Part shown: positions 1 to 64,000 of the stretch, one piece after another
How the letters are laid out: each line of letters opens with the position of its first letter
How positions within the stretch are numbered: the stretch's first letter is position 1
Source: Pseudomonas sp. BMS12
GTDB lineage: Bacteria > Pseudomonadota > Gammaproteobacteria > Pseudomonadales > Pseudomonadaceae
DNA: 64,000 nucleotides
NCBI RefSeq assembly: GCF_001592875.1
Contig: NZ_LSOF01000002.1
Span: 1-64,000 of the forward strand
Reading direction: 5' to 3'
Translations under genes and position numbers: made by a program
Notes under the pieces: model-generated
The model's database searches: none
What the model was told of the DNA's origin: nothing
The model's input: the letters and a program-made list of their open reading frames with translations, nothing else

Positions 1-516
1 CCCGTCGAAGTTGCCGGACACTTCGAGGCCAGCCAGCAGCACGTCGGGCGCCTGCCGCGGCGCCGCGGCCTGCAGCTGGCGCGCCAGGCTGCGCGCCTCG
101 TCAGCGCCCTGGGTACAGAGCAGGGCGAACCGCTTGAGGATGTTTTCCGACTGCAGCCGGCAGCCATCGACGAAGGCGTCGAACGTGGCCTCGGCCATGG
201 CGAACGGCCAATCGGGGCCGGCGACGAAACAGGGATTGCTGGCCAGGGTCAGCAGGCCGCGGCAGCGTTCGCCGCGCAGCGCCGCCAGTTCGCTGGCGAG
301 CATGCCGCCGAGCGACCAGCCACCCAGCCAGGTGTCGGCGGGCAGGCGCTCGTCCAGCTCCAGCAGCCAGTCGCGCGGCTCGCCGCGGGTCAGCTCCGGC
401 AGCGGTTCGATCTCCACCTTGAGCGCCGGATCAAGTCCGCGCAGGGCCTCGGCCAGTACCTCCAGCGGCAGGCTACCGAGGCCCCAGCCGGGCAGCAGGA
501 TTAGATGGTCACGCAT
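1..516 (-). CDS. bioH: Pimeloyl-ACP methyl ester carboxylesterase BioH (C-terminus outside window)
   Basis: Alpha/beta hydrolase that removes the methyl ester from pimeloyl-ACP, the last step of pimelate-moiety synthesis for biotin. The reading frame starts at ATG 516 and runs off the left edge after 172 codons, so the C-terminal third with the catalytic Asp and His is not visible. The start reads [15 protein letters not shown], typical of BioH, and the nucleophile elbow GWSLGGM (G-x-S-x-G) is encoded near 318-338. The ATG overlaps the end of bioF by 8 bases (ATGCGTGA), indicating translational coupling in a bioB-bioF-bioH order. The identification rests on the motif and the operon position. 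Confidence 0.93.
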
Positions 517-1678
517 CGCCATTCACCATCGGCCAGCATTCGGCCAAGGCAGCGAGCAGGCGCTCCAGCTGCGCCTCGCTGTGGGTGGCGGAGAGCGTCA
601 CCCGCAGGCGTGCGCTGCCGGCCGGTACGGTCGGCGGGCGGATGGCGCCGACCAGCAGGCCGCGCGCCTTGAGCAGCGCAGAGAGCTGCAGGGCGCGGGC
701 ACTGTCGCCGACCAGGATCGGCTGGATCGGCGTCGGACTGTCCATCAGGCTCAGGCCGATCTCGGCGGCACCCTGGCGGAAGCGTGCAATCAGTTGGTTC
801 AGGTGCTCGCGACGCCAGCCCTCGGTGCGCAGCAGCTGCAGGCTCTTCAGCGTGGCGCAGGCCACCGCCGGTGGCTGGCTGGTGGTGTAGATATAGGGAC
901 GGGCGAACTGGATCAGGGTTTCGATCAGCTCCTCGCTGCCGGCGACGAAGGCGCCGGCGGTGCCGAAGGCCTTGCCCAGGGTACCGACCAGCACCTGCAC
1001 ATCGTCCAGGCCCAAGCCGAAGTGCTCGACGATGCCGCCGCCCGTGGCACCCAGCGGGCCGAAACCATGGGCGTCATCGACCATCACCCAGGTGTCTTTC
1101 CTGCGCGCCTCGGCACACAGCGCCGGCAGGTCGGCCAGGTCGCCGTCCATGCTGAACACGCCGTCGGTGACCACCAGGGTATTGCCCGTGGCTTTCTCCA
1201 GGCGGCTGGCCAGGCTGGCTGCATCGTTGTGCAGGTAGCGCGAGAAGCGCGCGCCGGACAGCAGCCCGGCGTCCAGCAGCGAGGCATGATTGATACGGTC
1301 TTCCAGCACCGTATCGCCCTGCCCGACCAGCGCCGTGACTGCCGCCAGGTTGGCCATGTAGCCGGTGGAAAACAGCAACGCGCGCGGGCGCCCGGTGAAC
1401 TCGGCCAGCGCCTCCTCCAGCTCGTGGTGCGGGGTGCTGTGGCCGATCACCAGGTGCGAGGCGCCGCCACCGACGCCCCATCTTTCCGCGCCGTGGCGCA
1501 TGGCGGCGATCACCTCGGGATGGTTGGCCAGGCCCAGGTAGTCGTTGGAACAGAAGGCCAGCAGCGTCTGGCCGTCGACCTGTACCTCCGGGCCCTGCGG
1601 GCTGGCCAGCAACGGGCGCTGGCGGAACAGATCGGCAGCCTGGCGCTCGGCGAGGCGGGAAGCGAGATCGAAAGACAT
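509..1678 (-). CDS. bioF: 8-amino-7-oxononanoate synthase BioF
   Basis: PLP-dependent enzyme condensing pimeloyl-ACP (or pimeloyl-CoA) with alanine to give 8-amino-7-oxononanoate, the first committed step of the biotin ring pathway. The product is 389 aa, normal for the family. It shows [12 protein letters not shown] near the N-terminus, [17 protein letters not shown] and the PLP-lysine segment [10 protein letters not shown] with Lys236. I chose ATG 1678 (MSFDLASRL) rather than the TTG two codons upstream. It is followed by bioH with an 8-base overlap and preceded by a REP-containing gap after bioB. Nothing looks damaged. Confidence 0.97.
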
Positions 1679-1695
1679 GAGCAACCTTGATGGCC

Positions 1696-1786
1696 GTGGG
1701 AGCGATTGCGCGGCATTGCGCTGGGCGGCACCCTCGCCTCAACCGCGATGCTGTCTGGTCATCGCGGCTAAAGCCGCTCCCACAAA
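1696..1786. repeat. REP-type palindromic pair between bioB and bioF
   Basis: A canonical REP end (ATCGCGGCTAAAGCCGCTCC, from 1761) faces a diverged, expanded copy beginning GTGGGAGCG at 1696 and ending CCGCGATG near 1750. The expanded half contains GGCGGCACCC, also seen in the bulged REPs at 29.9 and 36.1 kb. It lies inside the bio operon and could form a hairpin that modulates bioF and bioH relative to bioB. Confidence 0.8.
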
Positions 1787-1796
1787 AGCGTTAGCG

Positions 1797-2852
1797 TCAG
1801 ACGGCGGCGTCGTAGAACAGCTGCGAGTCGCGCTGCTCGACCAGGGCCTGCTCGATGGCGGCCTGGTGCACCTCGTCGGCGTGTTCTTCACGCTCCTCCG
1901 GCTTGATGCCGAGGCGGGCGAACAGCTGCATGTCCTTGTCTGCCTGCGGGTTGGCGGTGGTCAGCAGCTTCTCGCCGTAGAAGATCGAGTTGGCGCCGGC
2001 CATGAAGGCCAGGGCCTGCATCTGCTCGTTCATCTGCTCGCGGCCGGCGGACAGGCGCACATGCGACTTCGGCATCATGATCCGCGCCACGGCCAGGGTG
2101 CGGATGAAGTCGAACGGATCGACGTCCTTCTCCTCGGCCAGCGGCGTGCCCTTCACCTTCACCAGCATGTTGATCGGCACCGACTCCGGATGCTCGGGCA
2201 GGTTGGCCAGCTGGATCAGCAGGCCGGCACGGTCGTCGATCGACTCGCCCATGCCGAGGATGCCACCGGAGCAGATCTTCATCCCCGCCTCGCGCACATA
2301 GGCCAGGGTCTGCAGGCGCTCGCTGTAGGTGCGGGTGGTGATGATGTTGCCGTAGAACTCCGGCGAGGTATCGAGGTTGTGGTTGTAGTAGTCGAGGCCG
2401 GCTTCGGCGAGCGCCTTGGTCTGCTCCTGATCGAGCTTGCCCAGGGTCATGCAGGTTTCCAGGCCGAGCTTCTTCACGCCCTCGACCATCTTCAGCACGT
2501 AGGGCATGTCCTTGGCGGACGGGTGCTTCCACGCCGCGCCCATGCAGAAGCGCGTGGAGCCGATGGCCTTGGCCTCGGCGGCCGCCTCCAGCACCTTCTG
2601 CACTTCCATCAGTTTTTCTTTGTCGAGGCCGGTGTTGTAGTGGCCGGACTGCGGGCAATACTTGCAGTCTTCCGGGCAGGCGCCGGTCTTGATCGACAGC
2701 AGGGTGGAAACCTGCACGCGGTTCGGGTCGAAATGCGCGCGGTGCACGGTCTGCGCCTGGAACAGCAGGTCATTGAACGGCTGCTCGAACAGCGCCCTGA
2801 CCTCGGCGAGGGACCAATCGTGACGGGTGACGGAAGCGGTACTGGCGCTCAT
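1797..2852 (-). CDS. bioB: Biotin synthase BioB
   Basis: Radical-SAM enzyme that inserts sulfur into dethiobiotin. The protein is 351 aa from ATG 2852 ([14 protein letters not shown]), a normal length. The radical-SAM cysteine motif appears as [11 protein letters not shown] (CxxxCxxC), followed by [10 protein letters not shown] and later [10 protein letters not shown] and [11 protein letters not shown], all characteristic of BioB. It heads the minus-strand biotin genes. Its promoter region faces comF, and a BirA-type palindrome at 2918-2950 covers a TTGACA -35-like hexamer on the minus strand, so repression by biotinyl-AMP-loaded BirA is likely. Confidence 0.98.
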
Positions 2853-2912
2853 CGGGGTAATCCTTGTTCTAGGCTGTGCAACACGGCTGCCGGCATCGTC
2901 AAGGGAAGGACC

Positions 2913-3647
2913 ATGCACTGTCAACCATCGCGCGATAACTCGGTTTACAAGTGGACAAAAAACAAACAGCCGTGCCTGATCTGTGACGAGCAGAGCGACA
3001 CCGGCGAGGCCCTGTGCAGCGCCTGCGAAGCCGAGCTGCCGTGGCTGAGCGGACACTGCAGCACCTGCGCCCTGCCCTTGCCGAGCGAAGGCCTGCTCTG
3101 CGGCCAGTGCCAGAAACGCCCACCGAGCTTCGCCCGGGTGGAGGTGCCGTGGCGCTATGCCTTCCCGGTCGACAGCCTGATCACTCGCTTCAAGCATCAG
3201 CAACAATGGCCCATGGGACGCCTGCTCGGTGCCTTGTTGTCACATCATCTGCAACACGCCTTCGCCGAAGGCCTGCCGCGCCCGGACCTGCTGCTGCCGG
3301 TGCCGCTGGGGCGCAAGCGTCTGCGCCAGCGCGGCTTCAACCAGGCCGGCATGCTCGCCGGCTGGCTTGCCCGCAGTTTGCAGTTGCCCCTGCAGGAACA
3401 CTGGCTGCTGCGCCCGCGTGAAGGCGCGCACCAGCAGGAACTGGACGCCGCCGCGCGCAAGCGCAACCTGCGTCAGGCCTTCGCCCTGCACGATCGCGCG
3501 CAGGTGGCCGGGCGGCACATAGCGCTGGTCGACGATGTGCTGACCACCGGCGCCACCGCCGAGGCCATCGCGCGCCTGTTGTTGCGAGCAGGGGCAACCC
3601 GGGTGGACATCTATTGTCTGGCCCGTACGCCAAAACCCGGAGACTGA
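2913..3647 (+). CDS. comF: ComF family phosphoribosyltransferase-like protein
   Basis: ComF-family protein, related to competence protein ComFC, with a type I phosphoribosyltransferase fold; the substrate is not established. The 244-aa product has an N-terminal zinc-ribbon with four Cys pairs (CLIC, CSAC, CSTC, CGQC within the first 75 residues) and the PRPP-binding loop [13 protein letters not shown] near the C-terminus. ATG 2913 follows AAGGA with suitable spacing, although the first 13 codons coincide with the putative BirA operator. Divergent bioB/comF organisation is common in Pseudomonas. A cytoplasmic role in DNA uptake is inferred from the family only. Confidence 0.92.
2918..2950. promoter_or_regulatory. 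Putative BirA operator overlapping the bioB promoter and the comF start
   Basis: CTGTCAACC, a 15-nt spacer and GGTTTACAA match the BirA consensus TTGTAAACC-N14/15-GGTTTACAA at 7 of 9 and 9 of 9 positions. On the minus strand the weaker arm contains TTGACA, a perfect -35 hexamer for bioB. The site falls within codons 2-13 of comF, so one sequence serves as operator and coding DNA. Confidence 0.7.
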
Positions 3648-3701
3648 ACCCCCGACGCACAGACGAGAGGGCTACACTGGGCGCCCTGAATGGAGCACCC
3701 C

Positions 3702-4676
3702 ATGAGCCACCCCTTCGCCACCTTGACACCCGACCTGGTCCTCGACGCCGTGGAGAGCATCGGCTACCTCAGCGACGCCCGCGTGCTGGCGCTGAACAGC
3801 TACGAGAACCGCGTCTACCAGGTCGGCATAGAGGATGAGCAACCGCTAATCGCCAAGTTCTACCGCCCCGACCGCTGGAGTGACGAGGCGATCCGCGAGG
3901 AGCACAGCTTCAGCCAGGAGCTGGCCGAGTGCGACGTACCGGTAGTCGCGCCACTGCAGCGCGATGGCGAGAGCCTGTTCGAGCACGCCGGCTTCCGCTT
4001 TGCCCTATTCCCGCGCCGCGGCGGCCGCGCGCCTGAGCCGGGCAACCTCGACCAGCTGTACCGCCTCGGCCAGTTGCTCGGCCGCTTGCACGGCGTGGGT
4101 GCCAGCCGGCCCTTCGCGCACCGCGAGACGCTGGCCGTGGACAACTTCGGCCACGCTTCGCTGGCCACGCTGCTGGAAGGTGGCTTCGTGCCGCGCAGCC
4201 TGCTGCCCGCTTACGAGTCGGTGGCCCGCGACCTGCTGAGACGCCTGGACGAACTGTTCGCCCGCGTGCGCTACACGCCGATCCGCCTGCATGGCGATTG
4301 CCACCCGGGCAACCTGCTGCACCGCGACGACGCCTTCCATATCGTCGACCTCGACGACTGCCGCATGGGCCCGGCCGTGCAGGACCTGTGGATGATGCTG
4401 GCCGGCGACCGCCAGGAGCGTCTCGGCCAGCTCTCCGAGTTGATCGATGGTTACCAGGAATTCCACGACTTCGACGCCCGCGAGCTGCCGCTGATCGAGG
4501 GCCTGCGTGCCCTGCGCCTGCTCCACCACAGCGCCTGGATCGCCCGCCGCTGGGATGACCCGGCGTTCCCGCTGGCCTTCCCCTGGTTCGCCAACGAGCG
4601 CTACTGGGGCGATCAGATCCTGTCGCTGCGCGAGCAGTTGGCGGCGCTGGATGAAGAGCCGTTGCGGTTGTTCTGA
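3702..4676 (+). CDS. srkA: Stress response serine/threonine protein kinase SrkA (YihE family)
   Basis: APH-fold kinase of the SrkA/YihE family, which phosphorylates Ser/Thr proteins and protects against envelope and other stress in E. coli. The product is 324 aa from ATG 3702 (MSHPFATLTPD), the usual length; an in-frame ATG four codons earlier is less likely. The early motif LNSYENRVYQVG, the catalytic loop HGDCHPGN and the metal-binding DLDDC are all present, so the kinase looks active. In E. coli the gene precedes dsbA; here it is followed by an LprI-like secreted protein after about 50 bases. Confidence 0.93.
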   Translation: MSHPFATLTPDLVLDAVESIGYLSDARVLALNSYENRVYQVGIEDEQPLIAKFYRPDRWSDEAIREEHSFSQELAECDVPVVAPLQRDGESLFEHAGFRFALFPRRGGRAPEPGNLDQLYRLGQLLGRLHGVGASRPFAHRETLAVDNFGHASLATLLEGGFVPRSLLPAYESVARDLLRRLDELFARVRYTPIRLHGDCHPGNLLHRDDAFHIVDLDDCRMGPAVQDLWMMLAGDRQERLGQLSELIDGYQEFHDFDARELPLIEGLRALRLLHHSAWIARRWDDPAFPLAFPWFANERYWGDQILSLREQLAALDEEPLRLF

Positions 4677-4725
4677 TCCGGCAGGCAGACTGCTAACGAT
4701 TTCAGCCACTCGACAAGGATCGTCC

Positions 4726-5703
4726 ATGGCCCGCCACACGCTCGCGCTGCTCTGTTTGCTCCCCCTGACCGCCAATGCCGCCAGTTTCGACTGCGCGCAG
4801 GCGAGCCATCCGCTGGAACAGAGCATCTGTGCCGACCCCACGCTAGCGGAAATGGACGAGCGATTAAGCACGACCTTCCGTCGAGCCCGTCAGTTCGGCA
4901 TCGAGGGCGACGACGAACTGCTGAAGGAACAACGCAGTTGGCTACGGGAAACCCGCCAGGCCTGTGCCGCCACATCAGACATCGCGGCCTGCGGTCGCGA
5001 GCACTATGGCTGGCGCCTTCAAGAGCTGGCCTCGCTCCCCCACGCGGTCGAGAGCCTGCCTGAAACCGGTGCGCTGCAGCTTAACGAGGCCTCGGCTCAG
5101 TTCGATTTTTCCCTCGCCCTGGACGAACCCTGCGCCGACACCAGCTGCGAAGGAAGTGGTCGACTTGCCGTGCTGAAAAAAGGTTCGAGCAAGCCATTGC
5201 AGGTCATTGCCCTGCCTGGAGTCTTTCTCTCACGCCGCGCCGATGGCCAACCACTGGTCAACTCGGCACAGCTGTACGCCTATCAGGGGGTCGTCAATGT
5301 GGGTGACTTCAACTTCGATGGTGCCGAAGACTTTGCCGTGCAGAACGGCAATCGTGGCTCCTATGGCGGCCCCAGCTACGACGTATTCCTCTACGAACCC
5401 CGAGTCAGAGCCTTCCGCTATTCCCGCGCGCTGAGCGCCCTGATCGAATCAACGCTCGGGTTCTTCGCCGTAGACGAAAAGGCCAAGCGACTGGAAACCT
5501 TCGCCAAGAGCGGTTGCTGCTGGCACCAGCAGGAGCGCTACAAGGTCACCAACAATCGACCTGTTGCGGTGTGGCGCTTTACCGAAGATGCCACCGTCCA
5601 AGGTGACGTCGTGCTTCTAACCACAGAGGAGCTGATCGACGGCAACTGGCAGGTGACAGAGTCGAAGACGCTGCCCATCAAGGACTATTACGCGACGCCC
5701 TGA
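4726..5703 (+). CDS. Secreted LprI/DUF1311-domain protein
   Basis: The 325-aa protein has a signal peptide ending around ANA-ASFDC and then a DUF1311 (lysozyme-inhibitor LprI N-terminal) domain of about 80 residues: FDCAQASHPLEQSICADP, then a helix with ERLSTTFRRA and paired cysteines. The C-terminal 230 residues form a region with DFNFDGAEDFAVQNGN, a calcium-binding-repeat-like segment, and a CCWHQ motif. It is probably periplasmic. Lysozyme inhibition is only a family association. ATG 4726 follows CAAGGATCGTCC. A 16-bp palindrome lies just past the stop codon. Confidence 0.8.
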   Translation: MARHTLALLCLLPLTANAASFDCAQASHPLEQSICADPTLAEMDERLSTTFRRARQFGIEGDDELLKEQRSWLRETRQACAATSDIAACGREHYGWRLQELASLPHAVESLPETGALQLNEASAQFDFSLALDEPCADTSCEGSGRLAVLKKGSSKPLQVIALPGVFLSRRADGQPLVNSAQLYAYQGVVNVGDFNFDGAEDFAVQNGNRGSYGGPSYDVFLYEPRVRAFRYSRALSALIESTLGFFAVDEKAKRLETFAKSGCCWHQQERYKVTNNRPVAVWRFTEDATVQGDVVLLTTEELIDGNWQVTESKTLPIKDYYATP

Positions 5704-5708
5704 GTGAT

Positions 5709-5724
5709 GTAACGAAGACGTTAC
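5709..5724. other. Perfect 16-bp palindrome after the LprI-like gene
   Basis: GTAACG-AAGA-CGTTAC begins 5 bases after the stop codon at 5703. There is no T-run, so it is not a convincing intrinsic terminator; it may be a transcript-end hairpin or a protein-binding site for rarD. The rest of the 130-base gap shows no other signal. Confidence 0.4.
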
Positions 5725-5833
5725 GGGAATCCTCGTACGTGCACCCTGCGCAAAGCTGATCACACAGACAAACTCCCTGGACCGGCACTAGAATCAGCTG
5801 ACTTTGTTAGCTGCCTAACCACCAAGGAAAACC

Positions 5834-6730
5834 ATGGCCACCGCCCACCCCACTCGGGGTTATACCCTCGGCATTGCCGCCTACATCATCTGGGGCCTGT
5901 TCCCGCTCTACTTCAAAGCCATCCAGGCCGTACCGCCGCTGGAGATCGTGGTGCATCGGGCGCTGTGGTCGGCGCTGTTCGGCATGATCCTGCTGCAACT
6001 GTGGAAACACCCCGGCTGGTGGCGCGAGCTGCGCGACAACCCCAAGCGCCTGGCCGTGCTGACCGGCAGTGGCCTGCTGATCGCCAGCAACTGGCTGGTG
6101 TATGTCTGGGCGGTGAACAACGGCCGCATGCTCGAAGCCAGCCTCGGCTACTACATCAACCCGCTGATCAACGTGCTGCTCGGCATGCTCCTGCTCGGCG
6201 AACGCCTGCGCCGCCTGCAGTGGGTCGCGGTCGGCCTGGCCGCGGTCGGCGTGCTGCAGCAGTTGTGGCAGGTGGGCAGCATCCCCTGGGTGTCACTGGT
6301 GCTGGCGCTGACCTTCGGCTTCTATGGCTTGATCCGCAAGCAGGCGCCGGTTGCTGCGCTGCCTGGGCTGGTAGTGGAAACCTGGCTGCTGCTGCCGGTG
6401 GCCATCGGCTGGTTGCTGCTGCACCCGGCAGCGGTCAGTGCCCAGCCCGGCTTCTGGAGCAGCAGCGAGGCGCTGTGGCTGATTTCCGCCGGCCCGATCA
6501 CCCTGGTGCCGCTGCTGTGCTTCAACGCCGCTGCGCGCCACCTGCCCTACACGACGCTGGGGTTCCTGCAGTACATCGCACCGACCCTGGTGCTGCTGCA
6601 GGCGGTACTGCTGTTCGGCGAGACGCTGGAATCGAGCAAGCTGCTGTCCTTCGTCTGCATCTGGGCCGCACTGTTCATCTACAGCCTGGATATCTGGCTG
6701 GGCATGCGCCGTCGTGGCCAGGCGGCCTGA
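5834..6730 (+). CDS. rarD: EamA-family transporter RarD
   Basis: Inner-membrane permease of the drug/metabolite transporter superfamily, annotated RarD after the chloramphenicol-sensitivity gene; its natural substrate is unknown. The 298-aa sequence begins MATAHPTRGYTLGIAAYIIWG and continues with FPLYFKAIQAVPPLEIVVHR, a RarD signature. About ten hydrophobic segments form two EamA halves. ATG 5834 follows AAGGAAAACC. It is isolated: upstream is a 130-base gap and downstream a kilobase of DnaA-box-rich repeats. Confidence 0.93.
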   Translation: MATAHPTRGYTLGIAAYIIWGLFPLYFKAIQAVPPLEIVVHRALWSALFGMILLQLWKHPGWWRELRDNPKRLAVLTGSGLLIASNWLVYVWAVNNGRMLEASLGYYINPLINVLLGMLLLGERLRRLQWVAVGLAAVGVLQQLWQVGSIPWVSLVLALTFGFYGLIRKQAPVAALPGLVVETWLLLPVAIGWLLLHPAAVSAQPGFWSSSEALWLISAGPITLVPLLCFNAAARHLPYTTLGFLQYIAPTLVLLQAVLLFGETLESSKLLSFVCIWAALFIYSLDIWLGMRRRGQAA

Positions 6731-7100
6731 GCGAAAAAAAAGCGAAACACTGCAAGCCGCGCCGTCTCAGGCGCGGCGCTATTGCTCCAGTGCTTGTCCA
6801 CAGCCTCATCCCCAGACTCTGTGCACAAACGGCAACTGCCTGAACAATTCCTGAGCAAAACGCTGAGGCCTGCAGCAGCAGTGGCCCTGAGCCCGATCCC
6901 CCCAGGCTATCCACAGACCTGCCCCAGCAATCCGGGGATATCCGCCCGCTCTGCACCTGCGCCTTATATCCACATCCGCGGGCAATCGCTCCAGCAACAC
7001 ATCCACAGGCCTTGCGGATATCCACTGCACGCCCCTTCAGCGCCTCACGCTGAACAAAAAACCATCTAGTGCCGCAAAGTGCCGCACTGACTGGGCTGGA

Positions 7101-7353
7101 GCCAGTCATACCGACCTTACCCACAGATTCATCCCCGGACTTTGTGCACAAGCTCAGGCCGCTGACGCTTTTTCAGCCACTGCGCGCCAGGCCACGAATG
7201 ACTAAGGCTATGGCGGCATCCCCCCAGCCTGCCCACAGAGCCATCCACAGTTTTCGGGGATATCCACCGCGCGCGGCAGGCCTCGCAATACGCAGTCGCA
7301 AGCTGCGCAAAAAACCAGCGATCACGCGCAGGCCACGTCGCTCCTGGGCTAGC
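7101..7353 (+). repeat. 253-bp tandem unit, copy 1
   Basis: Runs from GCCAGTCATACC to the equivalent GCCGGTCATACC at 7354. The unit holds TTACCCACAG, the palindrome TTGTGCACAA, CTTTTTCAGCCACTGCGCG, TGCCCACAGAGCCATCCACAG, a GGGGATATCCACCGCGCG block and CTGCGCAAAAAACCAGCGAT. Confidence 0.85.
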
Positions 7354-7606
7354 GCCGGTCATACCGGTGTTGTCCACAGATCCATCCCCGGACTTTGTGC
7401 ACAAGCGACGGCCGCTGGCGCTTTTTCAGCCACTGCGCGCCAGGCCAGGAATGACGGGGGCTATGGCGGCATCCCCCCAGCCTGCCCACAGAGCCATCCA
7501 CAGTTTCCGGGGATATCCACCGCGCGTCGCCTGCCTCACACGCCGCAACCGCAAGCTGCGCAAAAAACCAGCGATCCCGCGCAGACCGCGTCGTACCTAG
7601 GCTAAC
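7354..7606 (+). repeat. 253-bp tandem unit, copy 2
   Basis: Same length and element order as copy 1, with scattered substitutions (TTGTCCACAG for TTACCCACAG, GTTTCC for GTTTTC). A truncated third copy starts at 7607 with GCCGGTCATACC, TTACCCACAG and TGTGCACAA and runs into the gcvR terminator. Confidence 0.85.
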
Positions 7607-7686
7607 GCCGGTCATACCGGCGTTACCCACAGCTTCATCCCCGATCTCTGTGCACAACCAGCAGTGGCCTGTGGATTTTCTGATCA

Positions 7687-7728
7687 GCCAAAGAAAAGCC
7701 CCGGGGCACTAAGCAGTGCGCCGGGGCT
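7687..7728 (-). terminator. Rho-independent terminator of gcvR
   Basis: Stem AGCCCCGG (7697-7704) pairs with CCGGGGCT (7721-7728), extended by inner GCACT/AGTGC. On the minus strand the hairpin is followed by TTTTCTTT. It lies 40 bases past the gcvR stop. Confidence 0.8.
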
Positions 7729-7767
7729 CCCCAGACTATCCACAGCTTCACCCCCACAAACTGGGGA

Positions 7768-8286
7768 TCAATCCTCGCTGCGCAGGTTCAGCTCGACCAT
7801 CAGGTCGTCGGCCAGGTTCTCCAGGCGCTCGCGCAACGCATCCAGTGACAGGCTCAACGGCACCGCCAGCAGCGCCTCGGCATGGAACAGCGGCTCGCTA
7901 CTCATCGGCGCCGGCGCCACCTCGGTGTTGAGGCGCTCCAGGTTGATGCCCAGCTCGGCCAGCAGGCGGGTAATGTCGCGGACGATGCCGGGGCGGTCGT
8001 TGCCGACCAGATCCAGGTGGATGGGCTTCCAGGTGCAGGCCGGCTCGATGCCGCTTTCCGCCACCAGCACGCGGATGCCCTGGGTGTTGAGCTCCTGCAA
8101 GCCCTCGACCAGCTCGTCATACCCCACGGCCGGCACGGCCACCCGCAGGATGCCGGCGAATTGCCCGGCCATGCGCGACATGCGGCTTTCCAGCCAGTTG
8201 CCGCCGTGAGCAGCGATGCACTGGGCGATGCGTTCGACCAAGCCCGGCTGGTCCGGGGCGATGACGGTGAGTACCAGATGATCCAC
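7768..8286 (-). CDS. gcvR: Glycine cleavage system transcriptional repressor-like ACT protein GcvR
   Basis: Small cytoplasmic regulator of 172 aa made of two ACT domains. In E. coli GcvR binds the activator GcvA and blocks glycine-cleavage gene expression when glycine is low. The first ACT domain starts MDHLVLTVIAPDQPGLVERI and the second around residue 90 (IHLDLVGNDRPGIVRDITR). ACT domains bind amino acids as dimers. It begins about 35 bases from the end of a GNAT gene on the same strand, and a strong terminator follows. The symbol is by family resemblance, and direct gcv control in this organism is not shown. Confidence 0.85.
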   Translation of the reverse strand: MDHLVLTVIAPDQPGLVERIAQCIAAHGGNWLESRMSRMAGQFAGILRVAVPAVGYDELVEGLQELNTQGIRVLVAESGIEPACTWKPIHLDLVGNDRPGIVRDITRLLAELGINLERLNTEVAPAPMSSEPLFHAEALLAVPLSLSLDALRERLENLADDLMVELNLRSED

Positions 8287-8322
8287 GGGTGACTCCTTGC
8301 GGCAGTTCGAAAAAGGGGCGCG

Positions 8323-8766
8323 CTAGAGCGCGAGCCAATAGGTATAGAACACCTCATCGCGCACATAGCCAAGCTTTTCGTAGAGCGCCTGGCCGGCGAA
8401 GTTGTCCCGCGCCGTTTCCAGTTGCAGGCCACAGGCGCCACAGGCAACGGCGTGCTCCCTGGCGGCCTGCATCAGCGCCTCGGCCACGCCCTGGCGCCGC
8501 GCCTCGGCGCGCACATAGAGGTCGCTGAGCAACATGGCCGGCGCCAGGTGCAGCGACGCGAAGAAGGGATACAGCTGAACGAAGCCCTGGGCCACGCCGC
8601 CAGCGTCGCGGGCGATGAACAGCGCCGAGTCGCCACGTTCCAGGCGTGCAGTGAGGAAGGCACCGATTTCTGCCGGCGCGCGCGGCACCTGGTAGAAGTC
8701 CAGATAAGCGGCAAACAGGGTACTCAGCTCGGCAAGATCGGCAATCACGGCGCGACTGACAGGCAT
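8323..8766 (-). CDS. GNAT family N-acetyltransferase
   Basis: A 147-aa acetyl-CoA-dependent acetyltransferase of unknown substrate. The central motif A region reads LYVRAEARRQGVAEALMQAA (the acetyl-CoA pyrophosphate loop R/Q-x-x-G-x-A/G), followed by LQLETARDNFAGQALYEKLGY, the usual motif B. I chose ATG 8766 (MPVSRAVIADLAELS), which matches the normal start of the domain; the open frame extends further upstream but overlaps glcB antisense. It lies just upstream of gcvR on the same strand and is divergent from glcB. Confidence 0.88.
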   Translation of the reverse strand: MPVSRAVIADLAELSTLFAAYLDFYQVPRAPAEIGAFLTARLERGDSALFIARDAGGVAQGFVQLYPFFASLHLAPAMLLSDLYVRAEARRQGVAEALMQAAREHAVACGACGLQLETARDNFAGQALYEKLGYVRDEVFYTYWLAL

Positions 8767-8862
8767 GGCGGCTCCAAACACATGAGGGTCCTGCAGTATA
8801 GTCGGGCCCTTGCGGCGATCCGCCGGGCGGCCGCAGTTTGTGACTGATTTTTCCTTTCGAGT

Positions 8863-8892
8863 CATGTAGTATCCCGCCGCTTTTACTACATG
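8863..8892. promoter_or_regulatory. Inverted repeat upstream of glcB
   Basis: CATGTAGTA (8863-8871) and TACTACATG (8884-8892) form a perfect 9-bp inverted repeat with a 12-bp spacer, 49 bases before the glcB start. The left arm contains TAGTAT, a possible -10 hexamer. Candidate regulator site; I cannot name the protein. Confidence 0.5.
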
Positions 8893-8940
8893 GGCGTCCG
8901 GCCCGGATTTAGAGCTGTCTGGAATCAAGTGAGGCAAGCA

Positions 8941-11118
8941 ATGACTGAGCGCGTTCAAGTCGGTGGCCTGCAGGTCGCCAAAGCCCTTTACGACTTCATC
9001 AACAATGAAGCCATTCCCGGTACCGGCATTGCTGCCGACAAGTTCTGGGCGGGCGCCGAAGCCGTGATCAACGATCTGGCCCCGAAGAACCGCGCCCTGC
9101 TGGCCAAGCGTGACGACTTCCAGGCGCAGATCGATGCCTGGCACCAGGCCCGCAAAGGCCAGGCCCACGACGCCGCTGCCTACAAGGCCTTCCTCCAGGA
9201 AATCGGCTACCTGCTGCCGGAGCCGGCCGACTTCCAGGCCACCACCCAGAACGTCGACGAAGAAATCGCCCGCCTGGCCGGCCCGCAGCTGGTGGTGCCG
9301 GTGATGAACGCCCGCTTCGCCCTGAACGCCTCCAACGCCCGCTGGGGTTCGCTGTACGACGCGCTGTACGGCACCGACGCAATCAGCGAAGAAGGCGGCG
9401 CCGAGAAGGGCAAGGGCTACAACAAGGTCCGTGGTGACAAGGTCATCGCCTTCGCCCGCGCCTTCCTCGACGAGGCTGCGCCACTGGCTGCCGGCTCCCA
9501 CGTCGACTCCACCGCCTACAAGATCGTTGACGGCCGCCTGGTTGTCAGCCTCAAGGGCGGCAGCAACACCGGCCTGCGCGACGACGCGCAGCTGATCGGC
9601 TTCCAGGGCGATGCCGCCGCGCCGACCGCCGTGCTGCTCAAGCACAACGGCCTGCACTTCGAGATCCAGATCGACGCTTCCAGCCCGATCGGCCAGACCG
9701 ACGCCGCCGGCGTGAAGGACGTGCTGATGGAAGCCGCCCTGACCACCATCATGGACTGCGAAGACTCCGTGGCCGCCGTCGATGCCGACGACAAGGTCGT
9801 GGTCTACCGCAACTGGCTGGGCCTGATGAAAGGCGACCTGGCTGAAGAAGTCAGCAAGGGCGGCCAGACCTTCACCCGCACCATGAACCCGGACCGCGTT
9901 TACACCAAGGTCGACGGCTCAGAGCTGACCCTGCACGGTCGCAGCCTGCTGTTCGTGCGTAACGTCGGCCACCTGATGACCAACCCGGCCATCCTCGACG
10001 CCGCCGGCAACGAGATTCCGGAAGGCATTCAGGACGCGCTGTTCACCAGCCTGATCGCCATCCACAACCTGAATGGCAACACCAGCCGCAAGAACACCCG
10101 CACCGGCTCCGTGTACATCGTCAAGCCGAAGATGCACGGCCCGGAAGAAGTCGCCTTCACCACCGAGATCTTCGGTCGCGTCGAAGACGTGCTGGGCCTG
10201 GCGCGCAACACCCTGAAAGTCGGCATCATGGACGAAGAGCGCCGCACCACCGTCAACCTGAAAGCCTGCATCAAGGCCGCCAGCGAGCGCGTGGTGTTCA
10301 TCAACACCGGCTTCCTCGACCGTACCGGTGACGAAATCCACACCTCCATGGAAGCCGGCGCCGTGGTGCGCAAGGCGGCCATGAAGGCCGAGAAGTGGAT
10401 CGGTGCCTACGAGAACTGGAACGTCGACATCGGCCTGGCCACCGGCCTGCAAGGCCGCGCGCAAATCGGCAAGGGCATGTGGGCCATGCCCGACCTGATG
10501 GCCGCCATGCTCGAGCAGAAGATCGCTCACCCGCTGGCCGGCGCCAACACCGCCTGGGTGCCGTCACCGACCGCCGCCGCGCTGCACGCCCTGCACTACC
10601 ACAAGGTCGACGTGTTCGCCCGCCAGGCCGAACTGGCCAAGCGCGAGCGCGCTTCGCTGGACGACATCCTGAGCATCCCGCTGGCACCGAACACCAACTG
10701 GACCCCGGAAGAAATCCAGAACGAACTGGACAACAACTCCCAGGGCATCCTCGGCTACGTGGTGCGCTGGATCGACCAGGGCGTCGGCTGCTCCAAGGTG
10801 CCGGACATCAACGACGTCGGCCTGATGGAAGACCGCGCTACCCTGCGCATCTCCGCCCAGCTGCTGGCCAACTGGCTGCGCCACGGCATCGTCACCGAAG
10901 AGCAGGTGGTCGCCAGCCTCAAGCGCATGGCGCCGGTGGTGGACAAGCAGAACGCCAACGACCCGCTGTACCGCCCGCTGGCCCCGAACTTCGACAGCAA
11001 CATCGCCTTCCAGGCCGCCCTGGAACTGGTAGTCGAAGGCACCAAGCAGCCGAACGGCTACACCGAGCCGGTGCTGCACCGCCGCCGCCGCGAGTTCAAG
11101 GCCGCCAACGGTCTGTAA
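8941..11118 (+). CDS. glcB: Malate synthase G
   Basis: Condenses glyoxylate with acetyl-CoA to malate, completing the glyoxylate shunt and glycolate use. The product is 725 aa from ATG 8941 ([19 protein letters not shown]), the size of Pseudomonas GlcB; the 51 in-frame bases upstream overlap the inverted repeat and are not coding. Family landmarks include [48 protein letters not shown] and [14 protein letters not shown]. It is monocistronic, with an intrinsic terminator 20 bases after the stop. Confidence 0.98.
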
Positions 11119-11137
11119 CTCGTAGCCGCTGTGAAAG

Positions 11138-11163
11138 AACCGCCCTCCGGGGCGGTTTTTTTA
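11138..11163 (+). terminator. Rho-independent terminator of glcB
   Basis: AACCGCCC-TCCG-GGGCGGTT hairpin (11138-11157) followed by a T-run (TTTTTT). Confidence 0.92.
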
Positions 11164-11672
11164 TGGCCAAGCAGCTGAGGTGCTGCATGGTCTGCTGGGC
11201 GGCACCCAGCCTTGGCCACGACAACCGCAGCACGAAGTAGCTCCAAGCCCCGCCATCGCGGCTAAAGCCGCTCCCACAAGGGCCTCGCGGCATGTGCCTA
11301 CTGGGGCGGCATGGCAGGGCTTGCGGGGGAGGTTGAACGACCCTGCGCTTTAGCCGGGATTACAGAGCCAAGGGCCACGCCGTGCTACCCACCCAAACGC
11401 CCGAAACGAGTGCAGCGGGACATTCCTGCTTATCGGGATAACTCGCGGTTATGCGCAGCACACGACGGCAAGCCCCAGCTGGCGGGCTTTGTCCAGCCCC
11501 TGGGGGAAACGCATCCGGCTGTCCTCACCTTTGGCTATGGGCATAAGGATTATTCAGAAGTCAGGACAGGGGCAGCCACCTAGGATGCCCCGGCACCTGT
11601 CATCAGGCTGCAAAGAAGTGATGCGCCGCGCGGCTCGTGCTGCCGGCCTTCTTTGACCAGCAGGAGAGCTCC
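11164..11672. other. Intergenic region without a recognisable gene
   Basis: About 500 bases between the glcB terminator and the DUF1302 gene. It contains one REP half (11254-11280, ATCGCGGCTAAAGCCGCTCC followed by CACAAG). The short open frames lack ribosome sites and domain features. The promoter of the DUF1302/DUF1329 pair must lie here, but I could not assign a clear -35/-10 or sigma-54 element. Confidence 0.6.
11254..11280 (+). repeat. Single REP half-element
   Basis: Canonical Pseudomonas REP sequence, GCGGCTAAAGCCGC core followed by TCCCACAAG, here unpaired. Confidence 0.8.
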
Positions 11673-13487
11673 ATGAAAAGAACAACAACAGGCGCGAGGG
11701 CCATGCACCCTCACGCCCTGGCTCTGGCCGTAGCATTGGCAACAGCACTACCGGCCCAGGCCGCCAGTTTCAACATCGGGGAAATCGAAGGGCGCTTCGA
11801 CTCGGCCCTGTCCATCGGCGCCAGCTGGGCCATGGACGACGCCGACGGCAAATTCATCGGCAAGGCCAACGGCGGCACGGCATCGAGCCGCACCAGCGAC
11901 GATGGCCGCCTGAATTTCAAGAAGGGCGAGACCTTCTCCAAGATCTTCAAGGGCGTGCACGACCTGCAGCTGAGCTACGGCGAGACCGGCGTGTTCCTGC
12001 GTGGCAAGTACTGGTACGACTTCGAACTGAAGGATGAGCACCGTCTGAACTACGACATCGACGACAGCGGCCGCGACAGCGCTGCCAAGTCCTCCGGGGT
12101 CGAGTTGCTGGACGCATTCATCTACCACAACTATCTGCTGGGCGATCTGCCGGGCAGCGTGCGCGCCGGCAAGCAGGTGGTGAGCTGGGGCGAGAGCACC
12201 TTCATCGGCAACGGCATCAACGCCATCAACCCGGCCGATGTCGCTTCCTTCCGCCGCCCGGGCTCGGAAATCAAGGAAGGCCTGATCCCGGTCAGCATGC
12301 TCTACATCACCCAAGGCTTGAGCGACAACCTGTCCATCGAGGCCTTCTACCAGTTGAAATGGGAGAAGACCGTGCTGGACAACTGCGGAACCTTCTTCGG
12401 TGCCGACACCGCGGCCAAGGGCTGCAACCTGGGTGTGGCCACCTTCGGAAACGATTTCGACCGCGATCCGGCGGTGTACGGCTGGATACCGCGCCAGAGT
12501 GATCAGGAGGCGCGCGACGGCGGCCAGTTCGGCGTGGCCCTGCGCTGGCTGGCGCCGCAGTTGAACGACACCGAGTTCGGCTTCTACGCCATGAATTACC
12601 ACAGCCGTACGCCGGAGAGCATGTGGACGGTGGGCAACGCCAGCCTCAGCGCCGTCACCGGCGCCCCTGGGCCGGGCAGCGCGCGCTACTACCTGGAGTA
12701 CCCGGAAGACATCCGCCTCTACGGCATCAGCTTCGCCACCACCACTCCGGACGGCACCGCGCTGTCCGGCGAGATCAGCTACCGACCGAACATGCCGCTG
12801 TCGCTCAACGGTACCGACGTGTCCACCGCCGCCAGCGTCGGCGCGCTGGTCAACCTGCTCGGCATCGAAGGCCTGGCGATCTTCGACAGCGGCTGGGCCG
12901 ATGCCCGCCAGGGCAGCCTGGTGCCGGGCTACCAGCGCCTGCCATTCACCCAGGCCCAGGTCAGCGCCGTGCGTACATTCGACAACGTGCTGAGCAGCGA
13001 CCGCCTGGCCCTGGTCGGCGAAGTCGGTTACAGCCATATCGGCGACCTCGGCTCGGCCGACGGCTCCGACCTGCGTTTCGGCCGTAGCAGCGTGTTCGGC
13101 TACGGCCAGCTACCCGCATCCGCGGCGGCACTCGGCAACAACGGCAACCAGCTCTGCTCCGCCCTGCTCAATAGCGCCAACCCGGGGCAATGCACCGACA
13201 AGGGCTTCTACACCCAGAACTCCTGGGGTTATCGCCTGCGTGCACAGCTGGAGTTCAACGACGCCGTCGCCGGGGTCAACCTCAAGCCCAACCTGGCCTT
13301 CGCCCACGACGTCGAGGGCAACGGCCCGACCTTCACCGAGGGCAACCGGTCGGTGAGCATCGGTCTCGACGCCGACTACCTGTCCACCTACACCGCCAGC
13401 CTGAGTTACACCGATTACTTCGGTGGCGACTTCAACACCAACACCGACCGCGACTTCCTCGCCTTCAGCGTCGGCATGAGCTTCTGA
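11673..13487 (+). CDS. DUF1302 family exported protein (probable outer-membrane beta-barrel)
   Basis: The 604-aa protein has an N-terminal signal peptide cleaved near LPAQA-ASFNIG. A long region then alternates short amphipathic strands with Gly/Asp turns and ends in FLAFSVGMSF, whose terminal Phe is typical of outer-membrane barrels. DUF1302 proteins are regularly encoded beside DUF1329 proteins, as here (11-base gap), often near catabolic or export genes for hydrophobic compounds; the function is not established. ATG 11673 follows AGGAGAGCTCC. Codons 3-6 (AGA ACA ACA ACA) create the Crc/Hfq-type motif AACAACAA, suggesting catabolite repression. Confidence 0.85.
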   Translation: MKRTTTGARAMHPHALALAVALATALPAQAASFNIGEIEGRFDSALSIGASWAMDDADGKFIGKANGGTASSRTSDDGRLNFKKGETFSKIFKGVHDLQLSYGETGVFLRGKYWYDFELKDEHRLNYDIDDSGRDSAAKSSGVELLDAFIYHNYLLGDLPGSVRAGKQVVSWGESTFIGNGINAINPADVASFRRPGSEIKEGLIPVSMLYITQGLSDNLSIEAFYQLKWEKTVLDNCGTFFGADTAAKGCNLGVATFGNDFDRDPAVYGWIPRQSDQEARDGGQFGVALRWLAPQLNDTEFGFYAMNYHSRTPESMWTVGNASLSAVTGAPGPGSARYYLEYPEDIRLYGISFATTTPDGTALSGEISYRPNMPLSLNGTDVSTAASVGALVNLLGIEGLAIFDSGWADARQGSLVPGYQRLPFTQAQVSAVRTFDNVLSSDRLALVGEVGYSHIGDLGSADGSDLRFGRSSVFGYGQLPASAAALGNNGNQLCSALLNSANPGQCTDKGFYTQNSWGYRLRAQLEFNDAVAGVNLKPNLAFAHDVEGNGPTFTEGNRSVSIGLDADYLSTYTASLSYTDYFGGDFNTNTDRDFLAFSVGMSF

Positions 13488-13498
13488 GGTCTCTGCAC

Positions 13499-14872
13499 AT
13501 GACTCTTTCGATGACCCGCACGCAACTGCTGCGTACCGGCCTGCTCGGCCTCGCCCTGCTCGCCAACCAGACCCTGGCCGCGGTGCCGGCCGAGCAGATC
13601 GCCCGCCTCGACCGGGACCTGACCCCGGTCGGCGCCGAACGGGCCGGCAATGCCGACGGCAGTATCCCGGCCTGGACCGGCGGTCTGGCCAGGGACGCCG
13701 GCCAGCGCGACGCCGACGGCTTCCTTGCCGACCCGTTCGCCGCCGACCAACCGCTGTTCACCATCACCGCGGACAATCTCGGCCAGTACCAGGACAAACT
13801 GACCCCCGGCCAAATCGCCCTGCTCAAGCGCTACCCGCAGAGCTACCGCATCCCGGTCTATCCGACCCGGCGCTCGGTCAGCCTGCCCCCGGACTACCTG
13901 GAAGTCACTCGCCGCAACGCCTCCGACACCCAGCTCGCCGAAGGCGGCAACGGCCTGCTCGGCTATCGCAGCGGCGGCCTGCCCTTCGTCATTCCGCAGA
14001 ACGGCCTGGAAGTGATTTGGAACCACATCGGCCGCTATCGCGGCCGGGCCTACCAGCGCATGGTGGTGCAGGCCTCGCCGCAGGCCAACGGCGCCTTCAC
14101 CCCGAGCCTGATCAAGCAGCAACTGACCTACCCGGTGGCCCTGTCCGACTACACACCAGAGGAAATGGCCAACTTACTCTTCCTGTACCGCGAGGAGTTC
14201 CTCTCCCCGGCCCGCCTGGCCGGCGGCGTGCTGCTGGTCCACGAGACCATCAACCAGGTCAAGGAGCCGCGCATGGCCTGGCAGTACAACGCAGGCCAGC
14301 GCCGCGTGCGCCGCGCGCCGCAGGTCGCCTACGACAGCCCCGGTGCCGAAGGCATGCGCACCATGGACGATTTCGACATGTTCAACGGCTCGCCGGATCG
14401 CTTCGACTGGCAGCTGGTGGGCAAGAAGGAGATCTACATCCCCTACAACAGCTACCGAATGGGTTCGCCCAAGCTGAAGTACACAGACATCATCCAGCCC
14501 GGCCATCTCAACCCCGAACACGCCCGTTACGAGCTGCACCGGGTCTGGCACCTGACCGCCACTCTCAAGGCCGGAGAGCGGCATGTCTATTCGCGCCGCG
14601 ATTTCTTCATCGACGAGGATAGCTGGCAAGCCGCCGAGGTCGATGCCTACGACGGCCGTGGCCAACTGTGGCGCGTGTCCGAAGGTCACAGCCTGTTCTT
14701 CTACGATCAGCAGGCCCCGCAGTTCAGCGCCGAAACCCACTACGACATACTCTCCGGTCGCTACGCCGTCAGCGCGCTGTACAACGAGCAGCAACGCGCC
14801 TACCAGTTCGACGTGCAATACAGCCGTAAACAGTTCACCCCCAGCGCCTTGCGTGCCGCGGGCATTCGCTGA
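13499..14872 (+). CDS. DUF1329 family exported protein
   Basis: A 457-aa protein with a signal peptide (cleavage near TLA-AVPAEQ). The conserved N-terminal block LDRDLTPVGAERAGNADGSI and IPAWTGGL is diagnostic of DUF1329, which resembles the LolA/LolB lipoprotein-carrier fold. It is probably periplasmic and may work with the upstream DUF1302 barrel, perhaps in trafficking a hydrophobic compound; this is inferred from co-occurrence. ATG 13499 is preceded by GAGGT; a second ATG four codons later is possible. A strong terminator follows, so the pair is a two-gene unit. Confidence 0.88.
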   Translation: MTLSMTRTQLLRTGLLGLALLANQTLAAVPAEQIARLDRDLTPVGAERAGNADGSIPAWTGGLARDAGQRDADGFLADPFAADQPLFTITADNLGQYQDKLTPGQIALLKRYPQSYRIPVYPTRRSVSLPPDYLEVTRRNASDTQLAEGGNGLLGYRSGGLPFVIPQNGLEVIWNHIGRYRGRAYQRMVVQASPQANGAFTPSLIKQQLTYPVALSDYTPEEMANLLFLYREEFLSPARLAGGVLLVHETINQVKEPRMAWQYNAGQRRVRRAPQVAYDSPGAEGMRTMDDFDMFNGSPDRFDWQLVGKKEIYIPYNSYRMGSPKLKYTDIIQPGHLNPEHARYELHRVWHLTATLKAGERHVYSRRDFFIDEDSWQAAEVDAYDGRGQLWRVSEGHSLFFYDQQAPQFSAETHYDILSGRYAVSALYNEQQRAYQFDVQYSRKQFTPSALRAAGIR

Positions 14873-14895
14873 GTTCCACGCGATACTCCACCTTG

Positions 14896-14922
14896 GGCGG
14901 CCTACGGGCCGCCGCTTTTTTA
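14896..14922 (+). terminator. Rho-independent terminator of the DUF1302-DUF1329 unit
   Basis: GGCGGCC-TACG-GGCCGCC hairpin (14896-14913) followed by GCTTTTTTAT, 23 bases past the DUF1329 stop. Confidence 0.92.
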
Positions 14923-15014
14923 TCGCTTGCAGCGACAACCTGTCGGTATTTGCCCCCGAGGTGCATCGTCTGCTTTAGAGTCCGCCACTCGCCCATGACA
15001 TTCCGGCCTTGCTC

Positions 15015-15926
15015 ATGAAGCTGCACCAGCTCCGCGCCATCGTCGCTATCAGCGAGAGTGGCAGTATCCAGGAGGCCTCGCGTCTGCTGTACATCTCCCA
15101 GCCGGCCCTGTCCAAAAGCATCAAGGAGCTGGAGACCGAGCTCGGCGTGCCCCTGCTGATCCGCTCCAACCGTGGCATCACGGTCACCGACTACGGCGAG
15201 CGCCTGGTACGCCGCGCCCGCCTGATCCTTGAAGAGGTGCGCCGCGCCCGCGAGGAGATAGAGACCCTCAAGGGCACCATGGACGGCAAGGTGGCCATCG
15301 GCGTGTCGCCGGTCACCCCCGGCGCCCAGTTCATCGATAGCCTCAACCGCTACCGCAAGCGCTATCCCAAGGTGCAGGTGCAGATCCACGAACTGCGTCC
15401 GTCCAAACTGATGGAGGCCCTGCGCGAGGGCCTGCTGGACTTGGCGCTGACTTCGCTACCGTCCAACCGCAACAGCGAAGGCTTTCACTGGATCTCGCTG
15501 TACAGCCAGCCAGCGGTACTCGCGGTGCGCAAGGGCCACCCACGTAGCGGCGCGCGCTCGCTGCGCGATCTACTCGACCAGGAATGGCTGGTACAGGAGC
15601 TGCTGGAGCAATCACAGATCGGCGCGATCTTCGAAGACAATGGCTTGCCCTACCCACAGCAGGTCACCGTGTGCTCCTCGGTGGTGCTGTTCAGCGAGCT
15701 GGTAGCGCAAACCGACGCCGTCAGCTACTGGTCACGCCGTGTGCTCGAGCATGTCCGCAAGCTCGGCCAGGAGCTGGAGGTGCTCGAAGTGAGCGAGCAG
15801 ATACCGCCGATGAACATTTCGCTGGTCTGCCGCGACCAGGAGCTGATGACTCGCGAGGCCAAGGCCCTGGCCGACGAACTGGTGTACGCCTACAAGAGCC
15901 CGCATGCGCCTAGGCTGGGCGAATGA
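15015..15926 (+). CDS. LysR family transcriptional regulator
   Basis: A 303-aa LysR-type regulator: N-terminal winged helix-turn-helix (MKLHQLRAIVAISESGSIQ, then ISQPALSKSIKELE at residues 30-44) followed by a periplasmic-binding-like effector domain. The HTH resembles the AbgR/TdcA branch. In E. coli AbgR controls M20 amidohydrolases for p-aminobenzoyl-glutamate, and an M20-like remnant and an MFS carrier lie about 600 bases downstream, so they may once have been its targets (inference). ATG 15015 fits the domain start; the weak upstream codons are unlikely. Confidence 0.92.
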   Translation: MKLHQLRAIVAISESGSIQEASRLLYISQPALSKSIKELETELGVPLLIRSNRGITVTDYGERLVRRARLILEEVRRAREEIETLKGTMDGKVAIGVSPVTPGAQFIDSLNRYRKRYPKVQVQIHELRPSKLMEALREGLLDLALTSLPSNRNSEGFHWISLYSQPAVLAVRKGHPRSGARSLRDLLDQEWLVQELLEQSQIGAIFEDNGLPYPQQVTVCSSVVLFSELVAQTDAVSYWSRRVLEHVRKLGQELEVLEVSEQIPPMNISLVCRDQELMTREAKALADELVYAYKSPHAPRLGE

Positions 15927-15933
15927 GTCAGGC

Positions 15934-16398
15934 TCAGCTGTAGCGCGGCTCGCAACTCACTTCGGTCTTTACCGAGCTGGCAATAAAGCATTCCTCGTGC
16001 GCCTCGTGGTGCAGAGCATCGAGCTGCACTCGGCTGGGCACGGCACCGTTGAAGCTCACTGCCGGACGTAGGGTGACGCGGGTCATGGCTAAGCGGCCCT
16101 CGGCGTTCCTGGCCATACGGCCCTCGGCCTGGTCGCGGTAGCTATCCACCTTCCAGCCGTTGCGCGCCGCCAGCGAGAGGAACCAGAGCATATGGCAACT
16201 GGACAACGAAGCGACGAAGGCCTCTTCCGGGTCCACCGCGTCCTCGCGCGAGCTAGGCAACGGCACCACATGCGGCGAGGACGAGGCCGGCACCTCGATG
16301 CCGCCGTCGAAGCGCCACAGGTGACCGCGACTGTAGCGGTTGTCGAGGAAGTCCTGGTCGCCGCGTGACCAGAGGATTTCGGCGGTATAGAGCGCCAT
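15934..16398 (-). CDS. OsmC family peroxiredoxin-like protein
   Basis: A 154-aa OsmC/Ohr-family protein, thiol-dependent enzymes that reduce organic hydroperoxides in the cytoplasm. It starts MALYTAEILWSRGDQDFLDN and has the first redox Cys in EAFVASLSSCHMLWFLSLAA and the second in HEECFIASSVKTEV, as in the YhfA/OsmC-like branch. The ATG at 16398 leaves an upstream gap of about 130 bases to the divergent M20-like remnant. It converges tail-to-tail with the LysR gene, 7 bases apart. Confidence 0.92.
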   Translation of the reverse strand: MALYTAEILWSRGDQDFLDNRYSRGHLWRFDGGIEVPASSSPHVVPLPSSREDAVDPEEAFVASLSSCHMLWFLSLAARNGWKVDSYRDQAEGRMARNAEGRLAMTRVTLRPAVSFNGAVPSRVQLDALHHEAHEECFIASSVKTEVSCEPRYS

Positions 16399-16528
16399 TG
16401 TGGCTCTCCCGAACGGATGGCAGACCAGCATAACCAAAGCCGATACGCATGCGCAGAGGTGATTATCCGGCGCCCTCCGGCCTGCGGCATGCTGCGGCGC
16501 ATCCTGGACAACACCACAAGGACACCCG

Positions 16529-16654
16529 ATGCAGTCGATCCCGCAGATCCTGTCCTGGCAGGACGAAGTCGCGCATCGCAGGCGACACCTCCCGCAACGC
16601 CCGGAGATGGGTAGCGCGGATCACCCACCGGAAAGCCAGCAGAGCGAGTCCTGA
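16529..16654 (+). pseudogene. Probable N-terminal remnant of an M20 (HipO-like) amidohydrolase
   Basis: A 41-codon frame begins MQSIPQILSWQDEVAHRRRH and continues LPQRPEMG. It resembles the first 30 residues of M20 amidohydrolases such as hippurate hydrolase, where the usual text is RRxLHxHPELG; the two histidines are replaced by Pro and Arg. Nothing downstream resembles the rest of a roughly 390-aa enzyme; the frame stops at TGA 16652-16654, three bases before the MFS start. It has a ribosome site (AAGGA). It may be a decayed gene left by deletion whose initiation region now leads the MFS gene, or a small coupling ORF. Confidence 0.5.
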
Positions 16655-16657
16655 GCC

Positions 16658-17968
16658 ATGCAGTCGCCCTCCCCCACTCGCCGCAGGCTGGTGATCGCCA
16701 TGCTGATGGCGGTGATGGTCATCAGCGTGCTGGACAAGACCATCTTCGGCTTCGCTGGCCTGGCAATCATGGAAGATCTGCAACTGAGCGCGGAACAGTT
16801 CGGTTTTGTCAGCAGCGCCTTCTTCTTCCTCTACTCGCTGTCCGGCGTGCTGGTGGGCTTTCTCGCCAATCGCCTGCCGACGCGCTGGATACTGGTCGGC
16901 ATGTCGCTGGTCTGGGTCACCGCCCAACTGATGGTGACCTTCGCCAGCAGCCTGTGGACCCTCACCGCCAGCCGCCTGCTGCTCGGTGCCGGCTGTGGCC
17001 CGGGCAGCGCCGTGACCCAGCATGCAACCTTCAAGTGGTACGCGCCGCACGAGCGCGTGCTGCCGGGCTCGCTGGTCCAGGTAGCGCTGATGATCGGCGC
17101 GGCCCTGGGCGCCCTGCTGCTGCCCTTCAGCATCGAACACTATGGTTGGCGCACCGTCTACCTAGCGCTGGCCATACTCAGCCTGCTGTGGATCGGAGCC
17201 TGGTTACTGCTCGGCGGCGAGGGCCCCTATAGCGAGAACCAGGAAGAGCTGAAGAGCGCGGCACGGGTGCCCTATCGTCACCTGCTGCTCAACCGCACCT
17301 TCCTCTGGCTCAGCTTGGTGTGCTTCCTGGCCTACCTGCCCAGCGCCCTGGCCTTCAGCTGGACCGCAGTGTACGCGCAGAAGGGCCTGGGCCTGACGCC
17401 CATGCAGAACGGCTACCTGATGCTCACCGCCACCGTCCTCCTGATCATCTTCAACCTAGTGGTGCCGGGTCTGTCGCACCGCGCCCTGGGCCGCGGCGCC
17501 TCACTGCAGCGAGCCATGATCTGGCCGCCGATGCTGGCCTGCATGCTGGGCGGGCTGGCGCTGATCGCCCTCGGATTCATCGCCCAGAGCGTGGCGGCCA
17601 AGCTGGTCCTCTATGTGCTTGGCAGCGTGGCCCTGAACCTGGTGTTCAGCTACAGCATGAGCATCACCGCGCACATCTCCCCCAGCGTCCAGCGCGGCGC
17701 CATGCTGGCCATCCATGTCGCCAGCCTGACCCTCTCTGGCGCCTTCTATCCCTGGCTGGTCGGCAAGGCCACCACGCTGCTGAGCAATGACGTGAGTCGC
17801 GGGGTGGAACTCATCCTCGGCGTGTCCGGCACGGTGATCCTGATCGCCGCTCTGCTCGGCCTGCGCATGCTGACCCCGGAGCCGACTCGCCAGCGCCTGC
17901 TGCGGCTGAGCGGCCAACCGGACCAGCCGCTGAATCCCTCCACCCTGAGCGCCCTGAAGAGCCACTGA
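16658..17968 (+). CDS. MFS transporter
   Basis: A 436-aa inner-membrane major facilitator carrier with about 12 hydrophobic segments. The N-terminal motif DKTIFGFAGLAIMEDL and the loop FLANRLPTRW fit the anion:cation symporter (organic acid) branch. It is initiated by TGAGCCATG, three bases after the stop of the M20-like remnant, so it is probably translationally coupled to it. An M14-like peptidase gene follows after 109 bases. The substrate is unknown; the neighbours suggest an amide- or peptide-linked carboxylate (inference). Confidence 0.9.
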   Translation: MQSPSPTRRRLVIAMLMAVMVISVLDKTIFGFAGLAIMEDLQLSAEQFGFVSSAFFFLYSLSGVLVGFLANRLPTRWILVGMSLVWVTAQLMVTFASSLWTLTASRLLLGAGCGPGSAVTQHATFKWYAPHERVLPGSLVQVALMIGAALGALLLPFSIEHYGWRTVYLALAILSLLWIGAWLLLGGEGPYSENQEELKSAARVPYRHLLLNRTFLWLSLVCFLAYLPSALAFSWTAVYAQKGLGLTPMQNGYLMLTATVLLIIFNLVVPGLSHRALGRGASLQRAMIWPPMLACMLGGLALIALGFIAQSVAAKLVLYVLGSVALNLVFSYSMSITAHISPSVQRGAMLAIHVASLTLSGAFYPWLVGKATTLLSNDVSRGVELILGVSGTVILIAALLGLRMLTPEPTRQRLLRLSGQPDQPLNPSTLSALKSH

Positions 17969-18077
17969 ATCCTTTACCCCCACAGCGCATCGGCACTGGG
18001 CCTAACGAGAGCTCCGGCCCAGAGCGCTGAATCCTCCGTCCGATATCCGGCGGTACCACTCACCACACGGAAACACC

Positions 18078-19223
18078 ATGGACCTGACCTGTTTCTCGCA
18101 GAGTTATGCCGAAGCCCGGCAGAAATTCCTCGACGCCTGCGCCGATGCCGGCTTCGCCGTCGAGTCGCACATCCACCCCCTGAGTGGTCGCGCTGGTGAA
18201 CAGCTGGCCATGGACGTGGCCCGCCTCGGCCCGGCTAACGCCGCCAACCTACTGGTGCTGAGCAGCGGCTGCCACGGCGTGGAGGGTTTCTGCGGCTCCG
18301 CCGTGCAGCTCGACCGCCTGCGCGATCGCGTCTGGCTGGAACTCTGCCGGAGTGACGATCTGGCCGTGCTGTTCATTCATGCGCTCAACCCGCATGGCTT
18401 CTCCTGGCTACGCCGGGTCACCGAGGACAATGTCGACCTCAACCGCAACTTCCTCGACTTCGACCAGCCGCTGCCAGACAACCCCGACTACACAAAGATC
18501 GCCCACCTGTTGCTACCGAAACGCCAGCCTCCGACCTTGCTCAGCAACCTGGGGCTGCTCGGCTACGTCCTGCGCCACGGCCCGATGGCCCTGCAGGGCG
18601 CCATCTCGCGCGGCCAGAGCAGCGACGCCAGAGGCTTGTTCTTCGCCGGCACCGCCCCGACCTGGAGCAACCACACCCTACGCCAGGTGCTGGGGCGGCA
18701 TGCCCAGCAGTGCCAGCGCATTGGCTGGATCGACGTACACACCGGGCTCGGCCCGCGCGGCGTCGGCGAGCGCATCTACATGGGCGACGGCAGCGCCACC
18801 GGAATGGCTCGCGCTCGCGCTTGGTGGGGCAAGGGCGTGACCAGCTTCCAGGACGGCAGCTCCAGCTCCGCGGTGCTGAGCGGCACCCTGGACCACGTCG
18901 TGCTAAAGGAATGCCCGCAGGCCGAGTACAACGGCGTGGCCTTGGAGTACGGCACCCAGTCGCGCCGGCAGGTACTCAATGCGCTACGCACCGACCATTG
19001 GCTATACCGCAACCCGCAGGCCCCTCAGGCCCTGCGGGAGCGGGTCGGCCAGCGGCTGCGCGACGCCTTCTACGTGAATACCGAGGACTGGAAGGAGCGG
19101 GTGCTTCAGCAGGCCCGGGAAGTACTGCGCCAGACCCTGGACGGGCTCGCCTCACCCCTCGAGCCGGTCGAGAGGAGCTTGGTTGAGCACCGCACTAGCC
19201 AGCCTGCGACTCCGGCGGGCTGA
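18078..19223 (+). CDS. DUF2817 family M14-like metallopeptidase
   Basis: A 381-aa protein of the DUF2817 family, related to zinc carboxypeptidases (M14). The zinc motif appears as SSGCHGVEGFCGS (H-x-x-E) near residue 75, followed by NPHGFSWLRRVTEDNVDLNRNF, the substrate-binding N-R region of the family, and IDVHTGLGPRG carrying the third metal ligand. No signal peptide is seen, so it is probably cytoplasmic. It likely processes a short peptide or amide imported by the preceding MFS carrier. Its 3' end overlaps the convergent ABC ATPase gene by 29 bases. Confidence 0.9.
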   Translation: MDLTCFSQSYAEARQKFLDACADAGFAVESHIHPLSGRAGEQLAMDVARLGPANAANLLVLSSGCHGVEGFCGSAVQLDRLRDRVWLELCRSDDLAVLFIHALNPHGFSWLRRVTEDNVDLNRNFLDFDQPLPDNPDYTKIAHLLLPKRQPPTLLSNLGLLGYVLRHGPMALQGAISRGQSSDARGLFFAGTAPTWSNHTLRQVLGRHAQQCQRIGWIDVHTGLGPRGVGERIYMGDGSATGMARARAWWGKGVTSFQDGSSSSAVLSGTLDHVVLKECPQAEYNGVALEYGTQSRRQVLNALRTDHWLYRNPQAPQALRERVGQRLRDAFYVNTEDWKERVLQQAREVLRQTLDGLASPLEPVERSLVEHRTSQPATPAG

Positions 19224-20382
19224 CCAGTTCGACCACCTTGCTGCGCGACAGCCAGCCGACGAACTCGCCGTCGTCACCGGTCACCGCCAGCGGCTGGCGA
19301 GCCTGCAGCATCTGCGCCAGCACGCTGTCCAGGCCGGTGTCGGCGGGCACCGTGGCCACGTCGTCGAGGTAGCCGGCGATGGAGCGGGCACCGTCGGCCA
19401 GGGCACGCTGCGCCGCGGCCTGGGTCAGCACACCCCGTAAGGCCTTGCCGTCCAGCACCGGGGCGTATTCCAGGGCCAGCTGCTGCAGGCGCTGCAGGGC
19501 CGAGGCCGGCTCGGTGCGGGTGGTCAGGGTCAGCTTGCCCTGGCTAATGGCATGCGACACGGTGAGCACCTTGCCGCGGTTGACGTCCTGCAGGAAGGCC
19601 TGCACGTAGTCGTTGGCCGGGTGCAGCAGGATGTCCTCAGGGGTGCCCTCCTGCACCAGCTCGCCGTCCTTGAGGATGGCGATGCGGTTGCCCAGGCGCA
19701 GGGCTTCGTCGAGGTCGTGGGTGATGAACACGATGGTCTTGTTCAGCCGCGCCTGCAGCTCCAGCAACTGGTCCTGCATCTCGCGGCGGATCAGCGGGTC
19801 GAGCGCGGAGAAGGCCTCGTCCATCAGCAGGATCTCGGCGTCGGTGGCCAGCGCGCGGGCCAGGCCCACGCGCTGCTGCATGCCGCCGGACAGCTGGTGT
19901 GGGAACTGCTGTTCGAAGCCGGCCAGGCCGACCTGCTCCAGCCAGTGCCGTGCCTTGGCCTCGCGCTCGGCGCGAGCCACGCCCTGGATCTTCAGGCCGT
20001 AGGCAGCGTTGTCCAGAACGCTGTGGTGCGGCAGCAGGCCGAAACGCTGGAACACCATGCTCATGGTGCGCTGGCGAAAGCGCTCCAGCTCGCGCGGCCC
20101 CAGCTTCATCACGTCCTGGCCATCGACCAGGATCTCGCCGGCGGTGGGCTCGATCAGGCGGTTGAAATGACGGATCAGGGTCGACTTGCCGGAGCCGGAC
20201 AGGCCCATGATCACATAGATGCTGCCAGCCTCGATGCTCAGGCTGATGTCGCGCAGGCCCAGCACATGCTTGCCCTCGGCCAGCATCTGTTCCTTGCTCA
20301 TACCGGCGCGGGCCTTGTCCAGCCAGGCCTGCGGCTGCTTGCCGAACAGTTTGTAGATACCGCGGACTTCGATCTTGCTCAT
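19195..20382 (-). CDS. proV: Glycine betaine/proline-type ABC transporter ATP-binding protein
   Basis: A 395-aa ABC ATPase of the ProV/OpuAA family, which powers uptake of quaternary ammonium osmolytes. It shows Walker A (GLSGSGKST), the Q-loop region VFQRFGLLPHHSVLDNAAYG, signature LSGGMQQRVGLARAL, Walker B (ILLMDEAFSALDPLIR) and the H-loop FITHDLDEAL. A C-terminal CBS-type region (about 280-395) senses ionic strength in homologues. ATG 20382 overlaps the permease stop by 4 bases. Its final 29 bases overlap the convergent peptidase gene. Confidence 0.94.
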   Translation of the reverse strand: MSKIEVRGIYKLFGKQPQAWLDKARAGMSKEQMLAEGKHVLGLRDISLSIEAGSIYVIMGLSGSGKSTLIRHFNRLIEPTAGEILVDGQDVMKLGPRELERFRQRTMSMVFQRFGLLPHHSVLDNAAYGLKIQGVARAEREAKARHWLEQVGLAGFEQQFPHQLSGGMQQRVGLARALATDAEILLMDEAFSALDPLIRREMQDQLLELQARLNKTIVFITHDLDEALRLGNRIAILKDGELVQEGTPEDILLHPANDYVQAFLQDVNRGKVLTVSHAISQGKLTLTTRTEPASALQRLQQLALEYAPVLDGKALRGVLTQAAAQRALADGARSIAGYLDDVATVPADTGLDSVLAQMLQARQPLAVTGDDGEFVGWLSRSKVVELVSPPESQAG

Positions 20383-21242
20383 GTGCGGTCTCCACTCTGG
20401 CGCTTGCCATAGGCCTGGGTGATGCGGTCGAAGATGATCGCCAGCGCCACGATGGCGATGCCGGCCAGCAGGCCACGGCCGACCTCCAGGCGGTTGATGC
20501 CGAGCAGCACTTCCTGGCCGAGGCCACGGGCACCGATCATCGAGGCGATCACCACCATCGACAGGGCCATCATGGTGGTCTGGTTGATGCCGGCCATGAT
20601 GTTCGGCAGGGCCAGCGGCAACTGCACGCCGAACAGCTGCTGGCGGGCATTGGCGCCGAAGGCGCGCGAAGCTTCCAGCACTTCGCTGTCGACCAGACGG
20701 ATGCCCAGGTCGGTGAGGCGGATCAGCGGCGGCACGGCGTAGATCACCGTGGCGATGATCGCCGGGATCTTGCCCAGGCCGAACAGCATCACCACCGGGA
20801 TCAGGTAGACGAAGCCGGGCATCGTCTGCATGACGTCGAGCACCGGCAGCATCAGCTTGCGCAGCCAGTCCGAGCGCGACATGAGGATGCCCATGGGGAT
20901 GCCGATCAGCACCGAAATGGCGGTGGCCATGATCATCAGCGCCAGGGTCTGCATGCCGCGATCCCACAGGCCGAGCAGGCCGACCACGCAGAGCAGCGCG
21001 GCCATCGCCACGGCCAGGCCGATACGCCGACTGGCCAGCCAGGCCAGGCCGGCCACGGCCAGCACCACCAGCCACCAGGGCGTGCCGCGCAACAGTTGTT
21101 CGAGCCACACCAGCAGGTGCAGCACCGGGGCGGAAAGGCGTTCGAGGGTATCCGCGTACTGGGTCACCAGCTGCTCGACGAACTGGTCGATGGCCTGGCG
21201 CATGTCCCGCGCGGGAAGTAATTCGGGGAAGGAGCTGGACAT
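20379..21242 (-). CDS. proW: Glycine betaine/proline-type ABC transporter permease
   Basis: A 287-aa inner-membrane permease with an amphipathic N-terminus and about six transmembrane helices. The family core DVMQTMPGFVYLIPVVMLFG and the EAA loop EASRAFGANARQQLFGVQLP, which contacts the ATPase, are present. It lies between the binding-protein gene (63-base gap) and the ATPase gene (4-base overlap) in a three-gene minus-strand operon. Likely substrates are glycine betaine, choline, carnitine or proline; the sequence does not decide between them. Confidence 0.94.
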   Translation of the reverse strand: MSSSFPELLPARDMRQAIDQFVEQLVTQYADTLERLSAPVLHLLVWLEQLLRGTPWWLVVLAVAGLAWLASRRIGLAVAMAALLCVVGLLGLWDRGMQTLALMIMATAISVLIGIPMGILMSRSDWLRKLMLPVLDVMQTMPGFVYLIPVVMLFGLGKIPAIIATVIYAVPPLIRLTDLGIRLVDSEVLEASRAFGANARQQLFGVQLPLALPNIMAGINQTTMMALSMVVIASMIGARGLGQEVLLGINRLEVGRGLLAGIAIVALAIIFDRITQAYGKRQSGDRT

Positions 21243-21305
21243 AGGAATTCTCTAGCGAAAATGGCGGCAGGTGCCGGTGCTACACCGACACCTGCCCGGC
21301 ACGGC

Positions 21306-22301
21306 TTAGAGCGCCTGCTTGACGCGTTCGGCCGCGTCCCGCGACAGCCACTGGCTCCAGGACTGCGGGTACTCACGCAGGTACTGGCGCGCGGCCTCGT
21401 CGCTTTCCGCGCCTTCGGCGGTGGCCCAGGCCAGCACCTTGTTCAGCTCGTCCGGCGCCACATTGACCTTGGCGAAGAACTCGGTGAGTTTCGGCGCCTG
21501 CTGGCTGAATTCGCTGTTGAGCGCAGTCAGCACCGGATTCTTCGGATAGGCGCTGGGCTTGGGATCGGCGCAATCGACGGCGGTGTTGCACTGGTGCGCA
21601 GCCTCGTCATAGGGCGGCATGTCCAGCTTGACCAGATCCAGCTCACCGACCAGCGGGGTCGGCACCCAGTAGTAGAAGACGATGTCGCGCTTGCGCTTGT
21701 AGGCCGAGGTGATGGCCGCGCGCTGTGCCGCTGCAGTGCCCGGCGAGTAGTAGGTGAAGCTGTCGCCCAGCTTGAAGGCCTTGAACAGGTTGCGTGCCGT
21801 GGCGTCGCAACCCCAGCCCGCCGGGCAACCATAGAAGCGGCCCTTGCCCGGCTCTTCCGGGTCGGCGAACTTGTCCTTGAACTTCGGCAGATCGCTGGCC
21901 GCCTTCAGCTCTGGGAAACGCTCGGCGGTATAGCGCGGGATATACCAGGCCTCATCACCCTGGTAGGCCTCGCCGGCGGTCTTCACCTTGCCGGTCTTCA
22001 GGGCCTTTTCCCACGGCTCGCGCAGGCTGTTGCTCCAGACTTCGGACATCACATCGATGTCGCCGCGCTGCAGGCCAGCCAGGACGGCCACCGACTCGCC
22101 GGCCTGAACCTGGGTCTTGCAGCCGAAGCCGTGTTCCAGGATGAAACGCTCGATATCGACCATGACCAGGTTCGAGTCCCAGCTCATGCCGCCGAAACTG
22201 ATGGTGCGGTCGACCTCACATTTATCGGCGGCATAGGCGCCGAAAGTCGATGTCCCCAGGGTGATGGCCAGACAGCCGGCCAGCTTGGTAGAGAGTTTCA
22301 T
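21306..22301 (-). CDS. Glycine betaine/proline-type ABC transporter substrate-binding protein
   Basis: A 331-aa periplasmic protein with signal peptide (MKLSTKLAGCLAITLGTSTF, cleavage near AYA-ADKCE). It belongs to the OpuAC/ProX fold: FGGMSWDSNLVMVDI, GDIDVMSEVWSNSLREPW and the FYGCPAGWGCDATARN segment. Trp and Tyr residues of these parts normally form the cation-pi cage for quaternary amines. It is first in the operon, as usual for the most abundant component. Two TTTCA/GAAA palindromes in the 358-base upstream region are candidate operators. Confidence 0.93.
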   Translation of the reverse strand: MKLSTKLAGCLAITLGTSTFGAYAADKCEVDRTISFGGMSWDSNLVMVDIERFILEHGFGCKTQVQAGESVAVLAGLQRGDIDVMSEVWSNSLREPWEKALKTGKVKTAGEAYQGDEAWYIPRYTAERFPELKAASDLPKFKDKFADPEEPGKGRFYGCPAGWGCDATARNLFKAFKLGDSFTYYSPGTAAAQRAAITSAYKRKRDIVFYYWVPTPLVGELDLVKLDMPPYDEAAHQCNTAVDCADPKPSAYPKNPVLTALNSEFSQQAPKLTEFFAKVNVAPDELNKVLAWATAEGAESDEAARQYLREYPQSWSQWLSRDAAERVKQAL

Positions 22302-22659
22302 ATTGTTCTCCAGTTGCAGTGCTCATGACGAGGCAGAGGAACCGCCGAAGCGGAAATGGACAGTGCGAACGAGGCCGCACAGAAAGCAGGACGCCAAAGC
22401 GGGAGCGTCCGGAAACGGATGTTTTGAGGGCGAAACGAAACGCTAAGCATCCCTACAGGTTAGCGAATAATAGTTTCAATAGAAACATTTATATGACGAG
22501 GTGCATTTTCAAACCCAGCAGAATCTGGCCATAAAACACAAATCCCATTGGGAAACAGCTCTATTCGTTTCAACTGAAATGATGCGCCACGAAACCGCCT
22601 GCCTCGGCGTGGCGCAGGGCAGGTAAAAGTGGCGAAGGCAGGGGGCCAAGATCACCCGC
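22302..22659. promoter_or_regulatory. Promoter region of the betaine-type transporter operon
   Basis: A 358-base AT-richer gap with no gene. It contains GTTTCAATAGAAAC (22473-22486) and TTTCAACTGAAA (22568-22579), two related inverted repeats 94 bp apart. A 9-bp stem TGCGCCACG/CGTGGCGCA (22583-22591/22608-22616) lies near the end of the adjacent LysR gene and may mark its transcript end, though it has no T-run. Confidence 0.45.
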
Positions 22660-23580
22660 TCAGGTCCGCCACTGCTGCGCGGCGGCCAAGAGGAAATCGA
22701 CAAACACGCGCACTCGAATCGGCACATGCCGAGCATGCGGATACAGCAGGGTGAAAGGCCGCGACGCGCCCGCGAAAGGCTGCAGCACTTCCACCAGTTC
22801 GCCCCTGTCCAGCATGGGCTGCACGGTAAAGCGATAGGCCTGGAACAGACCGGCGCCATGGCGCGCCAGGGTAACCCCTCCGAGCACGTCCGCAGCGCAG
22901 CAGTAACCGCCCCGCGTCACCACTTCACGCAATTGCCCATGCTCGTGGAACAACCAGGGAATGGGCCGACCGCTGCTGGGCAATTCGAACTGTACGCACT
23001 CGTGCTCGGCCAGATGCTCCAGACGAGTCGGCAGGCCGGCACGCTGCAGATAGTCCGGCGCAGCCACCACGACCAGAGCAGCGTCTTCCAGGTGCCGAGC
23101 GATCAGACCGGAGTCCGGCTGGGCGCGGGCGCGAATCGCCAGATCGAAACCTTCCTCGATGAAGTCGATGTTGCGATTGCTCAGATGCACTTCAACCCGC
23201 ACTCCGGGATGGCGCGCGCGAAAGCTTGGCAGCAGCGGCAGCACCCGGTGATGGCCATAGGTGGTCGGCAGGCTGATACGCAGCGTGCCGAGCGCTTCGA
23301 GCTGTTGCCCGGTGACCCGGCGCTCGGCCTCCACCAGTTGCGCCAAAGCCTGGCGGCATTCTTCGAAGTACTCGTGACCGCCGTCGGTCAGGCGAATATG
23401 GCGGGTAGTGCGGGTAAACAGCCGCACACCCAGTCGCTCCTCCAGGCGCGCCACCGTCCGGCTCACGGCCGCCGGGGTTACACCGGCCACGCGAGCCGCT
23501 GCCGTGAAACCGCCGAGCTCGGCGGCAAGACAGAACAGCTCGATGCTGCCCAACTGGAGGTCGTCAAAACTGCGCCGCAT
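22660..23580 (-). CDS. LysR family transcriptional regulator, divergent from SDR gene
   Basis: A 306-aa LysR-type regulator: HTH in the first 65 residues (LFCLAAELGGFTAAARVAGV, then SRTVARLEERLGVRLFTRTT), followed by an effector domain with TYGHHRVLPLLPSFRARHPG, typical of the CrgA-like branch. It is transcribed away from the SDR-tautomerase pair across a 118-base intergenic region, so it most likely regulates that pair. The intergenic DNA contains one perfect DnaA-box word (TTATCCACA at 23621), probably coincidental. Confidence 0.92.
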   Translation of the reverse strand: MRRSFDDLQLGSIELFCLAAELGGFTAAARVAGVTPAAVSRTVARLEERLGVRLFTRTTRHIRLTDGGHEYFEECRQALAQLVEAERRVTGQQLEALGTLRISLPTTYGHHRVLPLLPSFRARHPGVRVEVHLSNRNIDFIEEGFDLAIRARAQPDSGLIARHLEDAALVVVAAPDYLQRAGLPTRLEHLAEHECVQFELPSSGRPIPWLFHEHGQLREVVTRGGYCCAADVLGGVTLARHGAGLFQAYRFTVQPMLDRGELVEVLQPFAGASRPFTLLYPHARHVPIRVRVFVDFLLAAAQQWRT

Positions 23581-23698
23581 TAGTTACACCATGTATCAGG
23601 TGAAGTGTTCGAAGGCTGATTTATCCACAAATCGCAGCTGAATACAGTGCCCGACAGCGCACCGTCCTCGCGGTGCTCCATTTCCGAGGAGAGCTGTC

Positions 23699-24436
23699 AT
23701 GCACACCACCACCCCCACCGTGATCATCACCGGCGCATCCAGCGGCATCGGCCTGGCCATTGCCGAGACCTTTCTGGCCCAGGGCTACAACGTGGTCGGC
23801 AACGCCCGTAACGCCGCACGCCTCGAACAAACCCTTGCTGCCCTGAACTGCGGCGAACGCTTCCTGGCCGTAGCCGGCGACATCGCCGAGCCGAACACGG
23901 CCCGACAACTGGTCACGCACGCGGTGCAGCGCTTCGGGCGCATCGACGTGTTGGTCAATAACGCCGGCGTGTTCATCGCCAAGCCCTTTATCGAGTACGA
24001 CCAGGGCGACATCGCACAACTGATCGCCACCAACCTCATGGGCACAGTCAACGCCAGCCAGGCGGTTGCCGCGCAGATGATCAAGCAGGGCAGCGGCCGC
24101 ATCGTCAACGTCACTGCGAGCATTGCCCTGCAGCCACTGCAACGGGTGCCGTCGGCGATTCCGATCCTGATCAAGGGCGGCCTCAATCAGCTGACGCGCG
24201 CCCTCGCCCTGGAGCTCGCGCCGCACAACATCCAGGTCAACGCCGTGGCACCTGGACTGATCGACACCCCGATGCATACCCCAGAAACCCACGAGTTCCT
24301 CTGCGGACTGCAACCGGCCGGTCGCATCGGCCGCCCGCAGGAGATCGCCGACGCCGTTCTCCACCTGAGCCAGGCCGGCTTTACCAGCGGTGCCATTCTG
24401 CCGGTCGACGGCGGCATGAGCAGCGGCGTCTGGTAA
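23699..24436 (+). CDS. Short-chain dehydrogenase/reductase lacking the canonical catalytic tyrosine
   Basis: A 245-aa SDR-family protein with the NAD(P)-binding motif TGASSGIG (residues 11-18), NNAGV, and the conserved C-terminal ILPVDGG. Where classical SDRs carry YxxxK, this one reads VPSAIPILIKGGLNQLTRAL: Lys is kept but the position four residues earlier is Pro, not Tyr. The Ser in VTASIAL is present. A subgroup of bacterial SDRs has this form, so it may be a real subfamily with altered chemistry. It is followed by a tautomerase gene in the same direction and controlled, probably, by the divergent LysR. Confidence 0.9.
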   Translation: MHTTTPTVIITGASSGIGLAIAETFLAQGYNVVGNARNAARLEQTLAALNCGERFLAVAGDIAEPNTARQLVTHAVQRFGRIDVLVNNAGVFIAKPFIEYDQGDIAQLIATNLMGTVNASQAVAAQMIKQGSGRIVNVTASIALQPLQRVPSAIPILIKGGLNQLTRALALELAPHNIQVNAVAPGLIDTPMHTPETHEFLCGLQPAGRIGRPQEIADAVLHLSQAGFTSGAILPVDGGMSSGVW

Positions 24437-24464
24437 CCCATTCCCACCAACAGGAGTGCACGAA

Positions 24465-24671
24465 ATGCCTTTCATCAGCCTGCGCATCACCAAGGACGGC
24501 GTGACCCGCGAACAGAAAGCCCAGGTCATCGCCGAGTTCACCGAAACCCTGCAACGGGTGCTGAACAAGCGCCCCGAGCTGACCCACATCGTCATTGAGG
24601 AAGTCGACACCGATAACTGGGGCGTGTCCGGCGTCACCACCACCGAATACCGCAGCCGCCAGAGCGGTTGA
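24465..24671 (+). CDS. 4-oxalocrotonate tautomerase family protein
   Basis: A 68-aa tautomerase-superfamily subunit. The mature protein begins with Pro1 (MPFISLRITKDGVT), the catalytic base of the family, and contains HIVIEEVDTDNWGVSG, the usual beta-alpha-beta C-terminal part. Members interconvert enol and keto acids as hexamers. It lies 28 bases after the SDR gene with AGGAG upstream, so the two are co-transcribed. ATG 24465 is preferred to one three codons earlier because it places Pro next to Met. The substrate is unknown. Confidence 0.92.
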   Translation: MPFISLRITKDGVTREQKAQVIAEFTETLQRVLNKRPELTHIVIEEVDTDNWGVSGVTTTEYRSRQSG

Positions 24672-24725
24672 CTACGGCAAGACCCGACAGCCCGGACGGC
24701 ACTCGCCGCTCCGGGCTTTTGCGTG

Positions 24726-25769
24726 TCAGGCCTGCTCCAGCTCCGCGACCAGGGCTGCCAGCAACTCGGCAGCCGGCAGCTCACGGGCCAGCGGCGCTCC
24801 CTGGCCAGCCCACTGCGCGGCGAAGTCATGGCAGCCCTGGGCACTGGCGACGGCATGCAATGCCTTGGCCGCGTCGTAGGCGATGGGATAGTCCGGCAAC
24901 GCTGCGCCGAGGTCGCCATACAGGCGATTGCTCAGGCCGCGTGCCGGGCGCCCGGAGATATTGGAAGTGATTGCCGTGGCGTGCGCCCGCTCACTCTTCA
25001 GCGCCTCACGGTAGGCCGCGTTGGCGGCGGATTCCGGGCACAGCACGAAGGCGGTGCCCAGCTGCACACCGGCCGCGCCGAGGGCCAGCGCGGCCTTGAT
25101 GCCGGCACCGTCCATGATGCCGCCGGCAGCGATGACCGGCAGGCGGCACTGCCGCACCAGCACCCGTACCAGCGCCAGGGTGCCGATGGCGGCGTCGCCG
25201 CGTTCCGGCTCGAATACACCGCGATGGCCGCCGGCCTCGATGCCCTGGGCCACCAGCGCGTCGACGCCAACCGCCTCGGCCAGGCGCGCCTCCGCCGAAC
25301 TGGTGACGCAGGCCAGCAGGCGAATGCCGGCCGCCTTGAGCGCATCGACCCAGTCCTGCGGCGGCAGGCCGAAGTGGAAGCTGACCACCGCCGGGCGCTG
25401 CTCCAGCAGCAGCTCGAGCATGGCCGGGTCGGCCAGGAAGCTCAGGTAGATCTCACGCAGCTGTTGCGGCGGCTCGGCACCGAACTCGGCGAACAGCGGG
25501 CGCAGGTGTTCCAGCCAGGCGCTTTCGCGGGTGGCATCGGCGTGCGCCGGACGGTGACAGAACAAGTTGATGTTGAATGGCTTGTCGCTTAGAGCGCGGG
25601 TCTGCTCGATCAGCTCACGAGCTTGCGCCGGAGTGCTGGCGCCGACACCCAACGAACCCAGACCACCAGCATTGGAGACCGCCGCGGCCAGCTGCGGAGT
25701 GGATACGCCGACCATGGGCGCCTGGATGATGGGGTGACGGATACCGAGCAGAACGCACAGCGACGACAT
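24726..25769 (-). CDS. Nitronate monooxygenase (2-nitropropane dioxygenase family)
   Basis: A 347-aa FMN-dependent TIM-barrel enzyme that oxidises nitronates such as propionate-3-nitronate. Landmarks are [42 protein letters not shown] (catalytic His region), [11 protein letters not shown] and [17 protein letters not shown] (FMN phosphate site). ATG 25769 (MSSLCVLLG) matches the family start. It is divergent from a LysR gene across an 85-base AT-rich intergenic region, so regulation by that LysR is likely. The C-terminus faces the SDR-tautomerase unit. Confidence 0.93.
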
Positions 25770-25854
25770 GAAACACCTCGCAGGATTGACCAACCAATCT
25801 CTATTTAAGATTATTAACTAAACATTATTCTTTTTTTGAGATTTTTAGAAGCCC

Positions 25855-26733
25855 ATGGATCTCACCAATCTCGCCCTCTTCCGCACCGTAGCCCTGGAGC
25901 AGAGCGTGACCCGCGCCGCCCAGCAGCTGCAGCGCGCCCAGTCCAACGTCACCACGCGCATCCAGCAGCTCGAAGAGGAGCTGGGCTGCGCCCTGTTCCT
26001 GCGTGAGGGCAAGCGCATGCAGCTGACGGAGCAGGGCCACACCTTCCTCGCCTATGCCGAACAACTGCTGGCACTGGCCGATGAAGCGCGCCAGGCCCTG
26101 CACCCGCAGACGCCCAGCGGCATCCTGCGCCTGGGCAGCATGGAGAGCACCGCCGCCGCGCGCCTGCCGAAGCCGTTGGCAGAACTGCACGAGCAATGCC
26201 CACAGCTGAGCCTGGAAGTCACTACCGGGCCCAGCCTGCCGCTGCTCGAAGCCGTGCAGGCACGGCGCCTGGATTGCGCCCTGATCGCCATGCCGCACAG
26301 CTGGCACAACGGCGCCTGGCAGGCCGACAGCCTGCCGTCAGCGCTGGAGATGGATGTGGTGTTCAACGAGGAGTTGCTGCTGGTGTTGCCGGCCGGCCAT
26401 CCGCCCGTCAGTTCTCCTGCGGACGTGCTGCCCGATACCCTCGCCGGCTTTGCCCAGGGCTGCAGCTACCGGCACATCGCCCTCAGCTGGCTGGGCAGCA
26501 GCGGGAGGGCGATACGGGTGCAGGAGGTCGGCTCCTACCACGCCATCCTTGCCTGCGTGGCCGCCGGGCGCTGCATCGGTGTACTGCCGCGCGCCCTGCT
26601 CGACCTGCTGCGCGAACCACCGGCCCTGCAAGTCCAGCCACTGCTGTACCTCGATACCCTGCTGGTGCGCCGCCGGGGTTTCGCCACACCGGCCTTCGCC
26701 GCGCTGCGTAGCAGCCTGCTGCGGTCCGCCTGA
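25855..26733 (+). CDS. LysR family transcriptional regulator
   Basis: A 292-aa LysR regulator: [20 protein letters not shown] and [18 protein letters not shown] form the HTH, followed by [20 protein letters not shown] in the effector domain, resembling the regulators annotated for MFS genes of the YbfB/YjiJ type. Its stop codon overlaps the start of the MFS gene (TGATG), so the two are translationally coupled. It is divergent from nitronate monooxygenase and may control both sides. The upstream 85 bases are AT-rich, as in LysR-type promoters. Confidence 0.92.
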
Positions 26734-27830
26734 TGCGCGAAATACTGGCGGGCATGCTGCTCCTGGTGATCAGCATGGGCTTCGGCCGCTTCGCCTTCAC
26801 CGGCCTCTACCCGCAGATGGTCAGCGACGGCATCTTCGACCTGCACGCGGGGGCCTGGGTCGCCTCGGCCAACTATGCCGGTTATCTGGCTGGCGCCCTG
26901 CTGCTGACCTGGCGCCACGCCTGGCGCGCAGAAACGCTGTGCCGGGTCGGCCTGTTCGGCAGCCTCGCCTGCCTGTTGGCGATGGCCCTGGTACAGGGTG
27001 TGGGCGCTGCGCTGCTGCTGCGCTTTCTCGCCGGGGTCGCCAGCGCCTTCAGCCTGGTCGGCGCATCGCTCTGGTTGCTGCGCCCGGGGCACTCCGCGCA
27101 GACCGCACCGCTGCTCTACTCGGGCGTAGGCCTGGGCATCGTGCTGTCGGCGCAGCTGCTGGTCGCGGGCCACTCTGGCGGCCTGAGCAGCAGCGGCCAG
27201 TGGCTGCTGCTCGGCGTGGCAGCGCTCCTGCTTAGCTTGCCCGTCTGGCGTGCCTGTGCTCGCCAGGCGCAACCCCGACAGCAGCACAGCGCTCCCGCAG
27301 AACACAGCCAACTGCCGGCCTGGCGCCTGGTATCGCTGTATGGCCTGGCCGGCTTCGGCTACATCATCACCGCCACCTACCTGCCACTGCTGCTCGGCGA
27401 GCACGGCGCGCTGCAGCCGCTGCAGATCTGGGCGGCCTTTGGCCTGGGCGCGGTGTTCTCATGTTTTCTCTGGCATGCCCTGCGCCAACGTCTGGGCACC
27501 TCGCCGTCGCTCATACTCAACCTCGGCCTGCAGGGGCTGGGCGTGATCCTGCCGGCGCTGCACGCCAGCACGGCGAGCTATCTGCTCAGCGCCCTGCTGG
27601 TCGGCGGCACCTTCATGGGCACGGTGACCATCGCCATGGCTGCCGCACGCAGCAGTCCGCGCCTGGCCGCCGGCATGACCGCCAGCTACGGCCTCGGCCA
27701 GATCCTCGGCCCGCTGCTGGCCGCCGCCCTGCAGGCGCATTACCAGAGCTTCTCGCCGGCCCTGCTGGCGGCCGGCGCAACACTCGGGCTGGCCGCCCTG
27801 CTGAGCCTACGACCTAGGTGCAATGGCTGA
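26733..27830 (+). CDS. YbfB/YjiJ family MFS transporter
   Basis: A 365-aa inner-membrane MFS carrier with about 11-12 hydrophobic segments. The start [20 protein letters not shown] and following FAFTGLYPQMVSDG match the YbfB/YjiJ (DUF1228) family, whose substrates are mostly unknown. The ATG overlaps the LysR stop (TGATG). The coupling of regulator and carrier suggests the LysR ligand is the transported compound (inference). Confidence 0.9.
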   Translation: MREILAGMLLLVISMGFGRFAFTGLYPQMVSDGIFDLHAGAWVASANYAGYLAGALLLTWRHAWRAETLCRVGLFGSLACLLAMALVQGVGAALLLRFLAGVASAFSLVGASLWLLRPGHSAQTAPLLYSGVGLGIVLSAQLLVAGHSGGLSSSGQWLLLGVAALLLSLPVWRACARQAQPRQQHSAPAEHSQLPAWRLVSLYGLAGFGYIITATYLPLLLGEHGALQPLQIWAAFGLGAVFSCFLWHALRQRLGTSPSLILNLGLQGLGVILPALHASTASYLLSALLVGGTFMGTVTIAMAAARSSPRLAAGMTASYGLGQILGPLLAAALQAHYQSFSPALLAAGATLGLAALLSLRPRCNG

Positions 27831-27880
27831 GCTGGCTATGCTGATCAATCATCAGTCGTAGCCAATCAGGACACCCGTGC

Positions 27881-29800
27881 ATGTCGATTTCCACTGCAGG
27901 CAAGACCGCCGTGATGCAGAACATCCACGGCACCATGGAGTTCCTGCGCAAGTACCCGCCATTCAACCAGATGGACAGCGCCCGCCTGGCCTTTCTGGTG
28001 GAGCACTGCCAGCTGCGCTTCTACGCCGCCGGTGAGACCATCATCGCGCCGGAAGACGGCCCGGTGCAGTACTTCTACATCGTCAAGCAGGGCCTGGTGG
28101 TGGGCGAGCGCCCGCACAGCGCCAAGGGCGGCAGCGAGACCACGTTTGAGATCGCCAGCGGCGAGTGCTTCCCGCTGGCCGCCCTGCTCGGCGAACGTGC
28201 CACCCGTACCGCGCATCTCGCCGGCGAGGACACCTTCTGCCTGCTGCTGGGCAAGGAGGCCTTCGTCCGCTTGTTCGCCCAGTGCACCGCCTTCCGCGAC
28301 TTCGCCCTGCGCGGCGTGTCCAGCCTGCTCGACCAGGTCAACCAGCAGGTGCAGATGCGCGCGGCAGAGAACCTCGGCGCCCAGTACTCGCTGGACACCA
28401 GCCTGCGCGAGCTGGCCATGCAGCGGCCGGTCGGCTGCCCGCCGGAAACCTCGCTGCGCGACGCCGTGCGGCAGATGCATGAACAGCATGTCGGCAGCAT
28501 CGTCATCGTCGATGAAACACAGCGCCCGCAAGGCATCTTCACCCTGCGCGACCTGCGCCGGGTGGTGGCCGCCGGCGATTCGCTGGAACAGCCGATCAAC
28601 GCGCTGATGACCCAGCATCCATTCCATCTGCCGCCCCAGGCCACGGCCTTCGACGCGGCCCTGGCGATGACCGAACGGCATATCGCCCACGTCTGCCTGG
28701 TGGAGGACGAGCGCCTGGTCGGCGTGGTCTCCGAACGCGACCTGTTCTCCCTGCAGCGGGTCGACCTGGTGCACCTGGCCCGCACCATCCGCCAGGCGCC
28801 GCGCATCGACACCCTGGTGGCGCTGCGCGCCGACATCCGCCTGCTGGTCGAGCGCATGCTGGCCCACGGTGCCAGCTCGACGCAGATCACCCAACTGATC
28901 ACCCTGCTCAACGACCACACCGTGTGCCGGGTGATCGAACTGGTGCTGGAGGAACTGGGCGACCCGGGCGTGCCCTTCACCTGGCTGGTGTTCGGCAGCG
29001 AAGGCCGCCGCGAGCAGACCCTGCACACCGACCAGGACAACGGCATCCTGTTCGAGGCCGACGGCGCCGCCGAGGCCGAACGCATTCGCCAGCTGCTGCT
29101 GCCAAGGGCGCGGCGCATCAACCAGCTGCTCGCCGAGTGCGGCTTCACCCTGTGCCCGGGCAACATCATGGCCGGCAACCCCGAGCTGTGTCTGTCGCGC
29201 CAGGAATGGTCGCGGCGCTTCGCCGCCTTCGTCCGCGAGGCCACGCCGGAGAACCTGCTGGGCTCGAGCATCTACTTCGACCTGCGCGTGGTCTGGGGCC
29301 CCGAACAGGGCTGCGTGCAACTGCGCCAGCAACTGTTCGCCGACATCGCCGGCAACAGCATCTTCCAGCGCATGCTGGCGGCCAACGCCCTGCGCCATCG
29401 CCCGCCGCTGGGGCGTTTCCGCGACTTCGTGGTGGCGCGCAAGGGTGCCGAGAAAGACACCCTCGATCTGAAGAAGGAAGGCCTGACGCCCTTCGTCGAC
29501 GGCGCCCGTTTGCTGGCCCTGGCCCACGGTGTGGACGAGTGCAACACCCAGCGCCGCTTCGCCGAACTGGTGCGTCGCGAGGTGATCGACGCCCAGGACG
29601 GCGCGGCCTACGAGGAGGCCTACCACTTCATCCAGCAGACCCGCCTGGAGCTGCACCAGCAGCAAGCCGCGCAGGGCCTGGCATTCTCCAACCGCCTCGA
29701 CCCGGACAGCCTCAACCACCTCGACCGACGCATCCTGCGCGAGTCCTTCCGCCAGGCCCAGCGCCTGCAATCCAGCCTGGCGTTGAGGTATCCGTTATGA
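27881..29800 (+). CDS. cNMP-binding/CBS/DUF294 nucleotidyltransferase-like signalling protein
   Basis: A 639-aa cytoplasmic protein. Residues about 25-140 form a cyclic-nucleotide-binding-like domain (YFYIVKQGLVVGER; ASGECFPLAALLG). Residues 180-290 hold two CBS domains (IVIVDETQRPQGIFTLRDLR and ERLVGVVSERDLFSLQ). From about 340 there is a DUF294 GlnD-like nucleotidyltransferase domain with GSEGRREQTLHTDQDNG, in which GSxGR and DxD would bind metal, and a C-terminal helical substrate-binding region. Ligands are unknown. ATG 27881 is used, but Met12 (MQNIHGTMEF) is an alternative start. It is followed by a DnaQ-like exonuclease, a frequent pairing in Pseudomonas. Confidence 0.88.
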   Translation: MSISTAGKTAVMQNIHGTMEFLRKYPPFNQMDSARLAFLVEHCQLRFYAAGETIIAPEDGPVQYFYIVKQGLVVGERPHSAKGGSETTFEIASGECFPLAALLGERATRTAHLAGEDTFCLLLGKEAFVRLFAQCTAFRDFALRGVSSLLDQVNQQVQMRAAENLGAQYSLDTSLRELAMQRPVGCPPETSLRDAVRQMHEQHVGSIVIVDETQRPQGIFTLRDLRRVVAAGDSLEQPINALMTQHPFHLPPQATAFDAALAMTERHIAHVCLVEDERLVGVVSERDLFSLQRVDLVHLARTIRQAPRIDTLVALRADIRLLVERMLAHGASSTQITQLITLLNDHTVCRVIELVLEELGDPGVPFTWLVFGSEGRREQTLHTDQDNGILFEADGAAEAERIRQLLLPRARRINQLLAECGFTLCPGNIMAGNPELCLSRQEWSRRFAAFVREATPENLLGSSIYFDLRVVWGPEQGCVQLRQQLFADIAGNSIFQRMLAANALRHRPPLGRFRDFVVARKGAEKDTLDLKKEGLTPFVDGARLLALAHGVDECNTQRRFAELVRREVIDAQDGAAYEEAYHFIQQTRLELHQQQAAQGLAFSNRLDPDSLNHLDRRILRESFRQAQRLQSSLALRYPL

Positions 29801-29826
29801 GCTTCCCCGCAGTTTTCAGACGCACG

Positions 29827-29923
29827 CTGGGAGCGGCTTTAGCCGCGATAAGACCAGACACCGCTACCGCGACCATTACCCCAATCACGGCTAAAGCGGG
29901 GTGCCGCCAAACCGCTCCCACGA
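29827..29923. repeat. REP pair, right half bulged
   Basis: CTGGGAGCGGCTTTAGCCGCGATAAG is followed by an inverted copy ATCACGGCTAAAGC-GGGGTGCCGCCAAA-CCGCTCCCACG (split here at the insertion). The insertion resembles those in the REPs at 1.7 and 36.1 kb. Confidence 0.8.
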
Positions 29924-29960
29924 TGGAACGCACCTACACCTTTGCTCTGGTAGCCCGCCG

Positions 29961-30650
29961 ATGAAACGCGTCCTCGACTGGCTCAGACCCGGCAACGACC
30001 CGCGCTGCAGCGAGCTGCCGGCGCCGCGCGCGCTGGATGATCGGCCACTGGTCGAGCAACGCCTGGTGGTGGTCGACCTGGAAACCAGCGGCCTCAACCT
30101 GCAGCGCGACCATCTGCTGGCCATCGGTGCGGTGGTGATCGAGCACGGCGCCATCGACTTCGCCCAGCAGTTCGAATGCACCCTGTGCCAGCCCGACCAC
30201 AAGGCCAGCGCCAGTACCCTGATCCACGGCATCGCGCCCAGTGCCATCGCCGCCGGCAGCGAGCCGACCGAGGCCCTACTGGCCTTCATGGATTTCGTCG
30301 GCGATAGCCCGATGCTCGCCTTCCATGCGCCCTTCGACCAGCACATGCTGCAACGGGCGCTGAAGCAGCAACTGGGCTATCGCCTGCAGCATCCCTTCCT
30401 CGACGTCGCCGATCTGGCGCCCCTGCTGTGCCCCGAGGGGCCTCAGCGCCGCGCCGGCCTGGACGACTGGCTGAACCATTTCAAGCTGCAGGCTGCCGAA
30501 CGCCACAACGCCAGCGCCGATGCCCTGGCCACCGCCGAACTGGCGCTGATCCTGTTCAGCAAGGCGCGCCGCCAGGGTCTCGACAGCCTGGCCGAACTGC
30601 AGCGCCGCGCGCAGTCCTGGCGCCGCCGGCAGACCGCTCCGTCGCTGTGA
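29961..30650 (+). CDS. DEDDh 3'-5' exonuclease (DnaQ-like)
   Basis: A 229-aa protein with an exonuclease domain. Metal-ligand motifs are VVDLETSGLN (Exo I, D-x-E), HAPFDQHML (Exo II) and RHNASADALAT (Exo III, H-x-x-x-x-D), so the nuclease core is complete. It resembles the epsilon proofreading subunit but lacks the extended epsilon C-terminus. ATG 29961 is the sensible start (MKRVLDWLRPGND); the upstream frame runs through the REP pair. The preceding CBS-DUF294 gene is probably co-transcribed across the REP. Confidence 0.92.
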   Translation: MKRVLDWLRPGNDPRCSELPAPRALDDRPLVEQRLVVVDLETSGLNLQRDHLLAIGAVVIEHGAIDFAQQFECTLCQPDHKASASTLIHGIAPSAIAAGSEPTEALLAFMDFVGDSPMLAFHAPFDQHMLQRALKQQLGYRLQHPFLDVADLAPLLCPEGPQRRAGLDDWLNHFKLQAAERHNASADALATAELALILFSKARRQGLDSLAELQRRAQSWRRRQTAPSL

Positions 30651-30751
30651 ACAAAGCCGGCGCGATAACCGCACAGCAATGACACCCTGGCGGCTGGCCA
30701 GCCACCATGCGAGGCCCTAGAGTCACGCTTAGCCCCGCACCAAGGACCACA

Positions 30752-32176
30752 ATGCCCAGCACACTCCCGCTCTCCGCCCGCACGGCACGCCTGCTGCCGT
30801 GGATAGTGGCGATTGCCTTCTTCATGCAGACGCTGGACGGCACCATCCTCAACACCGCGCTGCCGGCCATGGCCAGCAACCTGCACGAGGACCCGCTGCG
30901 CATGCAGTCGGTGGTCATCGCCTACATGCTCACCGTGGCCATCCTGATTCCCGCCTCCGGCTGGCTGGCGGACCGTTTCGGTACACGCCGCCTGTTCTTC
31001 GGTGCCATCCTGCTGTTCAGCCTCGGTTCGCTGTGCTGCGCGCTATCCGCCAACCTGACCCAGCTGGTCATGGCCCGCGTGCTGCAAGGTCTCGGTGGGG
31101 CACTGATGCTGCCGGTGGGGCGCCTGGTGGTGCTGCGTGCCTATCCGCGCAGTGACCTGGTGCGAATCATGGGTTTCGTCACCATTCCCGGTCTGCTCGG
31201 CCCGCTGATCGGCCCGACCCTGGGTGGCTGGCTGGTGGAGTACGCCTCCTGGCACTGGATCTTTCTGATCAACCTGCCGGTCGGCCTGCTCGGCTGCATC
31301 GCCGCGCTGAAGCTGATGCCGGACCTACGCGGCCCCGAGCGCAGCCGCTTCGATACGCCCGGCTTCCTGCTGTTCGGCGCCGCCATGGTGCTGATCACCA
31401 TCGCCCTGGAAGGTTTGGGCGAGCTGCACCTGCCGCACCTGCGGGTGATGCTCCTGTTGTTCGCCGGCCTGGCCTGCCTGGCCGCCTACTGGCTGCGCGC
31501 CGGGCATATCGAGCAACCGCTGTTCGCTCCCAGCCTGTTCCGCACCCGCACCTTCGCCGTTGGTATCCTCGGCAACCTGTTCTCGCGCCTGGGCAGTGGC
31601 GCCCTGCCGTTCCTGGTGCCGCTGCTGCTGCAGGTGGCGCTGGGCTACTCGCCAGCCCAGGCCGGCATGAGCATGATTCCCCTGGCCCTGACGGCGATGC
31701 TGGCCAAGTCCCTGGCCAAGCCGCTGATCGAGCACTTCGGCTACCGCATTGTGCTGACCGGCAACACCCTGGCCCTGGGTCTCGGCCTGGCCAGCCTGGC
31801 GCTGGTCGATGCGGACTATCCGTACTGGCTGCTGGTGGTACAGCTGGCCCTGCTCGGCGGCATCAACTCGCTGCAGTTCACGGCGATGAACACCGTGACC
31901 CTGATCGACCTCGACGACCATAGCGCCAGCAGCGGCAACAGCCTGCTCTCGGTGGTGGCCCAACTCTCCCTGAGCCTGGGGGTGGCCTGCGCGGCGGCGT
32001 TGCTGGGCGGCTTCAGCGCAAGCATCGGCCAGGAGGTCGATAGCGTGCTCGGCGCCTTCCAGGCCACCTTCCTCTGCGTCGGCGTGCTGACCATGCTGGC
32101 GGCGGCCATCTTCCTCCAACTGGCCAGCGTCGATGGCCGCCGCGCGCGCATCCTGGCCAGCCGCCCCGAAGACTGA
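30752..32176 (+). CDS. DHA2-type MFS drug exporter (MdtD-like)
   Basis: A 474-aa inner-membrane antiporter with about 14 hydrophobic segments. The start ATG 30752 is followed by the motif FFMQTLDGTILNTALPAMA (DHA2 motif D1) and then WLADRFGTRRLFF (motif A) and VLQGLGGALMLPVGRLVV (motif B). This pattern is close to MdtD of E. coli. No mdtABC or two-component genes are adjacent, so it is a stand-alone exporter of unknown substrate. CAAGGA lies before the chosen start. Confidence 0.91.
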   Translation: MPSTLPLSARTARLLPWIVAIAFFMQTLDGTILNTALPAMASNLHEDPLRMQSVVIAYMLTVAILIPASGWLADRFGTRRLFFGAILLFSLGSLCCALSANLTQLVMARVLQGLGGALMLPVGRLVVLRAYPRSDLVRIMGFVTIPGLLGPLIGPTLGGWLVEYASWHWIFLINLPVGLLGCIAALKLMPDLRGPERSRFDTPGFLLFGAAMVLITIALEGLGELHLPHLRVMLLLFAGLACLAAYWLRAGHIEQPLFAPSLFRTRTFAVGILGNLFSRLGSGALPFLVPLLLQVALGYSPAQAGMSMIPLALTAMLAKSLAKPLIEHFGYRIVLTGNTLALGLGLASLALVDADYPYWLLVVQLALLGGINSLQFTAMNTVTLIDLDDHSASSGNSLLSVVAQLSLSLGVACAAALLGGFSASIGQEVDSVLGAFQATFLCVGVLTMLAAAIFLQLASVDGRRARILASRPED

Positions 32177-32334
32177 GCACCGTTAAAAACAGGCACTGAA
32201 GCGCCGAATGGTACTGGCGCCAGCACGCATCCGGCCTAGCGTTAGATCAGGCAGAGGCCGGATGCACAGGAGTGCGCCGTCCCTTTCTCCCGCGTTGTTC
32301 TGCCCCATCGCCGCCACGCCACGGGAGAACAGCC

Positions 32335-33312
32335 ATGCTCTTCATCACCAATCGCTTCCCCACGGCCTCGATCCAGACGGTCGCCGGCCGCCCCTTCGAG
32401 TTCGACCTGAGCAACAACGCCCCCAGCCACTCGGTGTACTTCTGCGAGCGCAAGAGCAAGAAGAAGCTGATCGAAGTGGGCAGCCAGGCCTTCCTTGACC
32501 GCCTGCAGAAGGCTCCGCGCCGCCAGGTGCTGCTGTATATCCACGGTTTCTCCAACCTGCCGGACGACATCTTCGCCGGAGCGCAGGAGTTCCAGGACCT
32601 GTGCGACCTGAAAGATCCCAAGGAGGTGCTGGTGGTGCCGGTGATCTGGCCCTGCGACAACGACTTCGGCATCGTCAAGGACTACTGGGACGACCAGAAG
32701 TCCGCCGACTACAGCGCCATCTCCCTGGCCCGTGCCCTCAGTCTGTTCCTCAAATGGCGCGACCAGCGCGAAGAGGCCGGGGAGGACAGCTGCCTCAAGC
32801 GCATCAACGTACTGGCCCATTCCATGGGCAACCGGGTACTGCGCGAAACCCTCTGCGAGTGGGATCGCTACGACCTGGCCAACGGCGTGCCCATGCTGTT
32901 TCGCAACACCTTCCTGGTCGCCGCGGACATCGAGAACGAAAGCATCCACCGCGGCCAGCGCGGCGAGCTGATCTCCCACGCCTCGCGCAACGTGGTGGTC
33001 TACTACGCCTCCGACGACCTGGCCCTGCGCGGCAGCAAGGCTGCCAACCTGAAAAACCGCATCGCCTCGCGCCGCCTCGGCCACAGCGGCCCGGAAAACA
33101 TGGAGCTGGCGCCGCACAACCTGTACGCGGTGGATTGCGACGACGTGAACACCCGCTACGACATGCCCAAGGGCCACTCCTACTTCCGCAGTGACGACAA
33201 GGGCCGCCCCGGCGTGGTGTTCGAGCACCTGTTCGAGTGCCTGCGCAATGGCCGGGTATTCCCCCAGGACGAGGCCAAGCGCTCGACCATATTGCGCGAC
33301 CTCTCGCCCTGA
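32335..33312 (+). CDS. DUF900-type alpha/beta hydrolase
   Basis: A 325-aa alpha/beta-hydrolase-fold protein. Residues 60-70 read LLYIHGFSN (oxyanion loop) and the nucleophile elbow is NVLAHSMGNRVL, giving A-H-S-M-G instead of the commoner GHSMG. The His of the triad may be in PKGHSYF near residue 280. No signal peptide is visible, so it is probably cytoplasmic; the substrate is unknown. GGGAGAACAGCC precedes ATG 32335. A lipoprotein gene follows after 85 bases. Confidence 0.85.
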   Translation: MLFITNRFPTASIQTVAGRPFEFDLSNNAPSHSVYFCERKSKKKLIEVGSQAFLDRLQKAPRRQVLLYIHGFSNLPDDIFAGAQEFQDLCDLKDPKEVLVVPVIWPCDNDFGIVKDYWDDQKSADYSAISLARALSLFLKWRDQREEAGEDSCLKRINVLAHSMGNRVLRETLCEWDRYDLANGVPMLFRNTFLVAADIENESIHRGQRGELISHASRNVVVYYASDDLALRGSKAANLKNRIASRRLGHSGPENMELAPHNLYAVDCDDVNTRYDMPKGHSYFRSDDKGRPGVVFEHLFECLRNGRVFPQDEAKRSTILRDLSP

Positions 33313-33397
33313 GCCGGGTTGCCCCAATCCGGGCTGCCGGCTAGTGTGCCGACAGGGGCGCCGCGACGGCGCACCACGCCGCCGTCAAGGAGACTTC

Positions 33398-33970
33398 ATG
33401 CGCCCATTGCTCAGCGCCGCCCTGCTACTCGCTACCACCCTCGCCGGCTGCGCCGGCCAAGTGCAGACCAATGCCAGCTCCGGCGAGCTGGAACTGTCCA
33501 AACAGGCCCGCCGCCATCTGCTGGTGCATATCGATGGCAGCCCCTCGGCCAAGGCCGACCCGCGCTGGCAGGAGATGGAGTCGGCCATGCGCTCGCACCT
33601 GGATCGCCAGGTGTTCAATGCGCTGTATCAGGTGACCTTCGTCGGCGAGCGCCGCAGCATCGCCCAACAGCCAGGCTTGATGGTCGAGGTGCAGATCAGC
33701 GACTTCAACTACCAGGAACAGCTGCCACGCTACTTCCTCGGCCCGGCCACCAGCGAAGCCTGGGTCGGTACCCAGGTGAGCTTGTATGACCTGCAGAGTG
33801 GGCGCCAGCTCGGCAGCCGCAGCTACCGCAGTTCGTCCTCTGGCTGGGGTGGCGTGTTCTCGGCCATGAGCGAAAAGCAGATCCAGGCCATGAGCAAGCG
33901 CATCGTCCAGGACATCCGCCAGGCCGAGGAAGCGCCCCTGCTGGGCAAGGCCGTAGTCATGGCGGACTGA
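33398..33970 (+). CDS. DUF4410-like lipoprotein
   Basis: A 190-aa predicted lipoprotein: MRPLLSAALLLATTLAGC ends in a good lipobox (L-A-G-C, Cys18). The mature part has FNALYQVTFVGERR, MVEVQISDFNYQEQ, a Gly/Ser-rich turn and a C-terminal helix (MSKRIVQDIRQ), fitting the DUF4410 fold. Asn is absent next to the acylated Cys and Ala is at +2, suggesting outer-membrane localisation. AAGGAGACTTC is the ribosome site. Function unknown; it may be co-transcribed with the upstream hydrolase. Confidence 0.82.
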   Translation: MRPLLSAALLLATTLAGCAGQVQTNASSGELELSKQARRHLLVHIDGSPSAKADPRWQEMESAMRSHLDRQVFNALYQVTFVGERRSIAQQPGLMVEVQISDFNYQEQLPRYFLGPATSEAWVGTQVSLYDLQSGRQLGSRSYRSSSSGWGGVFSAMSEKQIQAMSKRIVQDIRQAEEAPLLGKAVVMAD

Positions 33971-34014
33971 GACTCCCCCCTCAGGGCGGCGCAGCAGTCC
34001 TCCACGCGGACGAC

Positions 34015-34848
34015 TCAGTCCCGCAACGGCACCCAGACCTCCACATGGCCGGTGCCGGCCATGGGGTCGAAATCGCCGCTGTAGCGCTCGAACTCCGGCG
34101 CATCCGCCGCCTGCAGGCCGGACGCCGGCAGCCAGCGCTGAAAGATCGCGACGAAGGTCTCGTGGATGCTGGAGATATGCCCGCCGTGGCGGAACACCGC
34201 GTAGCGCCGCGCCGGCAGGCGCTGCAGGCGGAAGCCCGCTGGCAGTTCGGCGCCGCGGCTCACCCGCACCCCGGCGATGTACTCGAAGCTGCCGTCCTCG
34301 TCCGGATTGCAGCACAGGCCGAAGGTCTCCCAGCCCTGCTGCCCCGGCACCTTGCCGATATAGGGCACGAAGCGCTGCCATAGCGCGCTGATACCCTGCG
34401 ACTTGTCCGCGCTGAAACGCTCGCCAAGGCCGGCGATCAGCAGTTCCTCGCCCTGTTCGAAGCGCGGTTCGGCGAGTGGGTAGGTGGTGGTCGGTTGCAT
34501 GCGCATGGCCTCCCTCAGATCGATGCCATCCAGTTGGCCGCTCGCCCGCAGGGCCTCCGGCGTGATGCCGAACTGCTCGCGAAACGCACGGGTGAATGCC
34601 TCGTGGGAGCCATAGCCCGCCGCCAGTGCCAGGCCGAGAATATCCTGCGCGCCATCGACCAGGCTGTATGCCGCCCGGCTCAGGCGCCGCGCCCTGGCAT
34701 AGCGCATCACCGGCCAGCCGGTGGCGAGCACGAAGGCCCGCGCTAGACCAAAGCGCGACATGCCACAGGCCTCGGCGATGGTCTGCAGGTCGAAGCGGCC
34801 ATCGAGATCACGCTCGATCAGCCAGAGGGCCTTGCCGATGGGGTCCAT
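34015..34848 (-). CDS. AraC family regulator with GyrI-like effector domain
   Basis: A 277-aa protein with two AraC-type HTHs in the first 110 residues (LQTIAEACGMSRFGLARAF; LALAAGYGSHEAFTRAFREQ) and a C-terminal GyrI-like/SOUL-type small-molecule-binding domain from about residue 115, ending GHVEVWVPL. The layout resembles Rob/SoxS-like effector-binding regulators of drug responses. A hairpin CGTTCTT-N-AAGAACG (34906-34934) lies about 60 bases upstream of the start and may be its operator. Target genes are not evident. Confidence 0.9.
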   Translation of the reverse strand: MDPIGKALWLIERDLDGRFDLQTIAEACGMSRFGLARAFVLATGWPVMRYARARRLSRAAYSLVDGAQDILGLALAAGYGSHEAFTRAFREQFGITPEALRASGQLDGIDLREAMRMQPTTTYPLAEPRFEQGEELLIAGLGERFSADKSQGISALWQRFVPYIGKVPGQQGWETFGLCCNPDEDGSFEYIAGVRVSRGAELPAGFRLQRLPARRYAVFRHGGHISSIHETFVAIFQRWLPASGLQAADAPEFERYSGDFDPMAGTGHVEVWVPLRD

Positions 34849-35226
34849 GTCCGCTCCTCACGAATGCCGCCGCAGTATCGGCCCGCAGTATGCCCGCCGC
34901 TTGATCGTTCTTGCGCCGCCGGGGCGAAAGAACGCACTCGCATGCGCGTGCGGGCCCGGCAAAGTAGCCTGCCCCGCGGGTTGCCGGCGGAACAGGGGGT
35001 GTTTGCGTAGCCCGGGCGGCACTCTGCCCAGGTCGCGAAAGATGCGTGCTCCAAGGCCTTTTCGCAGCCGCAGCGCAGTACCGCCCAACCGCGCCCACTG
35101 CCGCAGAGGTGCTTCGGGAAAAGAGCCAAAAAAAGCCCGCCGGGGTGGGCGGGCAAGGGGAATAAACAGGCAGCCGGGGCTGCCAAATGCGCCGCAGTCG
35201 GCGCAGGAGCATCGGGGGCAGGAGGG
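34849..35226. other. Intergenic region with hairpin and terminator, no gene seen
   Basis: About 380 bases between the AraC-family start and a small minus-strand gene. Apart from the CGTTCTT/AAGAACG inverted repeat at 34906-34934 and the terminator at 35121-35154, I see no coding signal; the open frames have no domain features or ribosome sites. Confidence 0.55.
35121..35154 (-). terminator. Rho-independent terminator of the small gene at 35227
   Basis: GCCCGCC (35135-35141) pairs with GGCGGGC (35148-35154). On the minus strand the hairpin is followed by seven T residues (A-run 35128-35134 on the plus strand). Confidence 0.85.
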
Positions 35227-35409
35227 TCAGAGCAGGCGCAGGTGGCGCTGGAAAAAGCGCTTGGCATCCTCGGCCAGGTCGGGGGCGACGAAGGGCCCGG
35301 AGCGCGCCACGCCGTCGACCAGCACATACCAGCAGACCAGGTGGCCACTGCTGCGCAGCGCCTCCGGGACGGCGCTGCCGATCATGGACATGATGTCGAT
35401 ACGGGGCAT
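35227..35409 (-). CDS. Small conserved hypothetical protein (60 aa)
   Basis: A 60-aa protein starting MPRIDIMSMIGSAVPEALRS, continuing with a hydrophobic strand (HLVCWYVLVDG) and a C-terminal helix ending RHLRLL. It has a well-placed ribosome site (AGGAGATCACTCAG before ATG) and its own terminator, which support a real gene. I recognise no domain and assign no function. The truncated globin gene lies about 100 bases upstream on the same strand. Confidence 0.72.
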   Translation of the reverse strand: MPRIDIMSMIGSAVPEALRSSGHLVCWYVLVDGVARSGPFVAPDLAEDAKRFFQRHLRLL

Positions 35410-35511
35410 CTGAGTGATCTCCTGTGAACGTGGAGCCACTCTAGGCTGCGGCAGGTTCGAGCGGAAATCGCTGCTTTCGATAGTGTCTATGCGTGCGGCC
35501 GATAACAGCCG

Positions 35512-35928
35512 CTAGTGTCCATGCCGCGCACTGCTGGCCTGGACGATGCGCTGCGCCGGTACGCGCAGCTGGGTCAGCAGGTAAGCCGCGAAATCCGGCG
35601 CATAGGGCTGCTCGGCGATGGCCTGCTCCATGCACAGCAGCCAGGCCTCGGCCTGAGCCGGGCCGATCGGCCACTGCGCGTGAAAGCTGGGGATGCCGAT
35701 GGAGCCGTACCTCTCGGCGAACAGCCGTGGGCCACCGAGCCAGCCACTGAGAAAGCACGCCAGTTTGTCGCGGGCCGAGTCCAGGCTCGCCGGATGCAGG
35801 GCACGCACCTCCGCGGCCTCGGGCAGCTCGTCCATATAGCGATAGAAGGCGTCCACCAGCCGGCGCAAGCCATCGATGCCGCCTGCGGCGCGATAGGAGG
35901 CGTCACCGACGCCGTACTGCTCGCTCAT
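35512..35928 (-). CDS. Group II truncated hemoglobin
   Basis: A 138-aa truncated globin of the trHbO type. It starts MSEQYGVGDASYRAAGGIDG, has helix B/C residues FYRYMDELPEAAEVRALHP, the LFAERYG segment and the proximal-His region PSFHAQWPIG followed by AEAWLLCMEQA containing the group-II Trp(G8). Such proteins bind O2/NO and are tied to oxidative and nitrosative stress protection. No haem-independent features are seen. It is monocistronic in appearance, flanked downstream by a small hypothetical gene and upstream by REP elements. Confidence 0.93.
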   Translation of the reverse strand: MSEQYGVGDASYRAAGGIDGLRRLVDAFYRYMDELPEAAEVRALHPASLDSARDKLACFLSGWLGGPRLFAERYGSIGIPSFHAQWPIGPAQAEAWLLCMEQAIAEQPYAPDFAAYLLTQLRVPAQRIVQASSARHGH

Positions 35929-36031
35929 GTTGTGCCCCTCGGTAAAACCGGGATTCTAACCCCGCCGAGAGTTGCTCAGCCTCCGCCTTCGCCTCGGTAG
36001 CGGAGCCAAGGGCCGCTCCGTGCTGCCTGAG

Positions 36032-36273
36032 TCGCGGCCAAGGCCCCTCCTACGGAGTGTGACTTCACGAAACCAAGCGGCACCCGCCGATTTTGTGGGA
36101 GCGGCTGTACGGCACCCCGCTTTAGCCGCGATGACAGTGTATTGGGCAGCGCAGTGTTGCCTGCATCGCGGCTGAAGCCGCTCCCACAAAGCGCTGACAT
36201 ATCCGTGTGGGCGTGGCTTCGGCCGCGACTAACCCAGGCGGTGCCGAGCGGTAGGAGGGGCCTTGGCCGCGAT
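36032..36273. repeat. REP cluster with two repeat families
   Basis: The 385-base gap between the globin and phoX holds no gene. One family pairs GTGGGAGCGGCTG-TACGGCACCCCGC-TTTAGCCGCGATG (36094-36132, bulged) with CATCGCGGCTGAAGCCGCTC (36163-36182, followed by CCACAAA). A second family, CGCGGCCAAGGCCCCTCCTA (36034-36053) and its inverse TAGGAGGGGCCTTGGCCGCG (36252-36271), flanks the first, so one REP pair is nested inside another. Confidence 0.8.
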
Positions 36274-36313
36274 AAATAGAGGTCTGATGAAGGCAGATGC
36301 CCTACCCAAACCC

Positions 36314-38266
36314 TCAGGCCCCGATCACCCCGCCGTCCTCGCGGGTAATCATCACCGTGGTCGAGCGCGGGCGGGTCTGGCCGTCGCTGGCCGGGTAGCT
36401 GATGCCGGGGTGCTGGATATTGGCCCACATGGTCCTGCCATCCGGGCTCCAGGCCAGGCCGGTAATCTCGCAGCCGCGCGGGCCAACCATGAAGCGACGC
36501 ACTTCGCGGGTGCTCGGGTCGGCACACAGCAGCTGGTTGCAGCCCATGGCCTGCATGGCGGGGTCGATGTCGTCGTAGTCGGTCTGGATCCACAGGCGCC
36601 CGGCGGCGTCGAAGGCCAGGCCGTCCGGCGAGGAAAACAGGTCGCCGTCGATGGTGCCGGTAAGGTTGGCCGGGACCGTCTTACCGCTCTGGTCACGGGC
36701 GCCCTTGGCTTCGCCGGCGAGCAGGAACAGCTCCCAGATGAAGGTGGTGGCGGTCGGATCGGCATCCTGTTCGTTGAAGCGCAGGATCTGCCCGTGCAGG
36801 TTGTGCGGGCGCGGGTTGGCCTTGTCGGTGGGCTGCTTGTCGCCACGCCCGTCGTTGTTGGTCAGGGTGACGTATACCTCGCGGGTCTCGGGATGCACGG
36901 CGGCCCACTCGGGGCGGTCCATCGGCGTGGCGCCGGCGCGGTCGGCGGCAGCGCGGGCGTTGAGCAGCACCTCGGCCTGGTCGGCGAAGCCATTCTCGGC
37001 GCTCAGGCCATTCTGCCCGTGTACCAGCGCCAGCCACTGGCCGCTACCGTCGGCGTCAAAGCGCGCAACGTACAGCGTACCGCTGTCCAGCAGGTCGCGG
37101 CTGGCCTTGGGGTTGGCCGCGTCGAAGCGCCCGGCCGGGACGAACTTGTAGATGTACTCGCCCTTGGAGTCATCGCCGGAGTAATAGGCCAGACGCCCGT
37201 CATCCGTCATGCTCAGCGCCGCACACTCGCGGCTGAAGCGGCCGAAGGCGGTGCGCTTGACCGGCTGGCTCTGCGGGTCGAACGGGTCGATCTCCACCAC
37301 CCAGCCGAAACGGTGCGGCTCGTTGACGTGGCCACTGTGGGCCTGCTCGGCATAGGGCGTGGCGTCGAAGCGCGGATCGGCGGTTTCCCAGGCGTAGTTC
37401 TTGCTCGTGCCGCTGTTGGCCAGACCATAGCGTTTGTGTGAAACCCGCGCTGCGTAGTCAGCCTGGTCGCGGTTGATAAAGTAGTTGTGCCAGTTCTCCT
37501 CGCAGGTGAGGAAGGTGCCCCAAGGCGTGATGCCGGTGGAACAGTTGTTCAGGGTGCCGCGCACCTCCAGACCGCTGGGGTCGCTGGCGGTCTTCATCGC
37601 ATCGAGCCCGGCCAGCGGCCCGGCGATGCGCATCGGCGTAAGCATGCTGATGCGGCGGTTGTAGGGCGAATCCATGACCCGCTGCCACTGGCCGTCGGCG
37701 CCCTGCTTCACCTCGATCACCGACACGCCGTGGGCCGCCTGCTCCTTGCGCACCTCGTCCAGCGGGCGCGGCTGGCTCTGGTCGATCTGCCCGGACGGAT
37801 GCAGCGGCGGATTGACGTACTCATGGTTCATCACCAGCAGACCGCGGTCGGTTTCGCCGGCGAAGGCGAAGAACTCCATGCCGTCATGGTTATCGCCGGC
37901 CTGTTTTAGCTGAGCCTGCCAATCGTCACTGGCATCCGGGTTCCAGTTCGGCGCGCCGGTCTCGACCGGATCGCCCCAGGAGAAGAACGGCACGGCGCGG
38001 TAGCCCTCGGCCACCAACACCTGGTCGAACTGGGCGTCGAGCTGCACCGGCACGCCGCGAAAATTCAGCAGCGGGCTGGCGCTGGCCTTGCTGCAGGCGC
38101 CGATGCCGCCGGCGAAGAAGCCCAGCGCGGCCAGGCTCAGACCGCCCTTGAGCACATTGCGCCGGCTCGGGTTGATCAGCTCGGCCAGCGGTGCATTGGC
38201 GCTGGGGTTGATGGCGATGTCGTCGTGGGCTTCCAGGCGGGTGTGAAAGCGGCTGTGTTCGTTCAT
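36314..38266 (-). CDS. PhoX family alkaline phosphatase (DUF839), Tat-exported
   Basis: A 650-aa secreted phosphatase of the PhoX family, Ca/Fe enzymes that release phosphate from monoesters outside the cytoplasm. The start ATG 38266 (MNEHSRFHTRLEAHDD) leads to a twin-arginine motif SRRNVLKGGLSLAALGF (about residues 34-50), so it is exported folded. Further landmarks are GFVVNHEY-like LLVMNHEYVNPPLHP, NNCSTGITPWGTFLTCEENW and ECAALSMTDDGRLAYYSGDD. It lies 109 bases after tonB in the same orientation as the phytase and TonB-dependent receptor, consistent with Pho-regulated phosphate scavenging. Confidence 0.93.
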   Translation of the reverse strand: MNEHSRFHTRLEAHDDIAINPSANAPLAELINPSRRNVLKGGLSLAALGFFAGGIGACSKASASPLLNFRGVPVQLDAQFDQVLVAEGYRAVPFFSWGDPVETGAPNWNPDASDDWQAQLKQAGDNHDGMEFFAFAGETDRGLLVMNHEYVNPPLHPSGQIDQSQPRPLDEVRKEQAAHGVSVIEVKQGADGQWQRVMDSPYNRRISMLTPMRIAGPLAGLDAMKTASDPSGLEVRGTLNNCSTGITPWGTFLTCEENWHNYFINRDQADYAARVSHKRYGLANSGTSKNYAWETADPRFDATPYAEQAHSGHVNEPHRFGWVVEIDPFDPQSQPVKRTAFGRFSRECAALSMTDDGRLAYYSGDDSKGEYIYKFVPAGRFDAANPKASRDLLDSGTLYVARFDADGSGQWLALVHGQNGLSAENGFADQAEVLLNARAAADRAGATPMDRPEWAAVHPETREVYVTLTNNDGRGDKQPTDKANPRPHNLHGQILRFNEQDADPTATTFIWELFLLAGEAKGARDQSGKTVPANLTGTIDGDLFSSPDGLAFDAAGRLWIQTDYDDIDPAMQAMGCNQLLCADPSTREVRRFMVGPRGCEITGLAWSPDGRTMWANIQHPGISYPASDGQTRPRSTTVMITREDGGVIGA

Positions 38267-38301
38267 CGTGGGCTCGCTGAAAAATGGGAATGATCTGAGC
38301 G

Positions 38302-38345
38302 CCCTCACCCCAGCCCTCTCCCGGCGGCAGAGGGGGTGGTCGAGG
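38302..38345. repeat. Intergenic CCCTC...GAGGG palindromic repeat
   Basis: CCCTCACCCCAGCCCTCTCC followed by CGGCGGC and AGAGGGGGTGGTCGAGG forms an imperfect hairpin between tonB and phoX. The CACCCCAGCCCTCTCC text is a common interspersed repeat in proteobacterial genomes. It may set the tonB:phoX ratio. Confidence 0.6.
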
Positions 38346-38375
38346 TGGGCTGGCGGCTCCTAAAACAGAGCGGTG

Positions 38376-39152
38376 TTATTCGATGCGGTAGTGGAAGGTG
38401 TTCTTCACCCCCTCCACGGCCACTGCCTTGCCGTTCTCCAGGCGCGGCTGGTAGCGGAAGGTCTTGGCGGCGGAGAGCGAGGGCCGGACGAACAGCGGGT
38501 GGCAGTCGCCGACCACCTGCGGGTTCTCCACCCGGCCTTGCGGGTTGACCCGGTAGTTCACCGTGCAGTCGCCTTCGATGCCCTTGTTCAGAGCGCGGTC
38601 CGGGTAGTCCGGCGCTTCCTTGGCAATCGGCAGGTACTGGCGGCTGGCCGCAGCAGCGGCTTCAGCCTGGTGGGCGCGCTCGGCGGCCAGGGCCTGTTCG
38701 GCCGCCAGGCGTTGCTGTTCCTGCTGACGAGCCAACTGCTCCTGGCGCTGTCGCTCGGCACGCTCCTGCTGCAGACGTTGTTGCTCCTGGCGCAGGCGCT
38801 CTTGCTCACGCTTGCGCGCCAGCGCCGCCTGCTCCAGACGCTGCTGCTCGATGCGCGGATCGGGCCTGGGTGTTTCCTCCACCACCGGCCGGGCCGGCTC
38901 GGGCACCACCGGCGCGGGCGGCACGATCTCCGGTGCGGGTGGCGCGGGCGGTGCCAGGGTGATCAGCCGGGTGGTCAGGGTGCGCACCTGCGGCGCCTCG
39001 GGCACGCTGCTCGGCCACTGCGCCAACAGCAAGCCCAGCACCAGCGCATGCAGGCCCACCGCGACCATAGCCGCGGCGCCATTACGCCAGACCCAGGGGC
39101 TTGGCAGCGGTGGCAGGTTCAGGCTCGACGAGGACATCAGTGCGGCACTCAC
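38376..39152 (-). CDS. tonB: TonB family energy transducer
   Basis: A 258-aa protein with an N-terminal transmembrane helix (about 28-45, GAAAMVAVGLHALVLGLLLA), a Pro-rich stretch (LAPPAPPAPEIVPPAPVVPE), a Gln/Arg/Glu-rich coiled helix (about 105-170) and a C-terminal TonB domain (PDYPDRALNKGIEGDCTVNY). It transmits proton-motive-force energy to TonB-dependent receptors. The GTG at 39152 overlaps the exbD stop by 4 bases; Met6 (39137) is an alternative start. It is clustered with exbB and exbD and with one receptor, suggesting a dedicated system. Confidence 0.94.
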   Translation of the reverse strand: MSAALMSSSSLNLPPLPSPWVWRNGAAAMVAVGLHALVLGLLLAQWPSSVPEAPQVRTLTTRLITLAPPAPPAPEIVPPAPVVPEPARPVVEETPRPDPRIEQQRLEQAALARKREQERLRQEQQRLQQERAERQRQEQLARQQEQQRLAAEQALAAERAHQAEAAAAASRQYLPIAKEAPDYPDRALNKGIEGDCTVNYRVNPQGRVENPQVVGDCHPLFVRPSLSAAKTFRYQPRLENGKAVAVEGVKNTFHYRIE

Positions 39153-39592
39153 TGCGGCGCCTCGGTGATCAGGCCGAGGTTGCTCACCCCGCCCTGCTGC
39201 AGCGCGGCCATGCCGGCCACCACGCGGGCGTAATCGACGGCGCCGTCGGCGCGGATATACACCTGGGTGTCGCCATTGGCGGCAATCAGCGCGCCGACCT
39301 TGGCGCTCATCTCGGCCAGGTCCACCGCGCTGTCGCCACGGCTGTCGATATCCAGCTCGGGGCCGAGGTTCCAGTAGTAGCCACCGTCGGCCTGCACCGA
39401 CAGGGTGAGGATCTGTTGCTGGCTGTCGGCTGGCAGCGCTTCGGCGGCGACCTTGGGCAGCTCGACCTTGACGCCCTGGGTGAGCATCGGTGCGGTGACC
39501 ATGAAGATCACCAGCAGCACCAGCATCACGTCGATATAGGGCACCACGTTCATTTCGGCCTTGGCGCCGTACTTGCTCTGCGGTTTGCGCAT
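39149..39592 (-). CDS. exbD: Biopolymer transport protein ExbD/TolR family
   Basis: A 147-aa protein with one N-terminal transmembrane helix carrying the proton-path Asp (NVVPYIDVMLVLLVIFMVTA, Asp about residue 21) and a periplasmic C-terminal domain (VYIRADGAVDYARVVAGMAA). It forms the ExbBD motor with the upstream exbB. TolR and ExbD are hard to tell apart on sequence; the adjacent tonB favours ExbD. The stop overlaps the tonB GTG start. Confidence 0.93.
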   Translation of the reverse strand: MRKPQSKYGAKAEMNVVPYIDVMLVLLVIFMVTAPMLTQGVKVELPKVAAEALPADSQQQILTLSVQADGGYYWNLGPELDIDSRGDSAVDLAEMSAKVGALIAANGDTQVYIRADGAVDYARVVAGMAALQQGGVSNLGLITEAPQ

Positions 39593-39602
39593 GACCTGAT
39601 CC

Positions 39603-40310
39603 TCAGGCGGCCTGGGACAGTTTCGGCGCGGCCTGCAGCTTGCGCTGCAGACGGCCCTGCAGCTCATTGCCGAAGGCGTAGAAGCGCGCACTCAGGGTGG
39701 CCACGCGGGCGGCGAAGCGGTTGTAGGCAACCACCGCGGGAATCGCCGCGAACAGGCCGATGGCGGTGGCGATTAGCGCCTCGGCGATGCCCGGCGCGAC
39801 GGTGGACAGGGTCGCCTGCTGCACCTGGGACAGGCCGATGAAGGAATTCATGATCCCCCACACGGTGCCGAACAGGCCGATGTAGGGGCTCACCGAACCG
39901 ACCGTGGCGAGGAACGGCAGGCCTTTCTCCAGGCGCTCGTCCTGCTCGGCGATGGCCACCAGCAGGCTGCGCTCGACGCCGTCGATCACCGCCTCGGCCG
40001 GCACGCCCGGCTGGCGCTGCAGCTGGGCGAACTCGCCGTAGCCGGCGCGGAAGATCCGCTCCAGCGCGGCGTCCTGGTCGGTCTGCTCGCTACCTTCGCG
40101 GTGCAACTGAGCCAGGTCGCCCTGCTGGCGGAAACGCTTGAGGAAGTCCTTGTGCAGGCGCTCGCAGCGCCCCAGTAGCAGGCTGCGCTGGATGATCAGG
40201 TACCAGCTGGCCAGGGAGGCGGCGAGCAGAATGAGCATGACCAGCTTGACCAGCAGGCTGGCGTCGTTGATCAGGCTCCAGACGGTCATCTGTTCGAGGG
40301 TGGCGTGCAT
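39603..40310 (-). CDS. exbB: MotA/TolQ/ExbB proton channel family protein
   Basis: A 235-aa inner-membrane protein with three transmembrane helices: about 15-42, then a pair near 140-165 and 180-205. The family core GLPFLATVGSVSPYIGLFGT and TVAPGIAEALIATAIGLFAA is intact. It forms the ExbB pentamer that uses the proton gradient for TonB. ATG 40310 follows GGAGTCACACC. It is 10 bases upstream of exbD and 114 bases downstream of the phytase gene. Confidence 0.93.
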   Translation of the reverse strand: MHATLEQMTVWSLINDASLLVKLVMLILLAASLASWYLIIQRSLLLGRCERLHKDFLKRFRQQGDLAQLHREGSEQTDQDAALERIFRAGYGEFAQLQRQPGVPAEAVIDGVERSLLVAIAEQDERLEKGLPFLATVGSVSPYIGLFGTVWGIMNSFIGLSQVQQATLSTVAPGIAEALIATAIGLFAAIPAVVAYNRFAARVATLSARFYAFGNELQGRLQRKLQAAPKLSQAA

Positions 40311-40358
40311 GGTGTGACTCCTTGTGCATAACGGGGTGAGGCGCATGCCTTGCCCCGG

Positions 40359-40378
40359 CCCTCGCCCAAGGGCGAGGG
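40359..40378. other. 9-bp stem hairpin between phytase and exbB
   Basis: CCCTCGCCC-AA-GGGCGAGGG is a perfect stem-loop in the 114-base phytase-exbB gap. No T-run follows on the minus strand. It may limit read-through or stabilise one part of the transcript. Adjacent on the minus strand is CTGTCATCAAC, a single PhoB half-site-like word at the phytase stop. Confidence 0.55.
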
Positions 40379-40424
40379 TGGATGGGCGCTATTCGATTAC
40401 GTGGCGATTACCGGTTGATGACAG

Positions 40425-42362
40425 TCAGTCCAGCGCCAGGGCGCGGGCGACTTCGCTCCAGGGCACGAACTTGAAGTTCTGCGTGGCCTCGGGCATGCGC
40501 TTGCGCCCGTCCTGCACCACCAGCATGCCCTGGCTCCAGGGCCCGCCGAGGTTGGCCGAGGTGACTTCCAGGCCGTCGGTCTCGGAGGCACCGTCGATGC
40601 CCAGGGCGCCGTTGAGGCCGACGCGGAACGCGCCCTTGAGCGCATAGGGCGGCTCGGCATCCAGCACCACGTAGCTGTCGTTGCCCTGGCTGGAGATCAC
40701 CAGGTAGTCGTGCTGACCAGACTGGTAGAGGCCTACGCCCTCCACATCGTCATGCAACACGTCACCGACCTTGAACACGCTGCTCAGCTCGGTCGAACCG
40801 TCGGGGCGAGCGTCCACGGCCCATACGCCGGTGTCTTCCTCGCCGAGGAACAGGCGCTGGCGCTGGTCGTCGGCGACGCAGCCCTCGGGCTGGCTGTCCA
40901 CCGCGAAACGCCGCACCAGTTCGCCCTTCACTTCACCGCCGGCGCCGTCCAGGCGGTATTGCAGGAAGCTGCCGTCCTTGCCGTTGGCGAAGGCGTACAG
41001 CTCGCCGGTAGCCGGCTGGAACAGGCAGATGCCGTAGATCTCCTTGATCGGCGTGCGAATCTCGCCGGCCTCGCGCAGCTCACCGCTGCTGCGGTCGATG
41101 GCGAACAGGTGGATGCTGTCGTGGTCGCGGTTGCTGGCCACCGCCAGGTCAACAGTGGTGCCGCCGAGGTCGAAGCCGGGACGCACATCGACGTTGTTCA
41201 GGCGGCCGACCGGCAGTTCCTGCAGCAGCTTGCCGTCCAGGTCGTAGGCCAGCAGGCCCTGTTTCTTGTTGGTACCGAGCACACGCGACAGCGCCGGCTG
41301 TTCGGGGTGCACCCAGATCGCCGGGTCGTCGGCGGCATCGCCGTGACGACCGACCGGCGCGCTCTGGCGCAAGGCCGGCACATTCGCCAGCACCGGCGGC
41401 AGCTCGACGGCGGCCGGCTGCCAGTTCAGCTCGCCCTGATAGAAGCGCCCGGCGCCATCGTCCTGCACCAGCAATTCCAGGCCTTTTCCGGTACTGCGCA
41501 CGGCCAGGCGCTCCGGCTCTTCCAGCCCCTGCAGCGGCAGATTGGCCACCGCGTTCCAGGCGTTGCCCTGCTGCTGATAGAGGTGCAGCTCGGCGGCGGA
41601 GGGGTCCAGCGCCAGCAGGCCGCCGGGCACGCTGGCCACGGCCCCGACGCTGTCTTTGAGGCTGCCGAACGGTACGCGGATATCCACCGGCACGCGGCTG
41701 GCATCGGCCTCCGGGTGGGCCGGGTAGGCCCACAGGCCGACGGTTTCCTCGTTGACGAACAAGCGGTTGCCGGCGTCGTCGGCCTGGCAATACTCGGCCT
41801 GCGGTGGCAGCGGCAGGCCGCGCACGCGCTTGGCCTCGGCGCTCAGCTGGTTGCCGGCGCCGACCAGCCACTGCTCGCCCTGGCCGTCTTCGCCGATCAG
41901 GAACAGGTAGAGGTTGGCAGCATCGTCACGGTACAGGCACAGGCCGCTGATGGCGTAGTCGCGCGCCGGCAACAGCTGCGGTCGATTCCACTGCTTCCCG
42001 GCGACATCCAGGCTGGCCAGGACGGCCTGCCCGGTGACGTTATCCAGGCTGGCGACGATCAGCGCCTGGCCGGCGCTGCGGCTGTCCAGTGTCGAGTAGC
42101 TGCCCGGCAGTCGCGCCAGTTCGGAGCCTTGCTCATCAAGCAGCAGCAGGCCACGACGCTCGCTGGCAGCGATACGCAGGTCGGCGCCAGCAGTCAGCTC
42201 GGCAGGCACGAAGCGCAGGTCTTCGGCCTTGACCTTGGCCGAGGCGCCCCAGGGGCTGAGGGCCAGTTTTGGCGTTGCTGCGGAGGCAGTTGGCGGCAAC
42301 TGCTCGCAGCCGGCGAGCAGCAGGCTGGCGAGCAACAGGGAATACGCAAACACAGGTTTCAT
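40425..42362 (-). CDS. Beta-propeller phytase (two-lobed lipoprotein)
   Basis: A 645-aa predicted lipoprotein (MKPVFAYSLLLASLLLAGC, Cys19). Beta-propeller phytases remove phosphates from calcium phytate. Residues about 40-330 form a first, diverged propeller lobe. From about 345 a typical phytase lobe follows: DAADDPAIWVHPEQPALSRV, LGTNKKQGLLAYDL, NNVDVRPGFDLGG, LAVASNRDHDSIHLF, DSQPEGCVADD and FLGEEDTGVWAVD, with the acidic calcium/phosphate-site residues. Tandem-lobe phytases are known, with an inactive N-terminal lobe assisting catalysis. It lies between a TonB-dependent receptor and exbB and is probably an outer-membrane or periplasmic enzyme under PhoB control. Confidence 0.93.
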   Translation of the reverse strand: MKPVFAYSLLLASLLLAGCEQLPPTASAATPKLALSPWGASAKVKAEDLRFVPAELTAGADLRIAASERRGLLLLDEQGSELARLPGSYSTLDSRSAGQALIVASLDNVTGQAVLASLDVAGKQWNRPQLLPARDYAISGLCLYRDDAANLYLFLIGEDGQGEQWLVGAGNQLSAEAKRVRGLPLPPQAEYCQADDAGNRLFVNEETVGLWAYPAHPEADASRVPVDIRVPFGSLKDSVGAVASVPGGLLALDPSAAELHLYQQQGNAWNAVANLPLQGLEEPERLAVRSTGKGLELLVQDDGAGRFYQGELNWQPAAVELPPVLANVPALRQSAPVGRHGDAADDPAIWVHPEQPALSRVLGTNKKQGLLAYDLDGKLLQELPVGRLNNVDVRPGFDLGGTTVDLAVASNRDHDSIHLFAIDRSSGELREAGEIRTPIKEIYGICLFQPATGELYAFANGKDGSFLQYRLDGAGGEVKGELVRRFAVDSQPEGCVADDQRQRLFLGEEDTGVWAVDARPDGSTELSSVFKVGDVLHDDVEGVGLYQSGQHDYLVISSQGNDSYVVLDAEPPYALKGAFRVGLNGALGIDGASETDGLEVTSANLGGPWSQGMLVVQDGRKRMPEATQNFKFVPWSEVARALALD

Positions 42363-42437
42363 ACAGCAGATGTCCTTGGCGAAGCATCGAACGCGCGCTC
42401 TTAGGAGACACGCAGAGGCAAGACCTCGCGAGCTAGA

Positions 42438-42521
42438 GCCGGGCTAGGCGGCGCAGGCCGAGGGAGCGGAGTTTGCTGAGAGCAAATGAGCATCCCGAGG
42501 TCTGCGCCAACAACGCCCGGC
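42438..42521. repeat. 84-bp imperfect palindrome between receptor and phytase genes
   Basis: Arms of 28 bases (42450-42477 and 42481-42508) around GAG pair with a few mismatches (inner TTTGCT/AGCAAA, outer GGCGCAG/CTGCGCC), extended by GCCGGGC/GCCCGGC. It resembles a family of long intergenic palindromes in Pseudomonas. On the transcript it would form a large hairpin between the two genes. Confidence 0.7.
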
Positions 42522-42545
42522 CGACGCGCAGCAGGTCGAAAGGGG

Positions 42546-45053
42546 TTAGAAATTGGTGTAGGTCAGGCCCAGCTTGTAGGTGGGCCCGTACTCTTCGTAC
42601 TGGGCGTTGTAGGAGCGACTGCCGGTGTAGACGTAGTAGCTCTCGTCGGTCAGGTTCTGCGCCTCGAAGCGCAGCTGCAGGCCCTTGGTCAGGAAGTAGC
42701 CGGCGCTGAAGTCGACGAACACCTGATCGTCCACGTGCTGGTCGTGGGCCTTGTCGTCGATGCTCGCCACTTCGTAGAGGTAGTCGGACTTGTAGTTGGC
42801 CGACAGACGCAGGCTGAGCTTGTCGTCCTCCCAGCCGAGCATCAGGTTGCCGACGGTGTCGGACTGGAACGGCAGATCGATGTCGCGCTCCAGCTGGCGA
42901 CCGCTGGCCAGGTCGCGCCCGGAGATGCTTGCCTCGGAACGGCTGAAGGTGGCGTTGGCGCCCAGCAGCAGGCCATTCCAGGGCGCCGGCAGCCAGTCGA
43001 ACTTCTGCGAGTAGGCCAGCTCCAGGCCGTACAGGTCGGCGCTGTCGCCGTTGGCGAAGCTGTTGGCCTCGTCGAACGCGGTCCAGGCACCGGTGCCGGC
43101 CAGATCGGTGTTGTAGATGAAGCTGTCGATGTCCTTGTAGAACAGGAAGGCCGAGACCACGCCGGCGCGGCCCAGGTAGTGCTCGATCCCCAGGTCGATG
43201 TTGCTCGACTCCAGCGGATCGAGCGTCGGGTTGCCGAACTCGGCCTCGTCGCCGTCGATGACGAAGCCGGGGGCCAGTTGCTCGAAGGTCGGGCGCACCA
43301 CGCTGTTGGTCCAGGCGAAACGCAGCTGGGTGTCCTTGTCCAGTTGGTAGCGCAGGTGCAGGCCCGGCAGCCAGTGGTGGTAGTCGTTGTTGGCCTTGAT
43401 CGACTCGTAGGCGCCGTCGCGGATACCCGTGCCCTTGGCTTCGAACTCGGTGCCCTCGTAGCGCAGGCCGGCGATGATGCGCAGGTCGTCGATATCCACG
43501 GTCTGCATCAGGTACGCGGCGTCGATGTCTTCACTCATCTTGAAGTCATTCACCCGCGACTCTTCTTCGTTGTAGGCGGCGTCGCGATCGAGGCCGCCCA
43601 GCAGCGCTTCTAAGGCGTCGGCGCTGATCCCCGGACCGAAATGCCCCAGACCATAGTCGACGTTACCGTGCAGGTAGGCCTCCAGGCTGGTGTCAGCCGC
43701 CCCGAAGCTGTCGTAGGTCCACACATCGGTGTCGTTCTCCTTGTCGCGGCGACTGAGCTTGCCGCCGAACTTGACCTGCGCGGCATAGCCGGCCAGGTCG
43801 AAGTCACGAGCCAGGTCGAGCTTGATGTTCTTTTCCGTGTCGCTGGTGTCTTCCTCGGCCCACTCGACTTCGTCGAGGCTGAAATTGGCCGGATCATAGA
43901 AGTCGCCGCCAATATTCAGGTGCGGCTTTTTCGTGTCGCTGAAACCGGCATCGGCGAAGTCGCCATTGCCCTCGAACACCGCGCCAGCGATATGCCCGGG
44001 CGTGTCTTCGCTGGACTTGCTGTAGCCGGCCTGGGCATTGAGCGTCCACTGGCCGATCAGGCGTTCGCCGCCCAGCACATAGGACTGGATTTCCTGGGTC
44101 TCCTCGCGGTCCTTCAGCTCACGCCAGCCTTCGGCATCACCGCGTTCACCCGGGCGCTGGGCGTCGTCGAACTCGACGCCGGCAGCGTTACGGGTTTCCG
44201 TATCCTTGTAGCGGCTGTACAGGGTGCGCAGGTAGTAGCTGCTGTAGTCGTCGGCCTGGTAGTCGAAGTTCAGACCGAAGCCGGTGCGCTCACGGGTGAT
44301 CTCGTAGTCGCGCTGCTCCAGCTCTTCGAGTCTGGCGCCGTCTTCGAAGTCCCACTTGCCGCCGGTCTCGACGTTGTCCGAACCGAAGTCACGCTCCTGC
44401 CAGCTGAGCGCGGCAGCCACGCCGAAGTTGTCGGTGCCATCACCCAGGCTGAAACGGTCGCTGATGGCGCCGGAGAACTTCGGGCTGGTCTCGCTGGTGT
44501 TGTCGTCGTAGCTGGCCTCGGCCGTGCCGGTGTAGAACAGGCCCTTGTGGTCGAAGGCCGACAGGCTCTCCACCTCGATGGTGCCGCCGAGGGAGTTGGC
44601 GTCCATGTCCGGGGTGAGCGTCTTGACCACCGACAGCGACTGCACCAGCTCGGCCGGCAGCACGTCGAGCGCCACGGCGCGACGGCCGCTTTCCGGCGAG
44701 GGCACCAGGGTGCCGTTGATGGTCACGCTGTTGAGGTCCGGGCCGAGGCCACGAACGCTGACGAAGCGGCCTTCGCCCTGATCGCGTTCGACCGACACGC
44801 CCGGCAGGCGCTGCACCGCTTCGGCGGCGTTCTGGTCCGGTAGCTGGGCCACACCATCGGCATGTACCACGCTCTCCACCTGATCGGCACGCCGTTGTTC
44901 TTTCAACGCCTGGTCCAGGCTGGCGGCCTGGCCGACCACATTGACGTGTTCGACGGCTTCGTCGGCCGCCCATAAAGGTGTGGCAGCGATGGCCAGCGCC
45001 AGGGCGCTGATGCGGAAACCTGCCCGGCGGGCAGTGAGACGCGGCTTGTGCAT
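42546..45053 (-). CDS. TonB-dependent outer-membrane receptor (phytate/organophosphate-associated)
   Basis: An 835-aa TonB-dependent transporter. It has a signal peptide (ALAIAATPLWA-ADEA), a TonB-box-like EHVNVVGQA, and a plug domain (about 50-170) with LPDQNAAEAVQRLPGVSVER, RGLGPDLNSVTINGT and GGTIEVES. A 22-strand-type barrel ends in YGPTYKLGLTYTNF with a terminal Phe. It precedes a beta-propeller phytase, an association reported for other bacteria, so it may import inositol phosphates or products. ATG 45053 with GGGAGAGCC upstream is chosen. A PhoB box lies about 75 bases upstream, making this the first gene of the phosphate-scavenging unit. Confidence 0.92.
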   Translation of the reverse strand: MHKPRLTARRAGFRISALALAIAATPLWAADEAVEHVNVVGQAASLDQALKEQRRADQVESVVHADGVAQLPDQNAAEAVQRLPGVSVERDQGEGRFVSVRGLGPDLNSVTINGTLVPSPESGRRAVALDVLPAELVQSLSVVKTLTPDMDANSLGGTIEVESLSAFDHKGLFYTGTAEASYDDNTSETSPKFSGAISDRFSLGDGTDNFGVAAALSWQERDFGSDNVETGGKWDFEDGARLEELEQRDYEITRERTGFGLNFDYQADDYSSYYLRTLYSRYKDTETRNAAGVEFDDAQRPGERGDAEGWRELKDREETQEIQSYVLGGERLIGQWTLNAQAGYSKSSEDTPGHIAGAVFEGNGDFADAGFSDTKKPHLNIGGDFYDPANFSLDEVEWAEEDTSDTEKNIKLDLARDFDLAGYAAQVKFGGKLSRRDKENDTDVWTYDSFGAADTSLEAYLHGNVDYGLGHFGPGISADALEALLGGLDRDAAYNEEESRVNDFKMSEDIDAAYLMQTVDIDDLRIIAGLRYEGTEFEAKGTGIRDGAYESIKANNDYHHWLPGLHLRYQLDKDTQLRFAWTNSVVRPTFEQLAPGFVIDGDEAEFGNPTLDPLESSNIDLGIEHYLGRAGVVSAFLFYKDIDSFIYNTDLAGTGAWTAFDEANSFANGDSADLYGLELAYSQKFDWLPAPWNGLLLGANATFSRSEASISGRDLASGRQLERDIDLPFQSDTVGNLMLGWEDDKLSLRLSANYKSDYLYEVASIDDKAHDQHVDDQVFVDFSAGYFLTKGLQLRFEAQNLTDESYYVYTGSRSYNAQYEEYGPTYKLGLTYTNF

Positions 45054-45126
45054 GTGGCTCTCCCCAAGAGATCGTTGCAACCGGCAGCAGTGGCCGGCGA
45101 CTGGGAGCGCAAGCTAGGAGTGCGGC

Positions 45127-45144
45127 ATGACGGTTCCGTGACAG
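45127..45144 (-). promoter_or_regulatory. Putative PhoB box upstream of the TonB-dependent receptor
   Basis: On the minus strand CTGTCAC-GGAA-CCGTCAT reproduces the tandem 7-bp PhoB half-sites with 4-bp spacing (consensus CTGTCAT-N4-CTGTCAT/C); each half deviates at one position. It lies 74 bases before the receptor ATG, a normal position for a Pho promoter. Confidence 0.72.
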
Positions 45145-45220
45145 CGCACGGCGGCAGCCCGCGAAACACGGGGTTTTGCCGGCTTAATGAACTGAAATGA
45201 CCCGGCAGATACCTGCTTTT

Positions 45221-45286
45221 GTGGGAGCGGCTTTAGCCGCGATGCTCTGTGGTTGCAGGGATCGCGGCTGAAGCCACCGCCACAAC
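45221..45286. repeat. REP pair upstream of the GGDEF gene
   Basis: GTGGGAGCGGCTTTAGCCGC (45221-45240) faces ATCGCGGCTGAAGCCACCGC (45261-45280), followed by CACAAC. It separates the divergent receptor and GGDEF promoters. Confidence 0.8.
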
Positions 45287-45406
45287 GACCCGACAACCCG
45301 CGAGCGGTGCAAAAAAGCCCTGAGCCAATTCGACCTCCCCCGCTGCAACCATTCCGTCACATGGCTCTGTTCTGCTGGCGCGCAACGCCACTCGGAGCCA
45401 CCGGAC

Positions 45407-46324
45407 ATGCCTTCCCTGCTCAGACTGCACCGCTTGAAACTGGCCGCCCTGCTGCTGGCCAGCAATCTCGCCCTGCTCCTGCACCTGGCCGCCGGCGACC
45501 TCAAGCCCATGGCCGAATGGGTCTGGCTGGATATTCTCGGCGAAGGCGGCTCGGCCCTGTTGTGCCTGGTCTGGCTGGGCCTGGTACTGAAGAGCCGTCC
45601 GGCTGGCCGGGTCACCAGCTTCCTGGCCATGGGCCTGGGTCTGGTGTTCTTCTCCTGGTGGGTGGACGCCCTCGACGAATTCATCAAGCTGCCCGACAGC
45701 ATCACCTGGGATCACTGGCTGGAGTCGGCGCCAATGCCCTTCGGCCTGATCCTGCTGACCCTCGGCATCTACCACTGGCACCGCGAACAGCTGGCCATCA
45801 GCGCGCAGATGGAGAAGCGCGAACGTCTGTTCCGCGAGCACCGCCTGTTCGACAACCTGACCCCGCTGAACACCGCCGAGTACCTGCGCCGCCAACTGGA
45901 TCAGGCACTGCAGCATGCCCGCAACGCCCAGCAGCCACTGTCGCTGGTGATCCTCGACCTGGATGATTTCAGCCGCATCAACCACCTGCACGGCCACGCC
46001 GAGGGCGACCGCGTGCTGCAGGCCCTGAGCCAGTTGTTGCTGCTCAACCTGCGCCACCAGGACCTGCTCTGCCGCCTGGCTGGCGACCGCTTCGTGGTGC
46101 TGCTGCCCAACACCGGCGAAGGCCAGGCCCGGCAACTGGCCGAAGAGCTACGCCGGGCCGTCGAGCACCTGGCGCACAAGGCCCGCGACCACGGCGAACG
46201 CCTGCAGCTGCATGCCAGCGTGGCCAGCGTGATGGCCCTGCAGGACGATGCCGAAGGCCTGCTACAGCGCCTCAACCAGGCCCTGGCCCGCGCCAAGCAG
46301 CCGCGCTATCCGCGCAGCGCCTGA
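45407..46324 (+). CDS. Membrane GGDEF-domain protein with degenerate active site
   Basis: A 305-aa protein with four N-terminal hydrophobic segments (about 10-30, 40-60, 67-85, 100-118), a short linker helix and a C-terminal GGDEF domain (about 155-300). The metal site DLDDFSRINHLHGHAEGDR is normal, but the signature GGDEF reads AGDRF (CRLAGDRFVVLLPNTG). Five residues before it is RHQD, a proper RxxD inhibitory site. The protein may therefore bind cyclic-di-GMP without making it. It is followed 9 bases later by an AraC regulator gene. Confidence 0.88.
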   Translation: MPSLLRLHRLKLAALLLASNLALLLHLAAGDLKPMAEWVWLDILGEGGSALLCLVWLGLVLKSRPAGRVTSFLAMGLGLVFFSWWVDALDEFIKLPDSITWDHWLESAPMPFGLILLTLGIYHWHREQLAISAQMEKRERLFREHRLFDNLTPLNTAEYLRRQLDQALQHARNAQQPLSLVILDLDDFSRINHLHGHAEGDRVLQALSQLLLLNLRHQDLLCRLAGDRFVVLLPNTGEGQARQLAEELRRAVEHLAHKARDHGERLQLHASVASVMALQDDAEGLLQRLNQALARAKQPRYPRSA

Positions 46325-46333
46325 GGCCCGTTC

Positions 46334-47371
46334 ATGACCCTGAAGACCAACTGGTACGAGAACGACAGCCGCTTCATCCCCGGTCACTGGCAGCCGGCGG
46401 TGCTGGTCGACCTGGCGCTGTCGCGCGGCATCGACAGCCACCGCCTGCTACGCGGCACCGGTCTGTTCCACGAAGATCTGCAGGCCGGCCGGGCGCGCCT
46501 GAGCCCGCAACAGTTCCTGCAACTGATCGACAACGGCGAACGCCTGCTGGCCGCCGACGACACCCGCTTCCTGTTCGGCCAGCGCCTGCTGCCCGGCCAC
46601 TACGGCGCCGCCAGCCACGCCCTGCAGCACGCCGCCAACCTGGGCCAGGCACTGGATATATTGCGCCGCCAGCGCGCCCTGCTCAGCCCACTGCTTAGCC
46701 CGCGGGTGTTGCTCGACGAACACCACGTGCACCTGTACTGGCTGGACAGTTGTGGCGCCGGAACCCAGCAGCGCTTCGTGGTCGAGGCCGCGATGACCTC
46801 CCTGCTGGCGATGAGCCGCTGGCTGGCCGGCGCGCCGCTTCCCTGGCAGGTCAGCATCGCCCAGGCGCGGCCGCGCCAGGTGGAACAGTACTGGGTGCAC
46901 CTGGGCGAGGAGGTGCGCTTCAACGCGCCACTGGATCTGCTCAGCCTGCCGCGCGAGTACCTGCACCGCCCCTGGCCAGGCGCGGCACAGACGGCCGGCA
47001 GCGCCGCCCAGCAACAGTGCGAACAGCTGCTGGAGCAGCTGGGTTTCCACGGCAGCCTGCTCGACCACCTGTACCGCCACCTGCTGGCCAACCTGCGCCG
47101 GCCGCCGCAACTGGACAGCGTGGCGCTGGCCCTGGGCATGAGTCCCTCTACGCTCAAGCGCAAGCTGCAGCGTCACGGCACACACTTTCAGGAGCAGCTC
47201 GACCTGGCGCGCAAGCACATGGCCCTGTACCTCTATCAGGTCAAGGGACAGAGCAACGACGAGGTGGCGGCTCACCTGCAGTTCCATGACGCCACCAATT
47301 TCCGCCGCTCGTTCAAGCGCTGGACCGGCATGGCGCCCAGCGCGCTCCGCCAGCGCTGGCAGCTGGGCTGA
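46334..47371 (+). CDS. AraC family transcriptional regulator (Arabinose_bd type)
   Basis: A 345-aa regulator: N-terminal 200 residues of the AraC-type Arabinose_bd family (QPAVLVDLALSRGIDSHRLL; LGQALDILRRQRALLSPLLS) and a C-terminal HTH (LDSVALALGMSPSTLKRKLQ; NDEVAAHLQFHDATNFRRSF). This layout is shared by OruR/ArgR-like and lipase regulators of Pseudomonas. It is 9 bases after the GGDEF gene and so likely co-transcribed; whether it controls the phosphate or alginate-type locus is unknown. Confidence 0.92.
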   Translation: MTLKTNWYENDSRFIPGHWQPAVLVDLALSRGIDSHRLLRGTGLFHEDLQAGRARLSPQQFLQLIDNGERLLAADDTRFLFGQRLLPGHYGAASHALQHAANLGQALDILRRQRALLSPLLSPRVLLDEHHVHLYWLDSCGAGTQQRFVVEAAMTSLLAMSRWLAGAPLPWQVSIAQARPRQVEQYWVHLGEEVRFNAPLDLLSLPREYLHRPWPGAAQTAGSAAQQQCEQLLEQLGFHGSLLDHLYRHLLANLRRPPQLDSVALALGMSPSTLKRKLQRHGTHFQEQLDLARKHMALYLYQVKGQSNDEVAAHLQFHDATNFRRSFKRWTGMAPSALRQRWQLG

Positions 47372-47417
47372 ACGAGAAGAAGGAGCGTGGCGAAAACTTG
47401 CGCGGCGCAAAAAAAGA

Positions 47418-47437
47418 AACCCCGCTGATGCGGGGTT
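47418..47437. terminator. Hairpin terminator after the AraC gene
   Basis: AACCCCGC-TGAT-GCGGGGTT, 46 bases after the AraC stop. The T-run (TCTTTTTTT) is on the minus strand only, so its efficiency for the plus-strand gene is uncertain. No minus-strand gene is nearby to need it. Confidence 0.55.
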
Positions 47438-47703
47438 CTGCAGACTGATTCCTGACATCCGTGATCGGTGCGCCGTCCTGGCGAACAATCCCTCATGTCC
47501 CTGTTACTTCTGATGCGCTTCCTGCGCTAAGTCCTTGAAAGCGAGATTAATCTGGCTAGTGGCACACTGATAGCAGCCTTCGCCGGCGCACCTTGTAAGC
47601 CAAAGCTTACACGGCCACCGAGCGGGAAAAGGTTCACAAAACCGGTGTGACGGCTATCATCGCGCGCCTTATTCCTGCGCCTGCGCGCACCCGAGTCCCG
47701 AAG

Positions 47704-48099
47704 ATGAAACCGCAACTGATCGCCGCCGCCGAAATCGACCGCCTGGAAACCTGGAGCAAGTACAACAAGGACATGTGCAGCAGCTGCATGTCCACCTGCT
47801 GCACCATGCCAGTGGAAGTGCGCATCAGCGACCTGATCCGCATCGGCCTGGTCGACGAGTTCGAGCGCGGCGAGCCGCCGAAGAACATCGCCAAGCGCCT
47901 GCAGAAGGACGGCATGATCGAGCGCTTCAATGCCAAGTCGGGGATCTTCACCCTGACCCGCATGAGCAACAACGACTGCATGTACCTGGACCGCAAGACG
48001 CGCCTGTGCAGCATCTACGACAAGCGCCCGGACACCTGCCGCAACCATCCGCGCATCGGCCCGCGCCCGGGTTATTGCGCCTGGCGCCCGAAGCAGTAA
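47704..48099 (+). CDS. YkgJ family cysteine cluster protein
   Basis: A 131-aa protein of the YkgJ family (probable Zn or Fe-S binding). Conserved cysteines occur as DMCSSCMSTCCTMP near residue 25 and as NNDCMYLDRKTRLCSIYDKR with RPDTCRNHP toward the C-terminus. No signal peptide, so cytoplasmic. ATG 47704 (MKPQLIAAAEIDRLE) is chosen; the longer frame has no ribosome site. Its biochemical role is not known. It is independent of the alginate-type operon that follows after about 500 bases. Confidence 0.9.
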   Translation: MKPQLIAAAEIDRLETWSKYNKDMCSSCMSTCCTMPVEVRISDLIRIGLVDEFERGEPPKNIAKRLQKDGMIERFNAKSGIFTLTRMSNNDCMYLDRKTRLCSIYDKRPDTCRNHPRIGPRPGYCAWRPKQ

Positions 48100-48218
48100 A
48101 GCCCTGCGCCAACGCGTGGCACCCGCGCCCCATTTGGTGGCACGGGTGTGGTCTGCGCAAACGATAGAGCCCGCCAAACATCCCCACCGTACACAACAGC
48201 ATATTTGCGCCAATTTTC

Positions 48219-48244
48219 AGGCGCCTATAAGGCGCTGTTTTTCA
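48219..48244 (+). terminator. Probable terminator of the YkgJ gene
   Basis: AGGCGCC-TATAA-GGCGCT stem followed by GTTTTTC, about 120 bases after the stop and about 100 bases before the sigma-54 promoter of the alg cluster. Confidence 0.6.
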
Positions 48245-48322
48245 AAACTTTTCATCTACGCCTGAAAAAATCTGCACGCAGTTACGCATGCCGTTCGGCA
48301 GGTTCATCTAACTGCAAGAATT

Positions 48323-48339
48323 TTGGCGCACCCTTTGCA
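48323..48339 (+). promoter_or_regulatory. Sigma-54 promoter of the alginate-type operon
   Basis: TTGGCGCACCCTTTGCA has GG at 48325-48326 and GC at 48337-48338 with exactly 10 bases between, close to the RpoN consensus TTGGCACG-N4-TTGCA. Transcription would start near 48350, leaving a leader of about 265 bases. CCGTTCGGC at 48291-48299 matches the AlgR word CCGTTCGTC at 8 of 9 positions. I found no AlgU-type GAACTT...TCTGA pair. Confidence 0.65.
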
Positions 48340-48500
48340 ACTGTGAATTAGCCCACGCGACGGCGGCACGAACCGCCCGAAGCAGTCCGCCGGCAGGATG
48401 CCGACGAGTACCAAAACCAACAGTTGCGCTGGGCGCTGCCAACTACCTGCCGCCGTGATCCATCACATCGATCAACCCTTTCAGGATGAGAGGCCAGGCA

Positions 48501-48611
48501 ATGGATTTGGGTATCGGATATCCCGGTTGTTCGCCTGTTTGCACGTCGCGCTCACGCGCCTCGGTGCCGACACGCAGCGCCGGACAGCGCGCCTCCACCC
48601 GCGGAGGCTGA
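48501..48611 (+). CDS. Possible 36-aa leader ORF before alg8
   Basis: ATG 48501 with GAGAGG upstream encodes MDLGIGYPGCSPVCTSRSRA and 16 further residues rich in Ser/Arg. The stop at 48609-48611 is two bases from the alg8 ATG, and GGAGG inside its end is the alg8 ribosome site. Coupling is plausible, but codon use is unconvincing and no family is recognised. It could be non-coding leader. Confidence 0.3.
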   Translation: MDLGIGYPGCSPVCTSRSRASVPTRSAGQRASTRGG

Positions 48612-48613
48612 GC

Positions 48614-50146
48614 ATGAGCAGCCATATTGCGGGCGGCGCCACGGCGCCGCTCAAGAGCGACTTGTGCGCCCGCTTTTTCGGCTGGGCCTGCCTGTTCGCC
48701 CTGATCGTTCTGGCGTCCGGGCTGATCGACCCCGATCTGCTCGACCCCGAGCACAAGAAATTCATTCTGCTGGTCGGCGGCATCGGCCTGTGGCGCTATG
48801 GCAACGCGGCCATGCACTACCTGCGCGGCATGTACTTCCTGCACTGGAAGTTCCCGCGCATGCGCCGCGCCGTGGAGGCCATGGGCGATGCCGCGCTGCC
48901 GTCGCAAATATTCATGGTGGTGACCAGCTTCCGCATCCCCACCCACACAACCTACAAGGTGTACCGCTCGGTATTCGAGGAAGTGCAGCGCCTGCCGGTG
49001 CCCTGCACGGTGATCGTGTCGATCGTCGAGAAGGCCGACGAGAACTTCATCAAGCAGATCATGCGCGAGCAGGTGGTCGGTCGTGACGACATCCGCCTGG
49101 TGGTGGTGCGCGCCCGCGGCACCGGCAAGCGCGACGGCCTGGCCCACGCCTTTCGCGCGCTGTCGCGACAGATGCCGCTGGAAGACGCGGTGGTCGGCGT
49201 GGTCGACGGCGACACCATGATGCTGCCGGGCTGCGTGGAAAACGCGGTGAAGTTCTTCGCCTACCTGCCCTCGGTCGGCGGCATCACCACCAACGAGTTC
49301 TGCCAGGTCGAGGGCGGCAAGCTGGTGCGCGAGTGGCACTCGCTGCGCTTCGTCCAGCGCCACATCAACATGTGCTCGATGTCCCTGTCGCGACGGGTGC
49401 TGACCATGACCGGACGGCTGTCGTTCTTCCGCGCCAGCCTGATGACCGAGCCGGCCTTTATCCGCGATGTCGAGGCGGACTTTCTCGAACACTGGCGCCT
49501 GGGTCGCTTCCGTTTCCTTACCGGCGATGACAAGTCGTCCTGGTTCAGCCTGATGCGCGCCGGCTGGGACACCTTCTACGTGCCCGACAGCAACACCCTG
49601 ACCGTGGAGCATCCGCCAGACAGCAACTTCTTCCGCGCCACCCGCCAGCTGATGTTCCGCTGGTACGGCAATTCCCTGCGGCAGAACTTCCGCACCACCC
49701 GCCTGCTCGGGCTGCGGCAACTGGGGCTGTTCACCATGTATGTGCTCTACGACCAACGCGTGTCCATGTGGACCAGCCTGCTCGGCCTGGCGGCTTCGGC
49801 CACGGCGGCGGTGCTGTACGGCGTCGAGTTCATCCTGGCGTACCTGTTCTGGGTGCTGCTGTCGCGCACCCTGGTGACCCTGCTGATGCTGAGTGCCGGG
49901 CACCCGGTCGATCCGCTGTATCCGCTGGTGCTCTATTACAACCAGATCGTCGGCTCGGCCATGAAGGTGCACGCCCTGTTCCACATGGATCAGCAGAGCT
50001 GGACCCGGCAGAAAACCACCCTCGACCGCAGCGAGACCAATGTCGACCTGGCCATCAACCACTGGTCCTCGAAAACCATGCAGGCCTCCGCCTTCGCTTT
50101 GTTCGGCGGCGCGGTAGCCCTGCTCCTGGCCCTATCACAACCCTGA
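48614..50146 (+). CDS. alg8: Alg8-type glycosyltransferase (mannuronan synthase subunit)
   Basis: A 510-aa inner-membrane GT2 enzyme that polymerises mannuronate from GDP-mannuronic acid. It shows two N-terminal membrane helices, VDGDTMMLPGC (D198-G-D200), LTGDDKSSWFSLMRAGWDTF and VEHPPDSNFFRATRQL, and a C-terminal membrane part with YYNQIVGSAMKVHALF and DQQSWTRQKTTLD, all diagnostic of Alg8 rather than cellulose or hyaluronan synthases. ATG 48614 follows GGAGGCTGAGC. It is the first gene of a ten-gene operon, but algD, which normally precedes it, is absent. GDP-mannuronate must come from genes elsewhere. Confidence 0.93.
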   Translation: MSSHIAGGATAPLKSDLCARFFGWACLFALIVLASGLIDPDLLDPEHKKFILLVGGIGLWRYGNAAMHYLRGMYFLHWKFPRMRRAVEAMGDAALPSQIFMVVTSFRIPTHTTYKVYRSVFEEVQRLPVPCTVIVSIVEKADENFIKQIMREQVVGRDDIRLVVVRARGTGKRDGLAHAFRALSRQMPLEDAVVGVVDGDTMMLPGCVENAVKFFAYLPSVGGITTNEFCQVEGGKLVREWHSLRFVQRHINMCSMSLSRRVLTMTGRLSFFRASLMTEPAFIRDVEADFLEHWRLGRFRFLTGDDKSSWFSLMRAGWDTFYVPDSNTLTVEHPPDSNFFRATRQLMFRWYGNSLRQNFRTTRLLGLRQLGLFTMYVLYDQRVSMWTSLLGLAASATAAVLYGVEFILAYLFWVLLSRTLVTLLMLSAGHPVDPLYPLVLYYNQIVGSAMKVHALFHMDQQSWTRQKTTLDRSETNVDLAINHWSSKTMQASAFALFGGAVALLLALSQP

Positions 50147-50157
50147 GAGGCAGCCCC

Positions 50158-51300
50158 ATGAACAGCGTTCTTTCCCCGGCAGCCAATGTCGTTCACGAAG
50201 CGGTCGACGAGCGCCAGCACGTGCGCAGCAAGCTCCCGGCCCGAGTCACCCTGAGCGGCACCGGCGACAGCTTCGCCTGCGAGCTGCAGGACATCTCCCT
50301 CGGCGGTCTCGGCCTGCGCTGCCCGCACGAGCTGAGCCCCGGCGCCCTGTATGCAGCGGCCATCCAGCTCGACCTCAACCGCGTGGCACTGACCCTGGAT
50401 GTGCAGCTGCGCATCACCTCCCAGCACGATGGCATGACCGGCGCCGAGTTCGTCGACCTCGACCCGCAGAAGCGCGACATCCTGCGCTACCTGCTGAGCG
50501 CCTACATGTCCGGCGAGATCGCCGACGTCAACGGCCTGTTCAACGTCATGCAGCGGGAAAACTACATCAAGCAGCGCAAGCAGAAGTTCAGCGCCGACCG
50601 CACACCGCTGGAGCGCCTCAAAGCCGTGGCCGGCAGCGCGCTGTACCTGGTCGCCGGCGTCGCCGTGGCCAGTGTGCTGCTGTACAAGAGCTACCTGCTG
50701 TTCTTCAGCGTGCCGGCCAGTCAGGCGCTGGTCAGCGCCGATGCACACATCGTCAGCATGCCGGAGAACGGCTACGTGCGCTTCCTCATCCCCGAGGGCG
50801 CGACGCGGGTCAAGGCCGGCGAGCCGATCGCCAGCGTCTCCACCCAACTGGCCACCAGCTTCACCACCCCGGCCGACCTCGAAGCGCTGGCGCGCATCTC
50901 GCAAACCGACCTGCAGAGCCTGCTCGGCCGCGCCCTGATCGAGACCACCATCGCCAGCCCCTGCGACTGCTACGTCTACTTCCCGCGCAAGCAGAGCGAT
51001 GGCTACGCCTACAAGTTCGACGAACTGGTGCACCTGATACCCGCCAGCGACGACCTCTACGTCAAGGCCAGCTTCCCGTTCGCCAAGCTCAAGGATCTCA
51101 ACCGCATCAGCAGCATCGACCTGCAGGTGTTCGGCCAGGCCGAGGCGCTCAAGGGCCAGGTGATCCGCTCGGCAGTGGATGCCGAAACCCAGTCGCTGGT
51201 ACTCAGCATCCGCCCGGACCAGCCGCTGCCCCTGGAGGCCTACCAGAAGCCGGTCACGGTCGAGCTGTTCAAGGGCCTGCCACTGACCAGCAGCCTGTAG
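50158..51300 (+). CDS. alg44: Alg44: PilZ c-di-GMP receptor/co-polymerase
   Basis: A 380-aa inner-membrane protein that activates Alg8 on binding cyclic-di-GMP. The N-terminal PilZ domain has the full ligand motif: R19-x-x-x-R23 (RQHVR) and D45-x-S47-x-x-G50 (DISLGG). A transmembrane helix follows near 160-185, and then a periplasmic membrane-fusion-like domain. The signature is intact, so post-translational c-di-GMP control is expected. It starts 11 bases after alg8. The 3' end leads into algK after 11 bases. Confidence 0.93.
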   Translation: MNSVLSPAANVVHEAVDERQHVRSKLPARVTLSGTGDSFACELQDISLGGLGLRCPHELSPGALYAAAIQLDLNRVALTLDVQLRITSQHDGMTGAEFVDLDPQKRDILRYLLSAYMSGEIADVNGLFNVMQRENYIKQRKQKFSADRTPLERLKAVAGSALYLVAGVAVASVLLYKSYLLFFSVPASQALVSADAHIVSMPENGYVRFLIPEGATRVKAGEPIASVSTQLATSFTTPADLEALARISQTDLQSLLGRALIETTIASPCDCYVYFPRKQSDGYAYKFDELVHLIPASDDLYVKASFPFAKLKDLNRISSIDLQVFGQAEALKGQVIRSAVDAETQSLVLSIRPDQPLPLEAYQKPVTVELFKGLPLTSSL

Positions 51301-51311
51301 GGAGTCGCGCC

Positions 51312-52631
51312 ATGGTCAAGACCGGAATGACCGCAGCCCTCTGCGCCCTGCTGCTGGCGACCAGCAGCCAGGCCGCCAGCCTGGCCCAGGTGCAGTACCG
51401 CCTGCACCAGGATCAGAACGCCGACGTCGAAGCCGACCTGCGCGAGCTGGTCGCGCGTGGCGACCAGGCCTCCATGTTGCTGCTGGCCGACCAATTGGCG
51501 CGCCGTGGCCAGCACCAGGACGAAGCCATGCAGCTGTACCACCAGGCCTTCGCCAATGGCCACGGCAAGGTCACTGCCCTGGCGCCGCTGGCAGAGCTCG
51601 CCGAGCGCCTGCCCGACGGTCTGGAGCAGCAGCGCGCCTTCTTCAGCGACGCCCTGCGCCGCTACCCACTGACCCGTGATTTCGAGACCCTGAGCACCAG
51701 CCTCGACGTGTTCATGGTCTACCCCGAGCTGTTCACGCCCTACGAGCCGCAGGCGCTGATCGAGCTGTACCAGCGCGCCTGCGTGGACAACTGCCATGGC
51801 GTGCTGTACCGCGCCCGCCTGGCCGAGCAGCAGGGCAATCTGGCTCTGGCCGAGAACCTCTACCTGCAGGCCATCCACCAGGACGCCCGCGCCGTGCAGC
51901 GCCTCTATCAGGCGCTCGGCGACGCCCAGGACGAGCTGTTTCCGCAGAAGGTCAAACCCCTGCTGGCGGAAATCGACCAGTTGCCGGTGGCCAGCGTGCA
52001 GGCCATCGGCAGCCTGCTCAGCGGCATCCCCCGCGAGCACGACCCGGAGGTGCTGCTGTGGCTGGACAACGCCATCGCCCGCCAGGCCGACAGCGCCCTG
52101 GTGAGCAAGGCCAGCTACATGATGTCGGCGCCGCAGAACTACAGCGCCGACGAGGTGTTCGCCCTGATCGACCGGGTCGAGCAGACCCGCTCCCAGGAAG
52201 GCCGCGCCCTGCGCGCCTCGGCTTACCTGGTGCGCGGCTGGCGCAGCCTTGATCCGTTCAAGGCCAAGGCACTGATTGACCAGCTGCTCGCCGAGGGCTA
52301 CCAGAACGCCTACCTCAACCTCGGCGAGCTCTACAGCATGGGCGGCCTGGATCAGGTCGACCAGGCCAAGGCCATCGCCACCTACCGCCTGCTCGCCGCC
52401 CAGGGCGTGGCCTCGGCCTTCTACCGCATCGCCACCATCTATGGCGGCGGCAAGGGCATCTGCCACGACAAGCGCAAGGCCTACGCCTACGCCAGCATCG
52501 CCGTGGAACGCGGCGAACTGGGCGCGCGCAAGTTCCTCCACGAGATGGAAAGCCAGCTCAGTGACGAGGATCGTCGCCTGGCCCTGCAGGCTCGGGTCGG
52601 CATCCTCGAGGAACTGGAGGCGACCCTATGA
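51312..52631 (+). CDS. algK: AlgK-type TPR/Sel1-repeat periplasmic scaffold lacking a lipobox
   Basis: A 439-aa exported repeat protein. AlgK is a scaffold linking the inner-membrane synthase to AlgE in alginate producers. Repeats such as LYHQAFANGHGKVTALAPLA, LYLQAIHQDARAVQRLYQAL and TYRLLAAQGVASAFYRIATI form the superhelix. The signal peptide (MVKTGMTAALCALLLATSSQ, cleavage near QA-ASLAQ) has no lipobox Cys; in P. aeruginosa AlgK is an outer-membrane lipoprotein. Here it would be soluble in the periplasm or tethered through partners. It overlaps algE by 4 bases. Confidence 0.88.
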   Translation: MVKTGMTAALCALLLATSSQAASLAQVQYRLHQDQNADVEADLRELVARGDQASMLLLADQLARRGQHQDEAMQLYHQAFANGHGKVTALAPLAELAERLPDGLEQQRAFFSDALRRYPLTRDFETLSTSLDVFMVYPELFTPYEPQALIELYQRACVDNCHGVLYRARLAEQQGNLALAENLYLQAIHQDARAVQRLYQALGDAQDELFPQKVKPLLAEIDQLPVASVQAIGSLLSGIPREHDPEVLLWLDNAIARQADSALVSKASYMMSAPQNYSADEVFALIDRVEQTRSQEGRALRASAYLVRGWRSLDPFKAKALIDQLLAEGYQNAYLNLGELYSMGGLDQVDQAKAIATYRLLAAQGVASAFYRIATIYGGGKGICHDKRKAYAYASIAVERGELGARKFLHEMESQLSDEDRRLALQARVGILEELEATL

Positions 52632-53998
52632 GACGTCAGCTCAGTGCACTGTTGTGCCTGCCCTGGCTGGCCCTGGCCCAGGCCGAGGAGTCGGCCCAGG
52701 AGATCGTCGACAACGCACCGAGCCAGGAGACGGTGACCGACCTGGGCCGCTTCGAGTTCGCCCAGAAAGTCACCCTGCAGGGCGGCTACGGCCCCGACCA
52801 GGGCGTGCTCGGCAATGACCGCAAGGGCTTCTACGGCCTGCGTTACGAACCGACCCTGGCCTGGTATTCCGAGGAAGGCGCCTGGTCGCGCTGGCAGGGC
52901 TTCACCCGCGCCTGGCTCAACTACAACTCGGGCCAGGCCAGCACCCCGCTGCAGGACAACGACACGCAGCAGATCGAATACTTCAGCGCCGAGCTGCGCG
53001 AGTTCTACCTGCGCCGCAACCTGCTCGGCGACGACCCACGCTTTTCCCTGTCGCTCGGCCGTCAGCGCTTCGGCGACTACTTCGGCCTGTGGTGGGACGA
53101 CAGCCTGGAAGCCCTGCGCCTGGACTACGACGACAGCTTCGGCAGGGGCTTCGTCGCCGCCGCGCAGAAATTCCACAGCTACAACAGCGACATCAACGGC
53201 CTGGACGCCAGCCAGAAGGACATCGCCTACCTGATGGGTGAATACGCCTGGCGCTGGCAGGCCCAGCAGTGGTTCGGCCTGCGCCTGCAGCTGGAGGACG
53301 ACCACAGCGACAGCGATGAAGCCGACGACCCGCAGGACTTCGACGGCTATCGCGCCGGCCTGTTCGCCACCGGCGAGCAGCTGGACTGGGGCCTGCTCAG
53401 CGACTACCGCCTGGAACTGGCCATGCTCGACGGCGACAGCGACTTCAACGACGGCAGCCAGCAGAGCCGCAACGGCTGGGCGCTGCTCGGCGAGGTCGGC
53501 AAGCGCTTCGACGAGCTGCCCTGGCAGCCGCGCCTGGTGCTGCACGCCGGCCTGACCGACAAGCCGGACGAGGAAGGCGATGGCTTCTACCTCAACGACA
53601 TCCAGTCCGACCGCGTCGCCGACCCGCAGACCTACAGCACCGGCCTAGTCAGCGCCTTCATCGGCGTCGACCTGCGCAACCTGGCGTTCTACGGCATCGG
53701 CCTGGAAACCCAGCCGCGCCCGCGCCACCAGCTCGACCTGCGCCTGACCGACCTGCACCTGCGCGATGCCGACGGCGAGTTGCCGCTGCGGGTCGATGAA
53801 GACTCGCGCAGCGGCAGCCACAGCCTCGGCCAGAGCCTGGATCTCAACTACTTCTGGCGCATGTTCCCGCAGGCCTTCGAACAGCGCCAGGTGCAGGTCA
53901 ACGCCCTGCTTTCCACCAGCTATTTCCGTGCCGGCAGCGCAGTTCGCGGCCTGGACAATGACTTCCAGGTCGCCTTCGGCCTGGTGCTGCGCTACTGA
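52628..53998 (+). CDS. algE: AlgE-type outer-membrane polysaccharide export porin
   Basis: A 456-aa outer-membrane beta-barrel of the alginate-export family. It has a signal peptide (LPWLALA-QAEES) and strands with RYEPTLAWYSEEGAWSRWQG, EFYLRRNLLGDDPRFSLSLG and RQRFGDYFGLWWDD, ending in FQVAFGLVLRY with a terminal aromatic residue. In AlgE the pore is lined with Arg residues attracting polyuronate; Arg-rich strands are also seen here. ATG overlaps the algK stop (ATGA). In the canonical operon algG follows; here algI follows after 15 bases. Confidence 0.92.
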   Translation: MRRQLSALLCLPWLALAQAEESAQEIVDNAPSQETVTDLGRFEFAQKVTLQGGYGPDQGVLGNDRKGFYGLRYEPTLAWYSEEGAWSRWQGFTRAWLNYNSGQASTPLQDNDTQQIEYFSAELREFYLRRNLLGDDPRFSLSLGRQRFGDYFGLWWDDSLEALRLDYDDSFGRGFVAAAQKFHSYNSDINGLDASQKDIAYLMGEYAWRWQAQQWFGLRLQLEDDHSDSDEADDPQDFDGYRAGLFATGEQLDWGLLSDYRLELAMLDGDSDFNDGSQQSRNGWALLGEVGKRFDELPWQPRLVLHAGLTDKPDEEGDGFYLNDIQSDRVADPQTYSTGLVSAFIGVDLRNLAFYGIGLETQPRPRHQLDLRLTDLHLRDADGELPLRVDEDSRSGSHSLGQSLDLNYFWRMFPQAFEQRQVQVNALLSTSYFRAGSAVRGLDNDFQVAFGLVLRY

Positions 53999-54013
53999 CC
54001 GCGAGGTGTCGCC

Positions 54014-55441
54014 ATGGTCTTCACATCCAACCTGTTCCTGTTCCTCTTCCTGCCGGTGTTCCTGCTGGTGTACTACGCGGTCAAGGACAACTGGCGCTCA
54101 CACGTCATCGTGCTCGGCAGCTACGCCTTCTATGCCTGGTGGCGGCCGGACTTCCTGCTGTTGTTCGTCGGTATTTCCTACTGGAACTACTGGTTCGGCC
54201 TGCTGATCAAGCGGCGCCTGGATGCCGACGACAAACAGGGCGCCTTCCGCCTGCTGACCCTTGGGGTGATCGGCGACCTGGCCACGCTGGGCTACTTCAA
54301 GTACGCCAACTTCGGCGTCGAAGTGTTCAACGAGATCCTCGCGCCGCTGGGGGTGAACACCTTCACCCTGGAGCACATCATCCTGCCGCTGGGCATCTCC
54401 TTCTATGTGTTCCAGGCGATCAGCTACATCGTCGACATCTACCGCAAGGATGCCGAACCGACACGGCGCTTCGTCGACTTCGCCGCCTTCATCGCCCTGT
54501 TCCCGCAACTGATCGCCGGGCCGATCCTGCGCTACAGCCTGATCGACCAGCAGCTCAAGCAGCGCACCCACTCGCTGGAGCTGTTCAGCCTGGGCGCCAG
54601 CCGCTTCATGCTCGGTTTCGTCAAGAAGGTGCTGATCGCCGACTCGCTGGCGCCGATGGGCACGGTGATCCTCGGCGACGCCGAGCCGCAGATGCTCGAC
54701 GCCTGGTTCGGCATGTTCATCTGCCTGGTGCAGCTGTACTTCGACTTCTCCGGCTACAGCGACATGGCCATCGGCCTGGGCATGATGATGGGCTTCCGCT
54801 TCGCCGAGAACTTCAACCAGCCGCTGCTGTGTCAGAGCATGACCGAGTTCTGGCGACGCTGGCACCTGACCCTGGCGGACTTCCTGCGCGACTACATCTA
54901 CATGCCGCTGATCCGCTCCAAACGCATGGGCGCCGACGCCGCGCTGTTCTGCACCATGCTGCTGTCCGGCTTCTGGCATGGCGCGAGCTTCGCCTACATC
55001 GTCTTCGGCCTGTACTTCGCCGTGCTGATGCTGATCGAGCGGCGCATGAAGTGGGTGACCAAGGTCAACGGCCGCTACCGCTTCTGGCGCAATGTGCTGG
55101 CGTTGATGCTGGTGGTCGGGGTGATGCCCTTCTTCGCCACCGGCGACATCCAGCACGCGCTGAACATCCTCACCGGCATGGCCGGCCTGCGCGGCATCGG
55201 TTCGCTGGACGGCTACTTCCTCGCCACCTCGCAGATGACCGTGGCCTTCACCGCCGTGGCGCTGCTGTGGATGGCCCTGGCCGGGCGCATCAACGTGCGC
55301 TACTACGCCGGCGCCAAGCAGGGCTACTGGATGCAGCACGTCGGCGGCCTGAGCATGGCGCTGCTGTGGGCCGCGTTCGGCCTGTCGCTGACCCGCCTGG
55401 CCGCCAATTCCTTCTCTCCCTTCCTCTACTTCCAGTTCTAG
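54014..55441 (+). CDS. algI: AlgI-type MBOAT O-acyltransferase
   Basis: A 475-aa inner-membrane MBOAT protein that passes acetyl groups across the membrane for alginate acetylation. It begins MVFTSNLFLFLFLPVFLLVY and has FPQLIAGPILRY, FDFSGYSDMAIGLGMMMGFR and the active-site segment LSGFWHGASFAYIVFG with His322, the same position reported as catalytic in P. aeruginosa AlgI. The 15 bases up to and including its ATG (CGAGGTGTCGCCATG, 54002-54016) are identical to those before algG, suggesting a past rearrangement. It is followed 9 bases later by algJ. Confidence 0.95.
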   Translation: MVFTSNLFLFLFLPVFLLVYYAVKDNWRSHVIVLGSYAFYAWWRPDFLLLFVGISYWNYWFGLLIKRRLDADDKQGAFRLLTLGVIGDLATLGYFKYANFGVEVFNEILAPLGVNTFTLEHIILPLGISFYVFQAISYIVDIYRKDAEPTRRFVDFAAFIALFPQLIAGPILRYSLIDQQLKQRTHSLELFSLGASRFMLGFVKKVLIADSLAPMGTVILGDAEPQMLDAWFGMFICLVQLYFDFSGYSDMAIGLGMMMGFRFAENFNQPLLCQSMTEFWRRWHLTLADFLRDYIYMPLIRSKRMGADAALFCTMLLSGFWHGASFAYIVFGLYFAVLMLIERRMKWVTKVNGRYRFWRNVLALMLVVGVMPFFATGDIQHALNILTGMAGLRGIGSLDGYFLATSQMTVAFTAVALLWMALAGRINVRYYAGAKQGYWMQHVGGLSMALLWAAFGLSLTRLAANSFSPFLYFQF

Positions 55442-55450
55442 GAGCGCGCC

Positions 55451-56560
55451 ATGTTTCCGGTGATGACTTCCGCCCACAAGCTCAACGGCATCCTGTTCAT
55501 CGTCATGCTGACGGCCATGCTGGCCTACTCCACACCCAAGGTGCTGCAGTTCGCCAGCACCCAGGCACCGGCGCAGGCCGCCGAGCAGTTCATGAGCGGT
55601 CAGCTGCTGCGCCAGTTCGAGCGCTACTACGACAGCAACCTGTTCCTCCGCGCGCCATCCATCGAGATGTGGGCCAGCGCGCAGTACCTGCTGTTTCGCG
55701 AGGGCTCCAGTGGCGTGGTGCTGGGCAAGCAAGGCTGGCTGTTCACCAATGCCGAGTACCTGGTGCCCAACGCCTACGAGGACAACCTCGACAGCAACCT
55801 GGCGAAGATCGCCGAGGTCGAGCGCACCCTGCGTGCGCACAACAAGCGCCTGATCATGCTGCCGCTGCCGATGAAGGTGGATGTCTATGCCGAGTACTCG
55901 TCACGCCCGCTCGATGGCCGTGCCCTGGGCCTGTACGAGGACTTCGTCGCCGGCCTGCGTCGCGCCAGCATCGAAACCAGCCCGCTGCGCGACGCCTTCC
56001 TCGCACACAAGGATCAGCAGGCGCTGTTCCTGCGCACCGACACCCACTGGACGCCCGAAGGCGCGCGCCTGGCCGCCCAGGAACTGGCGCGCCAGCATCC
56101 CGAGCTGATCGGCAGCACCAGCTACACCTCGCATCCGGTGGCGGAAAAGAGCCTGCCGGGCGACCTCAGCAACTACCTGCTGTTCAACCGCAGCCTGGCG
56201 CCCGAGCGCTTCCGCCCCAGCCCGCTGCAGCTCTACGAAACCCTCAAGAGCGAGCAGCAGGTCAGCGACGGCGCGCTGTTCGGCGAGGCCAGCCAGCCGA
56301 TCATGCTGGTCGGCTCCAGCTACACCAAGATCGACGACTGGAACTTCCCCGGCTTTCTCAAGGAGTCGCTCCAGAGCGACCTGCAGACCACCGCGGTGGA
56401 GGCCAAGGGCCCCTATGCGGCGATGGAGCAATTCCTCGCCGGCGAGCGCCTCAAAGACCCGGATATCACCACGGTGATCTGGGAATTCCCGGTGCGCACC
56501 CTGCTCGCCGAGAAGCCCACCACCGGCGGCTGGCAGGTCGCCGCCAACCAATTCTTCTGA
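55451..56560 (+). CDS. algJ: AlgJ-type SGNH-like acetyltransferase
   Basis: A 369-aa protein with an N-terminal membrane anchor (about 10-30) and a periplasmic AlgX/AlgJ SGNH-like domain. The catalytic residues are present: D197-x-H199 in RTDTHWTPEG and Ser in VGSSYTK (S289/S290). Its P. aeruginosa homologue has acetylesterase activity and works with AlgI and AlgF. It starts 9 bases after algI with TAGGAGCGCGCC. It is part of the contiguous block algI-algJ-algF, as in the canonical operon, but moved upstream of algX-algL. Confidence 0.92.
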   Translation: MFPVMTSAHKLNGILFIVMLTAMLAYSTPKVLQFASTQAPAQAAEQFMSGQLLRQFERYYDSNLFLRAPSIEMWASAQYLLFREGSSGVVLGKQGWLFTNAEYLVPNAYEDNLDSNLAKIAEVERTLRAHNKRLIMLPLPMKVDVYAEYSSRPLDGRALGLYEDFVAGLRRASIETSPLRDAFLAHKDQQALFLRTDTHWTPEGARLAAQELARQHPELIGSTSYTSHPVAEKSLPGDLSNYLLFNRSLAPERFRPSPLQLYETLKSEQQVSDGALFGEASQPIMLVGSSYTKIDDWNFPGFLKESLQSDLQTTAVEAKGPYAAMEQFLAGERLKDPDITTVIWEFPVRTLLAEKPTTGGWQVAANQFF

Positions 56561-56573
56561 TCGGAGACTGACC

Positions 56574-57215
56574 ATGAACAACCTCAGCCAACGCCTGCTC
56601 CTGGCCCTGTGCCTCACCGTTCCCGTGCTGGCCCATGCCCAGGATGGCAATGCCGCCCTCTACGACGCCGTGGCCCCGGCCGGTTCGGCCTTCGTGCGCA
56701 TGCTCAACCTGACCGGCAGCGGTAGCGAACTGATGGTCAGCGGCAAGAGCGCGGCGCAGAAGATCGGCGCCGGCCAGCTCGGCAACTACCAGTTCGTCGC
56801 CCCCGGCGCGCACAAGCTGAGCGCCGGTAGCACCAGCCTGCAGACCGAACTGAAGGCCAACAGCGCCACCACCCTGGTCTTCGACGGCCAGCAGTTGAAG
56901 CCCATCGCCGACACCTACAGCGAAGACAGCAAGAAGGCGCTGATCGCCTTCTACAACCTCACCGACAAGCCGCTGTCGCTGAAGACCCTGGATGGCAAGC
57001 ACGCGGTGGTCGAGAGCGTGCCCAGCGGGCAGAGCGGCTCGCGCCCGGTCAACGAGATCAAGATCGGTTTCGCCGCCTATGCCGGCGAGCAGAACCTGGC
57101 CAAGTTCGACGAGCTGTTCCTGAAGAAGGGCCGCTCCTACAGCTATCTGGTGATCCCCGATGGCGCCGGGGTCCGCACCATCGCCTCGATGAACGGCCTA
57201 GACAGCATCAAGTAG
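56574..57215 (+). CDS. algF: AlgF-type periplasmic acetylation protein
   Basis: A 213-aa exported protein (signal cleavage near AHA-QDGN). AlgF joins AlgI and AlgJ in acetylating polymannuronate, probably as an adaptor. Recognisable parts are YDAVAPAGSAFVRMLNLTGS, AAQKIGAGQLGNYQFVAPG and the C-terminal KKGRSYSYLVIPDGAGVRTI. It lies 13 bases after algJ and 8 bases before algX. Its family restricts it to alginate-type clusters, which supports the identity of this locus. Confidence 0.92.
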   Translation: MNNLSQRLLLALCLTVPVLAHAQDGNAALYDAVAPAGSAFVRMLNLTGSGSELMVSGKSAAQKIGAGQLGNYQFVAPGAHKLSAGSTSLQTELKANSATTLVFDGQQLKPIADTYSEDSKKALIAFYNLTDKPLSLKTLDGKHAVVESVPSGQSGSRPVNEIKIGFAAYAGEQNLAKFDELFLKKGRSYSYLVIPDGAGVRTIASMNGLDSIK

Positions 57216-57223
57216 GTAAGCCC

Positions 57224-58609
57224 ATGAACATGCCGCGCCCGCTCCTCGTCGCCCTGCTGTTGTTTCTCGCGCCTGCCGCCCAGGCTGCCGAACAGCAGTG
57301 CGAGCTCGATTGCCTGCTGTGCTCCGGCCTGGCCGAGCCGAGCCATTACAGCGAAGGCATCATGAAGTCGATGAAGTACATCGCCCCGGGCGACGACACC
57401 TGGCTGTTTCGTTCCGAAGTGGACCTGAGTAACGACTTCGGCATCCCGCCCGACATGCGCGGCGAGTTCAAGCGGCTGATGGATGCCTTCCACGCCAAGG
57501 GCACCCAGGTGGTGATCGCCGTGCAGCCGACGCGCGGCATCATGCACCGCGACAAGGTGCGGGCAGATGCGGCCTATGGCTTCGACTTCAGCAAGGCGCG
57601 GCGCAACCTGGCCGCCTTCCTCGGCCAGCTGCGCGCCGGTGGCGCCGTGGTGCCGGACATCCTGCCGCTGGTCGACCACCCACCGCAGCAGGACTACTTC
57701 TTCCGCCGTGACCACCACTGGACGCCCACCGGCGCGCAGGTCACGGCCAAGGTGGTGGCCGACAGCATCCAGCAACAGCCCTTCTACGCCGAACTGACGA
57801 AGAAGAGCTACCGCACCGAGCCAGGCGTGATGCTGCCCAAGGACGGCACCATGAGCCGGGCCCTGAAGAAGATCTGTGGCAACAACTACGGTTTCCAGTA
57901 CGCCCGCGGCTTCCAGACCGTGCCGGCAGGCGACGACCTCGGCGCACTGTTCGACGAAGAAAGCGAGCAGGAAGTGGTACTGGTCGGCACCAGCAACTCG
58001 GCCAGCCGCGACGACGACACCAAGAACTACAACTTCGACGGCTACCTCAAGGAATACCTCAGCGTCGACATCCTCAATGTCGCCCTGCCCGGCGCAGGCC
58101 AGGAAGGCGCGCTGCTCAACTACCTGCAGTCGGCCGACTATTCGCCGGATGCGCCACCGAAGATGATCATCTGGGAGCTACCGGCCAGCTTCCACCTGGA
58201 GGACCCGCTGCTCTATCGACAACTGCAGCCGGCGATTCGCGGTGGCTGCGCCAAGGCCCAGGTGCTCGGCAAACGCAGCGGCGAGCTGCCGGTCCTGCAA
58301 CCCGGCCAGCGCCGCGAGCTGTTCAGCAATGCCGGCAGCAGTCGCCTGGATCTGCGCGGCAAGCCCGGCTTCATCGACCTCAAGCTGGGCGACAAGAACC
58401 TCAAGGACTTCTACCTGATCGTTTATTACGACAACGGCCAGCGCGACAAGGTGTGGTATCGCCGCGAAGCCATCGTCGAGGGTGGCCAGTATTACCTGGA
58501 GCTGAGCCGCGACCCGGTATTTCGCGACGCCAATCTGATCTCGGTGTTCTTCGAGCCCAGCGAGCCGCTGGAACATCCCAGCAGCGTGGAGCTGCAACTA
58601 TGCCTGTGA
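57224..58609 (+). CDS. algX: AlgX-type alginate O-acetyltransferase
   Basis: A 461-aa periplasmic protein with signal peptide (LAPAAQA-AEQQC). The SGNH-like domain has D163-x-H165 (RRDHHWTPTG) and Ser257 (VGTSNSASRD), the triad reported for AlgX, followed by a carbohydrate-binding module (about 350-461; NLKDFYLIVYYDNGQRDKV). AlgX transfers acetyl groups to mannuronate residues and is needed for export. The conserved cysteines CELDCLLC at the N-terminus are typical. Its last 10 bases overlap the algL start. In canonical operons it precedes algL, as here. Confidence 0.94.
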   Translation: MNMPRPLLVALLLFLAPAAQAAEQQCELDCLLCSGLAEPSHYSEGIMKSMKYIAPGDDTWLFRSEVDLSNDFGIPPDMRGEFKRLMDAFHAKGTQVVIAVQPTRGIMHRDKVRADAAYGFDFSKARRNLAAFLGQLRAGGAVVPDILPLVDHPPQQDYFFRRDHHWTPTGAQVTAKVVADSIQQQPFYAELTKKSYRTEPGVMLPKDGTMSRALKKICGNNYGFQYARGFQTVPAGDDLGALFDEESEQEVVLVGTSNSASRDDDTKNYNFDGYLKEYLSVDILNVALPGAGQEGALLNYLQSADYSPDAPPKMIIWELPASFHLEDPLLYRQLQPAIRGGCAKAQVLGKRSGELPVLQPGQRRELFSNAGSSRLDLRGKPGFIDLKLGDKNLKDFYLIVYYDNGQRDKVWYRREAIVEGGQYYLELSRDPVFRDANLISVFFEPSEPLEHPSSVELQLCL

Positions 58610-59697
58610 AACCGCTGGCCGCCCTGCTGCTGACCCTGGCCGGCAGCGCCCAGGCCCAGTCGATCTGGGCGCCGCAGCCGACGGCACTGAGCAGCCAGGT
58701 CGGCGACTATCGCCAGCTGGAGTGCCCGAAGAAAGTCGCCGAGCCCTACACCGGGCCGCTGCAGATCGATAGCAAGTACGACCAGAGTGACGCCAGCCGC
58801 TCGACCCTGAGCAACAAGGTGTCGGCGCGCTCCAAGGAAACCCATGCGCGCATCGCCGAGTTCAGTCAGCGCCTGGCCCAGTTCGCCGATTACTACCTGC
58901 AGGCGAAGAACGCCAAGCAGGCCGGCACCGCACTGGCCTGCATCGACCAGTGGCTGCAGGCCTGGGCCGAAGCCGGTGCCCTGGAGAGCCGCGACACCAG
59001 CAAGACCGGCATGGCCGCGCGCAAGTGGACGCTGGCGGCCATCGCCTCGACGCTGCTCAAGACCCAGGCCGTCAGCGGCGGCCAGCCGCAGCTGTCGAGT
59101 GCACAGAAGCAGTGGCTGCAACGCCTGGCCGAACTGATGATGGCCGACTACGCGCCGCGCCTCGCACCCGACTTCGCCTATTTCAACAACCATGACTACT
59201 GGGCCGGCTGGGCCATGGCCGCCACCGGCATGCTGCTCGGTCGCGACGATTACATCGCCTGGGGCGAGCGCAACTTCCGCCGCGCCCTGGGGCAGATCAG
59301 CGTCTCGCCCCATGGCGACTACGCCTACCTGCCCAACGAGCTGGGCCGGGGGCGCCTGGCGGCCAACTACACCCATTACGCCCTGGTTCCGCTGATGCTG
59401 CTGGCTGAGTCATCACGCCTGAACGGCCCCGGCCTGAGCACCGCAGACCAGCAGAAACTGCAGCAACTGGCCAACTTCGCCGCCCTCAGCGTGCTGGACG
59501 AGCGCGCGCTGAGCGAGCTGCGCGGCCAGCCGCAATATCCGGTGCCGCCGTACAAGATGGTCTGGCTGCTGCCGTTTCTCAGCCAGTACCCGCAACACAA
59601 GCAAGCCCGCCACCTGTACACCAACGTCGGTGTCGCCGCCGATGGCTACAGCCAACTCGGTGGTCGCCTCGCGCCGCTGTATCCCGATGTTCACTGA
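58600..59697 (+). CDS. algL: AlgL-type mannuronate lyase
   Basis: A 365-aa periplasmic polysaccharide lyase of family PL5 that clears misdirected polymer by beta-elimination, preferring polymannuronate. It has a signal peptide (TLAGSAQA-QS), the PL5 (alpha/alpha) toroid segments RKWTLAAIASTLLKTQ, and the catalytic FNNHDYWAGWA (H198 with adjacent Asn) plus NYTHYALVPL with the conserved Tyr. All expected active-site residues look intact, so the polymer is probably rich in mannuronate. ATG 58600 overlaps the algX end by 10 bases. Confidence 0.94.
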   Translation: MPVKPLAALLLTLAGSAQAQSIWAPQPTALSSQVGDYRQLECPKKVAEPYTGPLQIDSKYDQSDASRSTLSNKVSARSKETHARIAEFSQRLAQFADYYLQAKNAKQAGTALACIDQWLQAWAEAGALESRDTSKTGMAARKWTLAAIASTLLKTQAVSGGQPQLSSAQKQWLQRLAELMMADYAPRLAPDFAYFNNHDYWAGWAMAATGMLLGRDDYIAWGERNFRRALGQISVSPHGDYAYLPNELGRGRLAANYTHYALVPLMLLAESSRLNGPGLSTADQQKLQQLANFAALSVLDERALSELRGQPQYPVPPYKMVWLLPFLSQYPQHKQARHLYTNVGVAADGYSQLGGRLAPLYPDVH

Positions 59698-59713
59698 ATC
59701 ACGAGGTGTCGCC

Positions 59714-61222
59714 ATGCTCCCGCTCGCCATCCTGCGCCGCTGCATCGCGCCGCTCCTGCTGGCCAGCAGTGCCGCCACGGCCCAGCAAGGCCTCTACCAC
59801 CATCACCTGGAGGCACTCAGCAGCCACCCGCAGCAGGCGCGCATCGCCGAACTGCTGGCGGCGCCAGCCCAGGGCCTGGACCCCGCCCTGTTCAGCGTCA
59901 CGCCGCCCGGCGGCCGCGCCAGTGTCGGCCTGTCCAACCTGTTCTCGGCCCAGGCCGGCAGCTGGCCGTTCGAGCCCTTCGCCAGCAGCGGCCTGTTCCG
60001 CGTGATCGCCGATTATCAGGCGCACCACCCGCAGGCGCTGCTGCTGGACAACGGCAGCCTGAGCCTGGCCGAACTGGCCCAGCGGGTGAACGACCCGCGC
60101 GTACTGCAACGGCACAAGGACGGCTACCTGCTGAGCTATCCCCTGCTGATCGGCCCGCAAGGAGCGCTGCGGGTGGAGAACGAACAGCTGTACCTGAACA
60201 GTCGCGCCGGCGCCGCCGTGATCAACCGCGGCCTGCTGATCCTGCGCCAGGCCAAGGTGCAAAGCTGGAGCGGCGAACAAGCGCAGCTCTCGGCACAGAG
60301 CTTCCGCCCCTTCATCATGGCCTGGGCCGGCAGCACCACCCTGATCGAAGGCTCCGAGCTCAGCCGCCTCGGCTACAACGCCCACCTGGCCCGCGGCCTG
60401 ACCAGCCTGCGCAGCCAGCAGCAGGCGGCTGCCACACCAGCCGCACGGGTGCTGATTCGCGCCAGCCAGTTCCACGAGATGTCCAGCGGCGCCGAACTGC
60501 ACGACGCCCAGGCGCTGATCGAAGACTCCAGCTTTCACGACCTGCAGCAGTACGGCCTGGACTTCTCCGCCAGCCTGGTCAGCGTACGCGGCAATCGCAT
60601 CAGCGGCGTGCGCAACCACAGCGCCATCCGCCTGCGCAACGGCAGCAGTGGCCTGATCAGCCGCAACCTGCTCAGCGATATCGGCAAGTCGGCCATCGAG
60701 GCCCAGCTGCAGCAAGGCGCTCTGGCCCTGCAAGGCAACCTGATCGGCGGCACCGGCGCCAGCGCCATCGCCCTGCTGGGCGACCCGCAACACCCAGTGG
60801 ATGGCCTGCTGCTGGCCGGCAACCTGATTGCCAACAGCGGCGGCAGCGGCATCGAGGGCCAGCACATTCGCCGCGCGCTGATCCTCGACAACCGCATCAG
60901 CAGCACACCGGAATACGCCATCCGCATCATCAACCAGCCAGCAGTGGGCGGCAGCGAGATCAGCCTGCTCGATAACCGCCTGTCGGCAATCGGCAAGTCC
61001 ATGATCAACCTGCAGGGCGTCGCCAGCCTGCTGCTGGGCAACAACAGCTACCAGGGCATGGCCGGCCTGCAGCAGGTGTTCGATGGCGACCTGCTGGCGG
61101 TGCAGAGCCTGCTACTGGAAACCACCCTCAAGCATGGCTGCGTGGCCCACCTGCAGGTGCTCGCTGCCAGCCAGGCCGGGCCGCCGCCGCTGACGGCGCC
61201 GCGCTGTGGACAGAGCATCTAG
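59714..61222 (+). CDS. algG: AlgG-like right-handed beta-helix protein with a degenerate epimerase site
   Basis: A 502-aa periplasmic protein, about 40 aa shorter than P. aeruginosa AlgG, with signal peptide (SSAATA-QQGLY) and NosD/CASH-type beta-helix coils (LILRQAKVQSWSG; ASQFHEMSSGAELHDAQAL; LDNRISSTPEYAIRI). In AlgG and AlgE epimerases the active site reads YGxDPHD; the aligned position here is YGLDFSA (Y280-A286), so the Pro, His and last Asp are gone. AlgG also has a structural role in protecting the polymer, and that role may be all that is left. It is last in the operon, not after algE as usual, and its 15-base leader duplicates that of algI. Confidence 0.85.
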   Translation: MLPLAILRRCIAPLLLASSAATAQQGLYHHHLEALSSHPQQARIAELLAAPAQGLDPALFSVTPPGGRASVGLSNLFSAQAGSWPFEPFASSGLFRVIADYQAHHPQALLLDNGSLSLAELAQRVNDPRVLQRHKDGYLLSYPLLIGPQGALRVENEQLYLNSRAGAAVINRGLLILRQAKVQSWSGEQAQLSAQSFRPFIMAWAGSTTLIEGSELSRLGYNAHLARGLTSLRSQQQAAATPAARVLIRASQFHEMSSGAELHDAQALIEDSSFHDLQQYGLDFSASLVSVRGNRISGVRNHSAIRLRNGSSGLISRNLLSDIGKSAIEAQLQQGALALQGNLIGGTGASAIALLGDPQHPVDGLLLAGNLIANSGGSGIEGQHIRRALILDNRISSTPEYAIRIINQPAVGGSEISLLDNRLSAIGKSMINLQGVASLLLGNNSYQGMAGLQQVFDGDLLAVQSLLLETTLKHGCVAHLQVLAASQAGPPPLTAPRCGQSI

Positions 61223-61234
61223 CGGCCGGCCGGA

Positions 61235-62263
61235 CTAGTCCTCGGCCAACACCGGTGCCAACAACAGGGCATGCACGCGGCCAAAGGTATTGCGTCCCAT
61301 GGCCACGATCACGCCCTGATCATTGATGCCCAGCCCCGCTTCGATGAACCAGCCACCGGCATCCGGCAGCAGGTCGTTGAGGTTCTGCATGCCCTCGGCG
61401 AGGCTCCAGACATAACCGACCGAGGCTGTCGCGGTATCGGCCTGGCCCACCACGCGCTGCGCACTGTTGACGCCCTTGGCATAGCTGTTGGCGCCGCCCA
61501 GGGTGCCCAGGTCCTGCATGCCGCCCGAGGGCGTCCAGATAAAAGCATGCTCGGCGCCGGCATAGCTGCCGTAACCGACCACCGCGCCGCTGCCGCCGAT
61601 GGCCTTGCCGTAGCTGTTGCCACCGTCGAGGGTGCCGAGATCCTGCATGCCACTGCCGGGGTCCCAGCGAAAGGCGTGGGCATTGCTGCCGACATGGCTG
61701 AAGCCGGCCACCTGACCGGCGCTGTTGATGCCGGTGGCGTAGCTGTTGCTGCTGGCCGAGCCCAGGGTGCCGAGGTTGTTCATGCCGCCCTCGGCCGTCC
61801 AGCGATAGGCGCGGTACTTGCCGCTGGCAATCTGGCTGTAGCCTGTCACCTGCCCGGCATCGTTGATCTCGCGGGCATAGCTGGCCGCGCCACCGAGCGT
61901 GCCGAGCAGCTGCATGCCGGTGGCAGCGGTCCACAGATAGGCCTTGTCGCCCCCACTCTGCACGCCGTAACCGACCACCTGCTGCGCATCATTGACCCCA
62001 TAGGCGTAGCTGGTGCTGCCGCCCAGGGTGCCGAGATCCTGTATGCCACCGCTGGCCGTCCAGAGGAACGCGTGGGCCCCGGTACCGGCATAGCTATAGC
62101 CAACCACATCGGCGTTCTCGCTGAGGCTATGCGGCACGCTGTAGGAGGTGATGATCAGGCTGCCGAGATCGGTCAGTGCATAGAACTGGGCCTGCGCCGG
62201 CAAAGCCAGGCAGCCACAACAGATACCCACGGCATAGGCCGTGGCCAAGACAGGATGAGACAT
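61235..62263 (-). CDS. HAF-repeat exported protein
   Basis: A 342-aa secreted protein (signal peptide ending LPAQA-QFYAL). It consists of about six copies of a 40-50-residue HAF repeat, each like MQDLGTLGGANSYAKGVNSA with a following QRVVGQA-type strand and an AFIWT/AYLWT-like tail, predicted to fold as a beta-propeller-like structure. The start ATG 62263 (MSHPVLATAYAVG) is preferred to longer frames because it gives a signal peptide. It converges with algG, 12 bases apart. The function of HAF proteins is unknown; a surface or matrix role next to a polysaccharide locus is speculation. Confidence 0.85.
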   Translation of the reverse strand: MSHPVLATAYAVGICCGCLALPAQAQFYALTDLGSLIITSYSVPHSLSENADVVGYSYAGTGAHAFLWTASGGIQDLGTLGGSTSYAYGVNDAQQVVGYGVQSGGDKAYLWTAATGMQLLGTLGGAASYAREINDAGQVTGYSQIASGKYRAYRWTAEGGMNNLGTLGSASSNSYATGINSAGQVAGFSHVGSNAHAFRWDPGSGMQDLGTLDGGNSYGKAIGGSGAVVGYGSYAGAEHAFIWTPSGGMQDLGTLGGANSYAKGVNSAQRVVGQADTATASVGYVWSLAEGMQNLNDLLPDAGGWFIEAGLGINDQGVIVAMGRNTFGRVHALLLAPVLAED

Positions 62264-62436
62264 GTCGCCGACTCCCGCTACAGGGTTGGGCAGGGGAAAG
62301 GCGACTGCTGAACGCGAAATACCAAGAAGGGAGAGAAAGCGGCGCCACATGCACTGTGGTCTGCCAGCGAATGTGCGCCGCAGGCCCGGCCTCGTCAAGC
62401 CGCGCCCGGGCTCTGCCGACGAGCAGCAGGGGCAAA

Positions 62437-62452
62437 TGGCGGAAAACCGCCA
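62437..62452. promoter_or_regulatory. Upstream activator palindrome 1 of dctP
   Basis: TGGCGG-AAAA-CCGCCA, a perfect 6-4-6 palindrome, centred about 118 bases before the predicted sigma-54 start. It is the partner of the site at 62469-62484, 32 bp (three helical turns) away. Likely DctD-type enhancer-binding protein site. Confidence 0.6.
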
Positions 62453-62468
62453 AGCGCGAACACGACAC

Positions 62469-62484
62469 TGGCGAAAAGTCGCCA
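62469..62484. promoter_or_regulatory. Upstream activator palindrome 2 of dctP
   Basis: TGGCGA-AAAG-TCGCCA, a perfect 6-bp inverted repeat with the same layout as the site at 62437, centred about 86 bases before the predicted start. Confidence 0.6.
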
Positions 62485-62534
62485 ACCCTCCAAGCACAGG
62501 CCCCGTGAATACTGGGCTGCGGCCGTGTTCCGGG

Positions 62535-62551
62535 CTGGCATCCGGGTTGCT
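62535..62551 (+). promoter_or_regulatory. Sigma-54 promoter of dctP
   Basis: CTGGCATCCGGGTTGCT has GG (62537-62538) and GC (62549-62550) separated by 10 bases and fits YTGGCAC-N5-TTGCW. Transcription would start near 62562, 85 bases before the dctP ATG. DctB/DctD with RpoN regulate dicarboxylate transport in Pseudomonas. Confidence 0.8.
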
Positions 62552-62589
62552 ATAGCTTCTCCCCGATGCAGCCCCGTCTACAGTGTTAG

Positions 62590-63636
<1,047 letters not shown>

Positions 63637-63681
63637 GAGTGGCCCGAGCCACCTGATGCTGTAGGCAGCTGCCTGCAGCCA

Positions 63682-63712
63682 AAGACCCCGCAGTCTGTTG
63701 TCGCGGGGTCTT
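63682..63712 (+). other. Hairpin between dctP and dctQ
   Basis: AAGACCCCGC and GCGGGGTCTT form a perfect 10-bp stem with an 11-base loop, followed by GTCC and no T-run. It probably stabilises the dctP mRNA end or partly terminates, giving excess binding protein over the membrane subunits. Confidence 0.7.
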
Positions 63713-63736
63713 GTCCATCACGCTGGAGAAGAAAAC

Positions 63737-64000
63737 ATGAATGCCTTGCGGCGAATCTGGGACCACTTCGAGGAAGCCTTCATCGCCTTTCTCCTGGGGG
63801 CCATGACGCTGGTGACCTTCGTCTACGTCATCCTCAACAACCTCTACACCCTGTTCTACACCCTGGCTGACCATTGGCCGGCGGCCAGCGACTTCCTGTT
63901 CGCCATCGGTGACGGCATTCTCGCCGCCGCCCAGGCCATGACCTGGAGCAGCGCGCTGACCAAGGCTCTGTTCGCCTGGCTGATCTTCTTCGGCCTGGCC
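63737..64000 (+). CDS. dctQ: TRAP transporter small permease DctQ (partial)
   Basis: The first 88 codons of a TRAP small membrane subunit, cut by the window edge. ATG 63737 begins MNALRRIWDHFEEAFIAFLL and gives two hydrophobic segments (about 15-35 and 75-88), separated by FYTLADHWPAASDFL. DctQ joins DctP-bound substrate to the large permease DctM, which should lie just downstream. GGAGAAGAAAAC precedes the start. Confidence 0.93.
   Translation, partial: MNALRRIWDHFEEAFIAFLLGAMTLVTFVYVILNNLYTLFYTLADHWPAASDFLFAIGDGILAAAQAMTWSSALTKALFAWLIFFGLA

Follow-up and report, generated by a model that had tools for sequence, protein, structure and literature searches.

The ten-gene alginate-type cluster of the window, by which we mean the whole analysed stretch of 64,000 nucleotides from Pseudomonas sp. 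BMS12, is likely an epm-type second alginate operon, whose product would be acetylated polymannuronate containing little guluronate or none and which would borrow AlgD and AlgA from the classical operon. The operon type is already known, both as the epm cluster and as the rearranged clade of Bundalovic-Torma et al. 2020. Added here are the loss of algD and algA confined to the window's clade, the collapse of the classical operon to algD-algA in two sister genomes, and the loss of the AlgG motif.

Ten intact genes in the order alg8-44-K-E-I-J-F-X-L-G were found to fill positions 48,614–61,222, all on the + strand and with open frames, in agreement with the content, order and small gaps or overlaps given in an initial annotation of this DNA. 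The features of the locus, with predicted functions, are as follows:

47,647–48,099, + strand: upstream neighbour, a CxxCxxCC (YkgJ/YcgN-like) protein, which marks the locus.
48,324–48,339, + strand: sigma54-like −24/−12 element TGGCGCACCCTTTGCA, a candidate promoter kept in 4/4 window-clade loci.
48,501–48,611, + strand: short leader ORF of 36 aa, its stop 2 bases ahead of the alg8 start; a similar ORF is readable in L045–L047.
48,614–50,146, + strand: alg8, mannuronan synthase (GT2), 510 aa; DxD, TGDD and RW residues kept; 54% identical to the genome's own classical Alg8.
50,158–51,300, + strand: alg44, PilZ c-di-GMP co-polymerase, 380 aa; RxxxR and DxS kept; 31% identical to the genome's own classical Alg44.
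51,312–52,631, + strand: algK-like periplasmic TPR protein, 439 aa; without the lipobox cysteine; NF038194 at E 1.4e-13, below cut-off.
52,628–53,998, + strand: algE-like outer-membrane exporter, 456 aa; PF13372 (Alginate_exp).
54,014–55,441, + strand: algI, MBOAT O-acetyltransferase, 475 aa; MBOAT family match.
55,451–56,560, + strand: algJ, SGNH acetyltransferase, 369 aa; ALGX domain; D/H/S kept.
56,574–57,215, + strand: algF, 213 aa; PF11182.
57,224–58,609, + strand: algX, SGNH terminal acetyltransferase with C-terminal CBM, 461 aa; ALGX domain; D/H/S kept.
58,600–59,697, + strand: algL, alginate lyase, 365 aa; K, N, H, R and Y kept.
59,714–61,222, + strand: algG-like right-handed beta-helix, 502 aa; generic beta-helix family; epimerase motif DPHD replaced by DFSA.
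60,560–60,571, + strand: codons of D283-F284-S285-A286, in the place of D317-P-H319-D320 of P. syringae AlgG.
61,235–62,497, − strand: downstream neighbour, HAF-repeat protein; TIGR02913, E 2e-44.

The intergenic gaps from alg8 to algG are, in order, 11, 11, −4, 15, 9, 13, 8, −10 and 16 bases. The PilZ domain of Alg44 was matched at E 2.7e-13, an NCBIfam scan of this protein returned no match, and the NCBIfam models for AlgK and AlgG gave matches far under their cut-offs. A synthase, a PilZ co-polymerase, a TPR protein and an outer-membrane pore are all present at the sequence level, and the cluster is, by its predicted parts, a synthase-dependent, c-di-GMP-controlled exopolysaccharide system. 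As the initial annotation had described, its order departs from the classical D-8-44-K-E-G-X-L-I-J-F-A, and no algD or algA adjoins the ten genes. The HAF-repeat gene that had been said to close the cluster is real but runs the opposite way, and is therefore a mere neighbour outside the operon. Assembly error and chance were rejected as explanations because the cluster sits inside a contig of 160,726 bases, not at its edge, and because the same order without algD and algA recurs in three other sampled genomes (L045–L047), of which one is a lone contig of 4.86 Mb, as well as in another P. alcaligenes record (L248).

Nor is the arrangement unique to the window genome, as had been implied. The second Alg8 type was found in 46 of 398 sampled genus genomes (own included), at 72–100% identity to the window Alg8; classical Alg8 stood at 53–57% identity to the latter among the matches listed. 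The rearranged order, compared over the genes visible, deviated in none of the 45 genus relatives, two of which are incomplete: L050, which reaches a contig end and is without J–G, and L089, in which alg8 is split. Among the named loci L172–L248, of which L172 and L173 are the same genomes as L045 and L047, 76/77 were in this order (cluster 2) over the genes visible. L233 showed it with an extra algL-like match after algG, and algG lay on the other strand in six loci (L241–L245 and L247), all Alcanivorax or Alcanivoracaceae by name.

Cluster-2 Alg8 formed one clade with support 100/100 apart from classical Alg8, in a tree from which rows shorter than 430 aa were left out, and Alg44, AlgE, AlgI and AlgX of cluster 2 each formed one clade apart from their classical counterparts in quicker trees that covered 19 of the 46 cluster-2 genomes. 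The proposal of a second, separate system is borne out by these clades. Alg8 of P. alkylphenolica (L205, L209) was nested within the cluster-2 clade; in the tree of the named loci, one Alcanivorax row was dropped, and the placement of the Alcanivorax branch is unsure, with long branches. Protein starts in trees and alignments were often chosen by rule, and N-termini are rough.

The epm cluster of Pseudomonas alkylphenolica KL28 reportedly comprises 11 ORFs and was, it is said, suggested to make an alginate-like polymer, a substituted polymannuronic acid, that is linked to aerial structures; homologues reportedly occur in Alcanivorax and Marinobacter. Two P. alkylphenolica strains other than KL28 (L205, L209) carry algD-8-44-K-E-I-J-F-X-L-G, also 11 genes, in what we take to be the epm cluster. 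The window shares this order and the Alg8 clade and differs in having no algD (epmD) at the operon head, and on these sequence features it is assigned to the epm type. The KL28 cluster (Lee et al. 2014) is cited in PMC5890197 and PMC8745256, as seen in the available parts of both. Bundalovic-Torma et al. 2020 (PMC7112194) describe two alginate clades in Pseudomonas, distinguished by duplication of the whole operon and by a rearranged algIJF; the available part of that paper makes no mention of an operon without algD and algA, of a collapse to algD-algA or of the AlgG active site. Likewise, literature titles and abstract openings, with few subscription papers and no supplements among them, contained no description of a classical operon cut to algD-algA or of a DPHD-less AlgG in such operons.

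With the classical alginate operon of P. aeruginosa and A. vinelandii, the window shares ten homologous genes and the same functional parts, and it differs in order, algD/algA content, AlgK lipobox, AlgG active site and deep separate clades. The acetylated cellulose (wss) operon has alginate-type acetylation genes in common with it, according to the available parts of PMC7112194 and PMC4444821, but the locus here combines an Alg8-like synthase with AlgL, AlgG, AlgK and AlgE. The Pap polysaccharide of P. ogarae F113 was rejected as a candidate, the window being an Alg8/Alg44 system and Pap being set apart by its published description only, in the available part of which papA-P encodes a pathway that is Wzy-like and includes no protein binding c-di-GMP (PMC7716237).

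In the reading that we prefer, Alg8 and Alg44 would polymerise GDP-mannuronate under c-di-GMP control, AlgI, AlgJ, AlgF and AlgX would O-acetylate the chain, AlgK and AlgE would export the polymer and AlgL would clear stray polymer from the periplasm, with the AlgG-like protein presumably serving the structure of the complex and not C5-epimerisation. The apparent loss of the AlgG active site, on which the initial annotation had not remarked, is the most informative difference from the classical operon. DPHD was present in 0/45 cluster-2 AlgGs versus 20/20 classical ones, and the motif histidine, the probable proton abstractor of the epimerase according to the available part of a 2015 review (PMC4444821), was kept in 4/45. 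These four (L046–L049), which include P. guryensis as well as G332 and G118, the genomes with a collapsed classical operon, read D-L-H-[DG], with DLHD in P. guryensis and in G332 and G118. The site is DLQD in Pseudomonas sp. URMO17WK12:I2 (G001) and in G393, where the only Alg8 found is of the second type. Within the 12 genomes chosen for epimerase searches, four with only the second operon contained neither a YGxDPH[DE] match nor an AlgG that passed the NCBIfam cut-off; among the named loci, the site could not be located by pattern in 9 of 75 AlgGs. Compared with the solved AlgG (4OZY/4NK8), the fold of the window protein gave a Z of 38.7 and an rmsd of 2.8 over 386 residues at 18% identity, and AlgE4 was the next-best fold family (Z 27). 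Probably the AlgG-like protein contributes to the structure of the complex and has no C5-epimerase activity, in which case the product should hold little or no guluronate and is likely an O-acetylated, largely unepimerised polymannuronate.

A serious though unlikely competitor is an ordinary duplicate that makes normal M/G alginate, epimerised either by the AlgG-like protein via a rearranged site or by the cell's classical AlgG. The kept fold and a dN/dS below 1 agree with it, as does the classical AlgG with DPHD that the window genome also encodes. In the cluster-2 AlgGs, the D317 equivalent is D in 45/45, the Y314 equivalent is Y in 44/45 and F in 1/45, and the R345 equivalent is R in 33/45, a count made uncertain by an alignment gap; since the aspartate, the tyrosine, maybe R345 and the histidine of L046–L049 are kept, some of these proteins might still epimerise. 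It is opposed by the loss of DPHD in 45/45 and of the histidine, with its probable catalytic role, in 41/45 while the other checked active sites stay, and by the want of a canonical epimerase match in the four genomes with only the second operon, though G332 and G118 keep DLHD. Cluster-2 AlgGs should not be annotated as epimerases.

The checked residues of AlgX, AlgJ, AlgI, Alg44, Alg8 and AlgL were kept in all cluster-2 rows with letters there. They include the AlgL arginine that precedes the catalytic tyrosine by seven residues, an arginine which we take to be R249 (R in 20/20 classical and 45/45 cluster-2 proteins). These counts rest on alignment columns, one Alg8 row shorter than 100 aa having been left out; strict motif patterns miss many true sites and under-detect in cluster 2 (AlgJ DTHWT 5/45, AlgI GFWHGA 6/46). 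The lipobox pattern was found in none of the 46 cluster-2 AlgKs and, by strict pattern, in 12/20 classical ones, the other eight having HGC, AGC or QGC there.

At the locus, algD is present in 42/45 relatives, its product being 70–75% identical to the own classical AlgD, and 16 of those also have AlgA; it is absent from the window and L045–L047. The missing algD is the exception, and the window is a variant of the type, one that has lost algD. Both algD and algA have been lost at the locus only in the window's clade (P. alcaligenes, P. guryensis and kin). The suggestion that precursors come from an unlinked classical operon fared better: the genome search located such an operon, complete and with algD and algA, and the sole AlgD found in the window genome lies in it (contig C43). 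Two further strong dehydrogenase matches in this genome, NDP-sugar dehydrogenases over the cut-off, are 34% identical to AlgD. A second AlgA-type protein of the window genome, at 45%, and other NDP-sugar dehydrogenases in the genomes searched (12 chosen genomes for the AlgD and AlgA searches) tell against a dependence on the classical AlgD and AlgA. Also counted against the preferred reading, the AlgD phylogeny does not mirror the split between operon types, in a tree built without G001b and G393b (36% homologues) and without L065, the sole cluster row shorter than 401 aa. Judged by gene content, the window-clade operon, having lost its own algD and algA, probably borrows AlgD and AlgA supplied in trans by the classical operon, with GDP-mannuronate as the presumed substrate.

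In the sister genomes G332 and G118, the classical operon is reduced to algD-algA (83–86% by blastn) with collinear flanks and open algD and algA frames, and blastn gave no alg8–algL match at that locus. Their AlgD groups with the classical AlgD of the window genome, G377 and G193 (support 100/99), and the only Alg8 found at E 1e-60 sits in cluster 2. The pathway in G332 and G118 is split between the second operon, with the sole Alg8 found, and the old locus, with algD-algA; the split-pathway alternative of the initial annotation holds for these two genomes. The window genome keeps its classical operon complete. Their retention of exactly algD and algA while the rest was lost is hard to explain unless GDP-mannuronate is still needed. 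This retention, together with the 72–80% identity of the window Alg8 to Alg8 of algD-carrying loci, makes it very improbable that a different nucleotide sugar is used and that the algD loss reflects a changed polymer and not borrowing, a reading consistent with the absence of algD and algA from the locus in the window's clade and with the two further NDP-sugar dehydrogenases of the window genome.

Pairwise dN/dS was below 1 for all ten genes, AlgG included, in five pairs, and the pair of the window and L045 stood above the other pairs for most genes (0.24–0.64). These higher values and the loss of algD and algA might suggest a decaying relic heading for loss in the window's clade, but this is the least credible reading given ten intact frames, the dN/dS below 1, a gene order that, as far as genes were visible, is the same at all genus loci, a conserved upstream element, and two sister genomes whose only Alg8 found belongs to the second operon.

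Possible, and put forward with some reserve, is the broader proposal that epm-type operons are natural mannuronan machines, with an assembly-only AlgG and an acetylated polymer free of guluronate, and that the P. alcaligenes/P. guryensis clade took over the classical supply, the old locus becoming algD-algA in some members; G001 and G393 would then be natural mannuronan producers. The operon's own algD-algA would have been dropped first and the classical synthase later outlived in some species, the classical operon of the two sister genomes having presumably shrunk in this manner, so that the old alginate locus would survive solely as a dedicated algD-algA supply operon, and AlgG would have been retained for assembly after losing catalysis. 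According to the available part of the 2015 review, no organism in nature had been recognised as a producer of mannuronan, and the operons described here could provide a wild-type source of polymannuronate. They may also record, step by step, a natural experiment: one polysaccharide operon comes to rely metabolically on a second, and that donor is afterwards reduced to the genes for its precursor. An algD-algA pair alone should not count as an alginate operon.

In the 514-base gap before alg8, no remnants of algD or algA were seen, tblastn matches being at chance level (best AlgA E 0.03, opposite strand). An AlgU-type promoter pattern occurred in 0/46 cluster-2 upstream regions and in 2/20 classical algD regions; finding just two of the latter, it is so strict that its absence from cluster 2 is no argument against AlgU there. 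The sigma54 pattern was present in 4/46 cluster-2 upstream regions, all of the window's clade (the L065 region consisting of 2 bases only), and a sigma54 promoter was accordingly rejected as a general trait of the operon type. The pattern also occurs in 2/20 classical regions (G332C and L097). A weighted sigma54 scan, with weights that approximate the −24/−12 consensus and a mononucleotide shuffle as null, also scored L083 high among the 19 cluster-2 regions listed, at another site.

The ten genes that the initial annotation had described as a rearranged alginate-type operon without algD and algA (alg8-44-K-E-I-J-F-X-L-G, 48614-61222) proved to be intact open reading frames at those coordinates, with 8-16 bases between neighbours except at two junctions, where the genes overlap by 4 and 10 bases. 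The following Pfam domains were assigned to the products of this second operon:

Alg8: GT2
Alg44: PilZ
AlgE: Alginate_exp
AlgI: MBOAT
AlgJ and AlgX: ALGX
AlgF: AlgF
AlgL: alginate lyase
AlgG: generic beta-helix

AlgK and AlgG gave NCBIfam matches, both under the model cut-offs. The HAF-repeat gene reported to close the cluster is located downstream, but on the opposite strand. The operon lies on a contig of 160,726 bases (C12, with the window at 1-64000) in a 4.51-Mb draft of 46 contigs. Pairwise dN/dS (NG86, five pairs) was below 1 for all ten genes, with values of 0.06-0.47 for AlgG, and the AlgK lipobox was absent from all 46 second-type sequences. A 36-residue open reading frame (48501-48611), preceded by a conserved AGGATGAG...GGCAATGG stretch, stops 2 bases 5' of the alg8 start, and a similar one is readable in L045-L047, the loci that group with the window in the Alg8 tree.

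An Alg8 search across 398 genomes of the genus retrieved the second type at 72-100% identity in 46, including that of the window, and classical Alg8 at 53-57% among the matches listed. The other 45 loci were fetched, and all shared the rearranged order over the visible genes. The second operon is headed by algD in 42 of these, with algA also present in 16 of the 42, and both genes are missing from the window and L045-L047. Two genomes (Pseudomonas sp. URMO17WK12:I2 and G393) showed the second operon only, carrying its own algD and algA. In a named collection of 89 relatives, many with genomes identical to those of the genus sample, 80 were kept (77 second-type, L172-L248, and three classical, L249-L251); algG was on the opposite strand in six of the 77, and one had an additional algL-like match past algG. 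The second type was also found in records named Gilvimarinus, Marinobacterium, Shewanella, Marinobacter, Oceanospirillaceae MAG and Alcanivorax, and AlgX matches at E 1e-40, classical and second-type unsorted, in 25 of 390 sampled genomes of the order. In Pseudomonas sp. Irchel s3f7 (L176), the operon is not headed by algD, and algA and algD follow it in the reverse orientation; in P. brassicae (L089/L184) the second-type alg8 is broken into two pieces.

The trees proposed in the initial annotation bore out a separate clade: second-type and classical Alg8 each formed one at 100/100, with the window and L045-L047 grouped at 99/93, and the same split was obtained for Alg44, AlgE, AlgI and AlgX (19 second-type rows each). 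Second-type and classical AlgD were intermixed, so algD has followed a history of its own.

The search for another algD/algA operon in the genome yielded a complete classical one on contig C43, arranged D-8-44-K-E-G-X-I-J-F-L-A. Its products share with their second-operon counterparts 54% identity for Alg8, 47% for AlgI, 39% for AlgF, 33% for AlgX, 31% for Alg44 and AlgJ, 29% for AlgL and, over partial length, 27% for AlgE and 23% for AlgG; AlgK gave no match in this comparison. Seven dehydrogenase matches comprised four weak (21-23 bits) and three strong ones, namely classical AlgD and two proteins 34% identical to it, and a further AlgA-type protein (45%) is encoded on C42. In this classical operon (L003/L004, about 4.3-20.1 kb), algL lies between algF and algA, as in P. 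alcaligenes RU38D (L158/L159) and L091, unlike relatives L098-L103, where it lies between algX and algI; G193 has two complete classical-type operons (L090, L091), one of each arrangement. Many classical Alg8 matches across the genus span one TGA, some in frames of ~930-960 residues, probably where the match continues beyond the Alg8 stop.

The alternative of a split pathway holds for G332 and P. guryensis SR9 (G118), sources of L046 and L047, which have an algD-algA remnant with the second operon elsewhere. At E 1e-60, neither G332, a single contig, nor G118 contains classical Alg8. Their algD and algA, separated by 311-312 bases, match those of C43 at 83-86%, both flanks are collinear with it at 81-87%, and C43 5596-18673 (alg8 to algL) has no match in either; tblastn at the remnant locus found nothing beyond algD and algA. 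Their AlgD groups with the classical AlgD of the window's genome, P. alcaligenes RU38D, which retains the full classical operon, and G193. PF01050 proteins at E 1e-20 numbered two in G332 and one, the remnant-locus AlgA, in G118. Most simply, algD-algA would have disappeared first from the second operon of the clade, which leaned on the classical copies; two species would later have shed the classical genes for synthase, modification and export while retaining algD-algA. Between L046 and L047, AlgI is just 81% identical (dS 0.43) and the remaining operon genes 91-98%; allelic exchange of algI is possible.

The AlphaFold model of the window AlgG (pLDDT 82.6, pTM 0.85), also compared by Foldseek, best matched the solved P. 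syringae AlgG (Z 38.7, rmsd 2.8, 386 residues, 18% identity), with AlgE4 far behind (Z 27). Aligned by profile, the family reads YaiDlrd where 4NK6 has YGIDPHD; the first D of the motif is D317 by entry numbering, so H319 is its third letter. The window AlgG reads DFSA in place of DPHD, which was found in none of 45 second-type and all 20 classical AlgGs of the genus, and in none of 75 named second-type (overlapping the 45) and all three named classical ones. Among the 45, the D317 equivalent is kept throughout, the tyrosine column has Y in 44 and F in one, and the histidine persists in four (L046-L049, DLHD or DLHG), whose AlgG may therefore still be active; the second-operon-only G332 and G118 read DLHD. 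By contrast, AlgX and AlgJ D/H/S, the Alg8 residues and AlgL K/N/H/R/Y are kept in 45/45, Alg44 RxxxR and DxS in 46/46, and AlgI H in 45 of 46 rows, the remaining one being a gap. Genome-wide, TAYGGNNTNGAYCCNCAYGA was matched in eight of 12 genomes tested, seven of them once, inside classical AlgG, and G380 (Pseudomonas sp. CC6-YY-74) three times, in two classical-type AlgGs and a 1022-residue frame. The four second-operon-only genomes gave no match to this one DNA pattern, other epimerases being possible, and no AlgG over the NCBIfam cut-off; a weak second-type AlgG match occurred in all 12. According to the title of Gimmestad 2003, as listed in PMC4444821, polymer formation needs the AlgG protein and not its epimerase activity.

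A sigma54-like element (48324-48339) lies 290 bases 5' of alg8 and recurs before alg8 in each of L045-L047, where it stands out as a conserved island; these four related sequences were the only strict matches among 46 upstream regions, compared with a rate of 0.0013 in shuffled ones. At the classical-locus algD, the sigma54-like score was 14.4-17.3 in P. alcaligenes RU38D, G332 and G118 and 5.5 in the window's genome. A GAACTT hexamer, which we take to be AlgU-like, is aligned directly 5' of algD in the window's genome and P. alcaligenes RU38D and is absent from that place in G332 and G118, which suggests that control may have changed. Between a YkgJ-like gene and alg8, G332 encodes an 866-residue 7TMR-DISM/GGDEF/EAL protein (L046 328-2928, minus strand), and G118 has a similar sequence in the same place; the window lacks such a gene at that place and has a GGDEF gene at 45407-46324, ~2.3 kb upstream of alg8. 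As Alg44 is a c-di-GMP receptor, a link of these GGDEF genes with the second operon is possible.

The epm polymer was reportedly called a substituted polymannuronic acid by Lee and colleagues in 2014, which fits the findings here. P. alkylphenolica records L205 and L209 equal the second type in gene order and content, so the second type would correspond to the epm cluster described by Lee et al. in 2014, to which PMC5890197 attributes an alginate-like EPS. This kind of operon is already known, given the rearranged, duplicated alginate clade of PMC7112194 and the two alginate clusters of P. alcaliphila 34 mentioned in PMC3587930; the algD-algA loss, the classical-operon collapse and the absent epimerase motif are additions not found described in the literature searched.

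A third type, D-8-44-K-E-G-X-L-A, was observed in eight loci (L092-L097, L170, L171), which gave no matches for I/J/F and resemble the P. resinovorans partial duplicate without acetylation genes reported in PMC7112194. The AlgX catalytic-histidine column reads N or Y in L092-L097, where acetylation therefore seems to have been lost along with I/J/F, and H in the other 14 classical-type rows, including L170 and L171. All three types occur together in P. taeanensis (G060) and G380.
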